Of a stretch of 64,000 nt of DNA, positions 1 through 64,000 are shown in pieces. The notes beneath the pieces are model-generated. The model was not told where the DNA came from and made no database searches. It saw only the letters and a program-made list of their open reading frames with translations. The translations under genes were made by a program, and so were the position numbers. Position 1 is the first letter of the stretch; every line of letters begins with the position of its first letter. The DNA comes from Venturia oleaginea (taxonomy: Eukaryota > Ascomycota > Dothideomycetes > Venturiales > Venturiaceae), in the NCBI GenBank assembly GCA_013176395.1, contig JABMLP010000037.1, forward strand, positions 62,001 through 126,000, given 5' to 3'.

Positions 1-638
1 ATGAGGAGGTGGAAGAGTAGTGTGAGCATTTTTGAATTTTTTCTTGAGAGTATGGCGAGGAAGTCGGGGAAGAGATGGCTCGGAGTGCGACTGGCGAAAT
101 GGCTGAGGATTCGAATCATTCGATGTCTTGGATGTGAACAGGGTACTGTGAGACATTGTTTGGTCAAGAATCACGGAAGTATGGAAGAAGCAGGAATGAG
201 AATGAGGCTCGATTTTTGGCTGAAGTTACATCTCGCCCTGAATGAAATACCTATACCGACTGGATATTCCTTATGCGGTCGCAGCTTTTCAAGCGGCTGG
301 TTAGAGATCAAACAAGGACTGGTCATAGTGACCGGAGCCTTCACTCTGACGTTGGACGAAAAATACTAGCCGATCGTCGGATCGGACTTCGGAGTTGGCG
401 AGATCCGAGAGAGCGCCGAGCACAAACAAACAACCTCTCCATCACTGCATCTCAACAAGAATCGGCAGATTATCTCTGCTCACAATTACGTATGTTGATT
501 ACCCATTTCTGTCCCGTTCTAGTCAACGTCACATTACAGTTTCATGGAACTCGCAGCAATGAGCTTCGCATGTAGAGAACTGCGAAATCGTAAATGTCAG
601 AAGATTGGTGATATTAACAACTCCATGAAAGAATTCCA
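1..638. other. No gene recognised; window edge
   Basis: Short overlapping open frames exist on both strands (for example 1-369 on plus), but none shows a signal peptide, a known motif or sensible exon boundaries. The stretch may hold upstream exons of the coding-looking fragments at 639-1236. Nothing else can be supported. Confidence 0.3.
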
Positions 639-1236
639 ACGACAAGCTGCAAGCCCTGACCGAAGCTGTCGCTCGTCTTGAACAACGCGCTGGTACTGCC
701 GTTCTATCATTGAATGCGCCTTCTGTCTTCTCGCCCTCCGTTCCAAGGGCTGCTGCACCAGAAATGGCGCAAGTATGAGTAGTAGCCCCGAAATACTGTT
801 GAGGCAAGCGGGCTAGGGCAACAACGTATTTGCTTTCCTTGAAGTCGGAGGTAAATTCGACAATAATCTAAAGTGTAATAAGCCAAAGACAAGATTCACC
901 CATGGATGGATGTGTACCATAGTGTTCGTTCCCGTATAAACTGATATTGATTGTTGGATACAAGACAATGGTGGTGACACAAAATCATCAGGAGCTGACT
1001 CGCGTAAATCATCGGGAGCTGACTCGGCATATGAGACCCTGCTGACCGACCGCCGAACTCCTGTAGGGCGCATCTACAACAACTTCAACTATCATCCTCA
1101 ACCCCAACCTCGACCTCGACTTCATTTGATGTCCAGCAATTCGCATCCATATTACTACATTGTTAATGCCGACGCGTCTTCTCGCACTATTGAAGTCAAT
1201 CTCGCCGCGAAAGCCACTGTAATCTGTCTTCTCTGA
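639..1236 (+). pseudogene. Coding-looking fragments of an unrecognised gene
   Basis: Two separated plus-strand stretches read as protein-like sequence. The first, about 639-776, gives a helical segment containing LQALTEAVARLEQRAG followed by an Ala/Pro/Ser-rich tail and a stop. The second, about 1003-1236, contains DRRTPVGRIYNNFNYHP and IEVNLAAKATVICLL before a stop. They lie in different frames and no convincing GT..AG intron joins them, so this is either a gene whose exons I cannot connect or a decayed gene. I do not recognise a family. The balanced composition and lack of repeats argue against transposon origin. Confidence 0.28.
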
Positions 1237-1863
1237 AGTCGACAAATACTAAGTTTCGACTTGACTGCTACCTTTTCGTGCCATCGAATCCACGACCCGT
1301 CTCTACAGAACCTGCGACACCATATTAAACTTGAGTCTTGGTCTAGATACCGCTCATCAATTAAGGTGAACGGTGGAAGAGCGAAAAGATAACAGCGCAA
1401 ACAATAATGACGCGAACCATCTGGCAAGCGCCTCTCCTGATCCGTGGAATATATGCTTTCTAGACATTCTAGCTCTCTTGCTTTGTTTTTATGCAGTCAT
1501 TTGCCCTCGATTGTGCTCTTCATACAATTGCTAGGGTGCGCTAAGGAGAATCCTTTCGCTCTTTATAGCCGTAATGGTCGGATCTAACTTATACTGATCA
1601 AGCTAGCACTCCAAATGTCATGTTCGTTTTTAGGGCTCTTGCATCCATTCACTTTCTTCTGGTGGTTGCTCCGCGCTTCAGTAGGCTGACTCGTATAGAG
1701 CTAGTTTTTCTATACCATCTTCTTGAAACGACTCAGGAGCTCAGCTCCGCGAAGCTTCAATCGCCACAAGGGCCTGATTTTCGATATGTGAATCATATTT
1801 GAATGAGATGTTCGCTCTCCATCTTGAATTGCAAGTTCGTGTATCGTCAGATATCTCACCAAT
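1237..1863. other. Intergenic, upstream of secreted gene
   Basis: No gene seen. The last few hundred bases would contain the promoter and 5' UTR of the gene starting at 1864. An ORF at 1620-1802 has no recognisable content. Confidence 0.4.
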
Positions 1864-3364
1864 ATGTTGTGCCTTAAGGTACTCTTCCTCTCAGCACTTG
1901 TCTCGGCAGCTCCTTTGGGTAGGTGTCGTAATGTTAACTCAAAATAACAAAGCTAAGAATCGAACAGAGACGAGGCAGCTTGGTGACCTGGTGACATCGA
2001 TGATGTCGGATATCAGCCCAAACAAAACGGTCGAACTCCCTGCGACATTGAAGAGAGAAGGTGCCAAGAGAGTTCGTATTTACTACGGGCCATTCGAGAT
2101 CCTCGGTGCTTCAGCGGCGAAGAATTCTGGCAATTGTGAGTTCCATGACCAGTCACTTTGCCGTTGGTGTAGCTAATTCTGGTCAGTACTGAGATTGGAC
2201 CCTGGAAGCACGACTTGGTCCAAGATTGCCAAGGGCATTCCTTCTGATATTACCATCCTGAAGACAAACACAAGCCTTGAGCTTTTGGACGGTACTCCGG
2301 CCGACATTGGTGCCGGAATTTACAATCATCATGTCGTCTTCTTCGACCAGTCGAAAAGCTCTCCAGTTGTCACAACTTGTAGTAATGCATCAGCGCTTCA
2401 GACAGCGATGACCCCGAAGTCGATACCGATGACCATTTTTAGTGGAACGGTAGGTCGTATCTTTCATCGTTTCTGAAATTCATGCTAATGCTGCGCAGAG
2501 CGAGGACAGGGCCAGCAAACTCTATAGCGATGCTGATGGTACATTCAACAGTGGCTTCTGGCTACCAAAGACTGACAGGGTATGTGTTGGAAGCTACACC
2601 TCTGAATCCAAACTCACCAAATACAGGCGATAATCATGGGTGAGATCATAAATTACAAGAATGCCAGCACGTTCCTTTACTCCGTCATAGACATCGAGTA
2701 TGTACCTGGAAAGTCACCAGGCATGCTTGATGCATACACCACCGTCCTTGACGTCGGAATGTGCGGCGGTGCCGCCTTGAAGCAGATGTGGCAGCCACAC
2801 AGCTCCACGCAGAAGAAGTTCTCGACCATCAGCAGGCCTATGACTGTCATGGAAGATGGATGGCTGATCCACAAGAGTGGTCATTTACACGATGTATGTT
2901 TTGCTTCATCGTGGGCAACCCTCTTACTGACAGCATGAAAGGGCGGCGATGTTATCGTCATGAGGATCAACGGCAAAGTTGCCTGCGAATCAAAGGCCAA
3001 TTACGGCGGGGGATCTCAAGTCCGGAAAGGAGATGATGGTATGTTCTTCAATAATGACACCACATACAATTCCTTCTCACACACTTTACAGGTCAAGTCT
3101 GGGAGACGCTCAGTTATATGGACGAATGCACTGATCCGGTCAAACTCAAGAAGGGCGACCAAATAGAGATTGAAGCGCGGTATGATTTTGAAGCTCACCC
3201 GGCTCGTAAGCATGCGGTCGACGATGGTAAGTTATTCCGTCTTTATTATATAAGATTTAACTCATAAATTCTAACTGTCAATAGGGGCCATGGCGGAAGT
3301 GATGGGTCTTTTCAGTGCGACGTTCTCTCCAGACCCGAATGGAACTGGCGGCAAGTTGTTGTAG
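1864..3364 (+). CDS. Secreted SURNod19-like protein, eight exons
   Basis: The proposed model is join(1864..1918, 1968..2135, 2187..2449, 2499..2579, 2627..2893, 2942..3038, 3092..3226, 3285..3364). All introns are GT..AG and about 47-58 nt, and the phases join to a single 381-aa frame. The start was chosen because it opens with a clear signal peptide (MLCLKVLFLSALVSAAP). The body contains IGAGIYNHHVVFFDQ, MGEIINYKNASTFLYSVIDIE, HKSGHLHD, NYGGGSQV and KKGDQIEIEARYDFEAHP. From memory this layout, with an N-terminal YNHH and a central GHLHD, resembles fungal members of the stress up-regulated Nod19 family (Pfam SURNod19). That assignment is by pattern recall and its biochemical role is not established. 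The protein is predicted to be secreted. No break is seen, so the gene is probably functional. Confidence 0.62.
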
Positions 3365-4227
3365 ATTCTGGGATTTTCAGCTAGATTTATATCACTATCT
3401 GATTCTTCTGTTCGAGTTGATGTTCATGGCGACGTTGACATTTTGCTAACACGAAAAAATCATCCTCACTCAAGATTTCATGCGCAGCTAACTTAAAGGT
3501 GAAGCGATCATGAGGAGAGGAACAAAATGGGGAGAAACCACGTTACGCCTTACAATAATGGTGCTCTGGGTTGACGGTAAACGATCGTGGAAGATTGGCC
3601 TGGAAGGAAAGATTAGTGATCGAAATGAGTTGCTGGAACGGATATACAATCACCAATGAGATCGTTGCAGGAAAAGGAGGGAGGGTACTCCGGTTTATCG
3701 AAAAAGTAAGAAGGCTATCCTGATACTGCATGAGGCTGCTGACAATGCATAGGCTTACATGCCACGAAAAATCGGGGATGGTGGCGCGTCCTAAATCGTT
3801 GCACGACTCTCCATACGCTGAACGGTGGTAACTTTTATGCATTCAAGGTGGCAATCTGCCAATCTGTCGTGACTCGAAGTCGGATCCTACGCACATTGAG
3901 AATGAAAGTCGTATATTGACCGCCAGATCGTTTCTTTCTTCCCTCTTCCCCTATTATCGTTCGCAACCGCGCAGAAGAAGTCTTTATTCCCCTTCCACAT
4001 CTCCTTGTGCTCGAAACCATTCACGAAAACGCTTATAGCTCTGACAATCCTCTAGTACCCAAACATATCTCAGCAATATTGCTTAAGGTAATATTTCACT
4101 CCATATTTCTGTTGTATCGAAAGTACCAACAATAGCTGCCGTTTACAACTCACGACCATAACACACTCCAACCCCCAAATCCCTCGCAAATCGACCCAAC
4201 TTTGTTATCTAAATACTTTTCATCCCA
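3365..4227. other. Intergenic, no gene recognised
   Basis: The start holds the 3' UTR of the upstream gene. Short minus-strand ORFs at 3543-3842 and 3835-4020 have no recognisable domains. No tRNA-like or repeat signal was noticed. Confidence 0.35.
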
Positions 4228-5128
4228 ATGGGAAATCCACGCACAACTTCTCCTATTCTCGCAGCACCAAATAACCTTCTTATATCTAACAATGAAGAGA
4301 ACACAGCCCAGCCCGCTGAAGTAGTAAAATCCAAGGCGATGCCGGCTTCCATAAAGGTGAGGTCTTATCCGCAGACGTGGAAGAGGTGTACGACATCGTC
4401 TCTTTTGAAGGTTCACTGGGATTATGCCTCACCGCTATGAACCCATCCACAAACTATTTGGACATTGGCTCGTTCCGTCTGTTCGGTGATACCATGCCGG
4501 AATATCCAGATACGAAGACGTTTTTTCTTCCATCAATAATAAGCCAAGTCAAAAAACATTTGAAAACACCGGCTTCGAAATGGATGTTCAAAAATGGATG
4601 ATAGAATCGAGAACGGCATTACTAAAGCCTGAAAACATCCCGCTGGATCCGATGCAAGTTGTGAGACTAACCAGATTCGCCGTTATCGCGCTATCCCTCA
4701 TCTACGCGCACAACATTCCATCCCGAAAGAACTAGATAGCTATCTCCGCTACAAATCCATGAGCTGCATAAACAACAAAACTAATTCCTCAGATCTTACC
4801 TGTAGACTACGCCCACGACTAAGCAAAGAGTAAATATGATATTCCCTACCAAAATCATCCTACCCGCCGAACCCGGCAAACGAAAGTAAGTAACCGTCTA
4901 TAAAGTTCTAAAGACCTTATTATAGACTTTCATAGATATCCTTTCGAAAATACATAACATCCCAATCCTCAAAACACAATAAGCGAAAGTCCATACTCTG
5001 GAATTGTCCGTCGCGGAATCCATGAGAGGATTGCTGAGAGGAGTATTGTTTCGAAGGAAGATGCGATGGGGGTGTTGGAGATGATGGGGCTTGGTAGGGA
5101 GAGTGTATATGCAGATTTGAGCTATTAA
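4228..5128 (+). pseudogene. Decayed unrecognised plus-strand gene
   Basis: Protein-like sequence runs through this interval in shifting frames. It starts with an ATG at 4228, passes through a frame containing LGLCLTAMNPSTNYLDIGSF and GDTMPEYPDTKTFFLPSI, then one with VQKWMIESRTALLKP and VVRLTRFAVIALSLIYAHNI, and ends in SGIVRRGIHERIAERSIV and MMGLGRESVYADLSY before a stop near 5128. Stops and frame changes interrupt it in at least four places, and only some could be introns. I do not recognise the family. Retrotransposon E1 sits 58 bp past the last stop. Confidence 0.35.
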
Positions 5129-5185
5129 CTTGAAGCAGTTAGTTGATTCCTCTGGCTAGGGAGGCTGGGAAGAGGGGTGAGGTGG

Positions 5186-5496
5186 TGTAAGAGTTCAACC
5201 CTCAAAGGTGTTTCGCAAGTGAGAGAAGACTGCTTGTATTTCAAAGTATCTAAGTACAGAGAAGAAAGTGTAAGTACAGGAAGGATAGCTCGTATATATA
5301 ATCCTCCTCTTACAATAGATCCTTCTAGAAAGTATCTTTAAATGGAAACGTGACAGCTTGCAAAATAGAACATGGCAGCTTGCGAAATAGAACATGACAG
5401 CTTGCAAAATAGAACATGACAGCTTGCAGAATAACAAGAGAACAATTGGAAATCCAGTCATGGATAAGCTAGAGAGAAGGATTCCATCCCTTAACA
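5186..5496 (-). repeat. E1 3' LTR, 311 bp
   Basis: In element orientation the LTR begins TGTTAAGGG and ends CTCTTACA. It has a TATATATA box upstream of the 11-mer GTACTTAGATA (plus-strand 5247-5257), the likely transcript 5' end. Between 5' end and TATA box are three full 22-bp tandem units (CAGCTTGCAAAATAGAACAT type on plus) plus a partial one. Confidence 0.93.
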
Positions 5497-8400
5497 TTAT
5501 CCCCTCCCCCCCTCTCTTGTAGATCGATGTGAGCGTAGTCTCTGAGGGCGTAGTATAGGTCCGTCGTTTTCAAGAACGTTGCCGTAGGCACTTTCAAAAG
5601 CGTCCAGAGCTGTAGTTTGTTGGAGTTCGCTAAGGGGTTCCCACGTAGGATCAACGTAGCCTACCCACTTAACTAAGACTTCTCGCGTTTGTTGTCGACC
5701 TCGCCGGCGCCATCTTGCGGCTAGAATAGCCTCGATACCGTATTCCTCGTCTCCTTGTTCAGTTACTATAGGAGGCGGCTGTGTATTATCTTGTATTTGT
5801 GAAGGTAGGGGATCTGTGCCAGCTCTCCTAAGTAAAGACGTATGAAATCGGTTGTGGATTCCTCTGGGTGTATCAAGCTCGTAAGACATTGAGTTGATAA
5901 CTCGTGTAACTGTATACTTCCCATGAATCCAGTCTAGTTTCTTACAAGGACGTAGGGTTTTTACGTTCTTTAGGTTGAGCCAGACTTTGTCTCCCACTTT
6001 AAAAGAGTCAGCCGGAGCACGATCTCTATTAGAGTAGTATTCTTGCTGTTGCTGAGCTGATACCATTGACGTTTCTGCCCATTCTTGTGCGTCCTTCAAT
6101 TTTGCTACAAGATCTTGTGCTTTTTCTTTTGGATTCTTAGGGGTTTCCTGGGGAGCTTCAACAGTTCCTATATGCTCAATGTTATAACCGTGGGTTAAGA
6201 AGAAAGGCGATAGGCCCGTAGCTTGGTTTGGTCTATTATCGAGGCATATTTGAGCAATAGGCAGGAGCTCGACCCAGTCGTTCTGACTAAATGTACAGAA
6301 CTTACGTAGATAGGCTTCAACTTCTTGATTTCTTCTTTCCGTAGATCCATCAGTCTCAGGGTGATACGCTGTAGAGAGTCTTCTCTCTATCTTAAGAAGG
6401 TGACAAACTTCTTTCCAGAAAGCATTAACAAATTGCGTGTCCCTATCTGAGACTAGAGATCTAGGAAGCCAGTGTAATCTTACGTAGTTCTGCATAAATA
6501 GTTTTGCAAATCCTTCAGCTCCAAACTGTTCTTTAGGCAGTGGGAACAGGATAGTTCCTTTACCCAAGCGGTCAGTAATAACGCAGAGTCTTGTGCATCT
6601 TTGGCTCTCTGGTAATTCGACTATGAAGTCTACTGAAATATCTTGCCAGATACGGCTAGGGACAGGAAGAGGTTTAAGTAAACCTTTCTTTTTGTCTCGC
6701 CAGACTGAAGTTCTTCCGCAGACGTCACAATTGCGTATAAACTGACGTATATCTTGAGCAAATCCCGGCCAGTAGAACTGTCTGGAGAGAATAGCAATAG
6801 TAGCTTCTCGTCCAGGATGCCCTGATAGGACTGAATCGTGTATTTCTTGAATTACTCCTGTTAAGAGAGGCTCGTAGGAGGGCAACCAGATTCGGTCTCT
6901 ATAGTAGAGCTGGTTATTTTCGACTTTACAATCTCCTATAGAAGTAGGAACCTTTAGCTTAGATGGGAACTGCCTATCTTGCTTTAGAACGCTTTGGAAA
7001 ATACGTCTGTAGTCTAGATCTCCTTCGAGTGCAGTTTCCCATCTATCCCTTAGATCACCTGAGAGAAAGGGATTTTGTATAAAGGGGATAGGTTCTTTGT
7101 CTACTTCTTGAGCATTTTCTTGGGCAGCTTCTTCTCTTGCAGGAGTCTTATCCTCTAGAACGTTAATCCAAAGCTTTGGAGGTAATAACGTTCTAGTTCT
7201 TTCAACGATTCTTGGGTCTTGAATATCCTTTGGGAGATCTTGATCCCTTCGAGTTAAGGCGTCTGGAACTACAGATTCAGAGCCTGGGCGATAGCCTAGT
7301 TTGAAGTTAAACTTAGCTAGTATCTGCGCCCATCTCATTTGCCTTTCATTTAGTTCCCTTTTTACCATAAACTTCTCAAGGTTCTTGTGATCTGTGAGGA
7401 TAATGAATGGCTTACTTAGGCTTAGTAGCTCGCTAGTCCAATGGACTAGAGCTTTGACTATAGCCATAAGTTCTTTGTCGTGGATATCATAATTGCATTC
7501 GGCTGGCAAGTGCTTAGTAGAGAAGAAAGCACATGGTTTCCAGTTACCTAGCTCATCTTTTTGACTAAGTACTGCTCCGGAAGCCCAGCCTGAAGCATCA
7601 GGTTCTACTCGCGTAGGCTTATCTTCATCAAGTGCAGACAGGACAGGTTCTTTGCAAAACTCTGCCTTAAGTTTTTGAAAAGATTCTTCTTGCTCCTTTC
7701 CCCATAAAAATGGAGTATTCTTCTTTGTAAGGCGAACCAGAGGCTCCCTTATTGTTGAGTTATCTTTTACAAAGTCACGGTAGAAGTTTGTAAAGCCTAG
7801 GAAGCCACGTACTCCTCGTAGAGTAGTAGGACGTTCCCATTCTTTAATTGCTTTGATCTTCTCCGGATCCATGTGTAGGCCCGTTTCAGTATCTATAACG
7901 AAGCCTAGATACTTGACTCGTTTGGTATTAAACTCGCACTTCCGAATATCAAGGTATAACCCAGCGTTAAGGCAGCTTTGAAGTATCTTTTCAGTCTTTT
8001 CTTCATGGTCTTTAAGGTTCTTTGAAGAGTATATTACTATATCGTCTAGATAAGCTGAGCAGAACTCGTCTAGGTATCGTCGAAGGATATAGTTTATATA
8101 CCGTTGAAAAGACGCAGGTGCACCGGTTAAGCCAAAGGGAGTAACTAGCCATTCAAATAGACCATATCTAGTTCGAAAGGCAGTTTTGAACTCATCTCCC
8201 GTTGCGATTCGAATCTTGTGGAAGGCAGCATTTACATCAAGCTTACTAAGATACTTAGCACGAGCTAAGGTTAGTAAAGTCTCTTTTACTAACGGTAGCG
8301 GGTACCTATCCTTTCGAGTAATTGCGTTTAAGGCTCGGTAGTCTACGCAAAAGCGTAAGCCCCCTCCTGGTTTCTTCACAAAGAGAACTGGAGACGCAGC

Positions 8401-9282
8401 AACTGATTTACTCTCTCGGATAAAGCCTTTATCTAGTAGCTCTGTAAGAGTCCTTCGCAAAACAAGGAGTTGTTCTCGACCCATACCATATAGAGGTCCC
8501 CAAGGAAGTGGTTTTCCTTCTTCTATAGGTATTTCGTGATCAATCCCAGGGCGATGCGGTGGTAGTCTCTCGGCCCTTTTAGGATCAAAGACAGCAGCGT
8601 ACTTATGAAACCTCTTAGGTAGCAATTCCAGTATTTGCTCTGTTGTCAAAGGGACTTTCGGCTTCAAGGCAATATCAATATCTCGAAGAGTAACAGCAAA
8701 TACTCTAGACGCGTCTTTGATTTTCTCAAGTGTAGAAGTGACAAGGCGGTGGAATCTTACGGGCGCTACTTGTTGTATATCAAGTTTGTCTTCAAATTTA
8801 GCATCGCGAATGCTAATCCCGTTTGCAAAGGTAAGAGTACCTTTAGATTCATTGATAACGGCTTTGGTGTCCTTGAGAAAAGGCCTGCCTAGTAGAAGAT
8901 CCTCAAATTGTCCCGGGACTATATAAGCAAAAGCGTTGCATATAAGTCCCCCTAAATCTAGGTTCAACTTCGCAATTTTTGTCACTTGGGTCTGTCCTTC
9001 TTCCTTAAGAACTCCACCTATAGTACGCGGACTAATAGGGAGTACTTCAAGGTCCATCTGCGAAGCTTTCTCCTCGTTTATTGATGCGTAGCAGCTAGAT
9101 CCATTATCAAGGAGAGTTTTAAGAGAGTATATATCGTTCACTATAGTATTTGTGTAGAAAAGGCGGGAGAGCATCTTGGGTCTGAACTGCTCCCATTCTT
9201 TTTCTATCCGAGAACGGTGTGAATCAGTGTCTTTGTTCGAATTCAAAATACTATTTACTCTCTCAATTGACTCCTTTGACAA
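5497..9282 (-). CDS. pol: E1 Pol polyprotein (PR-RT-RH-IN-chromodomain)
   Basis: This 1261-aa polyprotein would copy the element RNA and integrate the cDNA. The aspartic protease carries D59-N-G-S in place of the usual D-[ST]-G. RT has YLDD at about 411-414, and RNase H begins near D562 (DASGWASGAVL). The integrase zinc finger is H815, H822, C852, C855; the catalytic triad is D885, D946, E982 with 35 residues between the last two. A chromodomain-like segment (VLVKWVGYVDPTWEPLSEL) lies near residues 1190-1210. There is no ATG at the start: the open frame continues upstream and overlaps the end of gag in the -1 frame, so expression probably uses -1 frameshifting. The TAA stop abuts the LTR and the last codons encode the polypurine tract. 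Confidence 0.95.
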   Translation of the reverse strand: MSKESIERVNSILNSNKDTDSHRSRIEKEWEQFRPKMLSRLFYTNTIVNDIYSLKTLLDNGSSCYASINEEKASQMDLEVLPISPRTIGGVLKEEGQTQVTKIAKLNLDLGGLICNAFAYIVPGQFEDLLLGRPFLKDTKAVINESKGTLTFANGISIRDAKFEDKLDIQQVAPVRFHRLVTSTLEKIKDASRVFAVTLRDIDIALKPKVPLTTEQILELLPKRFHKYAAVFDPKRAERLPPHRPGIDHEIPIEEGKPLPWGPLYGMGREQLLVLRRTLTELLDKGFIRESKSVAASPVLFVKKPGGGLRFCVDYRALNAITRKDRYPLPLVKETLLTLARAKYLSKLDVNAAFHKIRIATGDEFKTAFRTRYGLFEWLVTPFGLTGAPASFQRYINYILRRYLDEFCSAYLDDIVIYSSKNLKDHEEKTEKILQSCLNAGLYLDIRKCEFNTKRVKYLGFVIDTETGLHMDPEKIKAIKEWERPTTLRGVRGFLGFTNFYRDFVKDNSTIREPLVRLTKKNTPFLWGKEQEESFQKLKAEFCKEPVLSALDEDKPTRVEPDASGWASGAVLSQKDELGNWKPCAFFSTKHLPAECNYDIHDKELMAIVKALVHWTSELLSLSKPFIILTDHKNLEKFMVKRELNERQMRWAQILAKFNFKLGYRPGSESVVPDALTRRDQDLPKDIQDPRIVERTRTLLPPKLWINVLEDKTPAREEAAQENAQEVDKEPIPFIQNPFLSGDLRDRWETALEGDLDYRRIFQSVLKQDRQFPSKLKVPTSIGDCKVENNQLYYRDRIWLPSYEPLLTGVIQEIHDSVLSGHPGREATIAILSRQFYWPGFAQDIRQFIRNCDVCGRTSVWRDKKKGLLKPLPVPSRIWQDISVDFIVELPESQRCTRLCVITDRLGKGTILFPLPKEQFGAEGFAKLFMQNYVRLHWLPRSLVSDRDTQFVNAFWKEVCHLLKIERRLSTAYHPETDGSTERRNQEVEAYLRKFCTFSQNDWVELLPIAQICLDNRPNQATGLSPFFLTHGYNIEHIGTVEAPQETPKNPKEKAQDLVAKLKDAQEWAETSMVSAQQQQEYYSNRDRAPADSFKVGDKVWLNLKNVKTLRPCKKLDWIHGKYTVTRVINSMSYELDTPRGIHNRFHTSLLRRAGTDPLPSQIQDNTQPPPIVTEQGDEEYGIEAILAARWRRRGRQQTREVLVKWVGYVDPTWEPLSELQQTTALDAFESAYGNVLENDGPILRPQRLRSHRSTREGGRG

Positions 9283-9329
9283 TTTTGCTCTATCTACTCT
9301 ACGCCTCCATCCACGACTTTGGATAGAGG

Positions 9330-10352
9330 CTACTCTTTTTCCGAGTAGTCCTCTTCTTCAACTTCTTCATTCTCCTCAGTGGTTCCTTTGGCCCTTTTTG
9401 AACCAAGTTGCGTGACTCTTTCTACCTCTGTATCCAACCAGCAGTCTTTCATTCTATGGCCGGCCTTCCCACAGCGTAAGCAGAGGTTATTTGCCTTCCT
9501 ATATTCATAGGCTTTAGACGAAATTTTTAACTTGTTTACGCGTGTAGGCTCCCAGTCCATAGCGTTCAGATCTTTAAAAGACTTCTCTTTATCTCTGAAT
9601 CGTAACTTATCTTCTGAGGAAGAGAGCATCTTTGCTGTAGTGATTTGCATACTTGTATTCAAAAGATCGGACACAAACTGCTGGTAGGAGGTACTCTGAG
9701 ATTGGCCTATTCTCTGGTTTCGCAGCTCTTGATTTATTGCTTTGTGTAGAAATGCAATTTTAACAGCGTCAGGCCAAGTCATTCCTCCAGCATTAGCAAG
9801 AGTGGTTTCAAAACGGGGAAGAAAAGAGAAGAAGGGTTCTTTCTCTTTTTGTTTGATTGTGGACAGGCTTACAGTAGCTCTTTGTTGTTGTACTGGATCG
9901 CCATAGAAGTTGTCCATATACTGTAACAATTTCTGTCCCGTTTTATCTTCCTCTGGAGCTGTCTTTACGTAGGCCAGAGTAGCCTGAGCTGCGGAGCCTC
10001 GTAGAGAGGAGAAGATGTAGGCAAATTGGTTCCTACTATCCCCTATAGATTCTGCGTCTATCTCCAACTTCATCCTTGCTTGTTGAAACCACTGAGCCCA
10101 TTCAGAACGCTTGCCATCAAATTCTTGGAGCTTAGGAAGTACAGCTTTCTTCCTATGTATTCTGTCTTTTTGTGAATTCTTAGTCTCTTGTCCTTCTACT
10201 ACGTTCTCAGAGCGAGTAGTGTTAGGCAAGATTGTAAGAATACGCGTAATAGCATCGTTCTGAATGGCTAGTTGATGTTGTAATGCTGCCATAGCTTCTT
10301 GTAGGGCTTGGGGTTCTTGAGGAACTCTTTGTTCCTGATCTTCTCCTTCCAT
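9330..10352 (-). CDS. gag: E1 Gag with CCHC zinc knuckle
   Basis: This 340-aa Gag would form the cytoplasmic virus-like particle that packages element RNA. The middle of the protein (about 75-230) is capsid-like, with PKLQEFDGKRSEWAQWFQQA and PFFSFLPRFETTLANAGGMT. A canonical zinc knuckle CLRCGKAGHRMKDC sits at 291-304, followed by an acidic tail. The start codon is the first ATG after the leader. The same protein is encoded by E2 and E5. The pol frame overlaps the last 28 or so bases in the -1 frame, next to a run of five A. Confidence 0.94.
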   Translation of the reverse strand: MEGEDQEQRVPQEPQALQEAMAALQHQLAIQNDAITRILTILPNTTRSENVVEGQETKNSQKDRIHRKKAVLPKLQEFDGKRSEWAQWFQQARMKLEIDAESIGDSRNQFAYIFSSLRGSAAQATLAYVKTAPEEDKTGQKLLQYMDNFYGDPVQQQRATVSLSTIKQKEKEPFFSFLPRFETTLANAGGMTWPDAVKIAFLHKAINQELRNQRIGQSQSTSYQQFVSDLLNTSMQITTAKMLSSSEDKLRFRDKEKSFKDLNAMDWEPTRVNKLKISSKAYEYRKANNLCLRCGKAGHRMKDCWLDTEVERVTQLGSKRAKGTTEENEEVEEEDYSEKE

Positions 10353-10935
10353 ATTTTCACCTATGAGAGATAATAGAGAGCACTACTATACACACTCCTA
10401 GGCTCTACTCTAGAGATTTGCTAGGCAGTATAGAGTCAATGCCTATTAGTATAGGAAGGTGACTATAGAATCCCAGAAGGATTTTTTACACTATAGTCCG
10501 CTCTGCAATCCTTATTACTAAGGACAGAGCTCCCAGGGACTGTGAAGGCCAAGTGTATTAAATCTCTCTCCCTAGCTCTTTCTTTCCTCAGCTTATTACA
10601 GCTTCAACTCCTAAGACTACGCTGTCTTAGGATGACCTGCCCTTGCTTCTTGGAGATTCTAGCACGTTCTAGAAAATCTCAGTTTGAATTCTCTTGAATT
10701 CCCTTTTTGGATTGGCCCTTTCGGTTGGCCCTTGCTTCTTGGAGATTCTAGCACCTTCTAGAAAATCTCAGCTTGAATTCTCTTGAATTCCCTTTTTGTT
10801 TGGCCCTTGAGGTTGGCCCTTGAAGTTGGCCTTTGAGGTTGGCCCTTGCTTCTTGAGTTAGGACAAGTGTCCTCTTCTTGAAATTCCTTTTTGGAGCTTG
10901 CTCTCTGTGAGCCTTTCTTCCTTTGTAAGATTGAG
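10353..10935 (-). other. E1 untranslated leader with GGCCAA-type repeats
   Basis: This is the region between PBS and gag in element orientation. It contains short degenerate direct repeats of the kind GGGCCAACCTCAAGGGCCAA and AAGAAGCAAGGGCCAAC, then a palindromic segment around CTAAGACAGCGTAGTCTTAG. Much of it is shared with family B leaders although the coding regions differ. Confidence 0.7.
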
Positions 10936-10946
10936 GTACTTAGATA
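10936..10946 (-). other. E1 primer-binding site, self-complementary to the LTR
   Basis: One base inside the 5' LTR lies the 11-mer TATCTAAGTAC (element orientation). It is an exact reverse complement of GTACTTAGATA inside the LTR, just downstream of the TATA box. Tf1-type elements prime reverse transcription with the folded 5' end of their own RNA using exactly such an 11-nt pairing. Confidence 0.8.
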
Positions 10947-10947
10947 A

Positions 10948-11258
10948 TGTAAGAGTTCAACCCTCAAAGGTGTTTCGCAAGTGAGAGAAGACTGCTTGTA
11001 TTTCAAAGTATCTAAGTACAGAGAAGAAAGTGTAAGTACAGGAAGGATAGCTCGTATATATAATCCTCCTCTTACAATAGATCCTTCTAGAAAGTATCTT
11101 TAAATGGAAACGTGACAGCTTGCAAAATAGAACATGGCAGCTTGCGAAATAGAACATGACAGCTTGCAAAATAGAACATGACAGCTTGCAGAATAACAAG
11201 AGAACAATTGGAAATCCAGTCATGGATAAGCTAGAGAGAAGGATTCCATCCCTTAACA
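10948..11258 (-). repeat. E1 5' LTR, 311 bp
   Basis: It looks identical to the LTR at 5186-5496. TSD copy GGTGG follows at 11259-11263. In the R-U5 part it matches family B at four diagnostic sites where E2 and E5 differ. Confidence 0.93.
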
Positions 11259-11563
11259 GGTGGGTGGTTTGGGAGTTTGAAGGGTTGAAGTTGTAAGGGG
11301 ATAGGTAGGCGTTGGAGGGGGAGGGGGTCTATAGTTTACTCTTTTTGGGAAAGGCTAAGGAAAACTGGGGTAGGGTGGGTTTTTGAGGAGTTTATTATTG
11401 AGATGATGGGAGTTGGGATTTTGGGAGGGTATATGTAGTATCTCATGAGTTTTGCAGCTGATAGTTTTTGAGAGTGGATTAGTCTTTAGGATAAAAGACG
11501 CTTCTTTCTACCAATATTCCTACCTAGTCCTAAGGTGTATCAAAAATTAATAAATTTTCTCCC

Positions 11564-12780
11564 TCAATCGTCAATTCGAAGTAGGCCATTCGGAGCCTCA
11601 TCTCGCTATATTCGACGGGAATTCCATAGCTCGACTCGGAAATACCATCTTTCCTCCTCCAGAAACATCCTAATATGAAGCCCCTCAGTTTCAAATCTAG
11701 TCATCACATCGCGAAGTAGTCCTCCCTAAATCTCAAGCAATTCCCTCACTTTCTTCATTTCCATCTCGATCCCATCACGGGAACAATCCAAGTCTTCATA
11801 GCCCATCTTATCCGTGCAAGAGCGCAGAAACTCCGGGGTTTTGGCTTGCAAAACCACCCCTAGCTTCGCTTCCTCCATTAACCCCAACGCCCGCTTTTCG
11901 GCTTCGAGCTTCTAAAATACTCGATCTATATCCTCGTCATCGTTACAACCTTGCGCTGCCGCTAACAAGGTAGTGCGTTTCTTAACAAATGACTTCTAGT
12001 TAGCGATCTTCTACTTAATAGCCTTACTATTCTTTGTCTAGTGAAGACTAACTACAGTATAATAAAAAAAGTTCGCCTGACTACGAAGTGTTTTACACAA
12101 GTCCAGCTTTTTATTCGCTAATTGACAAGCACGGATTTCCAATGAGGACTGGTACGTGATAAGAGCATAACCTGCTGGATAAGAAAGGTAAGAATCCAGC
12201 TCCATCACGTCCTTCTTCCCCGAAAGATACCTAATGAATATGTGCTTAAGTAAATATCCATCGAAGCTACTCGGGACACCTTCCCTGTCACGAATGATGA
12301 AAGAAACTAGTACGATCGTAAGCCCGCTGGGATCGCGTTAAGGGAAGTCTAGGGCCAGTCTCATATTTCCAATCGTCATATCGCGAGTCTAGCTAATTCT
12401 CGACGTCTGCAGGGCAGAAATTTTGCGCATGTCCTGATACTGGCTGTTGAAATAGTATAGACAGGCTGTCGCTGAAGACTCATCAAGATCAAGGGGCACC
12501 ATTTCCCTGCTACCAGCATTGCAATATACATAGTCTTTATATCGTCGCCCGAAACTTGAAAGCCCAAATTGTGCGTGGAGCCAACACAGGGCGAAGAGTC
12601 GGTGAGTAGTGTTATGATAGTTTGTTTTTCGATTCGAGAATGGGTGGCAAGGATTTCTAGCGCATCTTTCCCATGATTGTCTTCGGTGGCCTGATTCATG
12701 ACGGCATTTTTGGAGTCCAGGTCATGATTATCTAGATCCAAGTCTGGTAAACCGCCTAACTCACGAGATGAGCCGTCCAT
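11564..12780 (-). pseudogene. Decayed minus-strand gene with in-frame TAG stops
   Basis: From about 12010 down to 11564 one minus-strand frame reads as a long helical protein (AQGCNDDEDIDRVF, KLEAEKRALGLMEEAKLGVV, SRDGIEMEMKKVRELLEI, GLLRDVMTRFETEGLHIRMF) interrupted by several TAG codons and ended by TGA. TAG at positions where Trp would fit is what C:G to T:A transitions produce. Upstream, 12780-12376 is open in another frame (HDLDSKNAVMNQATEDNHGK, DALEILATHSRIEKQTII) and may be the N-terminal part of the same gene. The style recalls N-terminal helical domains of fungal STAND or ankyrin proteins, but I cannot name it firmly. Confidence 0.4.
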
Positions 12781-13276
12781 GTCGGCGCTATTCGTATGAG
12801 AAATTGAGACGTCGATGAACTAGAATCTAGCTGGCGATTGTAAAAATACCTTTGGATTGGATCTGCGACTGGGCTCTGTAAGAATTTCGGAGGGTTGTTG
12901 GGAGGACGATATAAGTAAAAACGGACTTTGCCGTGGGATGAGGAGAGTCACAGCAGGTACAAAGAGCTTGGGAGATAGTGTTTAAATTTTGGGGTTTGAC
13001 TTATTACATTCGTGCCCAGGTGCTTTGTTCAACAACCATTAACAAAGCCATGTCAGCACGAGCCTGGTGCCTAAAGGAGTGTGTTCTCTTTCCTTTTGGA
13101 ATGACAATCAACACAATCTCGGACGTATTTATATCACCTTCCCAACCCCCAGTCTCATTCTTCTCCATCAACTCACTACAACTCCAGCTTCTACCGCCCA
13201 CAAACCACGCCTCAACCATATTTTCAAACACTAAACAAAACAACAGAAAACCTCAAAACCACAAACCTAAATCAAG
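12781..13276. other. Intergenic, promoter and 5' UTR of the next gene
   Basis: No gene seen. The 100 bases before 13277 are C/A-rich, lack G and contain AACAAAACAACAGAAAACC-like sequence, typical of a fungal 5' leader before the ATG in context CAAGATGTC. Confidence 0.45.
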
Positions 13277-14147
13277 ATGTCTTTACGCGCAAGCCTCACC
13301 GCCTTGTTCGACCAATTCGCGGGAGATAATGCAAACTACGAGCCTTCCTTCATCCGCAACCTCAAAGCCCAGAAGCTCGCTCGCATAACAGCTAGCGCGA
13401 CCGCCCACGCTGCCCAAGCCAGCGCCCGTGCCGCCCAGGCCCACGCCGAGGCATGGCGGAACGCTGCCGTGGAGACGATCGTCCTCGAAGCTCGTCGTAC
13501 CAATGTCAACGTCCGCTTGAGCCAGAACATTCAACTTATCATCGCCGCACTCTTGGTCCTCAACTTCATCGCTTTGATCGGTGTGATCATGTTCAACACC
13601 CCAGCTTTGAAGGACCAGCGCGATCGCAACGTCACTCCCGTTGTTCAGCCCCTGATCCGTGGTGTTGAGAAGATCAACTCGGCTCTCGATTTTGTGGCTG
13701 GTATCATTGTTCGCGATGTCCAACACACCAAGGATAATATTGATTATGTCCGCGATAATTTTTGTTGAGAAGTACGATGATCTGAAGGATCGAATTGCTG
13801 CTCAAATCGATGGACAGGAGAAGATCTCTGTGAAGAAACAGGCTGGTATAGCGGCTGACCCACTCCGTCGTCATGGCCAGACCAAGGTCCCATTCATTCC
13901 ATTTGGCAAGAGCATGGCTCGTCTCCCCAAGAACAGCGTCGAAGACGATTACGAGTCCGAGCCCGAAGCTCTCGAAGACACCCATAGTCTTGCCGTTCAA
14001 GCTGACATTGTCGGCAACTGGGACTCCAAGTCTGAGACTGGTGAGCACACTGAGTCCGAGTCCGAAGACGTGATGAAATATGATGGTGCAGGCCAAGTAT
14101 TCATTGGACACTTGAGAAACAGCTTGCAGAGGGATCACAAAGATTGA
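13277..14147 (+). pseudogene. Single-pass membrane protein gene with a one-base frameshift
   Basis: The frame from ATG 13277 encodes an Ala-rich N-terminus (about residues 38-65, likely helical), a membrane segment at 85-106 (IQLIIAALLVLNFIALIGVI) and a charged domain, then stops at 13766 after VRDNFC. Reading one base later after the T5 run at 13759-13763, the sequence continues smoothly as VEKYDDLKDRIAAQIDG and stays open to 14147, ending in a Glu/Ser-rich tail. Removing one T would give one protein of about 289 aa. Either this copy is inactivated or the assembly has a homopolymer error. The family is not recognised; the tail would be cytosolic or lumenal. Confidence 0.6.
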
Positions 14148-14196
14148 ATAGTTCATTCTCCTAAACTGAGAAATAAGACATAACTATATACATAAG

Positions 14197-14472
14197 ATGC
14201 AGAAGATTCGAGAAGTGTCAAGAAGTGAGTGTGTACAGCCACTTGTAGATCATATATATCAAACATGTGCGCTTGGCGTGGTGATCAACATCCCATACAT
14301 CAAGATGTTTCAACAAGACGAGGAGGATATCCTCAACGGCCAGGATTACATCGACGCTGCCGAGCTCGATTCCGACCACGAGAACGATGATGAGGAGAAC
14401 GTGAGGGAGACTGAGGCCCAGGCTGAAGTGGATGCGGATTTCGAGGAGTGGATTATGCGCGATCGCAACTAG
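14197..14472 (+). CDS. Small acidic ORF, unrecognised
   Basis: A 91-aa open frame has a strongly acidic second half (DAAELDSDHENDDEENVRET, EAQAEVDADFEEWIMRDRN). An internal ATG at about 14305 (MFQQDEEDILNGQDYIDAAE) could be the real start. It begins 50 bp after the frameshifted membrane-protein gene and shares its acidic bias, so it could be a separate small gene or a downstream exon of it. No domain is recognised. Confidence 0.35.
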   Translation: MQKIREVSRSECVQPLVDHIYQTCALGVVINIPYIKMFQQDEEDILNGQDYIDAAELDSDHENDDEENVRETEAQAEVDADFEEWIMRDRN

Positions 14473-16048
14473 GCGTCGATTTGACGATCTGATTTGATAA
14501 CATGGTGAGCTTGTTGGGCGTTTTGGGAGAGGAGGAGTACTGACCTCGTTGGATGATAATAGAATTTAAGAATGATGGCGACTTTTTGACACATTCAGAG
14601 CATTTAGGAGGTCAATTGAAGAGCCGGTTGTTTCAATGAAGGCCGGCGAGCCAAGGTTGTCTTTCCCTCAAACAGAATGATTGGTCGAGAATCTGGCGTT
14701 CTTGGGACTTGAATTAGTAGCAGTCGAGCAAATCTTTTGACACTTCTAGAAGTTTCTACAGTTATGTGTATATAGTCAGGCTTTATGCCATCACTTAGGA
14801 AAGCAAGCCATTCAATCTTTTCTTCCCTCCACAAACTGTTTCTAAGTCTTCAATGAACACTTTCTTTCACAGCCCTTACTTCATCAAAATTAATGTCAAA
14901 AAATTCATTTGGTTCAATACTTCTCTGTGAGCATGTCAGCGCTGGATTATCAACAGGCCCTGGACTTGCCTCCGGCCGTCCATCGCGCAGTATGAATTGA
15001 GATAGACGGCTACAACAACCAGCTTTGCAATCCAATCTTCACCGGCTTGAAAATTATAGCAGTAGCTTTTGCATTGATATCTTCATCGATTCGGGAAGAT
15101 AGGGTTGCAGAGCCGACTGTTGTCGTCGATAAAAGAAATGCCGGCGTTGATGGGAATTTGATATCTCAATCAGGTTAGCCCTGCCAAGACTTTTAGACAA
15201 TAACAACCCATTTCCCACGACGCGTCTCGCCAAGCAAACAACAACAAAGCCTGTCACCATCAAGACCTCCATTGCTCCCATCAGACCTCGATGGTTCTCC
15301 TTGAATATGATGGTGACTGGTCTTGTGGGACTCTCATATCGGTTGCAATCTCCTTTTCGCTCCGATAGGTTCGCGGGTGTTCCCAAAAATCTCGGATTCA
15401 GGTCTCACTTCCGGGAAGAATTCGAAACGGATACTTGAGCCGAAGCTTCTTCTCGTCATTGTGCTGATAATTGTGCTCAATACGGGGATGTAATCAAGAC
15501 TCTGCGAATCTCCTGATTTGTCTTAAACTCGCTATGTGGTACAGACGGGAGCCGGATTGATGAAGCTGTACTCGTGCAACTCGACCATTGGGAGCACTAA
15601 ATCTTGCATATGACCATTGCGAGTGATCTGGCGGCACTTCTGCAAGTATTCTCCGTAGCACTCGATATCCGTCGTTGAGTTCCTTGTGGAAGGCCAATCC
15701 AGAGCTAAGAGTTGAGTTGTTACTCGAAATTAGGCTTTGACAAGTTCCCAGCGCCAGGTAATCTGTGGATGGATGATTCGCACTGTAAGTGAAAATTATC
15801 CCCTTTGTTATACAAGACTCGGATGCCTTGTGCGTGAGTAACGGAGGATTCGAAGAGAGATGTAAATCCAATGGTGAGGACTGACGAGGAACCAAGATAT
15901 TCCAACGAAATGAATGAATCCGTCTTCAAAGAAATTGAGAATGACGTCGTGAGACTATTGTCATGTCAACCCTTAAAGCCAGCCGTTCTGATTTAATCCA
16001 TACACTTTCACTCACTCACCAACAACAACAACAAATTTCACCTCCACC
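14473..16048. other. No gene recognised; possible decayed coding sequence
   Basis: Open frames on minus at 15054-15386 and 15494-15895 and broken reading on plus near 15300-15490 (ending PKLLLVIVLIIVLNTGM) have no recognisable motif or exon structure. The last 60 bases, CA-rich with ACCAACAACAACAAC, look like the 5' UTR of the endoglucanase gene. Confidence 0.35.
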
Positions 16049-16892
16049 ATGGCTTTCACCAAGCCTTTCAACGCCACGTCCAACACAACCCTCCTACTCA
16101 TAGCTCTCCTGACACTTACTGTCACCGCGGCCCCCGGCACCTCGACTCACTACTGGGACTGCTGCATGGTAGATTCGTAGCTCCAGTGACAACTGCTCAA
16201 CTAACACGCCCCAGCCCTCCTGCGCCTGGCCAAACATAGCCCCAGTTACAAACCCCGTCCGCGTCTGCGGCGTGAACGACAAATGGCTGTCCGAAAACAG
16301 CACACAGAACTCCTGCGTCTACGCCCCAAACCAGCGTCCCAACATACCCACCGAAGAAGCTGTCTGGGGTGATGCCTTTACATGTCGTAATACCTCTCCA
16401 TGGGCCGTCAGCGACCAACTCGCTTACGGATTCGCTGCCGTCAAGGTAGGATGGAAGAATCAGTGGGACACTTGGTGATTTTATCTCTGCTCAATTTATG
16501 AAGAAAGTACACGTGCTAACTTCCCACAAAGCTGCTCATGCTACCACCTAAAATTCACCTCCACCGCCCTCGCCGGCAAAACCATGATCGTTCAAGCAAC
16601 AAACACCGGCACCGACCTCATCGACAACCAATTCGACATCATGATTCCCGGCGGCGGCGTCGGACTCTTCGGCAACCACGCTTGTGAACAGCAGTGGGGT
16701 AAAATCGACATGGGAGACCAGTATGGTGGGTTCAAGAGGAGGGAGATGTGTGATCAACTGCCACCCTCTTGGAGAGATGGCTGTTATTTGCGATTCGACT
16801 GGTATGAGAATGTGGGGAATCCGACTGTAGATTGGTATGAGGTGGCTTGTCCAAAAGAGTTGACGGATTTAACTGGATGTAAGAGGACTTGA
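16049..16892 (+). CDS. Secreted GH45 endoglucanase, three exons
   Basis: The model is join(16049..16168, 16215..16474, 16532..16892), giving 246 aa. The second donor was set at TTG|GTGATT because it restores the family motif DTCCSCYHLKFTS across the junction. The ATG has the strong context CACCATGG and opens a signal peptide that includes TTLLLIALLTLTVTAAP. GH45 enzymes hydrolyse internal beta-1,4 bonds of cellulose by inversion. Visible hallmarks are THYWDCC with the catalytic base Asp37, cysteine-rich PSCAWPN, FDIMIPGGGVGLF with Asp162 as likely acid, and a terminal GCYLRFDWYENVGNPTVDW. No cellulose-binding module is present. M40 replaces the Lys usual after WDCC. The enzyme would act outside the cell on plant cell walls. 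Confidence 0.93.
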
Positions 16893-18303
16893 TCGATGAT
16901 TTTAAGTGAATTGTTGGTGGTTGTGGTCAGCGAGGACGAAGACGGCAAGAGCTGGAGACCGCTAATAGGACGTTGAGACATTTTCCTGGCCATGGAAATC
17001 ATCTAGATTGAAAGAGCTGAGTCAGGCTTTATGAGATGATATTGAAATGTTCAATCTGGCCTTTTGTAATACGCAATCTACTCACATCATGAAGACGAAG
17101 CTGCCAGTGATAGAAATTCCGCCATCCATCGCTATTTCCCCGGGTGGCGAGAAAAAGTAAATCTAGTTGTCCCGATGGACCGTTTTTTTGCTGGTTCTTC
17201 CCCATATCCGTAATAACTAATCCGTTCATCCCGCCGACTGAATACAATCCCATCCCAACGCCCTCTCAGTCCCGAACAATCCTTAATATCTAAAAGAAGA
17301 AGCAGGAAAGGCACACCTCCCAACTTCTCGCGAGGATATGGGAAATTATAAAAGGCAGGTTAATCTACAAAATATTGGAAGAAGAATACGAAGCTAAATG
17401 GATAGAAGTTATATGATCGGGCTGAGTGGTGTACATTATACGGTTTGGATATTTTAAGAGGTATATAGTTAGAATTCATATTTTCAAGGATCGTTGGTAA
17501 AATAATATTAATTCTCATGATAAGTTTTGGTAACGTTAGGAGTAGGGAACAGTTCGTTTTGCGCGGTAATTTAATATACAATCGGAATATGTCAGCGACC
17601 TGAATATTACAGACGCATAGTTGATCAACACTTGTGCTCATGGTCGTTGCTACTGCATTAGAACTCTGATCATCCGATGGAGAGCGTGAACGAGTTTTCG
17701 GTGTTGAAAAAACTCGGTAGAGATTTCGTAGTGGATGATGGAGAGCTGTGTGGAAGCATACACAACTGTGCCTTTAGTAGGAGGAAGGGAATGCAATCCA
17801 GTGAAGAGACACGTATTGTCCAACGAGGGTGGAAGTGTGTCAAAGTCCAAAGTTGTTGATGTAGTTGCTAAGACACGCCTAGAATAGGGAGATCTAGGCA
17901 AGGTTCGTGGGTCGAGCCGCTGGCTTGCTACCTTGCCCTGAGCAGCTTCGACGACGCTTCGACGACTCTTCACCAACTCTTCAAGAACCAATTTTTCATC
18001 CTTCCTTCACGATTCCATCGTCCACTGCGAAGTCTGTTAGTCCAGTTGACCAGCTCTTCCATTAATTTCACTCGCCAGTTCGGCTCAGCATCCATCGCAA
18101 AGACCATCGAAAGTCACGAATCCACGAAGATACACACACATGAGGCAGTTGAATGTTGAGGGTTGCATGATGCATTGAAGAACAAGAATTGGCAGTACAC
18201 TTAAATGCTTTGAATCTGGTCCAAAAGTACATCTAGTCTATCCAAATCCAAACGCAAAGTGTACACTAAGAACTCCCACCATCCATCATATTCCTCACAG
18301 TGC
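16893..18303. other. Intergenic, no gene recognised
   Basis: This stretch lies between the convergent endoglucanase and peroxidase genes, so both 3' UTRs fall in it. A 113-aa minus ORF at 17650-17991 and others have no recognisable content. Around 17340-17640 the DNA is AT-rich. Confidence 0.4.
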
Positions 18304-19731
18304 TCAAGTCAAAGGCAAAGCACACCCCAGATTAGTCAACGTCGGTCCCAACTTCGTCAACACAAAACTCAACGCATCGACAGTCGGCGTGATAACCCCG
18401 TTCAATCCAGACGGAATACTCTGCGCAGCAAGTTGATAAAGAAGACAACTAGCCGTAGCAGTGTTAGGCGCAGCGACCAATTTTCCATCTTGGATGAAAG
18501 CGCCGAAATTGAGCAGGTCGAAACCGCCGTTGCCCGTGGCGCCACCGAAGAGGACGGGGTGCTCGAGGTACATTGCCAAGATTTCGGCGGTGACGTCGTT
18601 GTTTGTGTACTAAACGTAAATTGTCAGAACGGTGGGCATTTGGAAAGGGGCTGGGAGATACGTACAGGAGCGACACGGTTGGTCCATCTTTCGGGGATCT
18701 TCTCTTGACCGTTGAAGGTGTAAGAGCCATCTGATTGTTGCTCGGCACCGAAGAAAGATGAAATGGTCGCTTCGTCTGGAGTGTAATTTGGTCCGGATGG
18801 CATGAGCTCGTAGAGGAAGGAAGCAGCCCCATAAAGTAGTAGGGAAAGTGGTCCGAAGTAAAAGTTCGGGTTCTCAGCAAGAGATTGGTTGTATCGTTGA
18901 GCGCGGTACAGAGAGAGGCCATCGCGGTCATAGTTGCCACCAGTTGTGGCATGCATCATTCTATATAACGTGCCGTTGAAGTTATAATTGTCACCATTGT
19001 GGGTGAAATAGTCATTTCGAGTAAGAGATGAGTCGGCCTCGAATTTGTTGTGACCATCCAAGCCGGGTTCAGACCCAGTCAATGCGGGGTTAACAGATGT
19101 GCGAGTTGTAGCATCGCATCCAATGGAAAGTTTCTCCGTAACAAGATCTCCATCAGTGAGCGTGAGACCAAGGAGCGCTAGAAGATTGGCAAGATCGTAA
19201 CCAACGTTGTAAACGTTTTGCTGAGCGTCGACAAGCTCATTATATGTCACGACACCATCGCGAGAAAGAAATCCGTGATTGGCGGCGGCATTGAGTCCTG
19301 GGCAAGGTCCTCGAATGTCCTATTAGGGTCAGTCATGTTTGCCATATTCGATAGAGGACAAGACAAACGTTTGGGCCAGGCGCAATGAACTGGTGGTCGG
19401 TATCACCATCGGCTGGGACTTTGTAGCCGCCTGTTGGTGATCAGTAAAAGATCAATTATCAGAGCCGTAAGACAGACGTACCTTTTCCTGTTCCTTGACT
19501 TCCATTCTTTGCACCGCCATATGGGTACCTATCGGAAATGCCAACAGCAGGAACGTGGTTGGCGTTGAAGGGGCAGGTGGCAGCACTGCCTGGGCCATTC
19601 GTGGTTTGTTGGCGTTTCGCTCTTCTAGCACCGCCGAAGAGACTGCTGTCCACGCCCTGCATCTCAGACACGAGTGGGAAAGAGAGGGCTCCCTCGGCTA
19701 GGATACTTGCGAAGAGGAGTGGGTACTTCAT
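18304..19731 (-). CDS. Secreted heme-thiolate peroxidase (chloroperoxidase/UPO family)
   Basis: The model is complement(join(18304..18609, 18666..19319, 19369..19430, 19482..19731)): four exons, phases consistent, 423 aa. The ATG at 19731 opens a signal peptide (MKYPLLFASILAEGALSFP). The peroxidase_2 fold uses a cysteine-ligated heme to oxygenate or halogenate substrates with hydrogen peroxide. The heme-ligand motif Pro109-Cys110-Pro111 lies in GPCPGLNAAANHGF. The Mg-site motif reads E198-A-D200-x-S202-x-x-R205, where EGD or EHD is usual. Length and the N-terminal propeptide-like stretch (GGARRAKRQQTTNG) fit long unspecific peroxygenases. No break is seen. It is convergent with the endoglucanase gene, both predicted to be exported. 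Confidence 0.9.
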
Positions 19732-21476
19732 GATGATTGCGAAACGAGGTTGTGATTGGGGCAAGATGATCAAGGAGGAAAAATGAAGAATGATCATGGT
19801 CATAAAGGAAGATGGGACAAGCACTCTTTATACATGAATGGTAATCGAAGAACTCGTCCAATAATACTCCCCTTCGTCAACTGAAGATCATAACGCTAAA
19901 CCTTGGACTATGCCTAGCAGGGTAAAAACCCAGGATTTCGATCAACCTGATTGATAAAAAGTCCCTGTCGCTTTTTAACGCTTGTAATCTTCATTTGACG
20001 GAGGGGAGTACCGAGAGGCCAAAACAAGAGTGTAGAAGACCCACTTCCCCATACTGCGGCAGCGCCATCCACCCACCCACCAAGGTCGCTCCTGTTAATG
20101 TACCAGGAAACCAGAGAGGCGATCATCTTCGAGCAAAAATTGAGATATCGACGGTGTCAGTATCCGATTGCTGTGATGAAGAAACAAGCAAGCCGTCAAT
20201 TCTAGCTGCGGGGGTCGTACCATTGATCAATGATGACCTCCAAATATCTTGAAAAAGAATTGAACGATTGTAGAACAGAGGACCCTACAATCATTACAAT
20301 ATGTATGAACGATTCGAATAACAGAAAAATCCGGAAATAAGACAGAGGTGAGGGCCATGTGCCTTGTCGCTAAGACAGAGATGAGTTGGCCCATCTTTGA
20401 AGGAGCAACTAAAGTCGAAGATCATAGAGCACGATTTAAAACCCCAATCATCTCATTCGTCGACTGCGTTGAAGACCCTGCGGTAGCCTTGGAGTGAAAG
20501 TTCTGTATGGGGAAAAATCAGCGGGGGATGAACAGGTGATTTCCTCTGGGGCCCGGAACACCAAAAGCTTCAGTTGGATGCTTGTTACGGCCCGATCTAA
20601 GTGATGCAACCAACCTCAATGGTCAAAGACGGAGGACCGAGGCATAGGATGCGGGGAACGCTAAATTTGAAGATCGATGACCTTAGTGCAGAAGATTTGT
20701 GGCGGCATTCTGAAAACAGCAGGCCTTCAGACCCCAGAATGGAGACAGTGGCGGGTATGTTGTTGATCAGATCTAAAAGGGATAGTTAGGGGACCTGGTC
20801 TCCTGACAAAATTAAACTCAGGCTAATTACCTGATGGTGTGCAAATCTTGATTCTAAATTGACCTCAGAGCAAGGAGGGTTTCAGATCAACACACGTCTG
20901 GCTGGATCTCGTCGCCGCACTAATACAAGGACCATAGATGCGATTCAAGAGAACCTTCCCGAGTAGGCAACTTGATGTGCTGCTCAGGTTGGTAGTATGG
21001 GAGATGTGAAACTTGAAAAAAGAATTAGAGCCTGGTCAGCCTGTCCTCGCGCGCGCAAAGTCTCGACCTCGAGTGCTAGTAAGATGGGTTGATACTTTCG
21101 ACGATGCAAGTTTTAGACTTGCATTTGTTGCTTCCATGGCACATATCAAAGCTCTCCATGATCTTGTAGATCCCAAGCAGGTAGTTCTGCTTCATATGTT
21201 TTAGCGACTCGTGACTGACGGATGGGAGGGACATTTTCTTTGAACAACGCGATGACGCTCTTCTTCACTAATTCACCGGCACCTAGCCACACGGCCATAT
21301 TGCAGAAAACAGGTTCTTTCGTACATAGTCATATCGGTAATATTTGGCTTGAAATTGAGTTCAATTTCAAGCGATTGGCGGGCTTTTGGCGAAGCTTCTT
21401 GCCATATAGGGTTTCTGTAGGCCTCGTAAGCGCTAGGGCCATACAAATGCCTACAGAGCCCCTGTACGGCTAGAAA
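19732..21476. other. Intergenic, no gene recognised
   Basis: The first part is the promoter and 5' UTR of the minus-strand peroxidase. ORFs at 20601-20789, 21013-21204 and 21222-21473 show no motif. The stretch ends at TSD copy TCCAA (21477-21481) of element E2. Confidence 0.4.
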
Positions 21477-21481
21477 TCCAA

Positions 21482-21769
21482 TGTTAAGGGATGGAATCCT
21501 TCTCTCTAGCTTATCCATGACTGGATTTCCAATTGTTCTCTTGTTATTCTGCAAGCTGTCATGTTCTATTTTGCAAGCTGTCATGTTCTATTTTGCAAGC
21601 TGTCACGTTTCCATTTAAAGATACTTTCTAGAAGGATCTATTGTAAGAGGGGGATTATATATACGAGCTATCCTTCCTGTACTTACACTTTCTTCTCTGT
21701 ACTTAGATACTTGAAATATAAGCTGTCTTCCCTCACTTGCGAAACACCTTTGAGGGTTGAACTCTTACA
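21482..21769 (+). repeat. E2 5' LTR, 288 bp
   Basis: It runs TGTTAAGGG to CTCTTACA. It holds two full copies of the 22-bp U3 repeat against three in E1 and four in E5, which accounts for the length differences. TATATATA lies near 21658 and the 11-mer GTACTTAGATA near 21700. Confidence 0.94.
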
Positions 21770-21770
21770 T

Positions 21771-21781
21771 TATCTAAGTAC
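21771..21781 (+). other. E2 primer-binding site (self-primer type)
   Basis: TATCTAAGTAC lies one base after the LTR and pairs perfectly over 11 nt with GTACTTAGATA in the LTR. Confidence 0.8.
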
Positions 21782-22432
21782 CTCAATCTTACAAAGGAAG
21801 AAAGGCTCACAGAGAGCAAGCTCCAAAAAGGAATTTCAAGAAGAGGACACTTGTCCTAATCCAAGAAGCGAGGGCCAACCTCAAGGGCCAAACAGAAAGG
21901 AATTTCAAGAAGAGGACACTTGTCCTAACTCAAGAAGCAAGGGCCAACCTCAAAGGCCAACTTCAAGGGCCAACCTCAAGGGCCAAACAAAAAGGGAATT
22001 CAAGAGAATTCAAGCTGAGATTTTATAGAAGGTGCTAGAATCTCCAAGAAGCAAGGGCCAACCGAAAGGGCCAATCCAAAAAGGGAATTCAAGAGAATTC
22101 AAACTGAGATTTTCTAGAACGTGCTAGAATCTCCAAGAAGCAAGGGCAGGTCATCCTAAGACAGCGTAGTCTTAGGAGTTGAAGCTGTAATAAGCTGAGG
22201 AAAGAAAGAGCTAGGAAGAGAGATTTAATACACTTGGCCTTCACAGTCCCTGGGAGCTCTGTCCTTAGTAATAAGGATTGCAGAGCGGACTATAGTGTAA
22301 AAATCCTTCTGGGATTCTATAGTCACCTTCCTATACTAATAGGCATTGACTCTATACTGCCTAGCAAATCTCTAGAGTAGAGCCTAGGAGTGTGTATAGT
22401 AGTGCTCTCTATTATCTCTCATAGGTGAAAAT
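21782..22432 (+). other. E2 untranslated leader
   Basis: The leader holds degenerate GGCCAA-rich direct repeats (about 21830-22080), the palindrome-like CTAAGACAGCGTAGTCTTAG near 22156, and a pyrimidine/purine stretch up to the gag ATG. It is about 650 nt long. Confidence 0.65.
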
Positions 22433-23455
22433 ATGGAAGGAGAAGATCAGGAACAAAGAGTTCCTCAAGAACCCCAAGCCCTACAAGAAGCTATGGCAGC
22501 ATTACAACATCAACTAGCCATTCAGAACGATGCTATTACGCGTATTCTTACAATCTTGCCTAACACTACTCGCTCTGAGAACGTAGTAGAAGGACAAGAG
22601 ACTAAGAATTCACAAAAAGACAGAATACATAGGAAGAAAGCTGTACTTCCTAAGCTCCAAGAATTTGATGGCAAGCGTTCTGAATGGGCTCAGTGGTTTC
22701 AACAAGCAAGGATGAAGTTGGAGATAGACGCAGAATCTATAGGGGATAGTAGGAACCAATTTGCCTACATCTTCTCCTCTCTACGAGGCTCCGCAGCTCA
22801 GGCTACTCTGGCCTACGTAAAGACAGCTCCAGAGGAAGATAAAACGGGACAGAAATTGTTACAGTATATGGACAACTTCTATGGCGATCCAGTACAACAA
22901 CAAAGAGCTACTGTAAGCCTGTCCACAATCAAACAAAAAGAGAAAGAACCCTTCTTCTCTTTTCTTCCCCGTTTTGAAACCACTCTTGCTAATGCTGGAG
23001 GAATGACTTGGCCTGACGCTGTTAAAATTGCATTTCTACACAAAGCAATAAATCAAGAGCTGCGAAACCAGAGAATAGGCCAATCTCAGAGTACCTCCTA
23101 CCAGCAGTTTGTGTCCGATCTTTTGAATACAAGTATGCAAATCACTACAGCAAAGATGCTCTCTTCCTCAGAAGATAAGTTACGATTCAGAGATAAAGAG
23201 AAGTCTTTTAAAGATCTGAACGCTATGGACTGGGAGCCTACACGCGTAAACAAGTTAAAAATTTCGTCTAAAGCCTATGAATATAGGAAGGCAAATAACC
23301 TCTGCTTACGCTGTGGGAAGGCCGGCCATAGAATGAAAGACTGCTGGTTGGATACAGAGGTAGAAAGAGTCACGCAACTTGGTTCAAAAAGGGCCAAAGG
23401 AACCACTGAGGAGAATGAAGAAGTTGAAGAAGAGGACTACTCGGAAAAAGAGTAG
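22433..23455 (+). CDS. gag: E2 Gag, intact
   Basis: A 340-aa Gag identical by eye to those of E1 and E5, with zinc knuckle CLRCGKAGHRMKDC at 291-304 and an acidic C-terminus. The stop is TAG at 23453-23455. The pol frame opens at about 23428, one base back relative to gag, and a GGAAAAAG sequence sits just before the stop, so -1 slippage is the likely route to Pol. Because pol is split, this copy could supply Gag but not a complete Pol. Confidence 0.93.
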   Translation: MEGEDQEQRVPQEPQALQEAMAALQHQLAIQNDAITRILTILPNTTRSENVVEGQETKNSQKDRIHRKKAVLPKLQEFDGKRSEWAQWFQQARMKLEIDAESIGDSRNQFAYIFSSLRGSAAQATLAYVKTAPEEDKTGQKLLQYMDNFYGDPVQQQRATVSLSTIKQKEKEPFFSFLPRFETTLANAGGMTWPDAVKIAFLHKAINQELRNQRIGQSQSTSYQQFVSDLLNTSMQITTAKMLSSSEDKLRFRDKEKSFKDLNAMDWEPTRVNKLKISSKAYEYRKANNLCLRCGKAGHRMKDCWLDTEVERVTQLGSKRAKGTTEENEEVEEEDYSEKE

Positions 23456-23502
23456 CCTCTATCCAAAGTCGTGGATGGAGGCGTAGAGTAGATAGAGCAA
23501 AA

Positions 23503-24013
23503 TTGTCAAAGGAGTCAATTGAGAGAGTAAATAGTATTTTGAATTCGAACAAAGACACTGATTCACACCGTTCTCGGATAGAAAAAGAATGGGAGCAGTT
23601 CAGACCCAAGATGCTCTCCCGCCTTTTCTACACAAATACTATAGTGAACGATATATACTCTCTTAAAACTCTCCTTGATAATGGATCTAGCTGCTACGCA
23701 TCAATAAACGAGGAGAAAGCTTCGCAGATGGACCTTGAAGTACTCCCTATTAGTCCGCGTACTATAGGTGGAGTTCTTAAGGAAGAAGGACAGACCCAAG
23801 TGACAAAAATTGCGAAGTTGAACCTAGATTTAGGGGGACTTATATGCAACGCTTTTGCTTATATAGTCCCGGGACAATTTGAGGATCTTCTACTAGGCAG
23901 GCCTTTTCTCAAGGACACCAAAGCCGTTATCAATGAATCTAAAGGTACTCTTACCTTTGCAAACGGGATTAGCATTCGCGATGCTAAATTTGAAGACAAA
24001 CTTGATATACAAC
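23503..24013 (+). pseudogene. pol: E2 Pol, N-terminal part (protease) before the E3 insertion
   Basis: The first 170 codons of Pol hold the protease domain with D59-N-G-S and LLLGRPFLKD. The frame is truncated by E3, whose terminal bases add one residue and a stop. The reading frame extends upstream to about 23428 without an ATG, overlapping gag. The rest of Pol resumes at 35164. Confidence 0.93.
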
Positions 24014-24294
24014 TGTAAGAGTTCAACCCTCAAAGGTGTTTCGCAAGTGAGAGAAGACTGCTTGTATTTCAAAGTATCTAAGTACAAAGAAGAAAGTGTA
24101 GGTACAGGAAGAACAACTTGTATATATAATCTTCCAAGTAGGAAAAGGACATGCTGTCCTGAGAAGAGAATAGAAAGGAGTAGAAGCGCATGTGAAACGG
24201 TCCCTGAATAATCCCTGCTAGGCGCACGTGAGAACTACCAGGTAGTGCTAAGAATCCATCCAGGATAAGTTGAGAAAGGATCTATCCTTTGACA
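24014..24294 (-). repeat. E3 3' LTR, 281 bp
   Basis: In element orientation it reads TGTCAAAGGATAGATCC to CTCTTACA. U3 is distinct from family A, while TATA, R and U5 are closely similar. The sequence corresponds by eye to the E4 LTRs. Confidence 0.92.
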
Positions 24295-24430
24295 TTACCC
24301 TTCTTCTCCCCCGTTTCCGTTGGGGCGGTTTTGCTTTTTGTACGCCTAGGAGGACGTAGACTCGGTCCGTCGTTTTGAAAAACATCACCGTAGATACTTT
24401 CAAAGGTATCTAATGCGACAGTTTCTGTCG
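24283..24430 (-). pseudogene. E3 family-A-like Pol C-terminus fused after the integrase zinc finger
   Basis: The minus frame reads ALDTFESIYGDVFQNDGPSL, closely matching the family A Pol end ALDAFESAYGNVLENDGPIL. It is joined out of frame to the integrase zinc-finger segment, so the catalytic core and chromodomain are missing. The same junction is present in E4. Confidence 0.8.
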
Positions 24431-24727
24431 TTCGTACTTGGCCTTTTTGCAAAGAACACACTTTCCTATTTCCTTGAAAACTTCCTGTCGCATGCGCGGG
24501 AAGTAGAAGGTATTCTGAAGTCGTGAAAGGACAATCTCTGGTCGGCAATGACCATTGAGTGGAGATTCGTGTTGATGTAGGATGTACTGTTTCCTAAGGC
24601 TCGTGGGAAGATATACCAAGTTGTTGAAGAGGAGCAATCCGTCTTCAATACGGGTATTCTGATCTGCTGATTGAATGTAGCCTTGTACATCTCGATCCTT
24701 TGCTGCGCGTTCCTGACCTCTTGCCAA
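24410..24727 (-). pseudogene. E3 integrase zinc-binding remnant
   Basis: The frame holds LRKQYILHQHESPLNGHCRP and, further on, FKEIGKCVLCKKAKYERQ, an HHCC-type zinc-binding segment with CVLC as its second half. It ends at a stop where the deletion joins the family-A-like tail. No D,D35E core follows. Confidence 0.8.
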
Positions 24728-25704
24728 TAAGAGGACTTTCCTGTCTGAAGTGATGAGACTTGGTGCACAAGTGCATCACCTTCTGTCGGAACAAAGCGCG
24801 TTCGACTTTCTCTTTTTCTCCTGCCATGAAGTCTTCTCGTCGACTTAATGCATCGGCGTTAACGTTTTCCTTTCCTTTCTTGTAAAGGATATGGAAGTTG
24901 TAAAATGACAGTTCTTCTGACCATCTTAGTTGCCGTCGATTCAATTCCTTTGTCGTCGTGAAATTCCGCAGGTTCTTGTGATCGGAATACACGGTAATCT
25001 TGTGTTTCGCTCCTTCAAGATAATGCTTCCAGTACTTGAAGGCATCAACTATGGCCATGAGTTCCTTGTCTGAAGTGGAGTAGATGACTTCTGCTTTCAG
25101 GAATTTTCGTGCGTGGTAAGCTACTGGTCTTAGCTTTCCATCTGAATCAGGTTGGCTGAGACATGCTCCGAGGGCTCGATCGGACGCATCCGCCTCGACT
25201 GTGGCTGTTTTTTCTGAGTTAAACAGTTGCAGAATGGGTGGTGTTGTTAACCGTATCTTGAGTGCGTCAAAGGCCTTTTGCGCATGCTCGTTCCATTCCA
25301 AGGTAATCCCCTTCTTCATCAATCCCGTGAGGGGTTCTGCAACTTCGGAAAAGCTTTCGATGAATTGTCGATAATAATTCGCGAAGGCGTGAAATGACTG
25401 TACTCCTTTGACGTTCGAGGGTACCGGCCAATCGCGGACCTTCTGGTAAATTTCCGGGTCCATCTCAAGTCCATCTTGAGAGACAAAACATCCAACGAAC
25501 TTGATTCGTTGCTTGTGGAATTCGCTTTTCGAGGGTTTCAGCCGCAAGTTAAATATCTGTAGTGCGCGGAGGACGGTTCGAACGTGATTGGCGTGTTCTT
25601 CGAACGTTCGATAGTAAACCAAAATGTCATCCATATAAACAGACACAAACTTGTCTAAGTGCTCGCGAAGCACATTGTTCATATAGGCTTGCAGCGTCGC
25701 AGGG
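24645..25704 (-). pseudogene. E3 RT C-terminal half and RNase H
   Basis: It starts at the E4 insertion point within the RT and carries YMDDILVYY, the RT thumb and the RNase H with EADASDRALGACLSQ, TSDKELMAIVDAF and VYSDHKNLRNF. The RNase H frame is intact here, whereas E4 has two extra A in the equivalent A-run. It ends after ALSRREDF, with the reading frame lost before the integrase. Confidence 0.88.
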
Positions 25705-25985
25705 TGTCAAAGGATAGATCCTTTCTCAACTTATCCTGGATGGATTCTTAGCACTACCTGGTAGTTCTCACGTGCGCCTAGCAGGGATTATTCAGGGACC
25801 GTTTCACATGCGCTTCTACTCCTTTCTATTCTCTTCTCAGGACAGCATGTCCTTTTCCTACTTGGAAGATTATATATACAAGTTGTTCTTCCTGTACCTA
25901 CACTTTCTTCTTTGTACTTAGATACTTTGAAATACAAGCAGTCTTCTCTCACTTGCGAAACACCTTTGAGGGTTGAACTCTTACA
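25705..25985 (+). repeat. E4 5' LTR, 281 bp
   Basis: Begins TGTCAAAGGATAG, contains ATATATACAAG near 25872 and the 11-mer GTACTTAGATA near 25914, ends CTCTTACA. Matches 31047-31327 by eye along its whole length. Confidence 0.94.
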
Positions 25986-25986
25986 T

Positions 25987-25997
25987 TATCTAAGTAC
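25987..25997 (+). other. E4 primer-binding site (self-primer type)
   Basis: TATCTAAGTAC lies one base after the LTR, identical to the family A PBS, and is the exact reverse complement of GTACTTAGATA in the LTR. Confidence 0.78.
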
Positions 25998-26058
25998 CGC
26001 ACCAATACCTCTTGCTGACAGTAAGAGAGAGTCTCTGCAGCAATCGTCAGAGCAAAGA

Positions 26059-26146
26059 GAAAGCCCTCCATCGAGCGAGGTACCGAGAAAGCCCTCCATC
26101 GAGCGAGGCACTGAGAAAGCCCTCCATTGAGCGAGGCATTGAGAAA
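26059..26146 (+). repeat. 28-bp tandem repeat in E4 leader, about 3 copies
   Basis: Units of the form GAAAGCCCTCCATCGAGCGA plus GGTACCGA-type spacer. The same array in E3 (34696-34812 on minus) has about four copies. Confidence 0.7.
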
Positions 26147-26318
26147 GAGTTTGCTAGGTACCTCATAACCTAGGACGGATGCTACATCTTCTCATTGTGT
26201 AGTAATCACGAACGTCGAAGATTGAGAGTTGTTGAAACTTGTCCTTTGCGAAGGGATATCAACAACGTCCAAAGTGACACCCACAAGTTGAAAGTACTCC
26301 CAGGTCAATCCTGTTGGT

Positions 26319-26878
26319 GAGTCAAGGTCCTAAAGAGGACACCCAAGCCATTTCAGTACTCTCAGGAAGAGCCTGTAGAGTCAAGGTCCTAAAGAGGACA
26401 CCCAAGCCATTTTCAGTACTCTCAGGACGAGCCTGCAGAGTCAAGGTCCTAAAGAGGACACCCCAGCCACTTCAGTACTCTCAGGAAGAGCCTGTAGAGT
26501 CAAGGTCCTAAAGAGGACACCCAAGCCATTTTCAGTACTCTCAGGACGAGCCTGCAGAGTCAAGGTCCTAAAGAGGACACCCCAGCCATTTCAGTACTCT
26601 CAGGAAGAGCCTGTAGAGTCAAGGTCCTAAAGAGGACACCCAAGCCATTTTCAGTACTCTCAGGACGAGCCTGCAGAGTCAAGGTCCTAAAGAGGACACC
26701 CCAGCCATTTCAGTACTCTCAGGAAGAGCCTGTAGAGTCAAGGTCCTAAAGAGGACATCCAAGCCATTTTCAGTACTCTCAGGACGAGCCTGCAGAGTCA
26801 AGGTCCTAAAGAGAACACCCCAGCCATTTCAGTACTCTCAGGAAGAGCCTGTAGAGTCAAGGTCCTAAAGAGGACACC
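26319..26878 (+). repeat. 59/60-bp tandem repeat in E4 leader, 9 units plus a partial
   Basis: Units start GAGTCAAGGTCCTAAAGAGG and alternate between two variants: one with GCCATTTTCAGTACTCTCAG and GACGAGCCTGCA, the other with GCCATTTCAGTACTCTCAGG and AAGAGCCTGTA. The higher-order unit is therefore a dimer of about 119 bp. Confidence 0.85.
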
Positions 26879-27280
26879 TAACCCAAGAAGCAAGGGCCAA
26901 CCTCAAGGGCCAAACAAAAAGGAATTTCAAGAAGAGAACACTTGTCCTAACCCAAGAAGCAAGGGCCAACCTCAAAGACCAACCTCAAGAGCCAACCTCA
27001 AGGGCCAAACAAAAAGGGAATTCAAGAGAATTCAAGCTGAGATTTTCTAGAAGGTGCTAGAATCTCCAAGAAGCAAGGGCCAACTGTAAGGGCCAATCCA
27101 CAGTAAATTCTCGCAAAATTTACAAAGAGGAAATCAGAGGTCATCCTAAGACAGCGTAGTCTTAGGAGTTGAAGCTGTAATAAGCTGAGGAAAGAAAGAG
27201 TTAGGAAGAGAGATTCAATACCCTTGACCTTCATAGTCCCTAGGAGCTCTGTCCTTAGTAATAAGGGTTGCAGAGCAGAC
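26879..27280 (+). other. E4 leader segment homologous to family A leader
   Basis: The GGCCAA-rich repeats, GAATTCAAGAGAATTCAAGC, the palindrome around CTAAGACAGCGTAGTCTTAG and GTCCTTAGTAATAAGG all occur in the same order in E1, E2 and E5. The similarity stops abruptly near 27281, where gag-like sequence of another lineage begins. Confidence 0.78.
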
Positions 27281-28586
27281 TGTCAAGGATGAAATCAGTC
27301 GGAAGGAAATTCAGCCTCAGAGCCTGTACTCGATGATTGGAACGTCAATCAAGATTGATAACCGCCTATTCGAAAGAAAACTTCAGAGGAAGGGAGTTAG
27401 TTCTTATCGAGGACATGGAAACAACAGTCGTGCGAATATAGGTGTTTGAGTTGATTCATACGGACTGCAGCCAATGGAGCTCGACAAGATTCAGAGCGGT
27501 CCACGTGGATCCAAGAAAGGTACAGGTCAGAAAGCCCAAAAAGAACAACACTGGACGTTTCACGAATCAGGGACAACGATTCGGAAACTCACCCATGGGC
27601 TCAGAACACCTCAAGGCTTTACAATCCGATGCGTCAGTACCGCCAATCCACAACATACTGAGCTGGACGGCTTGTTATGAGGACGACTGCAAAGTACACC
27701 TATCCGAGAAGCAGAGCTCCGGATACTACCCTCGGGATAGAGGAGGTTACCAAGGTAACGGCAATGTCAAAGGACATCTCGCTATGATGAGTTCGTCATC
27801 TAGCTCACCCGGTCTTTATGGCACTCAGTTGGTATTGCCAAAAGCAGAGTATGGCACAAACCAATTCGGGGTTGAGAATACAATGGCTGCTGTCAAAGTT
27901 ATCAGCAGATACCCAAGCATGAGAAAGAATCCGGAACACGATCTTCACTGGATGATTCCATCGAACTGGTACAAAGTCAAAGAATGCCCACTGTGGGAGC
28001 ACAAGTCCGAGGAAGATCCAGGAGAACCAGATTGGGAATTCCACTGGTTCACGAAAAGGAAGTCAACAATACGACCCTCAGGAAGATCATGAAAATCCCA
28101 AACATCAGTACAGATGTACAGCACGTCCACCACAGACACTCACCTATGAATTGCTGCGAGTATGAGGAATGCGATTTACCTCAGCACCAGGAAATGAAAG
28201 ATCTTGGAGAAATACTCCAAGAGTTGCCAGCCATTTCCGGGAGTTGGTCTACACCAAACGAAAACGAATCTCTACAGTCTATGTCGGGCGACGACAGTGA
28301 GTCTACAGTAGAAGACAACTCCAACGAAGGAGAATCGAAGGAAGATCTAGAGTTTATGACCTTCCGGCTCTCACGTTTGACACGAGACGTTGAACGAGCA
28401 ATTGATCAGGACGATTCTCAGTGCAAAGACGTCTATCCAAATGCATGCCTTGACTTCACCTGCCCATACCATCCGAATGGGGCAAGGAACCTTCGACACC
28501 TTGTCCGACGATTGGACATCGCAGTCAAAACAAAGCAAGCACGCAAATGGCATGAGAATTCGGGAAACGAAGAGGATCAACAGTAG
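27281..28586 (+). pseudogene. E4 truncated Gag and Gag-Pol spacer
   Basis: The first part reads SLYSMIGTSIKIDNRLFERK, then a TGA, then YGLQPMELDKIQSG, which is the C-terminal end of a Ty3 Gag without its N-terminal region. In a second frame from 27442 it continues with HNILSWTACYEDDCKVHLSE, a spacer seen in Boty-like fungal Gypsy polyproteins (recalled, not searched). A one-base deletion relative to E3 near 28047 shifts the frame; it resumes at 27984-28586. No CCHC zinc knuckle was found. Confidence 0.72.
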
Positions 28587-28597
28587 AGAAGGCCCTG

Positions 28598-29500
28598 TTG
28601 AATCCTAATGAAGCGCCTCATTTTCTGAACAACCTTGGTACATCCAAGATGCTGGTCGAAGGAAAGATCGACGACGTACCAGCATGGGCCTTCATCGACA
28701 CTGGTGCCGATAGGAATCTTCTAAGCGAGAAATTGGTCGACGAATGGAAACTACCCGTACGGTCGAAACGGCATCCATATCCACTAACTATCGCTGATGG
28801 AAGACCTGTCAACTTCAATGGAGGCATAGTGATCTACGAAGCAGACATAATCTTGTGGATACAAGGGAGGAAAGAACAGATTGTTCTAGACGTCACGAAT
28901 ATTGGAGACTCGAATTTGATCCTTGGTCTGCCATGGCTTCGAACTCACAATCCGCATATCGACTGGAGAACATTGACGCTCACGTTCCCAGACCAACGAT
29001 ATCCCGTGCAGGCTAGCATGCGCGCTAGAACACGGACAGCACAAAGACCTTTGCAGAAAAGGCCTACACACGTTGAAGTGGCATACTGCTATCGTCTCCA
29101 GACAGAGGAGGATAGGTCAGTGTTCCAAATTCCCCATAGGTACCAGGAATTTGCAGAACTTTTTAAAGGGGAATCGATCGAAGATTCTCTTCCACCACAC
29201 CAACCATGGGATCATGAGATCAAGCTCAACAATAATGAACAACCAAAGAAGTTCAAGATCTACCCATTGAGGGAAGATCAGCTTGAAACCCTTCGTGAAT
29301 ATATCGACGATTTCACGAAGAAGAAGTTCATCCGGGAGTCGAAGTCACCCGCCGGATATTCAGTTTTCTACGTACCCAAGCCCGATGGTTCACAACGATT
29401 GTGTGTCGATTACCGACATCTAAATGAGATTTTGGTGAAGAATGCGTACACGCTGCCTTTAATCCAGGAGTTGAGGGACAGACTCCAAGGAGCCAGATGA
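28598..29500 (+). pseudogene. E4 protease and RT N-terminal half, ends at shared TGA
   Basis: A 300-aa frame contains the protease motif WAFIDTGADRNLLS and the start of RT (KKKFIRESKSPAGYSVFYVP, QRLCVDYRHLNEI). It stops at TGA 29498-29500 directly before [15 protein letters not shown], where an RT would normally continue. E3 has the same stop at the same codon (31464-31466), so the source copy was already broken. Confidence 0.9.
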
Positions 29501-30696
29501 TTCACGAAATTCGATATTCCTGCGGCTTTTCATCGAATTAGGATTAAGGAAGGTGACGAGTGGAAGATAGCATTCCGCACTCACCTTGAGCACTACGAAT
29601 ACCTTGTCATGCCCTTTGGTTTGACAAACGCCCCTGCGACGCTGCAAGCCTATATGAACAATGTGCTTCGCGAGCACTTAGACAAGTTTGTGTCTGTTTA
29701 TATGGATGACATTTTGGTTTACTATCATCGAACGTTCGAAGAACACGCCAATCACGTTCGAACCGTTCTCCGCGCACTACAGATATTTAACTTGCGGCTG
29801 AAACCCTCGAAAAGCGAATTCCACAAGCAACGAATCAAGTTCGTTGGATGTTTTGTCTCTCAAGATGGACTTGAGATGGACCCGGAAATTTACCAGAAGG
29901 TCCGCGATTGGCCGGTACCCTCGAACGTCAAAGGAGTACAGTCATTTCACGCCTTCGCGAATTATTATCGACAATTCATCGAAAGCTTTTCCGAAGTTGC
30001 AGAACCCCTCACGGGATTGATGAAGAAGGGGATTACCTTGGAATGGAACGAGCATGCGCAAAAGGCCTTTGACGCACTCAAGATACGGTTAACAATACCA
30101 CCCATTCTGCAACTGTTTAACTCAAAAAAAAAACAGCCACAGTCGAGGCGGATGCGTCCGATCGAGCCCTCGGAGCATGCCTCAGCCAACCCGATTCAGA
30201 TGGAAAGCTTAGACCAGTAGCTTACCACACACGAAAATTCCTGAAAGCAGAAGTCAACTACTCCACTTCAGACAAGGAACTCATGGCCATAGTTGATGCC
30301 TTCAAGCACTGGAAGCATTATCTTGAAGGAGCGAAACACAAGATTACCGTGTATTCCGATCACAAGAACCTGCGGAATTTCACGACGACAAAGGAATTGA
30401 ATCGACGGCAACTAAGATGGTCAGAAGAACTGTCATTTTACAACTTCCATATCCTTTACAAGAAAGGAAAGGAAAACGTTAACGCCGATGCATTAAGTCG
30501 ACGAGAAGACTTCATGGCAGGAGAAAAAGAGAAAGTCGAACGCGCTTTGTTCCGACAGAAGGTGATGCACTTGTGCACCAAGTCTCATCACTTCAGACAG
30601 GAAAGTCCTCTTATTGGCAAGAGGTCAGGAACGCGCAGCAAAGGATCGAGATGTACAAGGCTACATTCAATCAGCAGATCAGAATACCCGTATTGA
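29501..30696 (+). pseudogene. E4 RT C-terminal half and RNase H, frameshifted
   Basis: It carries [30 protein letters not shown] and the RT thumb. The A-run at 30124-30133 has ten A, two more than the equivalent A/G stretch in E3, shifting the RNase H frame just before the DAS motif. RNase H sequence continues in the other frame (KHKITVYSDHKNLRNF, NADALSRREDF). Confidence 0.88.
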
Positions 30697-30931
30697 AGAC
30701 GGATTGCTCCTCTTCAACAACTTGGTATATCTTCCCACGAGCCTTAGGAAACAGTACATCCTACATCAACACGAATCTCCACTCAATGGTTATTGCCGAC
30801 CAGAGATTGTCCTTTCACGACTTCAGAATACCTTCTACTTCCCGCGCATGCGACAGGAAGTTTTCAAGGAAATAGGAAAGTGTGTTCTTTGCAAAAAGGC
30901 CAAGTACGAACGACAGAAACTGTCGCATTAG
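30614..30931 (+). pseudogene. E4 integrase zinc-binding remnant
   Basis: It contains LRKQYILHQHESPLNGYCRP and KCVLCKKAKYERQKLSH followed by a stop. The D,D35E core is absent: within about 20 bases the sequence becomes the family-A-like Pol tail in a different frame. Confidence 0.82.
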
Positions 30932-31059
30932 ATACCTTTGAAAGTATCTACGGTGATGTTTTTCAAAACGACGGACCGAGTCTACGTCCTCCTAGGCGTA
31001 CAAAAAGCAAAACCGCCCCAACGGAAACGGGGGAGAAGAAGGGTAATGTCAAAGGATAG
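30920..31059 (+). pseudogene. E4 family-A-like Pol C-terminal tail
   Basis: Frame reading VALDTFESIYGDVFQNDGPS then a basic tail, matching the end of family A Pol. The purine-rich GGGGGAGAAGAAGGG just before the LTR serves as polypurine tract. Confidence 0.8.
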
Positions 31060-31327
31060 ATCCTTTCTCAACTTATCCTGGATGGATTCTTAGCACTACC
31101 TGGTAGTTCTCACGTGCGCCTAGCAGGGATTATTCAGGGACCGTTTCACATGCGCTTCTACTCCTTTCTATTCTCTTCTCAGGACAGCATGTCCTTTTCC
31201 TACTTGGAAGATTATATATACAAGTTGTTCTTCCTGTACCTACACTTTCTTCTTTGTACTTAGATACTTTGAAATACAAGCAGTCTTCTCTCACTTGCGA
31301 AACACCTTTGAGGGTTGAACTCTTACA
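31047..31327 (+). repeat. E4 3' LTR, 281 bp
   Basis: Matches the E4 5' LTR by eye; followed by TSD copy CAGGG (31328-31332). Confidence 0.94.
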
Positions 31328-31332
31328 CAGGG

Positions 31333-32363
31333 GCGTTTGTCAAACCAAAGGGCATGACAAGGTATACGTAGTGCTCAAGGTGAGTGCGGAATGCTGTCTT
31401 CCACTCGTCACCTTCCTTAATCCTAATTCGATGAAAAGCCGCAGGAATATCGAATTTCGTGAATCATCTGGCTCCTTGGAGTCTGTCCCTCAACTCCTGG
31501 ATTAAAGGCAGCGTGTACGCATTCTTCACCGAAATCTCATTTAGATGTCGGTAATCGACACACAATCGTTGTGAACCATCGGGCTTGGGTACGTAGAAAA
31601 CTGAATATCCGGCGGGTGACTTCGACTCCCGGATGAACTTCTTCGTGAAATCGTCGATATATTCACGAAGGGTTTCAAGCTGATCTTTCCTCAATGGGTA
31701 GATCTTGAACTTCTTTGGTTGTTCATTATTCTTGAGCTCGATCTCATAATCCCATGGTTGGTGTGGTGGAAGAGAATCTTCGATCGATTCCCCTTTAAAA
31801 AGTTCTGCAAATTCCTGGTACCCATGGGGAATTTGGAACACTGACCTATCCTCCTCTGTCTGGAGACGATAGCAGTATGCCACTTCAACGTGTGTAGGCC
31901 TTTTCCGCAAAGGTCTTTGTGCTGTCCGTGTTCTAGCGCGCATGCTAGCCTGCACGGGATATCGTTGGTCTGGGAACGTGAGCGTCAATGTTCTCCAGTC
32001 GATATGCGGATTGTGAGTTCGAAGCCATGGCAGACCAATGATCAAATCCGAGTCTCCAATATTCGTGACGTCTAGAACAATCTGTTCTTTCCTCCCTTGT
32101 ATCCACAAGATTATGTCTGCTTCGTAGATCACTATGCCTCCATTGAAGTTGACAGGTCTTCCATCAGCGATAGTTAGTGGATATGGATGCCGTTTCGACC
32201 GTACGGGTAGTTTCCATTCGTCGACCAATTTCTCGCTTAGAAGATTCCTATCGGCACCAGTGTCGATGAAGGCCCATGCTGGTACGTCGTCGATCTTTCC
32301 TTCGACCAGCATCTTGGATGTACCAAGGTTGTTCAGAAAATGAGGCGCTTCATTAGGATTCAA
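31333..32363 (-). pseudogene. E3 protease and RT N-terminal half
   Basis: The minus frame 32363-31464 mirrors E4: protease WAFIDTGADRNLLS, RT start, and the same TGA at 31464-31466. The RT palm start ([11 protein letters not shown] region) continues to 31333, where the E4 insertion begins; the remainder is at 25704 and below. E3 lacks one of the three Lys codons of the E4 KKKFIRES motif, so these are distinct copies. Confidence 0.9.
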
Positions 32364-32374
32364 CAGGGCCTTCT

Positions 32375-33517
32375 CTACTGTTGATCCTCCTCGTTTCCCG
32401 AATTCTCATGCCATTTGCGTGCTTGCTTTGTTTTGACTGCGATGTCCAATCGTCGGACAAGGTGTCGAAGGTTCCTTGCCCCATTCGGATGGTATGGGCA
32501 GGTGAAGTCAAGGCATGCATTTGGATGGACGTCTTTGCACTGAGAATCGTCCTGATCAATTGCTCGTTCAACGTCTCGTGTCAAACGTGAGAGCCGGAAG
32601 GTCATAAACTCTAGATCTTCCTTCGATTCTCCTTCGTTGGAGTTGTCTTCTACTGTAGACTCACTGTCGTCGCCCGACATAGTCTGTAGAGATTCGTTTT
32701 CGTTTGGTGTAGACCAACTCCCGGAAATGGCTGGCAACTCTTGGAGTATTTCTCCAAGGTCTTTCATTTCCTGGTGCTGAGGTAAATCGCATTCCTCGTA
32801 CTCGCAGCAATTCATAGGTGAGTGTCTGTGGTGGACGTGCTGTACATCTGTACTGATGTTTGGGATTTTCATGATCTTCCTGAGGGTCGTATTGTTGACT
32901 TCCTTTTCGTGAACCCAGTGGAATTCCCAATCTGGTTCTCCTGGGTCTTCCTCGGACTTGTGCTCCCACAGTGGGCATTCTTTGACTTTGTACCAGTTCG
33001 ATGGAATCATCCAGTGAAGATCGTGTTCCGGATTCTTTCTCATGCTTGGGTATCTACTGATAACTTTGACAGCAGCCATTGTATTCCCAACCCCGAATTG
33101 GTTTGTGCCATACTCTGCTTTTGGCAATACCAACTGAGTGCCATAAAGACCGGGTGAGCTAGATGACGAACTCATCATAGCGAGATGTCCTTTGACATTG
33201 CCGTTACCTTGGTAACCTCCTCTATCCCGAGGGTAGTATCCGGAGCTCTGCTTCTCGGAATATACTTTGCAGTCGTCCTCATAACAAGCCGTCCAGCTCA
33301 GTATGTTGTGGATTGGCGGTACTGACGCATCGGATTGTAAAGCCTTGAGGTGTTCTGAGCCCATGGGTGAGTTTCCGAATCGTTGTCCCTGATTCGTGAA
33401 ACGTCCAGTGTTGTTCTTTTTGGGCTTTCTGACCTGTAACTTTCTTGGATCCACGTGGACCGCTCTGAATCTTGTCGAGCTCCATTGGCTGCGGTCCGTA
33501 TGAATCAACTCAAACAC
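32375..33517 (-). pseudogene. E3 Gag-like/spacer ORF, 380 aa
   Basis: The frame that is broken in E4 is continuous here. It includes HNILSWTACYEDDCK, HDLHWMIPSNWYKVKECPLW and a C-terminal Cys-containing CLDFTCPYHPNGARNLRHLV. It opens directly after a TAG codon with GTG rather than ATG. It lacks a capsid-like N-terminus and a CCHC knuckle, so it is not a functional Gag by itself. Upstream minus sequence to about 33680 holds the IDNRLFERK Gag C-terminal remnant. Confidence 0.7.
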
Positions 33518-33679
33518 CTATATTCGCACGACTGTTGTTTCCATGTCCTCGATAAGAACTAACTCCCTTCCTCTGAAGTTTTCTTTCGAATAGGCGGTTA
33601 TCAATCTTGATTGACGTTCCAATCATCGAGTACAGGCTCTGAGGCTGAGTTTCCTTCCGACTGATTTCATCCTTGACAG

Positions 33680-34080
33680 TCTGCTCTGCAACCCTTATTA
33701 CTAAGGACGGAGCTCCTAGGGACTATGAAGGTCAAGGGTATTGAATCTCTCTTCCTAACTCTTTCTTTCCTCAGCTTATTACAGCTTCGACTCCTAAGAC
33801 TACGCTGTCTTAGGATGACCTCTGATTTCCTCTTTGTAAATTTTGCGAGAATTTACTGTGGATTGGCCCTTACAGTTGGCCCTTGCTTCTTGGAGATTCT
33901 AGCACCTTCTAGAAAATCTCAGCTTGAATTCTCTTGAATTTCCTTTTTGTTTGGCCCTTGAGGTTGGCTCTTGAGGTTGGTTTTTAAGGTTGGCCCTTGC
34001 TTCTTGGGTTAGGACAAGTGTTCTCTTCTTGAAATTCCTTTTTGTTTGGCCCTTGAGATTGGCCCTTGCTTCTTGGGTTA
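33680..34080 (-). other. E3 leader segment homologous to family A leader
   Basis: Same block as E4 26879-27280: GGCCAA repeats and the CTAAGACAGCGTAGTCTTAG palindrome, matching the leaders of E1, E2 and E5. Confidence 0.75.
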
Positions 34081-34081
34081 G

Positions 34082-34521
34082 GTGTCCTCTTTAGGACCTT
34101 GACTCTACAGGCTCTTCCTGAGAGTACTGAAGTGGCTGGGGTGTCCTCTTTAGGACCTTGACTCTGCAGGCTCGTCCTGAGAGTACTGAAAATGGCTTGG
34201 GTGTCCTCTTTAGGACCTTGACTCTACAGGCTCTTCCTGAGAGTACTGAAATGGCTGGGGTGTCCTCTTTAGGACCTTGACTCTGCAGGCTCGTCCTGAG
34301 AGTACTGAAAATGGCTTGGGTGTCCTCTTTAGGACCTTGACTCTACAGGCTCTTCCTGAGAGTACTGAAATGGCTGGGGTGTCCTCTTTAGGACCTTGAC
34401 TCTGCAGGCTCGTCCTGAGAGTACTGAAAATGGCTTGGGTGTCCTCTTTAGGACCTTGACTCTACAGGCTCTTCCTGAGAGTACTGAAATGGCTTGGGTG
34501 TCCTCTTTAGGACCTTGACTC
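34082..34521 (-). repeat. 59/60-bp tandem repeat in E3 leader, 7 units
   Basis: Same alternating unit as in E4 but with seven full units, two fewer. The difference equals one dimeric higher-order unit. Confidence 0.85.
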
Positions 34522-34695
34522 ACCAACAGGATTGACCTGGGAGTACTTTCAACTTGTGGGTGTCACTTTGGACGTTGTTGATATCCCTTCGCAAAGGACA
34601 AGTTTCAACAACTCTCAATCTTCGACGTTCGTGATTACTACACAATGAGAAGATGTAGCATCCGTCCTAGGTTATGAGGTACCTAGCAAACTCTT

Positions 34696-34812
34696 TCTCA
34701 ATGCCTCGCTCAATGGAGGGCTTTCTCAGTGCCTCGCTCGATGGAGGGCTTTCTCGGTACCTCACTCGATGGAGGGCTTTCTCGGTACCTCGCTCAATGG
34801 AAGGCTTTCTCT
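34696..34812 (-). repeat. 28-bp tandem repeat in E3 leader, about 4 copies
   Basis: Plus-strand units read CGCTCGATGGAGGGCTTTCT with GGTAC/GTGCC-type spacers. One more copy than in E4. Confidence 0.7.
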
Positions 34813-34870
34813 TTGCTCTGACGATTGCTGCAGAGACTCTCTCTTACTGTCAGCAAGAGGTATTGGTGCG

Positions 34871-34881
34871 GTACTTAGATA
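34871..34881 (-). other. E3 primer-binding site (self-primer type)
   Basis: Plus strand GTACTTAGATA, one base from the 5' LTR; element-sense TATCTAAGTAC pairs with the LTR 11-mer. Confidence 0.78.
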
Positions 34882-34882
34882 A

Positions 34883-35163
34883 TGTAAGAGTTCAACCCTC
34901 AAAGGTGTTTCGCAAGTGAGAGAAGACTGCTTGTATTTCAAAGTATCTAAGTACAAAGAAGAAAGTGTAGGTACAGGAAGAACAACTTGTATGTATAATC
35001 TTCCAAGTAGGAAAAGGACATGCTGTCCTGAGAAGAGAATAGAAAGGAGTAGAAGCGCATGTGAAACGGTCCCTGAATAATCCCTGCTAGGCGCACGTGA
35101 GAACTACCAGGTAGTGCTAAGAATCCATCCAGGATAAGTTGTCAAAGGATCTATCCTTTGACA
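34883..35163 (-). repeat. E3 5' LTR, 281 bp
   Basis: Differs from the E3 3' LTR near 34990 (TATGTATA against TATATATA) and near 35140 (GTTGTCAAAGG against GTTGAGAAAGG). Followed by TSD copy ACAAC. Confidence 0.93.
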
Positions 35164-38100
35164 ACAACAAGTAGCGCCCGTAAGATTCCACCGCCTTGTC
35201 ACTTCTACACTTGAGAAAATCAAAGACGCGTCTAGAGTATTTGCTGTTACTCTTCGAGATATTGATATTGCCTTGAAGCCGAAAGTCCCTTTGACAACAG
35301 AGCAAATACTGGAATTGCTACCTAAGAGGTTTCATAAGTACGCTGCTGTCTTTGATCCTAAAAGGGCCGAGAGACTACCACCGCATCGCCCTGGGATTGA
35401 TCACGAAATACCTATAGAAGAAGGAAAACCACTTCCTTGGGGACCTCTATATGGTATGGGTCGAGAACAACTCCTTGTTTTGCGAAGGACTCTTACAGAG
35501 CTACTAGATAAAGGCTTTATCCGAGAGAGTAAATCAGTTGCTGCGTCTCCAGTTCTCTTTGTGAAGAAACCAGGAGGGGGCTTACGCTTTTGCGTAGACT
35601 ACCGAGCCTTAAACGCAATTACTCGAAAGGATAGGTACCCGCTACCGTTAGTAAAAGAGACTTTACTAACCTTAGCTCGTGCTAAGTATCTTAGTAAGCT
35701 TGATGTAAATGCTGCCTTCCACAAGATTCGAATCGCAACGGGAGATGAGTTCAAAACTGCCTTTCGAACTAGATATGGTCTATTTGAATGGCTAGTTACT
35801 CCCTTTGGCTTAACCGGTGCACCTGCGTCTTTTCAACGGTATATAAACTATATCCTTCGACGATACCTAGACGAGTTCTGCTCAGCTTATCTAGACGATA
35901 TAGTAATATACTCTTCAAAGAACCTTAAAGACCATGAAGAAAAGACTGAAAAGATACTTCAAAGCTGCCTTAACGCTGGGTTATACCTTGATATTCGGAA
36001 GTGCGAGTTTAATACCAAACGAGTCAAGTATCTAGGCTTCGTTATAGATACTGAAACGGGCCTACACATGGATCCGGAGAAGATCAAAGCAATTAAAGAA
36101 TGGGAACGTCCTACTACTCTACGAGGAGTACGTGGCTTCCTAGGCTTTACAAACTTCTACCGTGACTTTGTAAAAGATAACTCAACAATAAGGGAGCCTC
36201 TGGTTCGCCTTACAAAGAAGAATACTCCATTTTTATGGGGAAAGGAGCAAGAAGAATCTTTTCAAAAACTTAAGGCAGAGTTTTGCAAAGAACCTGTCCT
36301 GTCTGCACTTGATGAAGATAAGCCTACGCGAGTAGAACCTGATGCTTCAGGCTGGGCTTCCGGAGCAGTACTTAGTCAAAAAGATGAGCTAGGTAACTGG
36401 AAACCATGTGCTTTCTTCTCTACTAAGCACTTGCCAGCCGAATGCAATTATGATATCCACGACAAAGAACTTATGGCTATAGTCAAAGCTCTAGTCCATT
36501 GGACTAGCGAGCTACTAAGCCTAAGTAAGCCATTCATTATCCTCACAGATCACAAGAACCTTGAGAAGTTTATGGTAAAAAGGGAACTAAATGAAAGGCA
36601 AATGAGATGGGCGCAGATACTAGCTAAGTTTAACTTCAAACTAGGCTATCGCCCAGGCTCTGAATCTGTAGTTCCAGACGCCTTAACTCGAAGGGATCAA
36701 GATCTCCCAAAGGATATTCAAGACCCAAGAATCGTTGAAAGAACTAGAACGTTATTACCTCCAAAGCTTTGGATTAACGTTCTAGAGGATAAGACTCCTG
36801 CAAGAGAAGAAGCTGCCCAAGAAAATGCTCAAGAAGTAGACAAAGAACCTATCCCCTTTATACAAAATCCCTTTCTCTCAGGTGATCTAAGGGATAGATG
36901 GGAAACTGCACTCGAAGGAGATCTAGACTACAGACGTATTTTCCAAAGCGTTCTAAAGCAAGATAGGCAGTTCCCATCTAAGCTAAAGGTTCCTACTTCT
37001 ATAGGAGATTGTAAAGTCGAAAATAACCAGCTCTACTATAGAGACCGAATCTGGTTGCCCTCCTACGAGCCTCTCTTAACAGGAGTAATTCAAGAAATAC
37101 ACGATTCAGTCCTATCAGGGCATCCTGGACGAGAAGCTACTATTGCTATTCTCTCCAGACAGTTCTACTGGCCGGGATTTGCTCAAGATATACGTCAGTT
37201 TATACGCAATTGTGACGTCTGCGGAAGAACTTCAGTCTGGCGAGACAAAAAGAAAGGTTTACTTAAACCTCTTCCTGTCCCTAGCCGTATCTGGCAAGAT
37301 ATTTCAGTAGACTTCATAGTCGAATTACCAGAGAGCCAAAGATGCACAAGACTCTGCGTTATTACTGACCGCTTGGGTAAAGGAACTATTCTGTTCCCAG
37401 TGCCTAAAGAACAGTTTGGAGCTGAAGGATTTGCAAAACTATTTATACAGAACTACGTAAGATTACACTGGCTTCCTAGATCTCTAGTCTCAGATAGGGA
37501 CACGCAGTTTGTTAATGCTTTCTGGAAAGAAGTTTGTCACCTTCTTAAGATAGAGAGAAGACTCTCTACAGCGTATCACCCTGAGACTGATGGATCTACG
37601 GAAAGAAGAAATCAAGAAGTTGAAGCCTATCTACGTAAGTTCTGTACATTTAGTCAGAACGACTGGGTCGAGCTCCTGCCTATTGCTCAAATATGCCTCG
37701 ATAATAGACCAAACCAAGCTACGGGCCTATCGCCTTTCTTCTTAACCCACGGTTATAACATTGAGCATATAGGAACTGTTGAAGCTCCCCAGGAAACCCC
37801 TAAGAATCCAAAAGAAAAAGCACAAGATCTTGTAGCAAAATTGAAGGACGCACAAGAATGGGCAGAAACGTCAATGGTATCAGCTCAGCAACAGCAAGAA
37901 TACTACTCTAATAGAGATCGTGCTCCGGCTGACTCTTTTAAAGTGGGAGACAAAGTCTGGCTCAACCTAAAGAACGTAAAAACCCTACGTCCTTGTAAGA
38001 AACTAGACTGGATTCATGGGAAGTATACAGTTACACGAGTTATCAACTCAATGTCTTACGAGCTTGATACACCCAGAGGAATCCACAACCGATTTCATAC

Positions 38101-38443
38101 GTCTTTACTTAGGAGAGCTGGCACAGATCCCCTACCTTCACAAATACAAGATAATACACAGCCGCCTCCTATAGTAACTGAACAAGGAGACGAGGAATAC
38201 GGTATCGAGGCTATTCTAGCCGCAAGATGGCGCCGGCGAGGTCGACAACAAACGCGAGAAGTCTTAGTTAAGTGGGTAGGCTACGTTGATCCTACGTGGG
38301 AACCCCTTAGCGAACTCCAACAAACTACAGCTCTGGACGCTTTTGAAAGTGCCTACGGCAACGTTCTTGAAAACGACGGACCTATACTACGCCCTCAGAG
38401 ACTACGCTCACATCGATCTACAAGAGAGGGGGGGAGGGGATAA
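35164..38443 (+). pseudogene. pol: E2 Pol, RT-RNase H-integrase-chromodomain part
   Basis: This is the continuation of E2 Pol after the nested insertion, open from 35164 through 38443 and lacking only the first 170 codons. It contains RT YLDD, RNase H DASGWASGAVL, the integrase H/H/C/C finger, D885, D946, E982 (full-length numbering) and the C-terminal chromodomain. Two residues differ from E1/E5 (FPVPKEQ for FPLPKEQ, LFIQNY for LFMQNY). The TAA stop at 38441-38443 abuts the 3' LTR. It has no start or promoter of its own. Confidence 0.93.
38423..38440 (+). other. E2 polypurine tract
   Basis: A purine run AGAGAGGGGGGGAGGGGA lies directly before TAA and the LTR, within the last Pol codons. It would prime plus-strand synthesis. 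The same tract lies beside the 3' LTRs of E1 and E5. Confidence 0.8.
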
Positions 38444-38731
38444 TGTTAAGGGATGGAATCCTTCTCTCTAGCTTATCCATGACTGGATTTCCAATTGTTC
38501 TCTTGTTATTCTGCAAGCTGTCATGTTCTATTTTGCAAGCTGTCATGTTCTATTTTGCAAGCTGTCACGTTTCCATTTAAAGATACTTTCTAGAAGGATC
38601 TATTGTAAGAGGGGGATTATATATACGAGCTATCCTTCCTGTACTTACACTTTCTTCTCTGTACTTAGATACTTGAAATATAAGCTGTCTTCCCTCACTT
38701 GCGAAACACCTTTGAGGGTTGAACTCTTACA
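38444..38731 (+). repeat. E2 3' LTR, 288 bp
   Basis: Same length and, by eye, the same sequence as the 5' LTR (21482-21769). Followed by TSD copy TCCAA. Confidence 0.94.
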
Positions 38732-38736
38732 TCCAA

Positions 38737-41119
38737 GCACAGCGAAAAGGTCTATGTAAAGCGATAAATACATGGGATGGTGGGTGGGTGCACGATTGCA
38801 ACACCACGACGAAATGACGAGAGACGCAAGGACGACGGTACGAACTTGATGAAGGAAAGAGTATGTCAGAACAGAGAGAGAAACAGCCTATAAGTAGGAT
38901 GTTGCGGATACGATGCAATAAGGACTTCGTCCCGCGGCGTCGAGTGCGATTCCATTTACGAAAAACCACTCATCTTCAATCTCATAACAGTTGGGCGAGC
39001 ACAAAATCCGCACCCGGGAGGCAATGGAAGATCGTGCAGGTTATTGCGAAGGTTAGATGGAGAAAGTAACTCAAGATTGGTAGGTTGATCAGCTGCTCAT
39101 GGAATTGGTTGATTCTTCCATCGCCCCTACCATTTTGCAGTTAAAAGCCATTCGACGATAATGTTTGGAAGACAATGCTAAGCGAGTTCCACAACGGGCA
39201 TAGATACAGGGTAGATTCGATTCCGAAGTGATCCCTCAGGCAAACTTTTGTTCCAAATGGAACGTGGAGTTGGAGATTGGAAAACCACGTGACTTTGATT
39301 GATGGAAAATCGCGAATTCGAAAGACAGCTGGACCGTGATTGTTCCGTTGCGAGATTAAGTATGGTGAGATTCTGGAGGACTGTTTGCATCTTGACCTGG
39401 ACATCAGTATTGAGAACCTCTAACTGGAGCTGGGCATATCCGGTCCCTTGGACAGTAGAAGGAAACTGAACTTACAGCACCGCTGTGGTGCCAGCACCAA
39501 CACGACATTTCAGAACCAAACCTGACGTCTCGCTCTGCCTGTTATTTTCATGAAAGGATGCACCAGAATCCCCATCTGCAAACGAGCGTGTTTCTTAGGA
39601 GTGACAAAAATGCAATATGGGATCAATTGCACCACTTCAATGGGTCAAACTCTGGGAAGAACGAGCGTTCTGGGCGACATATCCGAAGAAATCCTTGCTC
39701 TCTCTTATCATGCAATACGAATGCAATATATGCTCCAAGGCGCATTTGTACCCCAGCTAAGGTTTCGATACTTGAGGATGCCGGCATGCCAACATGTAAA
39801 CGCAGCCATACATTGCAACGACCTTAACCTCCTCAATCTTGCAGGTACGTCTGTCCGAAAGCGAATAATATCATCGGCCCGTATCGCCAGACACATTACG
39901 GGTAATAGGCGTATGTCATGGAGGTGGGAGGAGAGGCATAGGGACGTTTGACGAATTGGAAAAGAGTTGCTCATCAACACGAGATCCCAATCCATCCAAA
40001 TCTTCTTTGCGATGAGCATGAATTCCCAGGTTCTCAGAATCATCCCACTATTTCCAGTACTCGTACTGACGTGGTGGATTATGCCGTTACTTATGTCTTC
40101 ATCGCAGGATATCAAGCAGACTTTTCATTAAAACTTCTGCTCAATACCATGCTCTGCCAAAAATCGACAACATAACAATGCAAATACAACCCGGATTTTT
40201 TTTTACCCTGAATCCTCTAGTCGCGCTTGAGATCTACTATTTGTGGTGAGAGCGAAAGCTTTGATCGATGGCAGGACATATCTATTCCCACGGTAAGGCT
40301 TCTTTGAGTACAAGCTTATTTCTCCGGCTTTGCCAAAGACAAAGTTCTGGCAAGGCCGTATACAATTCAAGGTCGAGTACCAGGGGAATACCGAGAAGAC
40401 CTATAGCCAAACCTCAGCTATCTATAAAAATTATCGCTAGCTAAACAGTTTGATTTTTTTCTTTGTGTGTCTTCTAGAGAAGTTATAAGCAAATAGCTTA
40501 TTCAATATAAGTTATTAGTAGATTATCAAAGAAAGAAAACTAAACTAGAGAAGCTAGTAGTTCTTACAGATCACCTCAAGGCTGAAGAGCAGGAAGGCAG
40601 GACTCGCAAAGAATGGTTGGATGATAAGAAGTGAAGTTATTGCTAGGACTGATAATGGAGGGGAATCCTTCGGGCGCACAAGATGAGACGACTGGTGCGA
40701 CGGAGTCAGTCCTAAAGGAGAATAGTACGTGCAGGAGTCACGTGATATTCCTACAGTTCCCACAGTTCTTGGCAGTGCCCGCAGATTTAAAGGTGTGGGA
40801 AGAGCCAAGAGGTGTGGGAATACACCTTGGCACCCAGAACCAGAAAGGTATATAGGGAGGACGTTGGACGGACTTTCCTTTCTCTCTTCATGATTATCTC
40901 ATGTTATGTTTCTCACATAGGATCTTCTTCAACCTACTACAGTAACGACCTTGTCACGGCGAGTAAAAGAGGTCATAGACAGGTCTATTAGGTAGAGAAG
41001 AATCTACTCCGGCGACTCGTAGAAGTCGCGCCTTAGCCACATGTGGCCGTGCGCGCCTCGCTAAGACCACAAAGTCACGTGACTGCAAGACCGCCATGCC
41101 ATGCCTTCACAGACCTTTT
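38737..41119. other. Gene-poor stretch, no gene recognised
   Basis: Short ORFs on both strands (for example 39550-39951 plus, 39708-40115 minus) have no recognisable domains. From 40430 to 40560 the DNA is AT-rich. Between about 40700 and 40940 a TATATAGGG box, CT-rich downstream DNA and CAACCTACTACAGTAAC suggest an old LTR, but I could not define both ends. Confidence 0.35.
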
Positions 41120-41132
41120 ACTTAGATACAAT

Positions 41133-42384
41133 AAAAACAGCACACACAGCGAGAACTCAATTTTTGGAATTTACAGAAGTATCATCTAAAGATCATCAAA
41201 ACACCTCTGCCAGTGGCCGCTCCGGCCTCTAGAGGCCATCGCGCGTCCCTCAGCGTCGATGAGATACCTCTAGAGTCGCCGTCGCGGCCACGGCATAGCA
41301 AGCACACGAATACATAAGCAAGCTACACGAACGATGCGTCCACCAAAGACAACAGCAACCATCTAGTCACTATCTCCCGGCTAGTCCATCACCCCAGATG
41401 ACACTGCAACGCTTCGAGTCGACGAGTCACTGCTAGAACGGCAATACCTTCAACACAACCCAAACACCAGACGCCCGGTGTGCAACAATCGGCACCACAC
41501 ACCACTGCAACGACTAGACAACCTCTCCCAACGTCTTGGCAAACCGTCCTGCTACAAGCTGATGTCCAGAGCCTTGAGCCTCTCCCCAAACTGTTGCGTC
41601 CCAGTCATGGCATTGGCAAGAGTAGGTGCGCGACACAGTAAGCAGTAAGGACGTATAGAAGGAGCTTATTGGCGGCAAATCCCCTCCCTACAAGCCAACA
41701 GATGTAGCCTTGAGCCTCTCCCCAGACTGTTGCGTCCCAGTTATAGCATTGGCAAGAGTAGGAGCGCGATATAGCAAGTAGGGAGAGCGACTAGCAGCAG
41801 GTAGGCTCCGACTATAAGACGGCAGGTCTATAGCACGATCGACGCCATACAATACGGCAGCTACCAGACAGCCTCGTCTACTGGCATACCCGGAGTATCA
41901 CACCCAAGCAGCGAAATCACGACTACGATGGTTACTATTGTCTCCAGCATCACACAACCAAGTACACTGCCGCATAGGAATCTGGTGTGAGGCAACTTTC
42001 ACAAGCAGAAACATACTTAGAGAACCCATTGGCCTTGAGGGATAAGGCGAAACAGATAGACAAAGCTGAGCATTAGAGGGAGACTGTAGGTAGAAGGATA
42101 GCGAAACACGAGGCATTGCCTCTTAAGTCTACATAGCACAGATATACTAGCAGAGTAACCAGTATCTACAAGAGCCCGCGGGCATTTGGAGATACTGGTT
42201 AGGGGAAAGGGGGGAGGACCGAGGGGACAGCTGGTCTTGTTTCAGTGAACGGGGCGAAGTGGGGCGCGGTGGATTATATAATCTATCACGTGTCGGCTGT
42301 CTGATGAAGTCCTCCTAACCGGACATAGCTGCGTGATTAAGCGGCTGCAACCGAGTAGGATAAAATCAATCAATCAATCAATCA
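41133..42384 (+). mobile_element. Probable non-LTR retroelement insertion with 13-bp TSD
   Basis: The 13-mer ACTTAGATACAAT occurs at 41120-41132 and again at 42385-42397, directly after a tail of five ATCA units. A variable-length target duplication plus a simple-repeat 3' tail is the mark of target-primed (LINE or SINE) insertion. The 1.25-kb body has no long ORF, so it is a 5'-truncated LINE or a SINE-like non-autonomous element. It contains a direct repeat of about 80 bp (41570-41649 and 41706-41785) around CCTTGAGCCTCTCCCCA. Confidence 0.6.
42366..42384 (+). repeat. (ATCA)n tail
   Basis: Five tandem ATCA tetramers end the element at 41133-42384 and abut the second TSD copy. Confidence 0.8.
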
Positions 42385-42569
42385 ACTTAGATACAATCAA
42401 GCACAAGTCATATGCACACGAAGCAAGCCCACACCCAACCTTCATACTAACCGACAAGCGTTCAGGATTGATCTGAGGATCAAATCGGTTAGACGACAAT
42501 TGAATTGGGAGATACATCGGACGGCTAGGATCTAGTGAGCCTCCAAAGAACCTGAGCAAGGGAAGGTAC

Positions 42570-42892
42570 TGTCACAGGCTATGGCCTAGATTGTGGTTCT
42601 CGGCTATGCCCTCAACCTTTGGAAACTTCTGGAAGATTCCACAGCCCCACCACCACTGATTATAAAACCATGTATTCTAGTCTTTCTCTCTTTTCTTCAA
42701 GTCTGGGAATACTCGTCAATCGGGAAAGTCAATTGAAAAACATATCGACTACGCCTCTCACAGGTACTTAAGGTAAGTACTTCCAGACTGATATTGCCCT
42801 TACCCCAAACCCGCGGACCAGAACAAGAGAACACAGATGTCAAGAAGGTCTTGACATAATCAACTGTGTTGAGAAACGAGTTCCCCGTAACA
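42570..42892 (+). repeat. Candidate solo LTR, no clean TSD
   Basis: The segment begins TGTCACAGG and ends CCCCGTAACA, giving near-inverted ends (TGTCAC/GTAACA). It has a TATAAAA box near 42661 and a CT-rich stretch after it. The flanks (GGTAC before, CCCTA after) do not match, so the boundaries are uncertain. It could be a Ty1/Copia-type LTR remnant. Confidence 0.3.
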
Positions 42893-43415
42893 CCCTACTG
42901 TACGGATTAACCAAATCCAGCTAGATTACTTTGAGTCATAGCCTCTGCGTAACAAGAATGAACCACACGTGATCTTACACCTCTGTGTAACAATCAACCA
43001 ATCACAAGGAAATAGAGTGGCACGCATTTGAATGCACATGAATGCAATCAAATACATCCGAATACAAACGAATACATGTCCACATGGCAGTATCCGTAAC
43101 TCCAATTGAGTAAAAACTAGTTGATCAACGTAGTTGGCTAACTAATTGGATCGCTTATTAAACGCTGGGCCGCCAATACATTACCTTGGCGTACTATAGT
43201 AGATTAGAATTGCAGGCGTTACTCATATATACTACTGGAAATTGGAGCCGCAATAGAAACTCATCCAGAATAGTTTTTCCGGTTGGTGCTCGGCCCGCCC
43301 CCGCCCCCGCCTCCAAATCAGTAACTGGATTATGAGGCAGTACTATGTATAGTTCTTGGCTACTGATATATCAATTTAGCGTAGATCAAAACTGCGGGCT
43401 TTACGTAGTCAGTCG
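42893..43415. other. Repeat-derived intergenic DNA, no gene
   Basis: 42893-42954 is an inverted copy of 54328-54389 (TGTTACGCAGAGGCTATG as its start on the other strand). Around 43025-43080 there are irregular GAATGCA/GAATACA-type repeats, and near 43300 a short CCCGCC run. No gene seen. Confidence 0.45.
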
Positions 43416-43420
43416 GTCAG

Positions 43421-43752
43421 TGTAAGAGTTCAACCCTCAAAGGTGTTTCGCAAGTGAGGGAAGACAGCTTATATTTCAAGTATCTAAGTACAGAGAAGAA
43501 AGTGTAAGTACAGGAAGGATAGCTAGTATATATAATCCTCCTCTTACAATAGATCCTTCTAGAAAGTATCTTTAAATGGAAACGTGACAGCTTGCAAAAT
43601 AGAACATGGCAGCTTGCGAAATAGAACATGACAGCTTGCAAAATAGAACATGACAGCTTGCAAAATAGAACATGACAGCTTGCAGAATAACAAGAGAACA
43701 ATTGGAAATCCAGTCATGGATAAGCTAGAGAGAAGGATTCCATCCCTTAACA
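43421..43752 (-). repeat. E5 3' LTR, 332 bp
   Basis: Four full 22-bp units plus a partial lie at about 43585-43695. Exactly 44 bp longer than the E2 LTR. Confidence 0.93.
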
Positions 43753-46700
43753 TTATCCCCTCCCCCCCTCTCTTGTAGATCGATGTGAGCGTAGTCTCTG
43801 AGGGCGTAGTATAGGTCCGTCGTTTTCAAGAACGTTGCCGTAGGCACTTTCAAAAGCGTCCAGAGCTGTAGTTTGTTGGAGTTCGCTAAGGGGTTCCCAC
43901 GTAGGATCAACGTAGCCTACCCACTTAACTAAGACTTCTCGCGTTTGTTGTCGACCTCGCCGGCGCCATCTTGCGGCTAGAATAGCCTCGATACCGTATT
44001 CCTCGTCTCCTTGTTCAGTTACTATAGGAGGCGGCTGTGTATTATCTTGTATTTGTGAAGGTAGGGGATCTGTGCCAGCTCTCCTAAGTAAAGACGTATG
44101 AAATCGGTTGTGGATTCCTCTGGGTGTATCAAGCTCGTAAGACATTGAGTTGATAACTCGTGTAACTGTATACTTCCCATGAATCCAGTCTAGTTTCTTA
44201 CAAGGACGTAGGGTTTTTACGTTCTTTAGGTTGAGCCAGACTTTGTCTCCCACTTTAAAAGAGTCAGCCGGAGCACGATCTCTATTAGAGTAGTATTCTT
44301 GCTGTTGCTGAGCTGATACCATTGACGTTTCTGCCCATTCTTGTGCGTCCTTCAATTTTGCTACAAGATCTTGTGCTTTTTCTTTTGGATTCTTAGGGGT
44401 TTCCTGGGGAGCTTCAACAGTTCCTATATGCTCAATGTTATAACCGTGGGTTAAGAAGAAAGGCGATAGGCCCGTAGCTTGGTTTGGTCTATTATCGAGG
44501 CATATTTGAGCAATAGGCAGGAGCTCGACCCAGTCGTTCTGACTAAATGTACAGAACTTACGTAGATAGGCTTCAACTTCTTGATTTCTTCTTTCCGTAG
44601 ATCCATCAGTCTCAGGGTGATACGCTGTAGAGAGTCTTCTCTCTATCTTAAGAAGGTGACAAACTTCTTTCCAGAAAGCATTAACAAATTGCGTGTCCCT
44701 ATCTGAGACTAGAGATCTAGGAAGCCAGTGTAATCTTACGTAGTTCTGCATAAATAGTTTTGCAAATCCTTCAGCTCCAAACTGTTCTTTAGGCAGTGGG
44801 AACAGGATAGTTCCTTTACCCAAGCGGTCAGTAATAACGCAGAGTCTTGTGCATCTTTGGCTCTCTGGTAATTCGACTATGAAGTCTACTGAAATATCTT
44901 GCCAGATACGGCTAGGGACAGGAAGAGGTTTAAGTAAACCTTTCTTTTTGTCTCGCCAGACTGAAGTTCTTCCGCAGACGTCACAATTGCGTATAAACTG
45001 ACGTATATCTTGAGCAAATCCCGGCCAGTAGAACTGTCTGGAGAGAATAGCAATAGTAGCTTCTCGTCCAGGATGCCCTGATAGGACTGAATCGTGTATT
45101 TCTTGAATTACTCCTGTTAAGAGAGGCTCGTAGGAGGGCAACCAAATTCGGTCTCTATAGTAGAGCTGGTTATTTTCGACTTTACAATCTCCTATAGAAG
45201 TAGGAACCTTTAGCTTAGATGGGAACTGCCTATCTTGCTTTAGAACGCTTTGGAAAATACGTCTGTAGTCTAGATCTCCTTCGAGTGCAGTTTCCCATCT
45301 ATCCCTTAGATCACCTGAGAGAAAGGGATTTTGTATAAAGGGGATAGGTTCTTTGTCTACTTCTTGAGCATTTTCTTGGGCAGCTTCTTCTCTTGCAGGA
45401 GTCTTATCCTCTAGAACGTTAATCCAAAGCTTTGGAGGTAATAACGTTCTAGTTCTTTCAACGATTCTTGGGTCTTGAATATCCTTTGGGAGATCTTGAT
45501 CCCTTCGAGTTAAGGCGTCTGGAACTACAGATTCAGAGCCTGGGCGATAGCCTAGTTTGAAGTTAAACTTAGCTAGTATCTGCGCCCATCTCATTTGCCT
45601 TTCATTTAGTTCCCTTTTTACCATAAACTTCTCAAGGTTCTTGTGATCTGTGAGGATAATGAATGGCTTACTTAGGCTTAGTAGCTCGCTAGTCCAATGG
45701 ACTAGAGCTTTGACTATAGCCATAAGTTCTTTGTCGTGGATATCATAATTGCATTCGGCTGGCAAGTGCTTAGTAGAGAAGAAAGCACATGGTTTCCAGT
45801 TACCTAGCTCATCTTTTTGACTAAGTACTGCTCCGGAAGCCCAGCCTGAAGCATCAGGTTCTACTCGCGTAGGCTTATCTTCATCAAGTGCAGACAGGAC
45901 AGGTTCTTTGCAAAACTCTGCCTTAAGTTTTTGAAAAGATTCTTCTTGCTCCTTTCCCCATAAAAATGGAGTATTCTTCTTTGTAAGGCGAACCAGAGGC
46001 TCCCTTATTGTTGAGTTATCTTTTACAAAGTCACGGTAGAAGTTTGTAAAGCCTAGGAAGCCACGTACTCCTCGTAGAGTAGTAGGACGTTCCCATTCTT
46101 TAATTGCTTTGATCTTCTCCGGATCCATGTGTAGGCCCGTTTCAGTATCTATAACGAAGCCTAGATACTTGACTCGTTTGGTATTAAACTCGCACTTCCG
46201 AATATCAAGGTATAACCCAGCGTTAAGGCAGCTTTGAAGTATCTTTTCAGTCTTTTCTTCATGGTCTTTAAGGTTCTTTGAAGAGTATATTACTATATCG
46301 TCTAGATAAGCTGAGCAGAACTCGTCTAGGTATCGTCGAAGGATATAGTTTATATACCGTTGAAAAGACGCAGGTGCACCGGTTAAGCCAAAGGGAGTAA
46401 CTAGCCATTCAAATAGACCATATCTAGTTCGAAAGGCAGTTTTGAACTCATCTCCCGTTGCGATTCGAATCTTGTGGAAGGCAGCATTTACATCAAGCTT
46501 ACTAAGATACTTAGCACGAGCTAAGGTTAGTAAAGTCTCTTTTACTAACGGTAGCGGGTACCTATCCTTTCGAGTAATTGCGTTTAAGGCTCGGTAGTCT
46601 ACGCAAAAGCGTAAGCCCCCTCCTGGTTTCTTCACAAAGAGAACTGGAGACGCAGCAACTGATTTACTCTCTCGGATAAAGCCTTTATCTAGTAGCTCTG

Positions 46701-47538
46701 TAAGAGTCCTTCGCAAAACAAGGAGTTGTTCTCGACCCATACCATATAGAGGTCCCCAAGGAAGTGGTTTTCCTTCTTCTATAGGTATTTCGTGATCAAT
46801 CCCAGGGCGATGCGGTGGTAGTCTCTCGGCCCTTTTAGGATCAAAGACAGCAGCGTACTTATGAAACCTCTTAGGTAGCAATTCCAGTATTTGCTCTGTT
46901 GTCAAAGGGACTTTCGGCTTCAAGGCAATATCAATATCTCGAAGAGTAACAGCAAATACTCTAGACGCGTCTTTGATTTTCTCAAGTGTAGAAGTGACAA
47001 GGCGGTGGAATCTTACGGGCGCTACTTGTTGTATATCAAGTTTGTCTTCAAATTTAGCATCGCGAATGCTAATCCCGTTTGCAAAGGTAAGAGTACCTTT
47101 AGATTCATTGATAACGGCTTTGGTGTCCTTGAGAAAAGGCCTGCCTAGTAGAAGATCCTCAAATTGTCCCGGGACTATATAAGCAAAAGCGTTGCATATA
47201 AGTCCCCCTAAATCTAGGTTCAACTTCGCAATTTTTGTCACTTGGGTCTGTCCTTCTTCCTTAAGAACTCCACCTATAGTACGCGGACTAATAGGGAGTA
47301 CTTCAAGGTCCATCTGCGAAGCTTTCTCCTCGTTTATTGATGCGTAGCAGCTAGATCCATTATCAAGGAGAGTTTTAAGAGAGTATATATCGTTCACTAT
47401 AGTATTTGTGTAGAAAAGGCGGGAGAGCATCTTGGGTCTGAACTGCTCCCATTCTTTTTCTATCCGAGAACGGTGTGAATCAGTGTCTTTGTTCGAATTC
47501 AAAATACTATTTACTCTCTCAATTGACTCCTTTGACAA
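43753..47538 (-). CDS. pol: E5 Pol polyprotein, intact
   Basis: A 1261-aa Pol indistinguishable by eye from that of E1: protease (D59-N-G-S), RT (YLDD 411-414), RNase H (D562), integrase finger H815/H822/C852/C855 and D885/D946/E982, then chromodomain. The frame opens upstream in overlap with gag, without an ATG. The TAA stop touches the LTR. At least one silent nucleotide difference from E1 is visible (CCAAATTCGG near 45142 against CCAGATTCGG near 6886). Confidence 0.95.
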   Translation of the reverse strand: MSKESIERVNSILNSNKDTDSHRSRIEKEWEQFRPKMLSRLFYTNTIVNDIYSLKTLLDNGSSCYASINEEKASQMDLEVLPISPRTIGGVLKEEGQTQVTKIAKLNLDLGGLICNAFAYIVPGQFEDLLLGRPFLKDTKAVINESKGTLTFANGISIRDAKFEDKLDIQQVAPVRFHRLVTSTLEKIKDASRVFAVTLRDIDIALKPKVPLTTEQILELLPKRFHKYAAVFDPKRAERLPPHRPGIDHEIPIEEGKPLPWGPLYGMGREQLLVLRRTLTELLDKGFIRESKSVAASPVLFVKKPGGGLRFCVDYRALNAITRKDRYPLPLVKETLLTLARAKYLSKLDVNAAFHKIRIATGDEFKTAFRTRYGLFEWLVTPFGLTGAPASFQRYINYILRRYLDEFCSAYLDDIVIYSSKNLKDHEEKTEKILQSCLNAGLYLDIRKCEFNTKRVKYLGFVIDTETGLHMDPEKIKAIKEWERPTTLRGVRGFLGFTNFYRDFVKDNSTIREPLVRLTKKNTPFLWGKEQEESFQKLKAEFCKEPVLSALDEDKPTRVEPDASGWASGAVLSQKDELGNWKPCAFFSTKHLPAECNYDIHDKELMAIVKALVHWTSELLSLSKPFIILTDHKNLEKFMVKRELNERQMRWAQILAKFNFKLGYRPGSESVVPDALTRRDQDLPKDIQDPRIVERTRTLLPPKLWINVLEDKTPAREEAAQENAQEVDKEPIPFIQNPFLSGDLRDRWETALEGDLDYRRIFQSVLKQDRQFPSKLKVPTSIGDCKVENNQLYYRDRIWLPSYEPLLTGVIQEIHDSVLSGHPGREATIAILSRQFYWPGFAQDIRQFIRNCDVCGRTSVWRDKKKGLLKPLPVPSRIWQDISVDFIVELPESQRCTRLCVITDRLGKGTILFPLPKEQFGAEGFAKLFMQNYVRLHWLPRSLVSDRDTQFVNAFWKEVCHLLKIERRLSTAYHPETDGSTERRNQEVEAYLRKFCTFSQNDWVELLPIAQICLDNRPNQATGLSPFFLTHGYNIEHIGTVEAPQETPKNPKEKAQDLVAKLKDAQEWAETSMVSAQQQQEYYSNRDRAPADSFKVGDKVWLNLKNVKTLRPCKKLDWIHGKYTVTRVINSMSYELDTPRGIHNRFHTSLLRRAGTDPLPSQIQDNTQPPPIVTEQGDEEYGIEAILAARWRRRGRQQTREVLVKWVGYVDPTWEPLSELQQTTALDAFESAYGNVLENDGPILRPQRLRSHRSTREGGRG

Positions 47539-47585
47539 TTTTGCTCTATCTACTCTACGCCTCCATCCACGACTTTGGATAGAGG

Positions 47586-48608
47586 CTACTCTTTTTCCGA
47601 GTAGTCCTCTTCTTCAACTTCTTCATTCTCCTCAGTGGTTCCTTTGGCCCTTTTTGAACCAAGTTGCGTGACTCTTTCTACCTCTGTATCCAACCAGCAG
47701 TCTTTCATTCTATGGCCGGCCTTCCCACAGCGTAAGCAGAGGTTATTTGCCTTCCTATATTCATAGGCTTTAGACGAAATTTTTAACTTGTTTACGCGTG
47801 TAGGCTCCCAGTCCATAGCGTTCAGATCTTTAAAAGACTTCTCTTTATCTCTGAATCGTAACTTATCTTCTGAGGAAGAGAGCATCTTTGCTGTAGTGAT
47901 TTGCATACTTGTATTCAAAAGATCGGACACAAACTGCTGGTAGGAGGTACTCTGAGATTGGCCTATTCTCTGGTTTCGCAGCTCTTGATTTATTGCTTTG
48001 TGTAGAAATGCAATTTTAACAGCGTCAGGCCAAGTCATTCCTCCAGCATTAGCAAGAGTGGTTTCAAAACGGGGAAGAAAAGAGAAGAAGGGTTCTTTCT
48101 CTTTTTGTTTGATTGTGGACAGGCTTACAGTAGCTCTTTGTTGTTGTACTGGATCGCCATAGAAGTTGTCCATATACTGTAACAATTTCTGTCCCGTTTT
48201 ATCTTCCTCTGGAGCTGTCTTTACGTAGGCCAGAGTAGCCTGAGCTGCGGAGCCTCGTAGAGAGGAGAAGATGTAGGCAAATTGGTTCCTACTATCCCCT
48301 ATAGATTCTGCGTCTATCTCCAACTTCATCCTTGCTTGTTGAAACCACTGAGCCCATTCAGAACGCTTGCCATCAAATTCTTGGAGCTTAGGAAGTACAG
48401 CTTTCTTCCTATGTATTCTGTCTTTTTGTGAATTCTTAGTCTCTTGTCCTTCTACTACGTTCTCAGAGCGAGTAGTGTTAGGCAAGATTGTAAGAATACG
48501 CGTAATAGCATCGTTCTGAATGGCTAGTTGATGTTGTAATGCTGCCATAGCTTCTTGTAGGGCTTGGGGTTCTTGAGGAACTCTTTGTTCCTGATCTTCT
48601 CCTTCCAT
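47586..48608 (-). CDS. gag: E5 Gag, intact
   Basis: 340 aa, identical by eye to E1 and E2 Gag, with a capsid-like centre and the CLRCGKAGHRMKDC knuckle at 291-304. Start ATG at 48608 follows an approximately 650-nt leader; the stop overlaps the -1 pol frame. Confidence 0.94.
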   Translation of the reverse strand: MEGEDQEQRVPQEPQALQEAMAALQHQLAIQNDAITRILTILPNTTRSENVVEGQETKNSQKDRIHRKKAVLPKLQEFDGKRSEWAQWFQQARMKLEIDAESIGDSRNQFAYIFSSLRGSAAQATLAYVKTAPEEDKTGQKLLQYMDNFYGDPVQQQRATVSLSTIKQKEKEPFFSFLPRFETTLANAGGMTWPDAVKIAFLHKAINQELRNQRIGQSQSTSYQQFVSDLLNTSMQITTAKMLSSSEDKLRFRDKEKSFKDLNAMDWEPTRVNKLKISSKAYEYRKANNLCLRCGKAGHRMKDCWLDTEVERVTQLGSKRAKGTTEENEEVEEEDYSEKE

Positions 48609-49259
48609 ATTTTCACCTATGAGAGATAATAGAGAGCACTACTATACACACTCCTAGGCTCTACTCTAGAGATTTGCTAGGCAGTATAGAGTCAATGCCT
48701 ATTAGTATAGGAAGGTGACTATAGAATCCCAGAAGGATTTTTTACACTATAGTCCGCTCTGCAATCCTTATTACTAAGGACAGAGCTCCCAGGGACTGTG
48801 AAGGCCAAGTGTATTAAATCTCTCTCCCTAGCTCTTTCTTTCCTCAGCTTATTACAGCTTCAACTCCTAAGACTACGCTGTCTTAGGATGACCTGCCCTT
48901 GCTTCTTGGAGATTCTAGCACGTTCTAGAAAATCTCAGTTTGAATTCTCTTGAATTCCCTTTTTGGATTGGCCCTTTCGGTTGGCCCTTGCTTCTTGGAG
49001 ATTCTAGCACCTTCTAGAAAATCTCAGCTTGAATTCTCTTGAATTCCCTTTTGTTTGGCCCTTGAGGTTGGCCCTTGAAGTTGGCCTTTGAGGTTGGCCC
49101 TTGCTTCTTGAGTTAGGACAAGTGTCCTCTTCTTGAAATTCCTTTCTGTTTGGCCCTTGAGGTTGGCCCTCGCTTCTTGGATTAGGACAAGTGTCCTCTT
49201 CTTGAAATTCCTTTTTGGAGCTTGCTCTCTGTGAGCCTTTCTTCCTTTGTAAGACTGAG
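48609..49259 (-). other. E5 untranslated leader
   Basis: Same architecture as in E1 and E2 with GGCCAA-rich repeats at about 48895-49220, including the extra block also found in E2 but missing from E1. Confidence 0.65.
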
Positions 49260-49270
49260 GTACTTAGATA
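49260..49270 (-). other. E5 primer-binding site (self-primer type)
   Basis: Plus strand GTACTTAGATA, one base from the 5' LTR; pairs over 11 nt with the LTR copy of the same 11-mer. Confidence 0.8.
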
Positions 49271-49271
49271 A

Positions 49272-49603
49272 TGTAAGAGTTCAACCCTCAAAGGTGTTTC
49301 GCAAGTGAGGGAAGACAGCTTATATTTCAAGTATCTAAGTACAGAGAAGAAAGTGTAAGTACAGGAAGGATAGCTAGTATATATAATCCTCCTCTTACAA
49401 TAGATCCTTCTAGAAAGTATCTTTAAATGGAAACGTGACAGCTTGCAAAATAGAACATGGCAGCTTGCGAAATAGAACATGACAGCTTGCAAAATAGAAC
49501 ATGACAGCTTGCAAAATAGAACATGACAGCTTGCAGAATAACAAGAGAACAATTGGAAATCCAGTCATGGATAAGCTAGAGAGAAGGATTCCATCCCTTA
49601 ACA
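49272..49603 (-). repeat. E5 5' LTR, 332 bp
   Basis: Matches the E5 3' LTR by eye; followed by TSD copy GTCAG. Confidence 0.93.
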
Positions 49604-49608
49604 GTCAG

Positions 49609-50496
49609 AGGAGGTGGAGATTAGTAGAGGACGATATCGATGAAGTCCACTGGAGCAAAATCGTAAACACCACCATTTGGCTCCATCAAACTGAGAAATG
49701 CGTTCCACCGGCCTTGCCTGTATCTTAGGACACCTTTTATGGTAAGCATTCATCCCGAATACTGATTGCTCGTCTCTTCAACTCAAAAACTCACAGCCTC
49801 GTAGCACCCTCGTAGCACCCTCGAGTGCCAACCAGAACCGCGGTTGCTGCAACCCCAAAAATGGTTCAGCTTGGAAACCGGATGCTACGGACAAGTGTTG
49901 TCTCCAACTCATAAGCACTAAGGCGGTAGATGGAGGTGATGGGACTGGAAGAAACGTCGTAAGCCTAAGATTTCATACTGTTACTATCGTTTTGCTCCAA
50001 CCTCGCTGGCATGAATCGATCGCTGATCTTTGTTGTTTCTATTGTTCTTATTTAGTGTTCTCTGCCCGATAACAAAATTTTCAATTACTCGGGGTGTTGC
50101 GAAGCCGAGGGGAAATATTTCAAAACTCCGGATTGGAGAGCTTGCGGTCTCAAGAAGTAAGGATTTGGTATGCGTTTGATCGCGGCGGACTAAGATTAAT
50201 ATTTGACAGGAATCCTGGCCAACCACCATAAATGGGGTCCAATTGAGCTTCAACTGAGCCAAATGGTACGGAACTCCAATGAGAGTTTCAATGTGCCGAA
50301 CGTGATGGTACAATTGAGGGTGCAGGAGAGCTGCGAGAACACAGCTTGGTCGAAGTTGATCGTAAAACGAGAAAGATATCAGTAAAAGAGGAAATTGACG
50401 AGCTTACACAGTGAAAAAGATATTTTCGCGTCGCACAGTAACCTCCATCCCATACCATAATTCCCATCGAGCAGAATCAAGATTCCTCCACATCTC
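49609..50496. other. No gene recognised
   Basis: A 109-aa minus ORF (49984-50313) has no recognisable motif. A short tandem CTCGTAGCACCCTCGTAGCA lies near 49799. Otherwise unremarkable. Confidence 0.35.
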
Positions 50497-51462
50497 TTAC
50501 CAGCGCCGATGTCCCACCTTTCCTGACGATCCCTTTACATCCCCGTCATCCTTCAAGTACAACTGCAAAAGCTTCTCCTTCAGCATCGCAATGGTCTCAT
50601 CTTTGTCTCTCATAGCTCTTTTATGGTCGTAGCGGTGCGATCGATGCTCAGAAGAGAGACTTCGAGGACTCTCACTTCCTATAGCTTGACACATTGGCAT
50701 TTTTCCGTTCGGCGTGGGTTGTTGTGGCGGAGTGGTAGCTTGTGAGCTCAAATAAGAGTGCTGCGATGATGGTTCTGTTATAGCAGTGAGATCCTCGTAG
50801 CATGATTCGTGTTGTGCTATGCGAGATTCTTCGCTTGTTGATGTTTCACTATGTGCGACGTGTCCGTGGCAGGATCCGTTTTTGTCGTCGAGTCTTTGTA
50901 GTATCTGAACTCTGCCGTTTTCGCGTTCGTTGCTTTTTCGCACCATACTCTTGCCGTTCTTTCATTGGTAACTACTGTCATGTACGAGAATCTCTAATAT
51001 TGCGACATCTTGAATTTCGCTAATCTTCTGGAAACAGTGAATGGTATGATCGAGCTCTGCGTTTGGTGTTGTAGTCAATGTGGAATCGTATGCAACCGTC
51101 TTCCGCATTGTGATGTCTTGCAGAACTCTTCGGCAAAAAAGGCACCTGCCTTCACAAAGCATTCTTTCTCCATCACTCTCTCGAAGACTTGCTTTATTGC
51201 CCTTTGAGGTAACGAAGTTTCGCATATGATCGAGCTACCAAAGTCGTCAAAGGGCCAGCCGAGAGTCCGGCACGCTTGGAAGATTGCCTTCGCGGTTGTC
51301 TGTCTCTATGGACCGATCTATTTCTGCTAACAAGATACACGGCAAGACTCTAAGAGTCCTAAAGGCGAACCACCATCTTTGATTGTGCTTGAACGATATT
51401 GAGATGAGGAGTGACGACACGTCACCCGGGCGTTGAAACAACATGTTATGCCTATTTCCCAT
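50497..51462 (-). pseudogene. Minus-strand gene interrupted by in-frame stops
   Basis: Three consecutive minus-strand ORFs (51462-51247, 51225-50962, 50946-50497) lie in exactly the same frame and are separated only by TGA and TAG codons, so they are probably one decayed coding sequence of about 320 codons. The middle part has Cys/His spacing LCEGRCLFCRRVLQD and ELDHTIHCFQ, possibly a degenerate zinc finger. The last part is Ser/Thr/Gln-rich and ends in a short coiled-coil-like helix (KDETIAMLKEKLLQLYLKDD). Family unknown. A 149-aa gene using only the last ATG (50946) is an alternative. Confidence 0.42.
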
Positions 51463-52104
51463 GCCCTGGGAGCTCTCAACTCACTATTTCACACGTTTAT
51501 TCCCGCGCAGAGTGTATTCGATAGATGTGAAGGGATCCAAAGGACAGGCTGTACCAAGGACGACGTACAAGGCGTGAGCGGCCGGCAAGTGGAAAGGCTG
51601 GCATGCGAAGCTGCATGAAGCAGAATGCCAACTTCTCAATCAGTCCGTAGGGCGAGCTAGACAAATCCGAGGAGAAAAACCCAGCGAAAGAGGACGTGTA
51701 TGAACATTGAGCAAGACGATGAGCGCCTGAGGTGTCCTTGGAGTTGTTTGCATCGATGGTGAAAATCTTGAAGTGGAAAAGATCGATCGATCTTAATTAG
51801 AATTGCGCTTAGCCACACGACGCGCCGTGCCGTCCAATGTCACGTGATACTGGCATTGGATGGATGGACGGATTCAATACACCCGTCGGGCCAGTATGGC
51901 TCCAGGGGGACACTACCGATTGTCTATTATACATTGTTTCCAACTGTCAACTCTCCCTTCATTTCAAGCCCAAACATTTATTTTTGTATAGCATCTTTTC
52001 AACATACTGAATCATCAAATTGACCAAAACTCCAGAAACAACAACAAAAACGAAAGGCGCAACTTACCGTTGGCCAATAGACTGATGGGATCAGATATTG
52101 GCGG
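51463..52104. other. No gene recognised
   Basis: No convincing coding sequence. 51960-52060 is AT-rich and A-rich (CAGAAACAACAACAAAAACG), possibly promoter-like or the 3' flank of the LINE fragment next to it. Confidence 0.35.
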
Positions 52105-52713
52105 TTAGTAAAAAGGGGGTATCGGATCTAGGATTGCTGCTTGCATGGGTACTATCTTGATGAGTGAGTCCACATGCCCGGAGTTGGTTTTGGTTTTGGT
52201 TTCGGTTTTGGTAGAGACTACCGTCTCTCGGCTGAATCGTTTGGTAGCATCTACGAACGCAATTGTCGCTCGTACTGCTGCTACATCTGGCGTCCATTTT
52301 GGACCATCGATCATTTCTCCTCTTCTGTTTGTAAGTGTTGAGCGGCCTCCTAACAGATAGGAGACGTCGCTCCTTGGCTCGGTCGCTTCTCGCAAGAGCC
52401 GTCGTTGCTCGCTCCATCGTTTGCAATCGAGTAGGAAATGCTGCACGCTTTCCACAACTCCGCATTCTTCGCACAATGGTGATTCCGCCGCTCCGATTCG
52501 GTTCAGGTACTTTTTCAGCCGACAGTGAGACGTTGGTAATTGAGCTAGTAATTGAGCCTCCGTTTTGGATAGCTGATTGTAGATGGTGCGCGTGTGTTTT
52601 CCAGGGATGGCAGCATCAATAGATTTAGTGAATCTCCCTCCTCGCAGTGGTTTGTAGCTTGGTTGACAGCTCTTCTTTGCTTGCCTAATCAGTGCTGAGC
52701 GTGATGCTGGCAC
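52105..52713 (-). pseudogene. LINE ORF2 C-terminal fragment with CCHC motif
   Basis: The minus frame ends in a segment characteristic of Tad-like fungal LINE polyproteins: AQLPTSHCRLKKYLNRIGAA, then CEECGVVESVQHFLLDC (C-x2-C-x7-H-x4-C), then KRWSEQRRLLREA. This follows the RT and RNase H domains in complete elements. Those domains cannot be read in the upstream DNA (52714-53100), where frames are broken. No poly-A tail or TSD could be placed, so only the fragment is claimed. It has no function on its own. Confidence 0.65.
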
Positions 52714-54496
52714 TCCAGCCTCCGACCTTCATTTAATGCACAACCTCTCTTCTTAATCTCTTCCTATCAATACGCCCATTGTGGACTCGAACTTTCGATA
52801 CACTGTCGCTGAAATAAACGCATTCAATGCTAGGTCCCTGGAATCGATATCGATAGCTCCAGGTCTCTGGCGATTGAAACAAGCGGAACTGACAGGAATT
52901 TATGGTTCTCTGCATCGAGCTGAAAGAGAATGATGTCGACAGTCTACCCATAATATCCAGCGAGACGGCGGAACTGGGTCTATCGTCCGTCCGCATTCGA
53001 AGCCTAATTCAAGGGTTAATTCACAGTCATCAACTATCATTACAGGGACAAACTCGAAGCCCTCTAATCGACCCCTACCAAACATCCAGTGCTTATGGGA
53101 CAATGCTCCTTTTCTCTGTGTCCGAGAATCTCCACAACTCTTCCTCTCACGTCTTGGCCCCGTGCTAGCGACTCCGACTGCGTACGGCGTTAAGCTCTAA
53201 GCCATCCCACCAAGCTTCTACAATCGCTTCAGGAGTATCACTTGTACAAACCTTCTCGCTAGACCCAACTCGCACATCATGTTGAGCAACATGCCAAAGT
53301 AGATGGTTTACACATCTGTTAAGTCTCGTGCAACCAGGCCAAAAGAGAACCTCTTTACCAAACATTTGATATAGAGGCAATATCAGGCCATTCAACAGTT
53401 CGCGGCGAGGACGACTTAGGCCAGGGCGACTCGGCGGGAAGGCTTCTATCCGACGTCGGATTGCAGCGTATATTCTGGCATCCGCCGTATAGTCTGTCAC
53501 GCTCGCCGGTAGTTTGGTAGTAATAGTTTGGAAGGACTAAGGTCACGTAAAATTAAGACTTGGCGCGCTAAATCGCGTGCCGTAGCGTAGAGCCTTAGAT
53601 TCTAACGTTATCTCGAGCTTTAAATCAATCTTAGCTAGTTAATTAGCAGTAGTAATCAGATTTTACGTGGTATGTAATGGCTGCGGTGCCGTGTGCCCAC
53701 AATCTCTATCTACAATCGCAAAAACCCAACTCTCTGGGATGAAAAAGCCTCTCGGATCTATCCTGAGCGGAATCCATACGATGCGTAAGGGGGCCATCAA
53801 CGGTCCGGTCCCTTCGCTATCTTGACGTCTCTCGACTTGGCCGTACACCTTCTCTTACTATGCCCCTTACTTTACTACACGGGTCATCTATTCTACTCCC
53901 GCCAGTATAGCTCCTCTACGGCTCCTAAGCCGTGCCCTCGACCTAAAATCTGCTGTCGTTTCACATAAGAACCGTCATGTACGGATATTTCCTATCCCCC
54001 GTATATACCATGCCTTAACCTGCCGAGGTCCGTTGTCCCCCCAACTCACATCACCAGAATACCCTCCTACCCTTAACCTGCCCTTTTTCTCCCTATCACC
54101 CCTGCCCTTTATCCCTGTACCGGGGGTGGTCCTACTCCTCTCCGCTCACTTTTCGATGTTACCCCGCCCTTTTTCCTTCTCCTCCTGCCTTTTACCTTCT
54201 CTATTCCGCTCACTTTTCGATGTTGCCCTGCCCTTTATCCTCCAGCTCCTGTTGCGGCCCCTTTGGACTCTCGCGCCATCGTTGGTGTTAGGTGAGGTGA
54301 TGTCTCTTCAGACTATTGCGTAGTAGGTGTTACGCAGAGGCTATGGCTCAAAGTAATCTAGCTGGATTTGGCTAATCCATACAGTAGAGTTCAAGTGGTT
54401 CGGGGCGACAATATCGTATTAAACAAGCGAAGCGAAGTCTACAAGATATAAGAGTCGTGCATTGTGCTAAGTAACTAAAAGCAATAGCGAAGTAAC
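52714..54496. other. Degraded repeat-like DNA, no gene recognised
   Basis: 52714-53100 may be decayed LINE sequence. A 111-aa minus ORF at 53165-53500 is unrecognised. 53540-53680 is AT-rich with TTAGCTAGTTAATTAGC-like sequence. 54080-54250 is pyrimidine-rich and holds a direct repeat around CCGCTCACTTTTCGATGTT (about 54139 and 54205). 54328-54389 matches 42954-42893 in inverted orientation and looks like an LTR start. Confidence 0.4.
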
Positions 54497-56714
54497 CGGC
54501 TGATGACTGTACACCCACAATCATCGATTTTTCGGACTATTGCATACATGATTACGACGATTGCAATTAATGTATGTTCAATGACTTTTACATACATACA
54601 ATTCTGTAGCAATCAACACAATTAATATAGTTATTGTCAACACAGCGGAGGGCAACTTACCGTGCAAACTTCTGCTCAAAAACCCGATTTCAGCAACACC
54701 AACAACCTCAAATTACACCTATGGCAACACTATTATCAAGCCAGGCTCTGTCCCAGTGCTCTCAAACCTCTTGCACCTGAAGATATCCCTCTCTATCCAA
54801 CGCTCCAGCTTGGAATGACTTTCGAGACTCTTGAGGAAGCCAAAAACCTCACTACCGACGCGATTGCGGCCGCCAATGAGTCTTTCAACGTTAAGAACAG
54901 CAAGCCTCAGTTCTGGAAAATTGAATGCCGTGGTTGTGAGAAGCATACATGCCATTTCGCAATACGGGTAGCCCTTGTAGACAAGCCAAAGAAAGGAGTG
55001 GAAGTTACGACAACTTAAGAAGCATACGTGTCCCTCCCAGTGTCATATTGGCTGGCAGCGCGTTCATTCAGTCAAATATCTCGCTCGAAACCACTTCGAT
55101 ATCGTCGCCAATAATCGCAAACTCCCCTCGAAATTCGTACAAGATGAAGCACGTCTCGAGCAGGGCAACAAGATCTCCAGCCGGCAAGCCCATCGCACTG
55201 TGGTAGAGGTTAGGAACCAGATTGAGGGGAGGAGAGTAAACAGTTTCAGTACATCAAACCCTTGCTACTGGCGCTTCACGACGCGAAGATTCACGATCAT
55301 GAGTTCATCTCTGAGGAGGAGGGAGACATTAGCGCGGATTGGGCTGAACTCTGCAACTTATATAACGGCGCTACTATCAAGTACAAGTCAGAGAGAGGTG
55401 TCTCTCAAGCCGCTGTAATTATGCCTTCGGCGTGTACTTTGGCTCTTGACAGATGTCGTAGTCTTCTCGTCTTTGACGGCACTCACTGCTCCTCCAGATA
55501 TGGAGGCATCCTGCTTATTGTCACCACCGTGGATGCCGACGAAAACGACCTCCTTATAGCCTGGGCAATCGTACCTACAGAGTCAAAAGATTGGTGGGAA
55601 TGGTTCCTCAAAGCCATCGTCGAAAACCTCACAATGTTTGGCAGAGAAGAAAGCAATGACCCTAAAGAGTTTGCGATAATCACTGACCGCGGCAAAGGCC
55701 TCGTCCCAGCTATCACCAAGTACTTTCCGGGCTCCTGGCATTACTACTGTACCTGGCATCTTGCAGAGAATGTAGATGACCACTTCAACAACATAATTAT
55801 GGCCAAATTCAAGCAGATGTGCCGTTTCACCTCCCACCGCGAATTTCAAGCTCTTAAAGAAATACATGTTCTCAACCCGGAGGCGGCCAAGTATATTGAG
55901 GATATTGACAACGGCAAATTTGATCGCTGGGCATCCGCCTAGGCGCCTTACGACGAGTTTCCTCGTTACGGACACACTACATCTGGCGTTGGAGATTCAA
56001 TGAACGGCAGATATCTTGATGAGAGGCGGAAGCCGATTCTGTACATGTTGGAAGACATCTGGACCGCCACAATGAAGCTGTTCCAAGACCGCGGCGAGTT
56101 CGTACAGAAGGACAATGTTTTTACGAGATTTGCCGTCAACCACATCGCAGATCGCAGAGATGTTGGCCGGAAGATGATGTGCGTTCCACAGAAGAAAGGT
56201 ATGTCAAAATCGCGCCATTTTGAAGCTCCTAAACTGACATTAAATAGGCAAGGCAATTGTACGACTTCTGAACACCGCCACTATTGGCTGGCACGTCGAT
56301 TTAGATGCGAGAACTTGTACTTGCCTTGAGTGGCAGGACATACGTCTTCCCTGCGCTCATGCTTGGTGCGCTGCCGATTTCTTCAAAGTCGATTCTAACA
56401 TCCTACTCTTTGGCACTGACAACTTCGAGAATCTAGTTCTAGGCGATGTAACCACCGGCATCCAAATCTACATGGCTCAACGCTATAGAGAGACCTACCT
56501 TCCTTCCCGTCGCACAATCCCTGTTAATGAACTGATGCCCGACAACGTTACTGAGCCTCCGGAGTTGAAAGACAATGGCCCTGGCCGCCCTCGGAAGAAG
56601 CGCTTCCGAAAACACACTGTCCTCTCACAAATTGAGCAAAATTCGAAGCGCAAAAACCCCAAGTCACGTTCAAAGAAGAGCCGGGAAAAAGAGAAGGTCA
56701 CAGTTGCGCCTTGA
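54497..56714 (+). mobile_element. MULE copy 1: decayed transposon, 5' end identified
   Basis: It begins at about 54497 with a terminal sequence (CTGTACACCCACAATCATCG) also found at 62132 beside MULE copy 2. Transposase coding sequence runs to 56714. The matching right terminal repeat was not found downstream, and from 56680 on the sequence departs from copy 2, so the right end is lost or replaced. The end given here is the transposase stop, not a proven terminus. Confidence 0.75.
54662..56714 (+). pseudogene. MULE transposase, broken
   Basis: The protein would be a MULE-family DDE transposase of the FAR1-like type that excises and reinserts the element. Visible parts are an N-terminal zinc-binding-like region (WKIECRGCEKHTCHFAIRV, then KKHTCPSQCHIGWQRVHS), the catalytic core with LLVFDGTHCSS, FAIITDRGKG and CTWHLAEN, and a SWIM finger CTCLEWQDIRLPCAHAW near 56316-56370. 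A 49-nt intron (56199-56247) fits. Damage: a frame change near 55010, another near 55225 that copy 2 shares, and TAG at 55940 where copy 2 has TAC. No ATG opens the first ORF. Confidence 0.8.
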
Positions 56715-57302
56715 TTCGACTTCCTCACCAATTGCGCGAAGTGGTTCTTTTTTTCTTCGTGTAATTTCGCAATTTGAGTTGCCTTAGTTTGGCTTCTTCG
56801 CCCAACTATCCTTTAATTGCTGGATCTTCAGCCGAGACAGCGCTCCCTCCTTCACTCTCGAGCTTGCCAATTGTTTGGGTGATTCGATGTTCAATCTCCT
56901 CAATTCAGCCTTTTCTTTCTTCTCGGGGCTGTCGGTTGCGAAGTACTTGCATGTTTTGTGCGCCGCACCCACAGCATCGGCTACCATAGAGTATGGAGGG
57001 GCTTGAAAAGTTGTTCAACAAGCTGCGTGGCTACGGCGATCCTACTGGAAGGTGCTGTGTGATGCAGAAAGGGCAGCATGGTCGAGAGGGTAGATGAGAA
57101 GAGCATTCAGGAATTTCGGTTTAGTGGGTGTGCTGGGACTTATAAAGGTGCTGTTGAAGTTGAACAGGGTCATGTTGAAGGTGAACGAACAAGTCTGTTC
57201 TGTTGACATTGCAACGTGCGCGGTATAATATGTGGTATACCCAGCTGAAAGCTAGAGCCCAGCCGCAAATTCTCGTCGGCTGCCCAGGCACGCCAGGAAC
57301 CC
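56715..57302. other. Unassigned, possible minus-strand coding remnant
   Basis: The minus frame 56987-56784 reads TCKYFATDSPEKKEKAELRR and KEGALSRLKIQQLKDSWAKK, which looks coding, but upstream joins are broken by stops. It could be a 3' part of the gene at 57303-57944. Confidence 0.3.
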
Positions 57303-57944
57303 TCAACACGGGCCATTGCTCCGGAGAAGCGGCCACTCTTGGTTGGTAAACCTCTGGCGCTTTGTCCCTCGAGCTTTCGCCTCTCGATCCTCCTCCTCCC
57401 CCTCCTCTTCTTCATCGCCATGGTCGTGATGTCGCTTCACTGGAGTTGAAGTCTCTTCTTCATGAGCAAACCGAAACATTCGATCCAGGCTATGGAGTAT
57501 GTTATCCCTATCCTTCACCAGGAGATATCCCAAATTCACGAGGTAGCCTTTCCATCCCAGGTCCATGACCTTTCTGACGTTGATAGAGTCGTGTCTCCGT
57601 TCGCCTTTTAGTAGCTGGTAGATCGACACCTTCGTCTGGTTCTCAGGCGAGTATGGATGCGCCTCGTGAACAATGAAGGCTATGATCTTCTCATACTTAT
57701 CAAGTACTTGTTTTGTGGTCTCAACCATCAAGGAAACACTTTCTCTGCATCGGCAAATCTTGCTCTGGAATTCCTTGCTAACTCTCTTTTGTCTCTCCCT
57801 GCTGACCTTCTCTCCGCCACTATCTGCGCCGAGAGCGATGTCGAGAGCTTCTCTCATCCCAAGGGTGATTTGCTTAACCCCGGTTCGCGCCAGATAAATC
57901 ACAGCCGACTCAAGCCGCGCTATTTTAATACGAAATATTAGCAT
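57303..57944 (-). CDS. Hypothetical protein, helical with acidic run and nuclear signal-like end
   Basis: A 213-aa frame from ATG at 57944. The centre looks helical (MVETTKQVLDKYEKIIAFIV, KVMDLGWKGYLVNLGYLLVK), followed by the acidic run DEEEEGEEED and the basic GTKRQRF. No known family recognised. It lies just downstream of MULE copy 1 in opposite orientation and could be a host gene or MULE-associated cargo. The C-terminal end may continue in a downstream exon. Confidence 0.42.
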   Translation of the reverse strand: MLIFRIKIARLESAVIYLARTGVKQITLGMREALDIALGADSGGEKVSRERQKRVSKEFQSKICRCRESVSLMVETTKQVLDKYEKIIAFIVHEAHPYSPENQTKVSIYQLLKGERRHDSINVRKVMDLGWKGYLVNLGYLLVKDRDNILHSLDRMFRFAHEEETSTPVKRHHDHGDEEEEGEEEDREAKARGTKRQRFTNQEWPLLRSNGPC

Positions 57945-59315
57945 GTTTCGTTCTATATGGAAGTTAATAAGACGAATCGAAGCGTATAAAGGTAGCGCTT
58001 AATAGGATAAGTTTATAGTTGTTAAGGTCACTTCGTACTTGAAGGTTCGCGTAGCGATTGTGCTCTGTAGGAGTTTCTCCCGCCTCTTGGGTCTGGAAAT
58101 TGTCGTAGTACTTTCGATAAACCGTAACACCTTTACCACCCACGACGATAGTCGCGGCGGACGCGACGGCCACTAGATTAATCCATAATCAACAATACTA
58201 GATTCGGGGAAGCAATATACTAATTCCTAATCGACAATTGCCGCCCCTCTTGCTCCTTTTGGAGAGTTTGTACATTGCCGTATCGTTTCGAATACACATG
58301 TGAGTGAAGATGTTGCACGTCAACTCTATGTTCAAGAGAATCTCTGTCACGTCTTCCATTCCACGCTCTAATTTGGACATCGATAAGCGTGCTCCAGCCG
58401 AAACTTCACGACTCAATTATTTGTGACTGAGAGACTTTCACTAATCTCGATCATGCTTGGCTAGATCCAGACAACTCGTTCGGCCGGGCTTTTGGGAAAC
58501 GTGATCCTCATTGCCATGAAGGTAGTCTCTTCTACCACCGAGGTCCAAGATGATCTAACGTTTTGTCAGCGAACACTCCCATGCGCGTTACGATCAAGCT
58601 GGAAGGTCTGCAATTGTACATTATTCATCCAGTAGCTTTATCTAGCCATATTGGTCAAAATCGATCCAACAATCCACCATCACTTCTATCCTCAAAACAG
58701 GGTACTCATTACTTCTTTGAAGGGGCGCCTTCTACCCTCTATCACGTGGAGTTCTCACGCAAACTCTCAAAAAGGCTTGACAAACGCCCCAATGGATGAA
58801 CGGAGTGATATTATCAAGAACTAGTAATCGATGAGCGAATCTTGGTACTTAATTTATTCTGTTACTTATTGCTATTGGAACTAATTGCGAGACGCTGTTA
58901 CAGCGGTCACCCTTCTCATCCATCGGTACATTTCACCGTATTTTGAGACAAGAAACTCGAGCTAACGTTGTTAGATTCTCCCTACTATTAGTTTCGTCGA
59001 ATCGCTTATTGTTGGATGTACAAACAACGAGTGAATTGATGACTTTATGAGGCTCCAATTGAGTCAATTGAAGCCTCCTATATACGTGTAATACGAGGAT
59101 AAGCGAAGCCCTAACAACGCATGTACAACTTGTGTAATGAAGGAGTAACAACGCAAAATAATGAGTAACTTGATAGCAACCGATAAATGACTAAACACCC
59201 ACCCTTGTTACCTTGTTAAAGAAGAATATCAAGGATTGAATAATACGCGGCCGAGTAAAGGCCGTTACTTCAGTCGCTTTATAGACTTCTATTCTTTGTT
59301 TAAATGGCTTATTGG
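57945..59315. other. No gene recognised
   Basis: Short ORFs at 57964-58173, 58198-58416 and 58563-58799 carry no recognisable domains. 58800-59280 is AT-rich. It ends with TSD copy ATTGG (59311-59315) of the solo LTR. Confidence 0.4.
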
Positions 59316-59596
59316 TGTAAGAGTTCAACCCTCAAAGGTGTTTCGCAAGTGAGAGAAGACTGCTTGTATTTCAAAGTATCTAAGTACAAAGAAGAAAGTG
59401 TAGGTACAGGAAGAACAACTTGTATATATAATCTTCCAAGTAGGAAAAGGACATGCTGTCCTGAGAAGAGAATAGAAAGGAGTAGAAGCGCATGTGAAAC
59501 GGTCCCTGAATAATCCCTGCTAGGCGCACGTGAGAACTACCAGGTAGTGCTAAGAATCCATCCAGGATAAGTTGAGAAAGGATCTATCCTTTGACA
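59316..59596 (-). repeat. Solo family B LTR
   Basis: A complete 281-bp LTR in the same orientation as E3, flanked by the 5-bp duplication ATTGG (59311-59315, 59597-59601). No internal sequence remains, so it arose by LTR-LTR recombination after a complete insertion. Confidence 0.95.
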
Positions 59597-60593
59597 ATTG
59601 GTATAAGATCTTGAAACGGTCTTCCATCACCAGTCTGGGAACAGTTCTATCTTTATTAGATCGTCTTTGGCTGTTCTAGTACGGTCTTTCTATAATACCC
59701 AAGTAAAGCGGTGTCTTCTCAGATATACTCACAAGCTTACTACAGAATGCTTTTACGTACTTTGGCTCCAAACCTTGCGCCGTCGAACCCTACGAATTGA
59801 TACTATCTTGTAGTCCTCATCAACACCTCCCTCTTATTCCGTGCACTGTTACAATATCTCCTTAGCGGCAATCAGTTCCCCTCGCAACCAATCGATGAAC
59901 AAATAAATTTGCTCCTTTTTATCGATACCTTTCGTCTCCTTGGCTTACTCAAGATAATGCGCGAGGAAGTCGTTCCATCTGACTCGCTCTTCAGGATTTA
60001 ACTCGGGAAGGTCCAAGGTACCAGGGTCTGAGAAACCCTTCCGTCAATACCATTGCAAGGAGCTCGCTAGTAGGTATATACGCTTCTAGAGAGAAAGAAC
60101 TCGGTCGAATACTATTTCGTATATTAGCGTAAGTCTTCTACCGGTCGAAGAGGTGGACAACTTACAGCGTTCCCGTCTATCGCGCGAGGCGAGCAAACCT
60201 CGAGCCTCCAATCGTTTCGAATTCGCGGTATAACCCGTCCAAGCAGTCATCGCAGCAGGAAGTAACACGATACTCACTATACCATGCCTGCTATCGCAAC
60301 AATTGTGGCAGCTGTCTAACCGAAATGGGCTATCATATTCACAATCGCTAGCTTCCCCATGAAAAATGTGGGGATTTTGAAGTCGTGTTTGATCATGGGG
60401 TTGCTCGTTTCAACCAAAGCCATATTGCCAACTACGGAGTCTTTGCTCATAATACTTGTATTGAGTTGGTGTTTTGGTAGAATTGGATAAGGCGAATTGA
60501 GATAATATAGTTATGGATAATTCAAGCCTCACAAAGATTAGAAAATCTATATACATCTATGAGAAGGGTCAAAAAATTCCTTTTGTTGTAAGC
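59597..60593. other. No gene recognised
   Basis: Mixed, somewhat AT-rich DNA with no ORF of note; a minus ORF at 60086-60277 is unrecognised. Confidence 0.4.
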
Positions 60594-60595
60594 TA

Positions 60596-61938
60596 CAGTA
60601 GGGTCGCACAAGTTTCCGTACAGCCGAGATCGCTCAAAAAATGGTGATTCTTGTAATTACATTATCGCGCTTTCAACGCGATCGTTTTCGCTCATATTCT
60701 CGTATAATGTACAGTAATACCAGGGCTACAAAATGAGCCATTCAGTGAGCTATTTAGTATTTTGTGTGCCAACCATCTGCCGCCAGTAATGCCTCAACCC
60801 TCCTTGGCATTGACTTAAGTACAGCATCAAAATAATGTTGTTCAACAAGCCGCCAGGCCTTAATAAGTGCTTCTTCTAGAACCTCTCGTATATTGTCTAC
60901 ACCGCCAGTAACGTATTCAATCATACCTTTCACTTTGTAGACCAATTCCTTGAGCCTCCGTCAGAGGTTTTCAATCGGGTTCATACCAGGACTGTAGGGC
61001 GGCGCATCTTGCAGTGGAATGAGGTTTTCCTTAAACCAGACTGTAGTCCTTTTGGCTTTGTGGATAGGCGCGTTATCCTGCATAAATTTAAGGCCCGGTT
61101 CGTATACTGTAGGTAGCATTTCGTCGAGTAACTTGATATACGAGTTCGTAGAGTAGCCTTGACGCTTGCTCTCTAGGTCACGCTTAAGAATGTACAATTC
61201 AGAGCGCCCTACTTGGCCAGAGAAGCATGCCCAAATCATGATAGACACTCCTTTACCCTTCTTATAGGTATCAATCATTGAGGTCTCCCATTTTTGTCCT
61301 GGTGTGCGAAAACACCATGTTCTTGCCTTCCCGGTCCCTCGCTCAACTGAGCACTCGTCAGACCATATAATCTTCGCCCAATCTTCAGCTTTCCACGAGA
61401 TGTGCTGCTCTGCCCAGAGCTTCCTGGCGTCAGCATGTACCTGTGTGAGGAAAGGGCGCCTTGTAGACCTCCAATTTGCGATTCCGTACTCTTTCAATAT
61501 CCTCCTGATGGTATCCTTCGAAAAATCGATGCAAGCCTGTCTTTTGACCTCCTCGTACGTTAACTTAGGCTGCGTACGTATAGTACGTAACAGAGATCGT
61601 TCATCTCGGTCTGTATACGAGCGTGGCCGGCCGCTGGAAGGTAGGGATTCGCCGTTCTGGCGTAATGAGGCCTTTTCAAGGCTGTATTGGATGGTGGAAC
61701 GCGGTAGTTTTTGTAGCGCCGCAATTGCGCCTAAACTGAGCCCGGCTTCACGCTGCGCATCAATTTTGCCGCGTTGATATGGAGTAAGACGATGATTAGG
61801 AAGCCTCTGCGGGTTTATAGGAGTCAATGGCTTTCGTTGAGGTGGCATAATGGTAGTGCAAAGATAATGTGTTAAAAAATGAGAGGTGTAGATTTCGCGT
61901 TTTCGCTTAATTGTACGGAAACTTTTGCCCTAGTACTG
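60596..61938 (-). mobile_element. Tc1/mariner element, nearly intact
   Basis: A 1343-bp element lies between TA dinucleotides (60594-60595, 61939-61940). Both ends start CAGTA inward and share AAGTTTCCGTACA at positions about 16-30, giving imperfect terminal inverted repeats. It contains one transposase ORF on minus, interrupted by a single TGA. Confidence 0.88.
60754..61848 (-). pseudogene. Tc1/mariner DD34E transposase with one nonsense codon
   Basis: The frame opens at ATG 61848. An N-terminal helix-turn-helix region (LTPYQRGKIDAQREAGLSLG, AALQKLPRSTIQYSL) binds the ends, with a GRPR hook at about 73-76. The catalytic triad is D164 (WSDECSVE), D258 (MQDNAPIHKA) and E293 (NPIENL), with 34 residues between the last two. 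Directly after NPIENL is TGA (60961-60963) where the family has TGG (NPIENLW); the frame then continues for 63 codons (RRLKELVYKVKG) to the true stop. One G-to-A change thus truncates an otherwise intact cut-and-paste transposase of about 364 aa. Impala-like Tc1 elements are the likely relatives. Confidence 0.88.
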
Positions 61939-62131
61939 TATAACACAAACTGTGAAGAACGAATACAAGGATCGGACTTGAACATTGAGAGATGAATGTT
62001 AGCCGAGTCTCTCACAAATCCAAATATGTTCGTAGGAACTTTTGAGAATTCGTGAAATCTCCAATAGTAGTAACTCAAGGGGACAAGAACTCGATATGAG
62101 CCTGATCGAAAAACCAGTAGAGTTTTAAAAG

Positions 62132-64000
62132 CGGCTAATCACTGTACACCCACAATCATCGATTTTTCGGACCAGCACATACACGCAATGACTAGCACAA
62201 TCATTTGGCATGAACACAAATTCGTGCATGTTTTAGTCATTAATTGTATGCGATAGTCACTGATTACATGTTTGAGGCCAAAAGGTTCGGCTATTCATTG
62301 CATAGAGTTGTCACATCCTGGTACAGAAGGCACACTTGAGCTATACCGTTCTTACTTCCTTTATCACAATAGCTCCTGCTAGAGTACACACATCATATGT
62401 AAACATCAGCTCTACGGCTGAACATAGAACAATACAATACACAATGATAGACATCATACATGTTTACATCACCTTGCAACCCTTACTGCAACACTTCTTC
62501 CGAGGGCGGCCAGGGCCATTGTCTTTCAACTCCGGAGGCTCAGTAACGTTGTTGGGCATCAGTTCATTAACAAGGATTGTGCGACAGGGAGGAAGGTAGG
62601 TCTCTCTATAGCGTTGAGCCATAAAGATTTGGATGCCTGTGGTTACATCGCCTAGAACTAGATTCTCGACGCTGTCAGTGCCAAAGAGTAGGATATTAGA
62701 ATCGACTTTGAAGAAATCGGCAGCGCACCAAGCATGAGCGCAGGGAAGACGTATGTCCTGCCACTTAAGGCAAGTACAAGTTCTCGCATCTAAATCGACG
62801 CGCCAGCCAATAGCGGCGGTGTTCAGAAGTCGTACAATTGCCTTGCCTATCTAATGTCAGCTTAGGAGCTTCAAAATGGCGCAATTTTGACATAACTTTC
62901 TTCTGTGGAACGCACATCATCTTCCGGCCAACATCTCTGCGATCTGCGATGTGGTTGACGGCAAATCTCGTAAAAACATTGTCCTTCTGTACGAACTCGC
63001 CGCGGTCATAGAACAGCTTCATTGTGGCGGTCCAGATGTCTTCCAACATGTACAGAATCGGCTTCCGCCTCTCATCAAGATATCTGCCGTTCATTGAATC
63101 TCCAACGCCAGATGTAGTGTGTCCGTAACGACGAAACTCGTTGCAAGGCGCGTAGGCGGATGCCCAGCGATCAAATTTGCCGTTGTCAATATCCTCAATA
63201 TACTTGGCCGCCTCCGGGTTGAGAACACGTATTTCTTTGAGAAGAGCTTGGAATTCGCGGTGGGAGGTGACACGGCACATCTGCTTGAATTTGGCCGTAA
63301 TTATGTTGTTGAAGTGGTCATCTACATTCTCTGCAAGATGCCAGGTATAGTGGTAATGCCAGGAGCCCGGAAAGTACTTAGTGATAGCTGGGACGAGGCC
63401 TTTGCCGCGGTCTGTGATTATCGCAAACTCTCTAGGGTCATTGCCTTCTTCTCTGCCAAACATTGTGAGGTTTTCGACGATGGCTTTGAGGAACCATTCC
63501 CACCAATCTTTTGACTCTGTAGGTACGATTGCCCAGGCTATAAGGAGGTCGTTTTCGTCGGCATCCACGGTGGTGACAATAAGCAGGATGCCTCCATATT
63601 TGGAGGAGCAGTGAGTGCCGTCAAAGACGAGAAGACTACGACATCTGTCAAGAGCCAAAGTACACGCCGAAGGCATAATTACAGCGGCTTGAGAGACACC
63701 TCTCTCTGACTTGTACTTGATAGTAGCGCCGTTATATAAGTTGCAGAGTTCAGCCCAATCCGCGCTAATGTCTCCCTCCTCCTCAGAGATGAACTCATGA
63801 TCGTGAATCTTCGCGTCGTGAAGCGCCAGTAGCAAGGGTTTGATGTACTGAAACTGTTTACTCTCCTCCCCTCAATCTGGTTCCTAACCTCTACCACAGT
63901 GCGATGGGCTTGCCGGCTGGAGATCTTGTTGCCTTGCTCGAGACGTGCTTCATCTTGTACAAATTTCGAGGGAGTTTGCAATTATTGGCGACGATATCGA
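62132..64000 (-). mobile_element. MULE copy 2, truncated by window end
   Basis: The left end at about 62132 has the same terminal sequence as MULE copy 1 (CTGTACACCCACAATCATCG), here on the 3' side of the transposase, which shows that it is an inverted terminal repeat. The element runs off the window at 64000. It stands in opposite orientation to copy 1, and the two are very similar in coding sequence. Confidence 0.78.
62464..64000 (-). pseudogene. MULE transposase, partial
   Basis: The main frame 63835-62765 holds LLVFDGTHCSSKYGG, FAIITDRGKG and TWHLAEN, with YTWH where copy 1 has CTWH, and is free of the stop found in copy 1. After a short intron it continues through the SWIM finger (CTCLKWQDIRLPCAHAW) to a stop at 62464. 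Its C-terminus (GPGRPRKKCCSKGCKVM) is shorter than that of copy 1. Upstream a one-base deletion near 63975 relative to copy 1 shifts the frame, and both copies share a frame change at the QIEG/EESKQF junction (about 63860 here). The N-terminus lies outside the window. Confidence 0.75.

Follow-up and report, generated by a model that had tools for sequence, protein, structure and literature searches.

BARE-1 and BARE-2 of barley are close Ty1/copia relatives, and BARE-2, a recombinant whose Gag no longer functions, reportedly relies on the Gag of a relative; the term LARD is used for an element with a large internal region that has no coding sequence. In Arabidopsis, the Athila elements are described, in the sections cited here, as having formed new lineages by recombination among distant families, and entire non-autonomous families have multiplied (PMC2410132). 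For the autonomous and non-autonomous pairs of RLC_Angela in wheat, and for RLG_Cereba and RLG_Quinta, the cited parts of two studies infer the helper from common LTR, PBS and PPT motifs and propose LTR exchange (PMC9744471, PMC11302176). The account of crapaud in Podospora, as excerpted here, reports LTRs that vary in their 5′ half and keep R and U5 conserved, for which recombination at the strand-transfer step was proposed; of 150 full copies, 7 have discordant LTR pairs (PMC10787394).

Here we describe family B of Venturia oleaginea, a chimera in which two distantly related Ty3 retrotransposons are joined. The kind is already known from BARE-2, Athila and the Tf1/Tf2 hybrids, and family B is an unusually complete two-clade case. 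Like BARE-2, it is a recombinant element that probably depends on a relative, but it joins two Ty3/gypsy clades (∼34% amino acid identity in Pol), is without capsid and integrase core, and has also lost RT in most copies examined. Whereas coding copies of the plant element Athila are under purifying selection in the sections cited (PMC2410132), most B copies examined have a common RT stop and weak or no constraint since. RLG_Quinta is the proposed giver of Gag in the cited parts of those studies (PMC9744471, PMC11302176), whereas B has no Gag domain match, and relatives of its core donor are also present here with open frames. The Tf1/Tf2 and Tosmo hybrids of fission yeasts resemble the present system in being self-primed chromoviruses, but in the cited portion the exchange is among full-length elements of one clade (PMC10085805), and here an autonomous family exchanges sequence with a non-autonomous chimera. 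Crapaud is similar in its filamentous ascomycete host, LTR variants and discordant LTR pairs; however, exchange there is within one family, and no chimeric parasite is described in the part cited (PMC10787394). We met no fungal two-clade chimeric non-autonomous element in the literature listings and passages searched, which does not imply absence from print. In this genome, relatives of the core donor, the family that gave the ends, the chimera and later recombinants are all present; thus the junctions could be mapped to a few bases, movement after RT loss could be shown, and a likely helper could be named from sequence exchange, beyond resemblance alone. This makes it possible to test in a fungus by what means non-autonomous LTR elements stay abreast of their helpers.

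The window analysed is a 64,000-nucleotide stretch of contig JABMLP010000037.1, in which two family B elements form a nest inside a family A element:

25705..31327, plus strand: E4, family B, 5623 bp, inside E3; LTRs 25705-25985 and 31047-31327, 281 bp, identical; TSD CAGGG
24014..35163 (pieces 24014-25704 and 31328-35163), minus strand: E3, family B, split by E4, inside A2; LTRs 34883-35163 and 24014-24294, 98.9% identical; TSD ACAAC
5186..11258, minus strand: A1, family A, A U3 with B-type R-U5; TSD GGTGG; open gag (350 aa) and pol (1286 aa) frames
21482..38731, plus strand: A2, family A, host of the E3/E4 nest, A-type R-U5; TSD TCCAA; ends taken from flanks
43421..49603, minus strand: A3, family A, A-type R-U5; TSD GTCAG; gag and pol frames open
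59316..59596, minus strand: solo family B LTR, identical to the E4 LTR; TSD ATTGG; B U3 with B-type R

A peroxygenase frame also lies in the window, at 18624-19319; its three highest matches are at 93, 89 and 84%, and those with an organism label are led by Quercus suber (83%, a plant label that may reflect a contaminant), Mollisia (80%), Saccharata (79%) and Diplocarpon (78%). The parts of E4 are as follows:

25914..25985, plus strand: R-U5, from the inferred RNA start; its first 11 nt are the self-primer; 72 of 72 positions identical to A1
25987..25997, plus strand: primer-binding site, 11 nt, pairing with the 11-nt self-primer of R (A-type pair)
25998..27280, plus strand: A-related leader with ∼60-bp tandem repeats at 26293-26885; 5′ part matched in two A copies, L034 and L038
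27277..27284, plus strand: left junction, where the A leader meets the C gag spacer; the A match stops at E4 position 1577 and the C match begins at 1579; common word of ∼3 nt
27283..30918, plus strand: core of family C descent, comprising a gag spacer that matches neither capsid nor CCHC, a protease, RT, RNase H and an integrase zinc finger
29498..29500, plus strand: in-frame TGA stop in RT, common to 17 of the 22 B copies that hold the codon
30918..30937, plus strand: right junction, where the C integrase finger meets the A pol tail; the word ACAA is common to both
30937..31046, plus strand: A-like pol tail and polypurine tract; 80% to A over 55 bp (30937-30991)

Taken jointly, these sequences make it very probable that family B is a non-autonomous chimera with ends of the A lineage and a core of the C/C2 lineage, mobilised by A, made by two template switches between A and C, and still sharing particles with A. 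The 5′ part (R-U5, PBS and leader) and the 3′ tail trace to the family A lineage by their sequence. The 138 bp of R-U5 and PBS in E4 are 91–94% identical to family A, the self-primer/PBS duplex is present in the minimum-energy fold, and the 11-nt word occurs in 3 of 20,000 shuffled A1 LTRs. The first-pass annotation had claimed that E3 and E4 have the PBS, R-U5, leader and 3′ tail in common with family A, and both its coordinates and its anatomy are upheld. Its broader description of family A ends is borne out by the R-U5, but the U3 of B is just 58–59% identical to that of A in a forced alignment, which is not close and counts against the best explanation. The ∼400 bp of A-like leader that it reported do match (84–85% over 26868-27281). 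The ∼870 bp 5′ of position 26868 have no clear match in A1–A3 of the window; the first ∼620 nt of this stretch are carried by L034 and L038, and the A-related leader is thus longer than 400 bp. We had suspected a third foreign source for 25998-26868, which A1–A3 lack, and dropped it on finding these two copies. The tail also derives from A, as had been proposed, but as nucleic acid and not as a protein fusion: it is out of frame with B pol, whose frame ends 13 nt past the C match (in L035). A tail homologous to the A pol end yet outside the frame of B is as expected for a graft.

The core, from the end of the gag spacer to the integrase finger, is traced by the same kind of comparison to the family C/C2 lineage, in agreement with the earlier claim that the interior of E4 comes from another Ty3 lineage. 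The E4 core is 70% identical to the family C element L030 over the gag spacer and 90% over PR-RT-RNaseH, and has no A DNA match at the threshold used; overall, core DNA is 90–91% identical to C and 92–95% to subfamily C2. Similarly, ORF2 of the B copy L035 is 92.8% identical in amino acids to C pol and 33.5% to A pol, and a Pol tree places A and B+C on opposite sides of a branch with support of 100 (no named Tf1/sushi references are in the tree). The RT piece of E4 alone groups with the C copy L029 (support 93), probably due to a B-like patch of ∼200 bp in L029. A difference in rate instead of chimerism is out, with the non-coding leader and R-U5 84–100% like A and Pol ∼34% (protein).

Family C is present in the same genome with LTRs and a self-primer/PBS pair of its own, and has open frames for gag and pol. 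L030 has identical LTRs of 470 bp, a gag with capsid-type and CCHC matches, and a pol in which RT, RNase H, integrase finger and chromodomain are above the cut-off and the integrase core is just below (30.8 of 32.6 bits). Families A and C have different exact 11-nt self-primer/PBS pairs, both paired in minimum-energy folds from the inferred RNA start. Both have the self-priming arrangement that is a trait of Tf1/sushi chromoviruses, in which R carries the complement of an 11-nt PBS. A chromodomain at the integrase C-terminus, a further trait of that clade, is found in C (PF00385, 50.6 bits, cut-off 25.1); the match in A1 pol is just below the cut-off (24.3 bits, E 3e-5), as is that in an A2 piece (24.7).

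Family B is depleted of coding functions: at E 0.1, matches to capsid, CCHC and integrase core are absent also from the open-frame copy L035. Most B copies examined descend, by their sequences, from one with the RT stop. Eight stop-bearing copies have distinct perfect 5-bp TSDs, which indicates that B moves in trans. The 17 stop-bearing copies do not represent 17 independent events, because L018/L019, L021/L022 and L026/L027 are likely segmental duplicates. Thus, B lacks needed proteins and has inserted after the defect, as a non-autonomous element does, but it is not a LARD, since PR-RT-RNaseH sequence is kept. A sense codon is found at the stop site in 5 of the 22 copies and in a B-like fragment in L031. 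Two copies, L035 and L037, have open frames of 370 and 790 aa, the latter being PR-RT-RNaseH, so that B may at an early stage have relied on an RT of its own. The dN/dS is 0.13 between L035 and C30 and 0.41–0.74 between L035 and six stop-bearing copies; E4 and L021 differ by 0 synonymous and 12 nonsynonymous changes, and E4 and L014 have a dN/dS of 0.60. The raised dN/dS in B is weak evidence of lost constraint, because the near-identical C copies L030 and L031 are also at 0.71 (on 7 changes; L029–L030, 0.25).

The switch had been described as abrupt at both sides, and indeed the junctions fall near 27280 and at 30918-30937. The left junction is found in all 22 B loci examined (in L028, over 105 of 200 bases only) and the right junction in 18 of the 22; the partial copies L032, L036 and L039, which are later finds or fragments, were excluded from this count. 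The proposed origin by template switching fits the junction words of 3–4 nt and the later exchange between A and B, but recombination at the DNA level is also possible. Such an origin, in which nested insertion was combined with deletions or a break was repaired with A and C copies as partners, is rather unlikely: the same short words suit end joining, and nested insertions and rearranged LTR pairs are frequent here, but no C LTR match lies inside E4 and the later A–B exchange breaks at the U3/R border, the site of strand transfer in reverse transcription. It is very improbable that B is what deletions have left of an autonomous lineage in which leader, core and tail had been united from the start, with A obtaining its ends from B later. 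Both R-U5 types do occur in both families, so that some A ends may well derive from B-type elements, and the long open frames of L035 and L037 would also suit a decayed autonomous lineage. However, no autonomous element that unites B leader, core and tail over its whole length, the check set beforehand, was found in a search that was not exhaustive. In the C integrase search every one of the 28 candidates was scored, and six places were examined in detail; several genome searches scored part of their candidates (the leader search, 40 of 57), so the missing autonomous B is not proof. The six loci with core and integrase (L029–L031, L041–L043) have C-type LTR sequence in five cases (L043 ends outside the sequence examined), and none has a leader or tail like that of A at the corresponding place in the element; the out-of-frame tail also speaks against this view. 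Two candidates with 97–98% B-like gag spacer and long RT frames (C12:1225155 and C34:90740) proved to be L035 and L037, a B subfamily with the same junctions.

By the template-switching account, two switches in particles that had packaged A and C RNAs together would have produced the chimera, and particles would have continued to be shared between A and B RNAs. With family A as the likely helper, B RNA would enter A particles by means of its A-type leader, the A-type 11-nt self-primer/PBS pair would prime its cDNA, and the reverse transcriptase and integrase of A would carry out copying and insertion. That B is a carrier with family A cis signals had been claimed before, and both the RT stop that transposed copies have in common and the exchange of R-U5 with A strengthen the claim. 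Exact LTR sites number 118 for A-U3/A-R, 61 for A-U3/B-R, 31 for B-U3/A-R and 71 for B-U3/B-R, with 0 for reversed-pattern controls, and the breakpoint lies within ∼15 nt of the inferred U3/R border. Two A copies, L034 (TSD CACAG) and L038 (TSD GCTAG), have both B-type R-U5 and B-type leader. Recombinants of this form are an expected outcome of strand transfer between RNAs packaged together, and the movement of R-U5 cassettes and leader sequence between A and B suggests that their RNAs have gone on sharing particles. It is unlikely that the four LTR combinations arose by gene conversion among genomic copies and are uninformative on co-packaging. Ectopic recombination or conversion does also occur, as seen from L014 (which combines B-type with A-type R) and L019 (two LTR types), both with unequal flanks, and from a pair on C14 ∼5.4 kb apart with different R types in the LTR site scan. 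However, each of the four types is found in a TSD-bearing element with the same combination in both LTRs (A2 and A3, A1, L015 and E4, respectively), and 14 same-strand pairs of A-U3/B-R sites (28 of 61 sites) are 5.76–5.85 kb apart, as are the LTRs of a full A element. Mobilisation by family C, the core donor, is very improbable. Some B copies encode C-type PR/RT/RNaseH in their core, and C copies with open gag and pol frames exist, but the self-primer/PBS pair, leader and R-U5 of B are those of A and not of C, R-U5 exchange is seen with A, and the A-type self-primer is absent from the one C LTR scanned.

If particles are indeed shared with family A, parasite and helper might, more tentatively, form one pool of cis signals, with R-U5 cassettes passing both ways at strand transfer, and the packaging and priming signals of the helper may evolve through the parasite. 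Such a pool would keep the parasite recognisable and make escape hard. The B R-U5 type is present in about a third of the exactly matched A LTR sites (61 of 179).

Comparison of the window (G000:C31:62001-126000 of a 46-Mb genome) with itself, together with reading of the flanks, defined the ends and target-site duplications (TSDs) of the following elements, which belong to the Ty3 family A (the likely helper) and to the non-autonomous family B.

5186-11258: family A element A1, 5-bp TSD
21482-38731: family A element A2, 5-bp TSD
43421-49603: family A element A3, 5-bp TSD
24014-35163, minus strand: family B element E3, nested in A2
25705-31327, plus strand: family B element E4, nested in E3
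59316-59596: family B solo LTR

Both A1 and A3 retain a gag frame of 350 aa and a pol frame of 1286 aa; Pfam matches in A1 are above cut-off for RT, RNase H, the integrase finger and PNMA (Gag-like), and below cut-off for CCHC, the integrase core and the chromodomain. The B leader carries about ten alternating 60-bp repeats at 26293-26885 (dimers of ∼119 bp), and E4-like copies vary in length (5505, 5623 and 5861 bp). The window also holds inverted, 97% identical copies of a MULE-type transposase segment (55096-56600 and 62494-64000), a Tc1/Tc3-type transposase frame (60961-61929) and a peroxygenase-type frame (Peroxidase_2, 18624-19319; best named homologues 78-83% identical).

The first-pass annotation had described B as family A ends around an interior of another Ty3 lineage, with an abrupt switch on both sides, a description that is borne out. 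Family A matches E4 in R-U5 and PBS (91-94% identity), in the leader at 26868-27281 (84-85%) and in the pol tail (80% across a 55-bp stretch), and at the threshold used has no DNA match to E4 at 27283-30918. When the genome was searched at protein level with an E4 RT piece, the 150 candidates scored of 654 included B copies and a second group, family C, mostly 86-95% identical, with frames of up to 1214 aa. One member, L030 (7033 bp), is bounded by 470-bp LTRs that are identical to each other; its 692-aa gag frame matches capsid-type and CCHC domains above cut-off, and in its 1214-aa pol frame RT, RNase H, integrase finger and chromodomain are above cut-off, and protease and integrase core just below it. 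L030 is 70% identical to E4 at positions 1579-2488 of E4 and 90% identical at 2635-5214, with no match to E4 outside 1579-5214. The more diverged subfamily C2 (L041-L043) is nearer to B (92-95%) and has integrase sequence, with C-type LTR sequence (77-80%) in L041 and L042. A branch with support of 100 (SH-aLRT) separates A from B plus C in a Pol tree of 44 rows. For ORF2 of L035, a B subfamily copy, identity is 92.8% with C pol against 33.5% with A pol. The short RT piece of E4 falls with L029, a C copy, and not among the other B copies (support 93); B and C have probably exchanged sequence locally, since one 200-bp window of L029 (core ∼1600-1800 of the aligned stretch) is 99% like E4, compared to 91% for other C copies. 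A 244-aa frame with no Pfam match overlaps the pol end and 3′ LTR of family C (L030:6755-7489). The candidates scored in the RT search also included another Ty3 family; its 1373-aa frame has ∼46% identity to the B RT piece, and it occurs in many copies at equal score on many contigs.

At the left junction E4 tracks A up to 1577 and C from 1579, with ∼3 nt common to both parents; at the right junction the C match stops at 5214 and the A match begins at ∼5233, with ACAA common to both. The left junction lies ∼140 nt upstream of the ATG that comes first in A gag (A1 position 907), and the right one ∼40 codons short of where A pol ends; B has therefore lost the whole of A gag and nearly all of A pol and has retained the A ends. 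The A tail is out of frame with B pol in L035, since the pol frame ends 13 nt past the C match. The left junction is present in 22 of 22 B loci (in L028 over only 105 of 200 bases) and the right in 18 of 22, a set comprising 20 loci chosen for a match to the core that starts at the left junction, with L035 and L037 added on like grounds, and leaving out the partial copies L032, L036 and L039. All 35 regions fetched were hand-picked, and copy numbers are lower bounds because 40 candidates were scored for each of the core (of 83), tail (of 81), leader (of 57), A gag (of 152) and C LTR (of 268) queries; for the C integrase query all 28 of 28 were scored and six places read.

The frames of L035 are open (370 and 790 aa) and match protease, RT, RNase H and the integrase zinc finger, with no Pfam match (E 0.1) to capsid, CCHC, integrase core or chromodomain. 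Among the 22 B copies holding the relevant RT codon (from 24, namely E3, E4 and 22 loci, L017 and L025 being without the stretch), 17 share an in-frame TGA; a sense codon stands there in the other five, in a B-like fragment of L031 and in the three C copies read. Some of the B loci fetched resemble segmental duplicates. Perfect TSDs, each different, flank eight of the copies with the stop: E3 (ACAAC), E4 (CAGGG), L009 (ATACC), L010 (GTAGT), L011 (ATATA), L012 (GGTTT), L015 (CTTTC) and L016 (CCGTC). If the stop is not read through, B must have moved in trans once RT was lost; capsid and integrase are missing from B either way. Over the stretch that includes RT, L035 gives a dN/dS of 0.13 against the C copy C30 and of 0.41-0.74 against six stop-bearing copies; the value for E4 against L014 is 0.60, and E4 and L021 differ by 0 synonymous and 12 nonsynonymous changes. 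The raised values in stop-bearing copies are suggestive of relaxed constraint, and no more than suggestive because one control pair of C copies, L030-L031, also gives 0.71, on 7 changes only (L029-L030, 0.25).

The self-primer (the word in R complementary to the PBS) and the PBS form an exact 11-nt pair that is the same in families A and B, and C carries another 11-nt pair; the needed word occurred in 3 and 2 of 20000 trials with shuffled LTRs. The duplex is present in the minimum-energy folds of A1, A2, E4 and C (energy z-scores of -1.4, -3.0, -2.3 and -3.5), although the A1 fold taken whole is unremarkable.

The R-U5 regions of E4 and A1 are identical (72/72), whereas their U3 regions are 59% identical on forced alignment; A1 and A3 are 95.8% identical in R-U5 and hardly differ in U3. 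Two R-U5 types are seen among the 11 copies read: A1, E3, E4, L037 and L038 have the first (L035 has a one-base variant of it), and A2, A3, L015, L023 and L024 the second. Exact LTR patterns, which do not cover LTRs with a different U3 (L034, L035 and L038 among them), number 118 for A U3 with A-type R, 61 for A U3 with B-type R, 31 for B U3 with A-type R and 71 for B U3 with B-type R, and reversed-pattern controls gave 0 matches; which R type is native to A or B we infer from the majority and from the B subfamily L035/L037. Diagnostic sites confine the breakpoint between U3 and R-U5 to ∼15 nt around the inferred RNA start. In A1 a B-type R-U5 is flanked by the U3 and the leader of family A, the arrangement that would result if minus-strand strong-stop DNA made from B RNA had jumped to A RNA. 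Reports on Tf1/Tf2-like hybrids (PMC10085805) and crapaud (PMC10787394) give the same strand-transfer explanation. Ectopic recombination or conversion evidently occurs too, judging from the discordant LTRs of L014 and L019, which also have unequal flanks, and from an LTR pair on contig C14 that differs in R type. In two A copies with TSDs, L034 (gag and pol frames open) and L038, the LTR is followed by a B-type stretch of leader, ∼620 nt long and similar to that of E3.

LTR elements that are chimeric or mobilised in trans are already known as such, BARE-2 reportedly among them. Athila (PMC2410132) and wheat partner elements (PMC9744471, PMC11302176) are further cases. As far as we know, family B is unusual in that it joins two clades in a fungus that also has relatives of each donor, that copies whose LTRs are identical or nearly so have inherited an RT stop, and that R-U5 and leader sequence have been exchanged between B and its likely helper.

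Elsewhere in the assembly, four copies of B LTR plus leader form a tandem array of partial elements with exact 1828-bp spacing (G000:C34:199275-205165), and segments containing A and B are repeated in tandem at ∼10.0 kb (G000:C34:147463-183395) and ∼10.5 kb (G000:C11:1118266-1142959).
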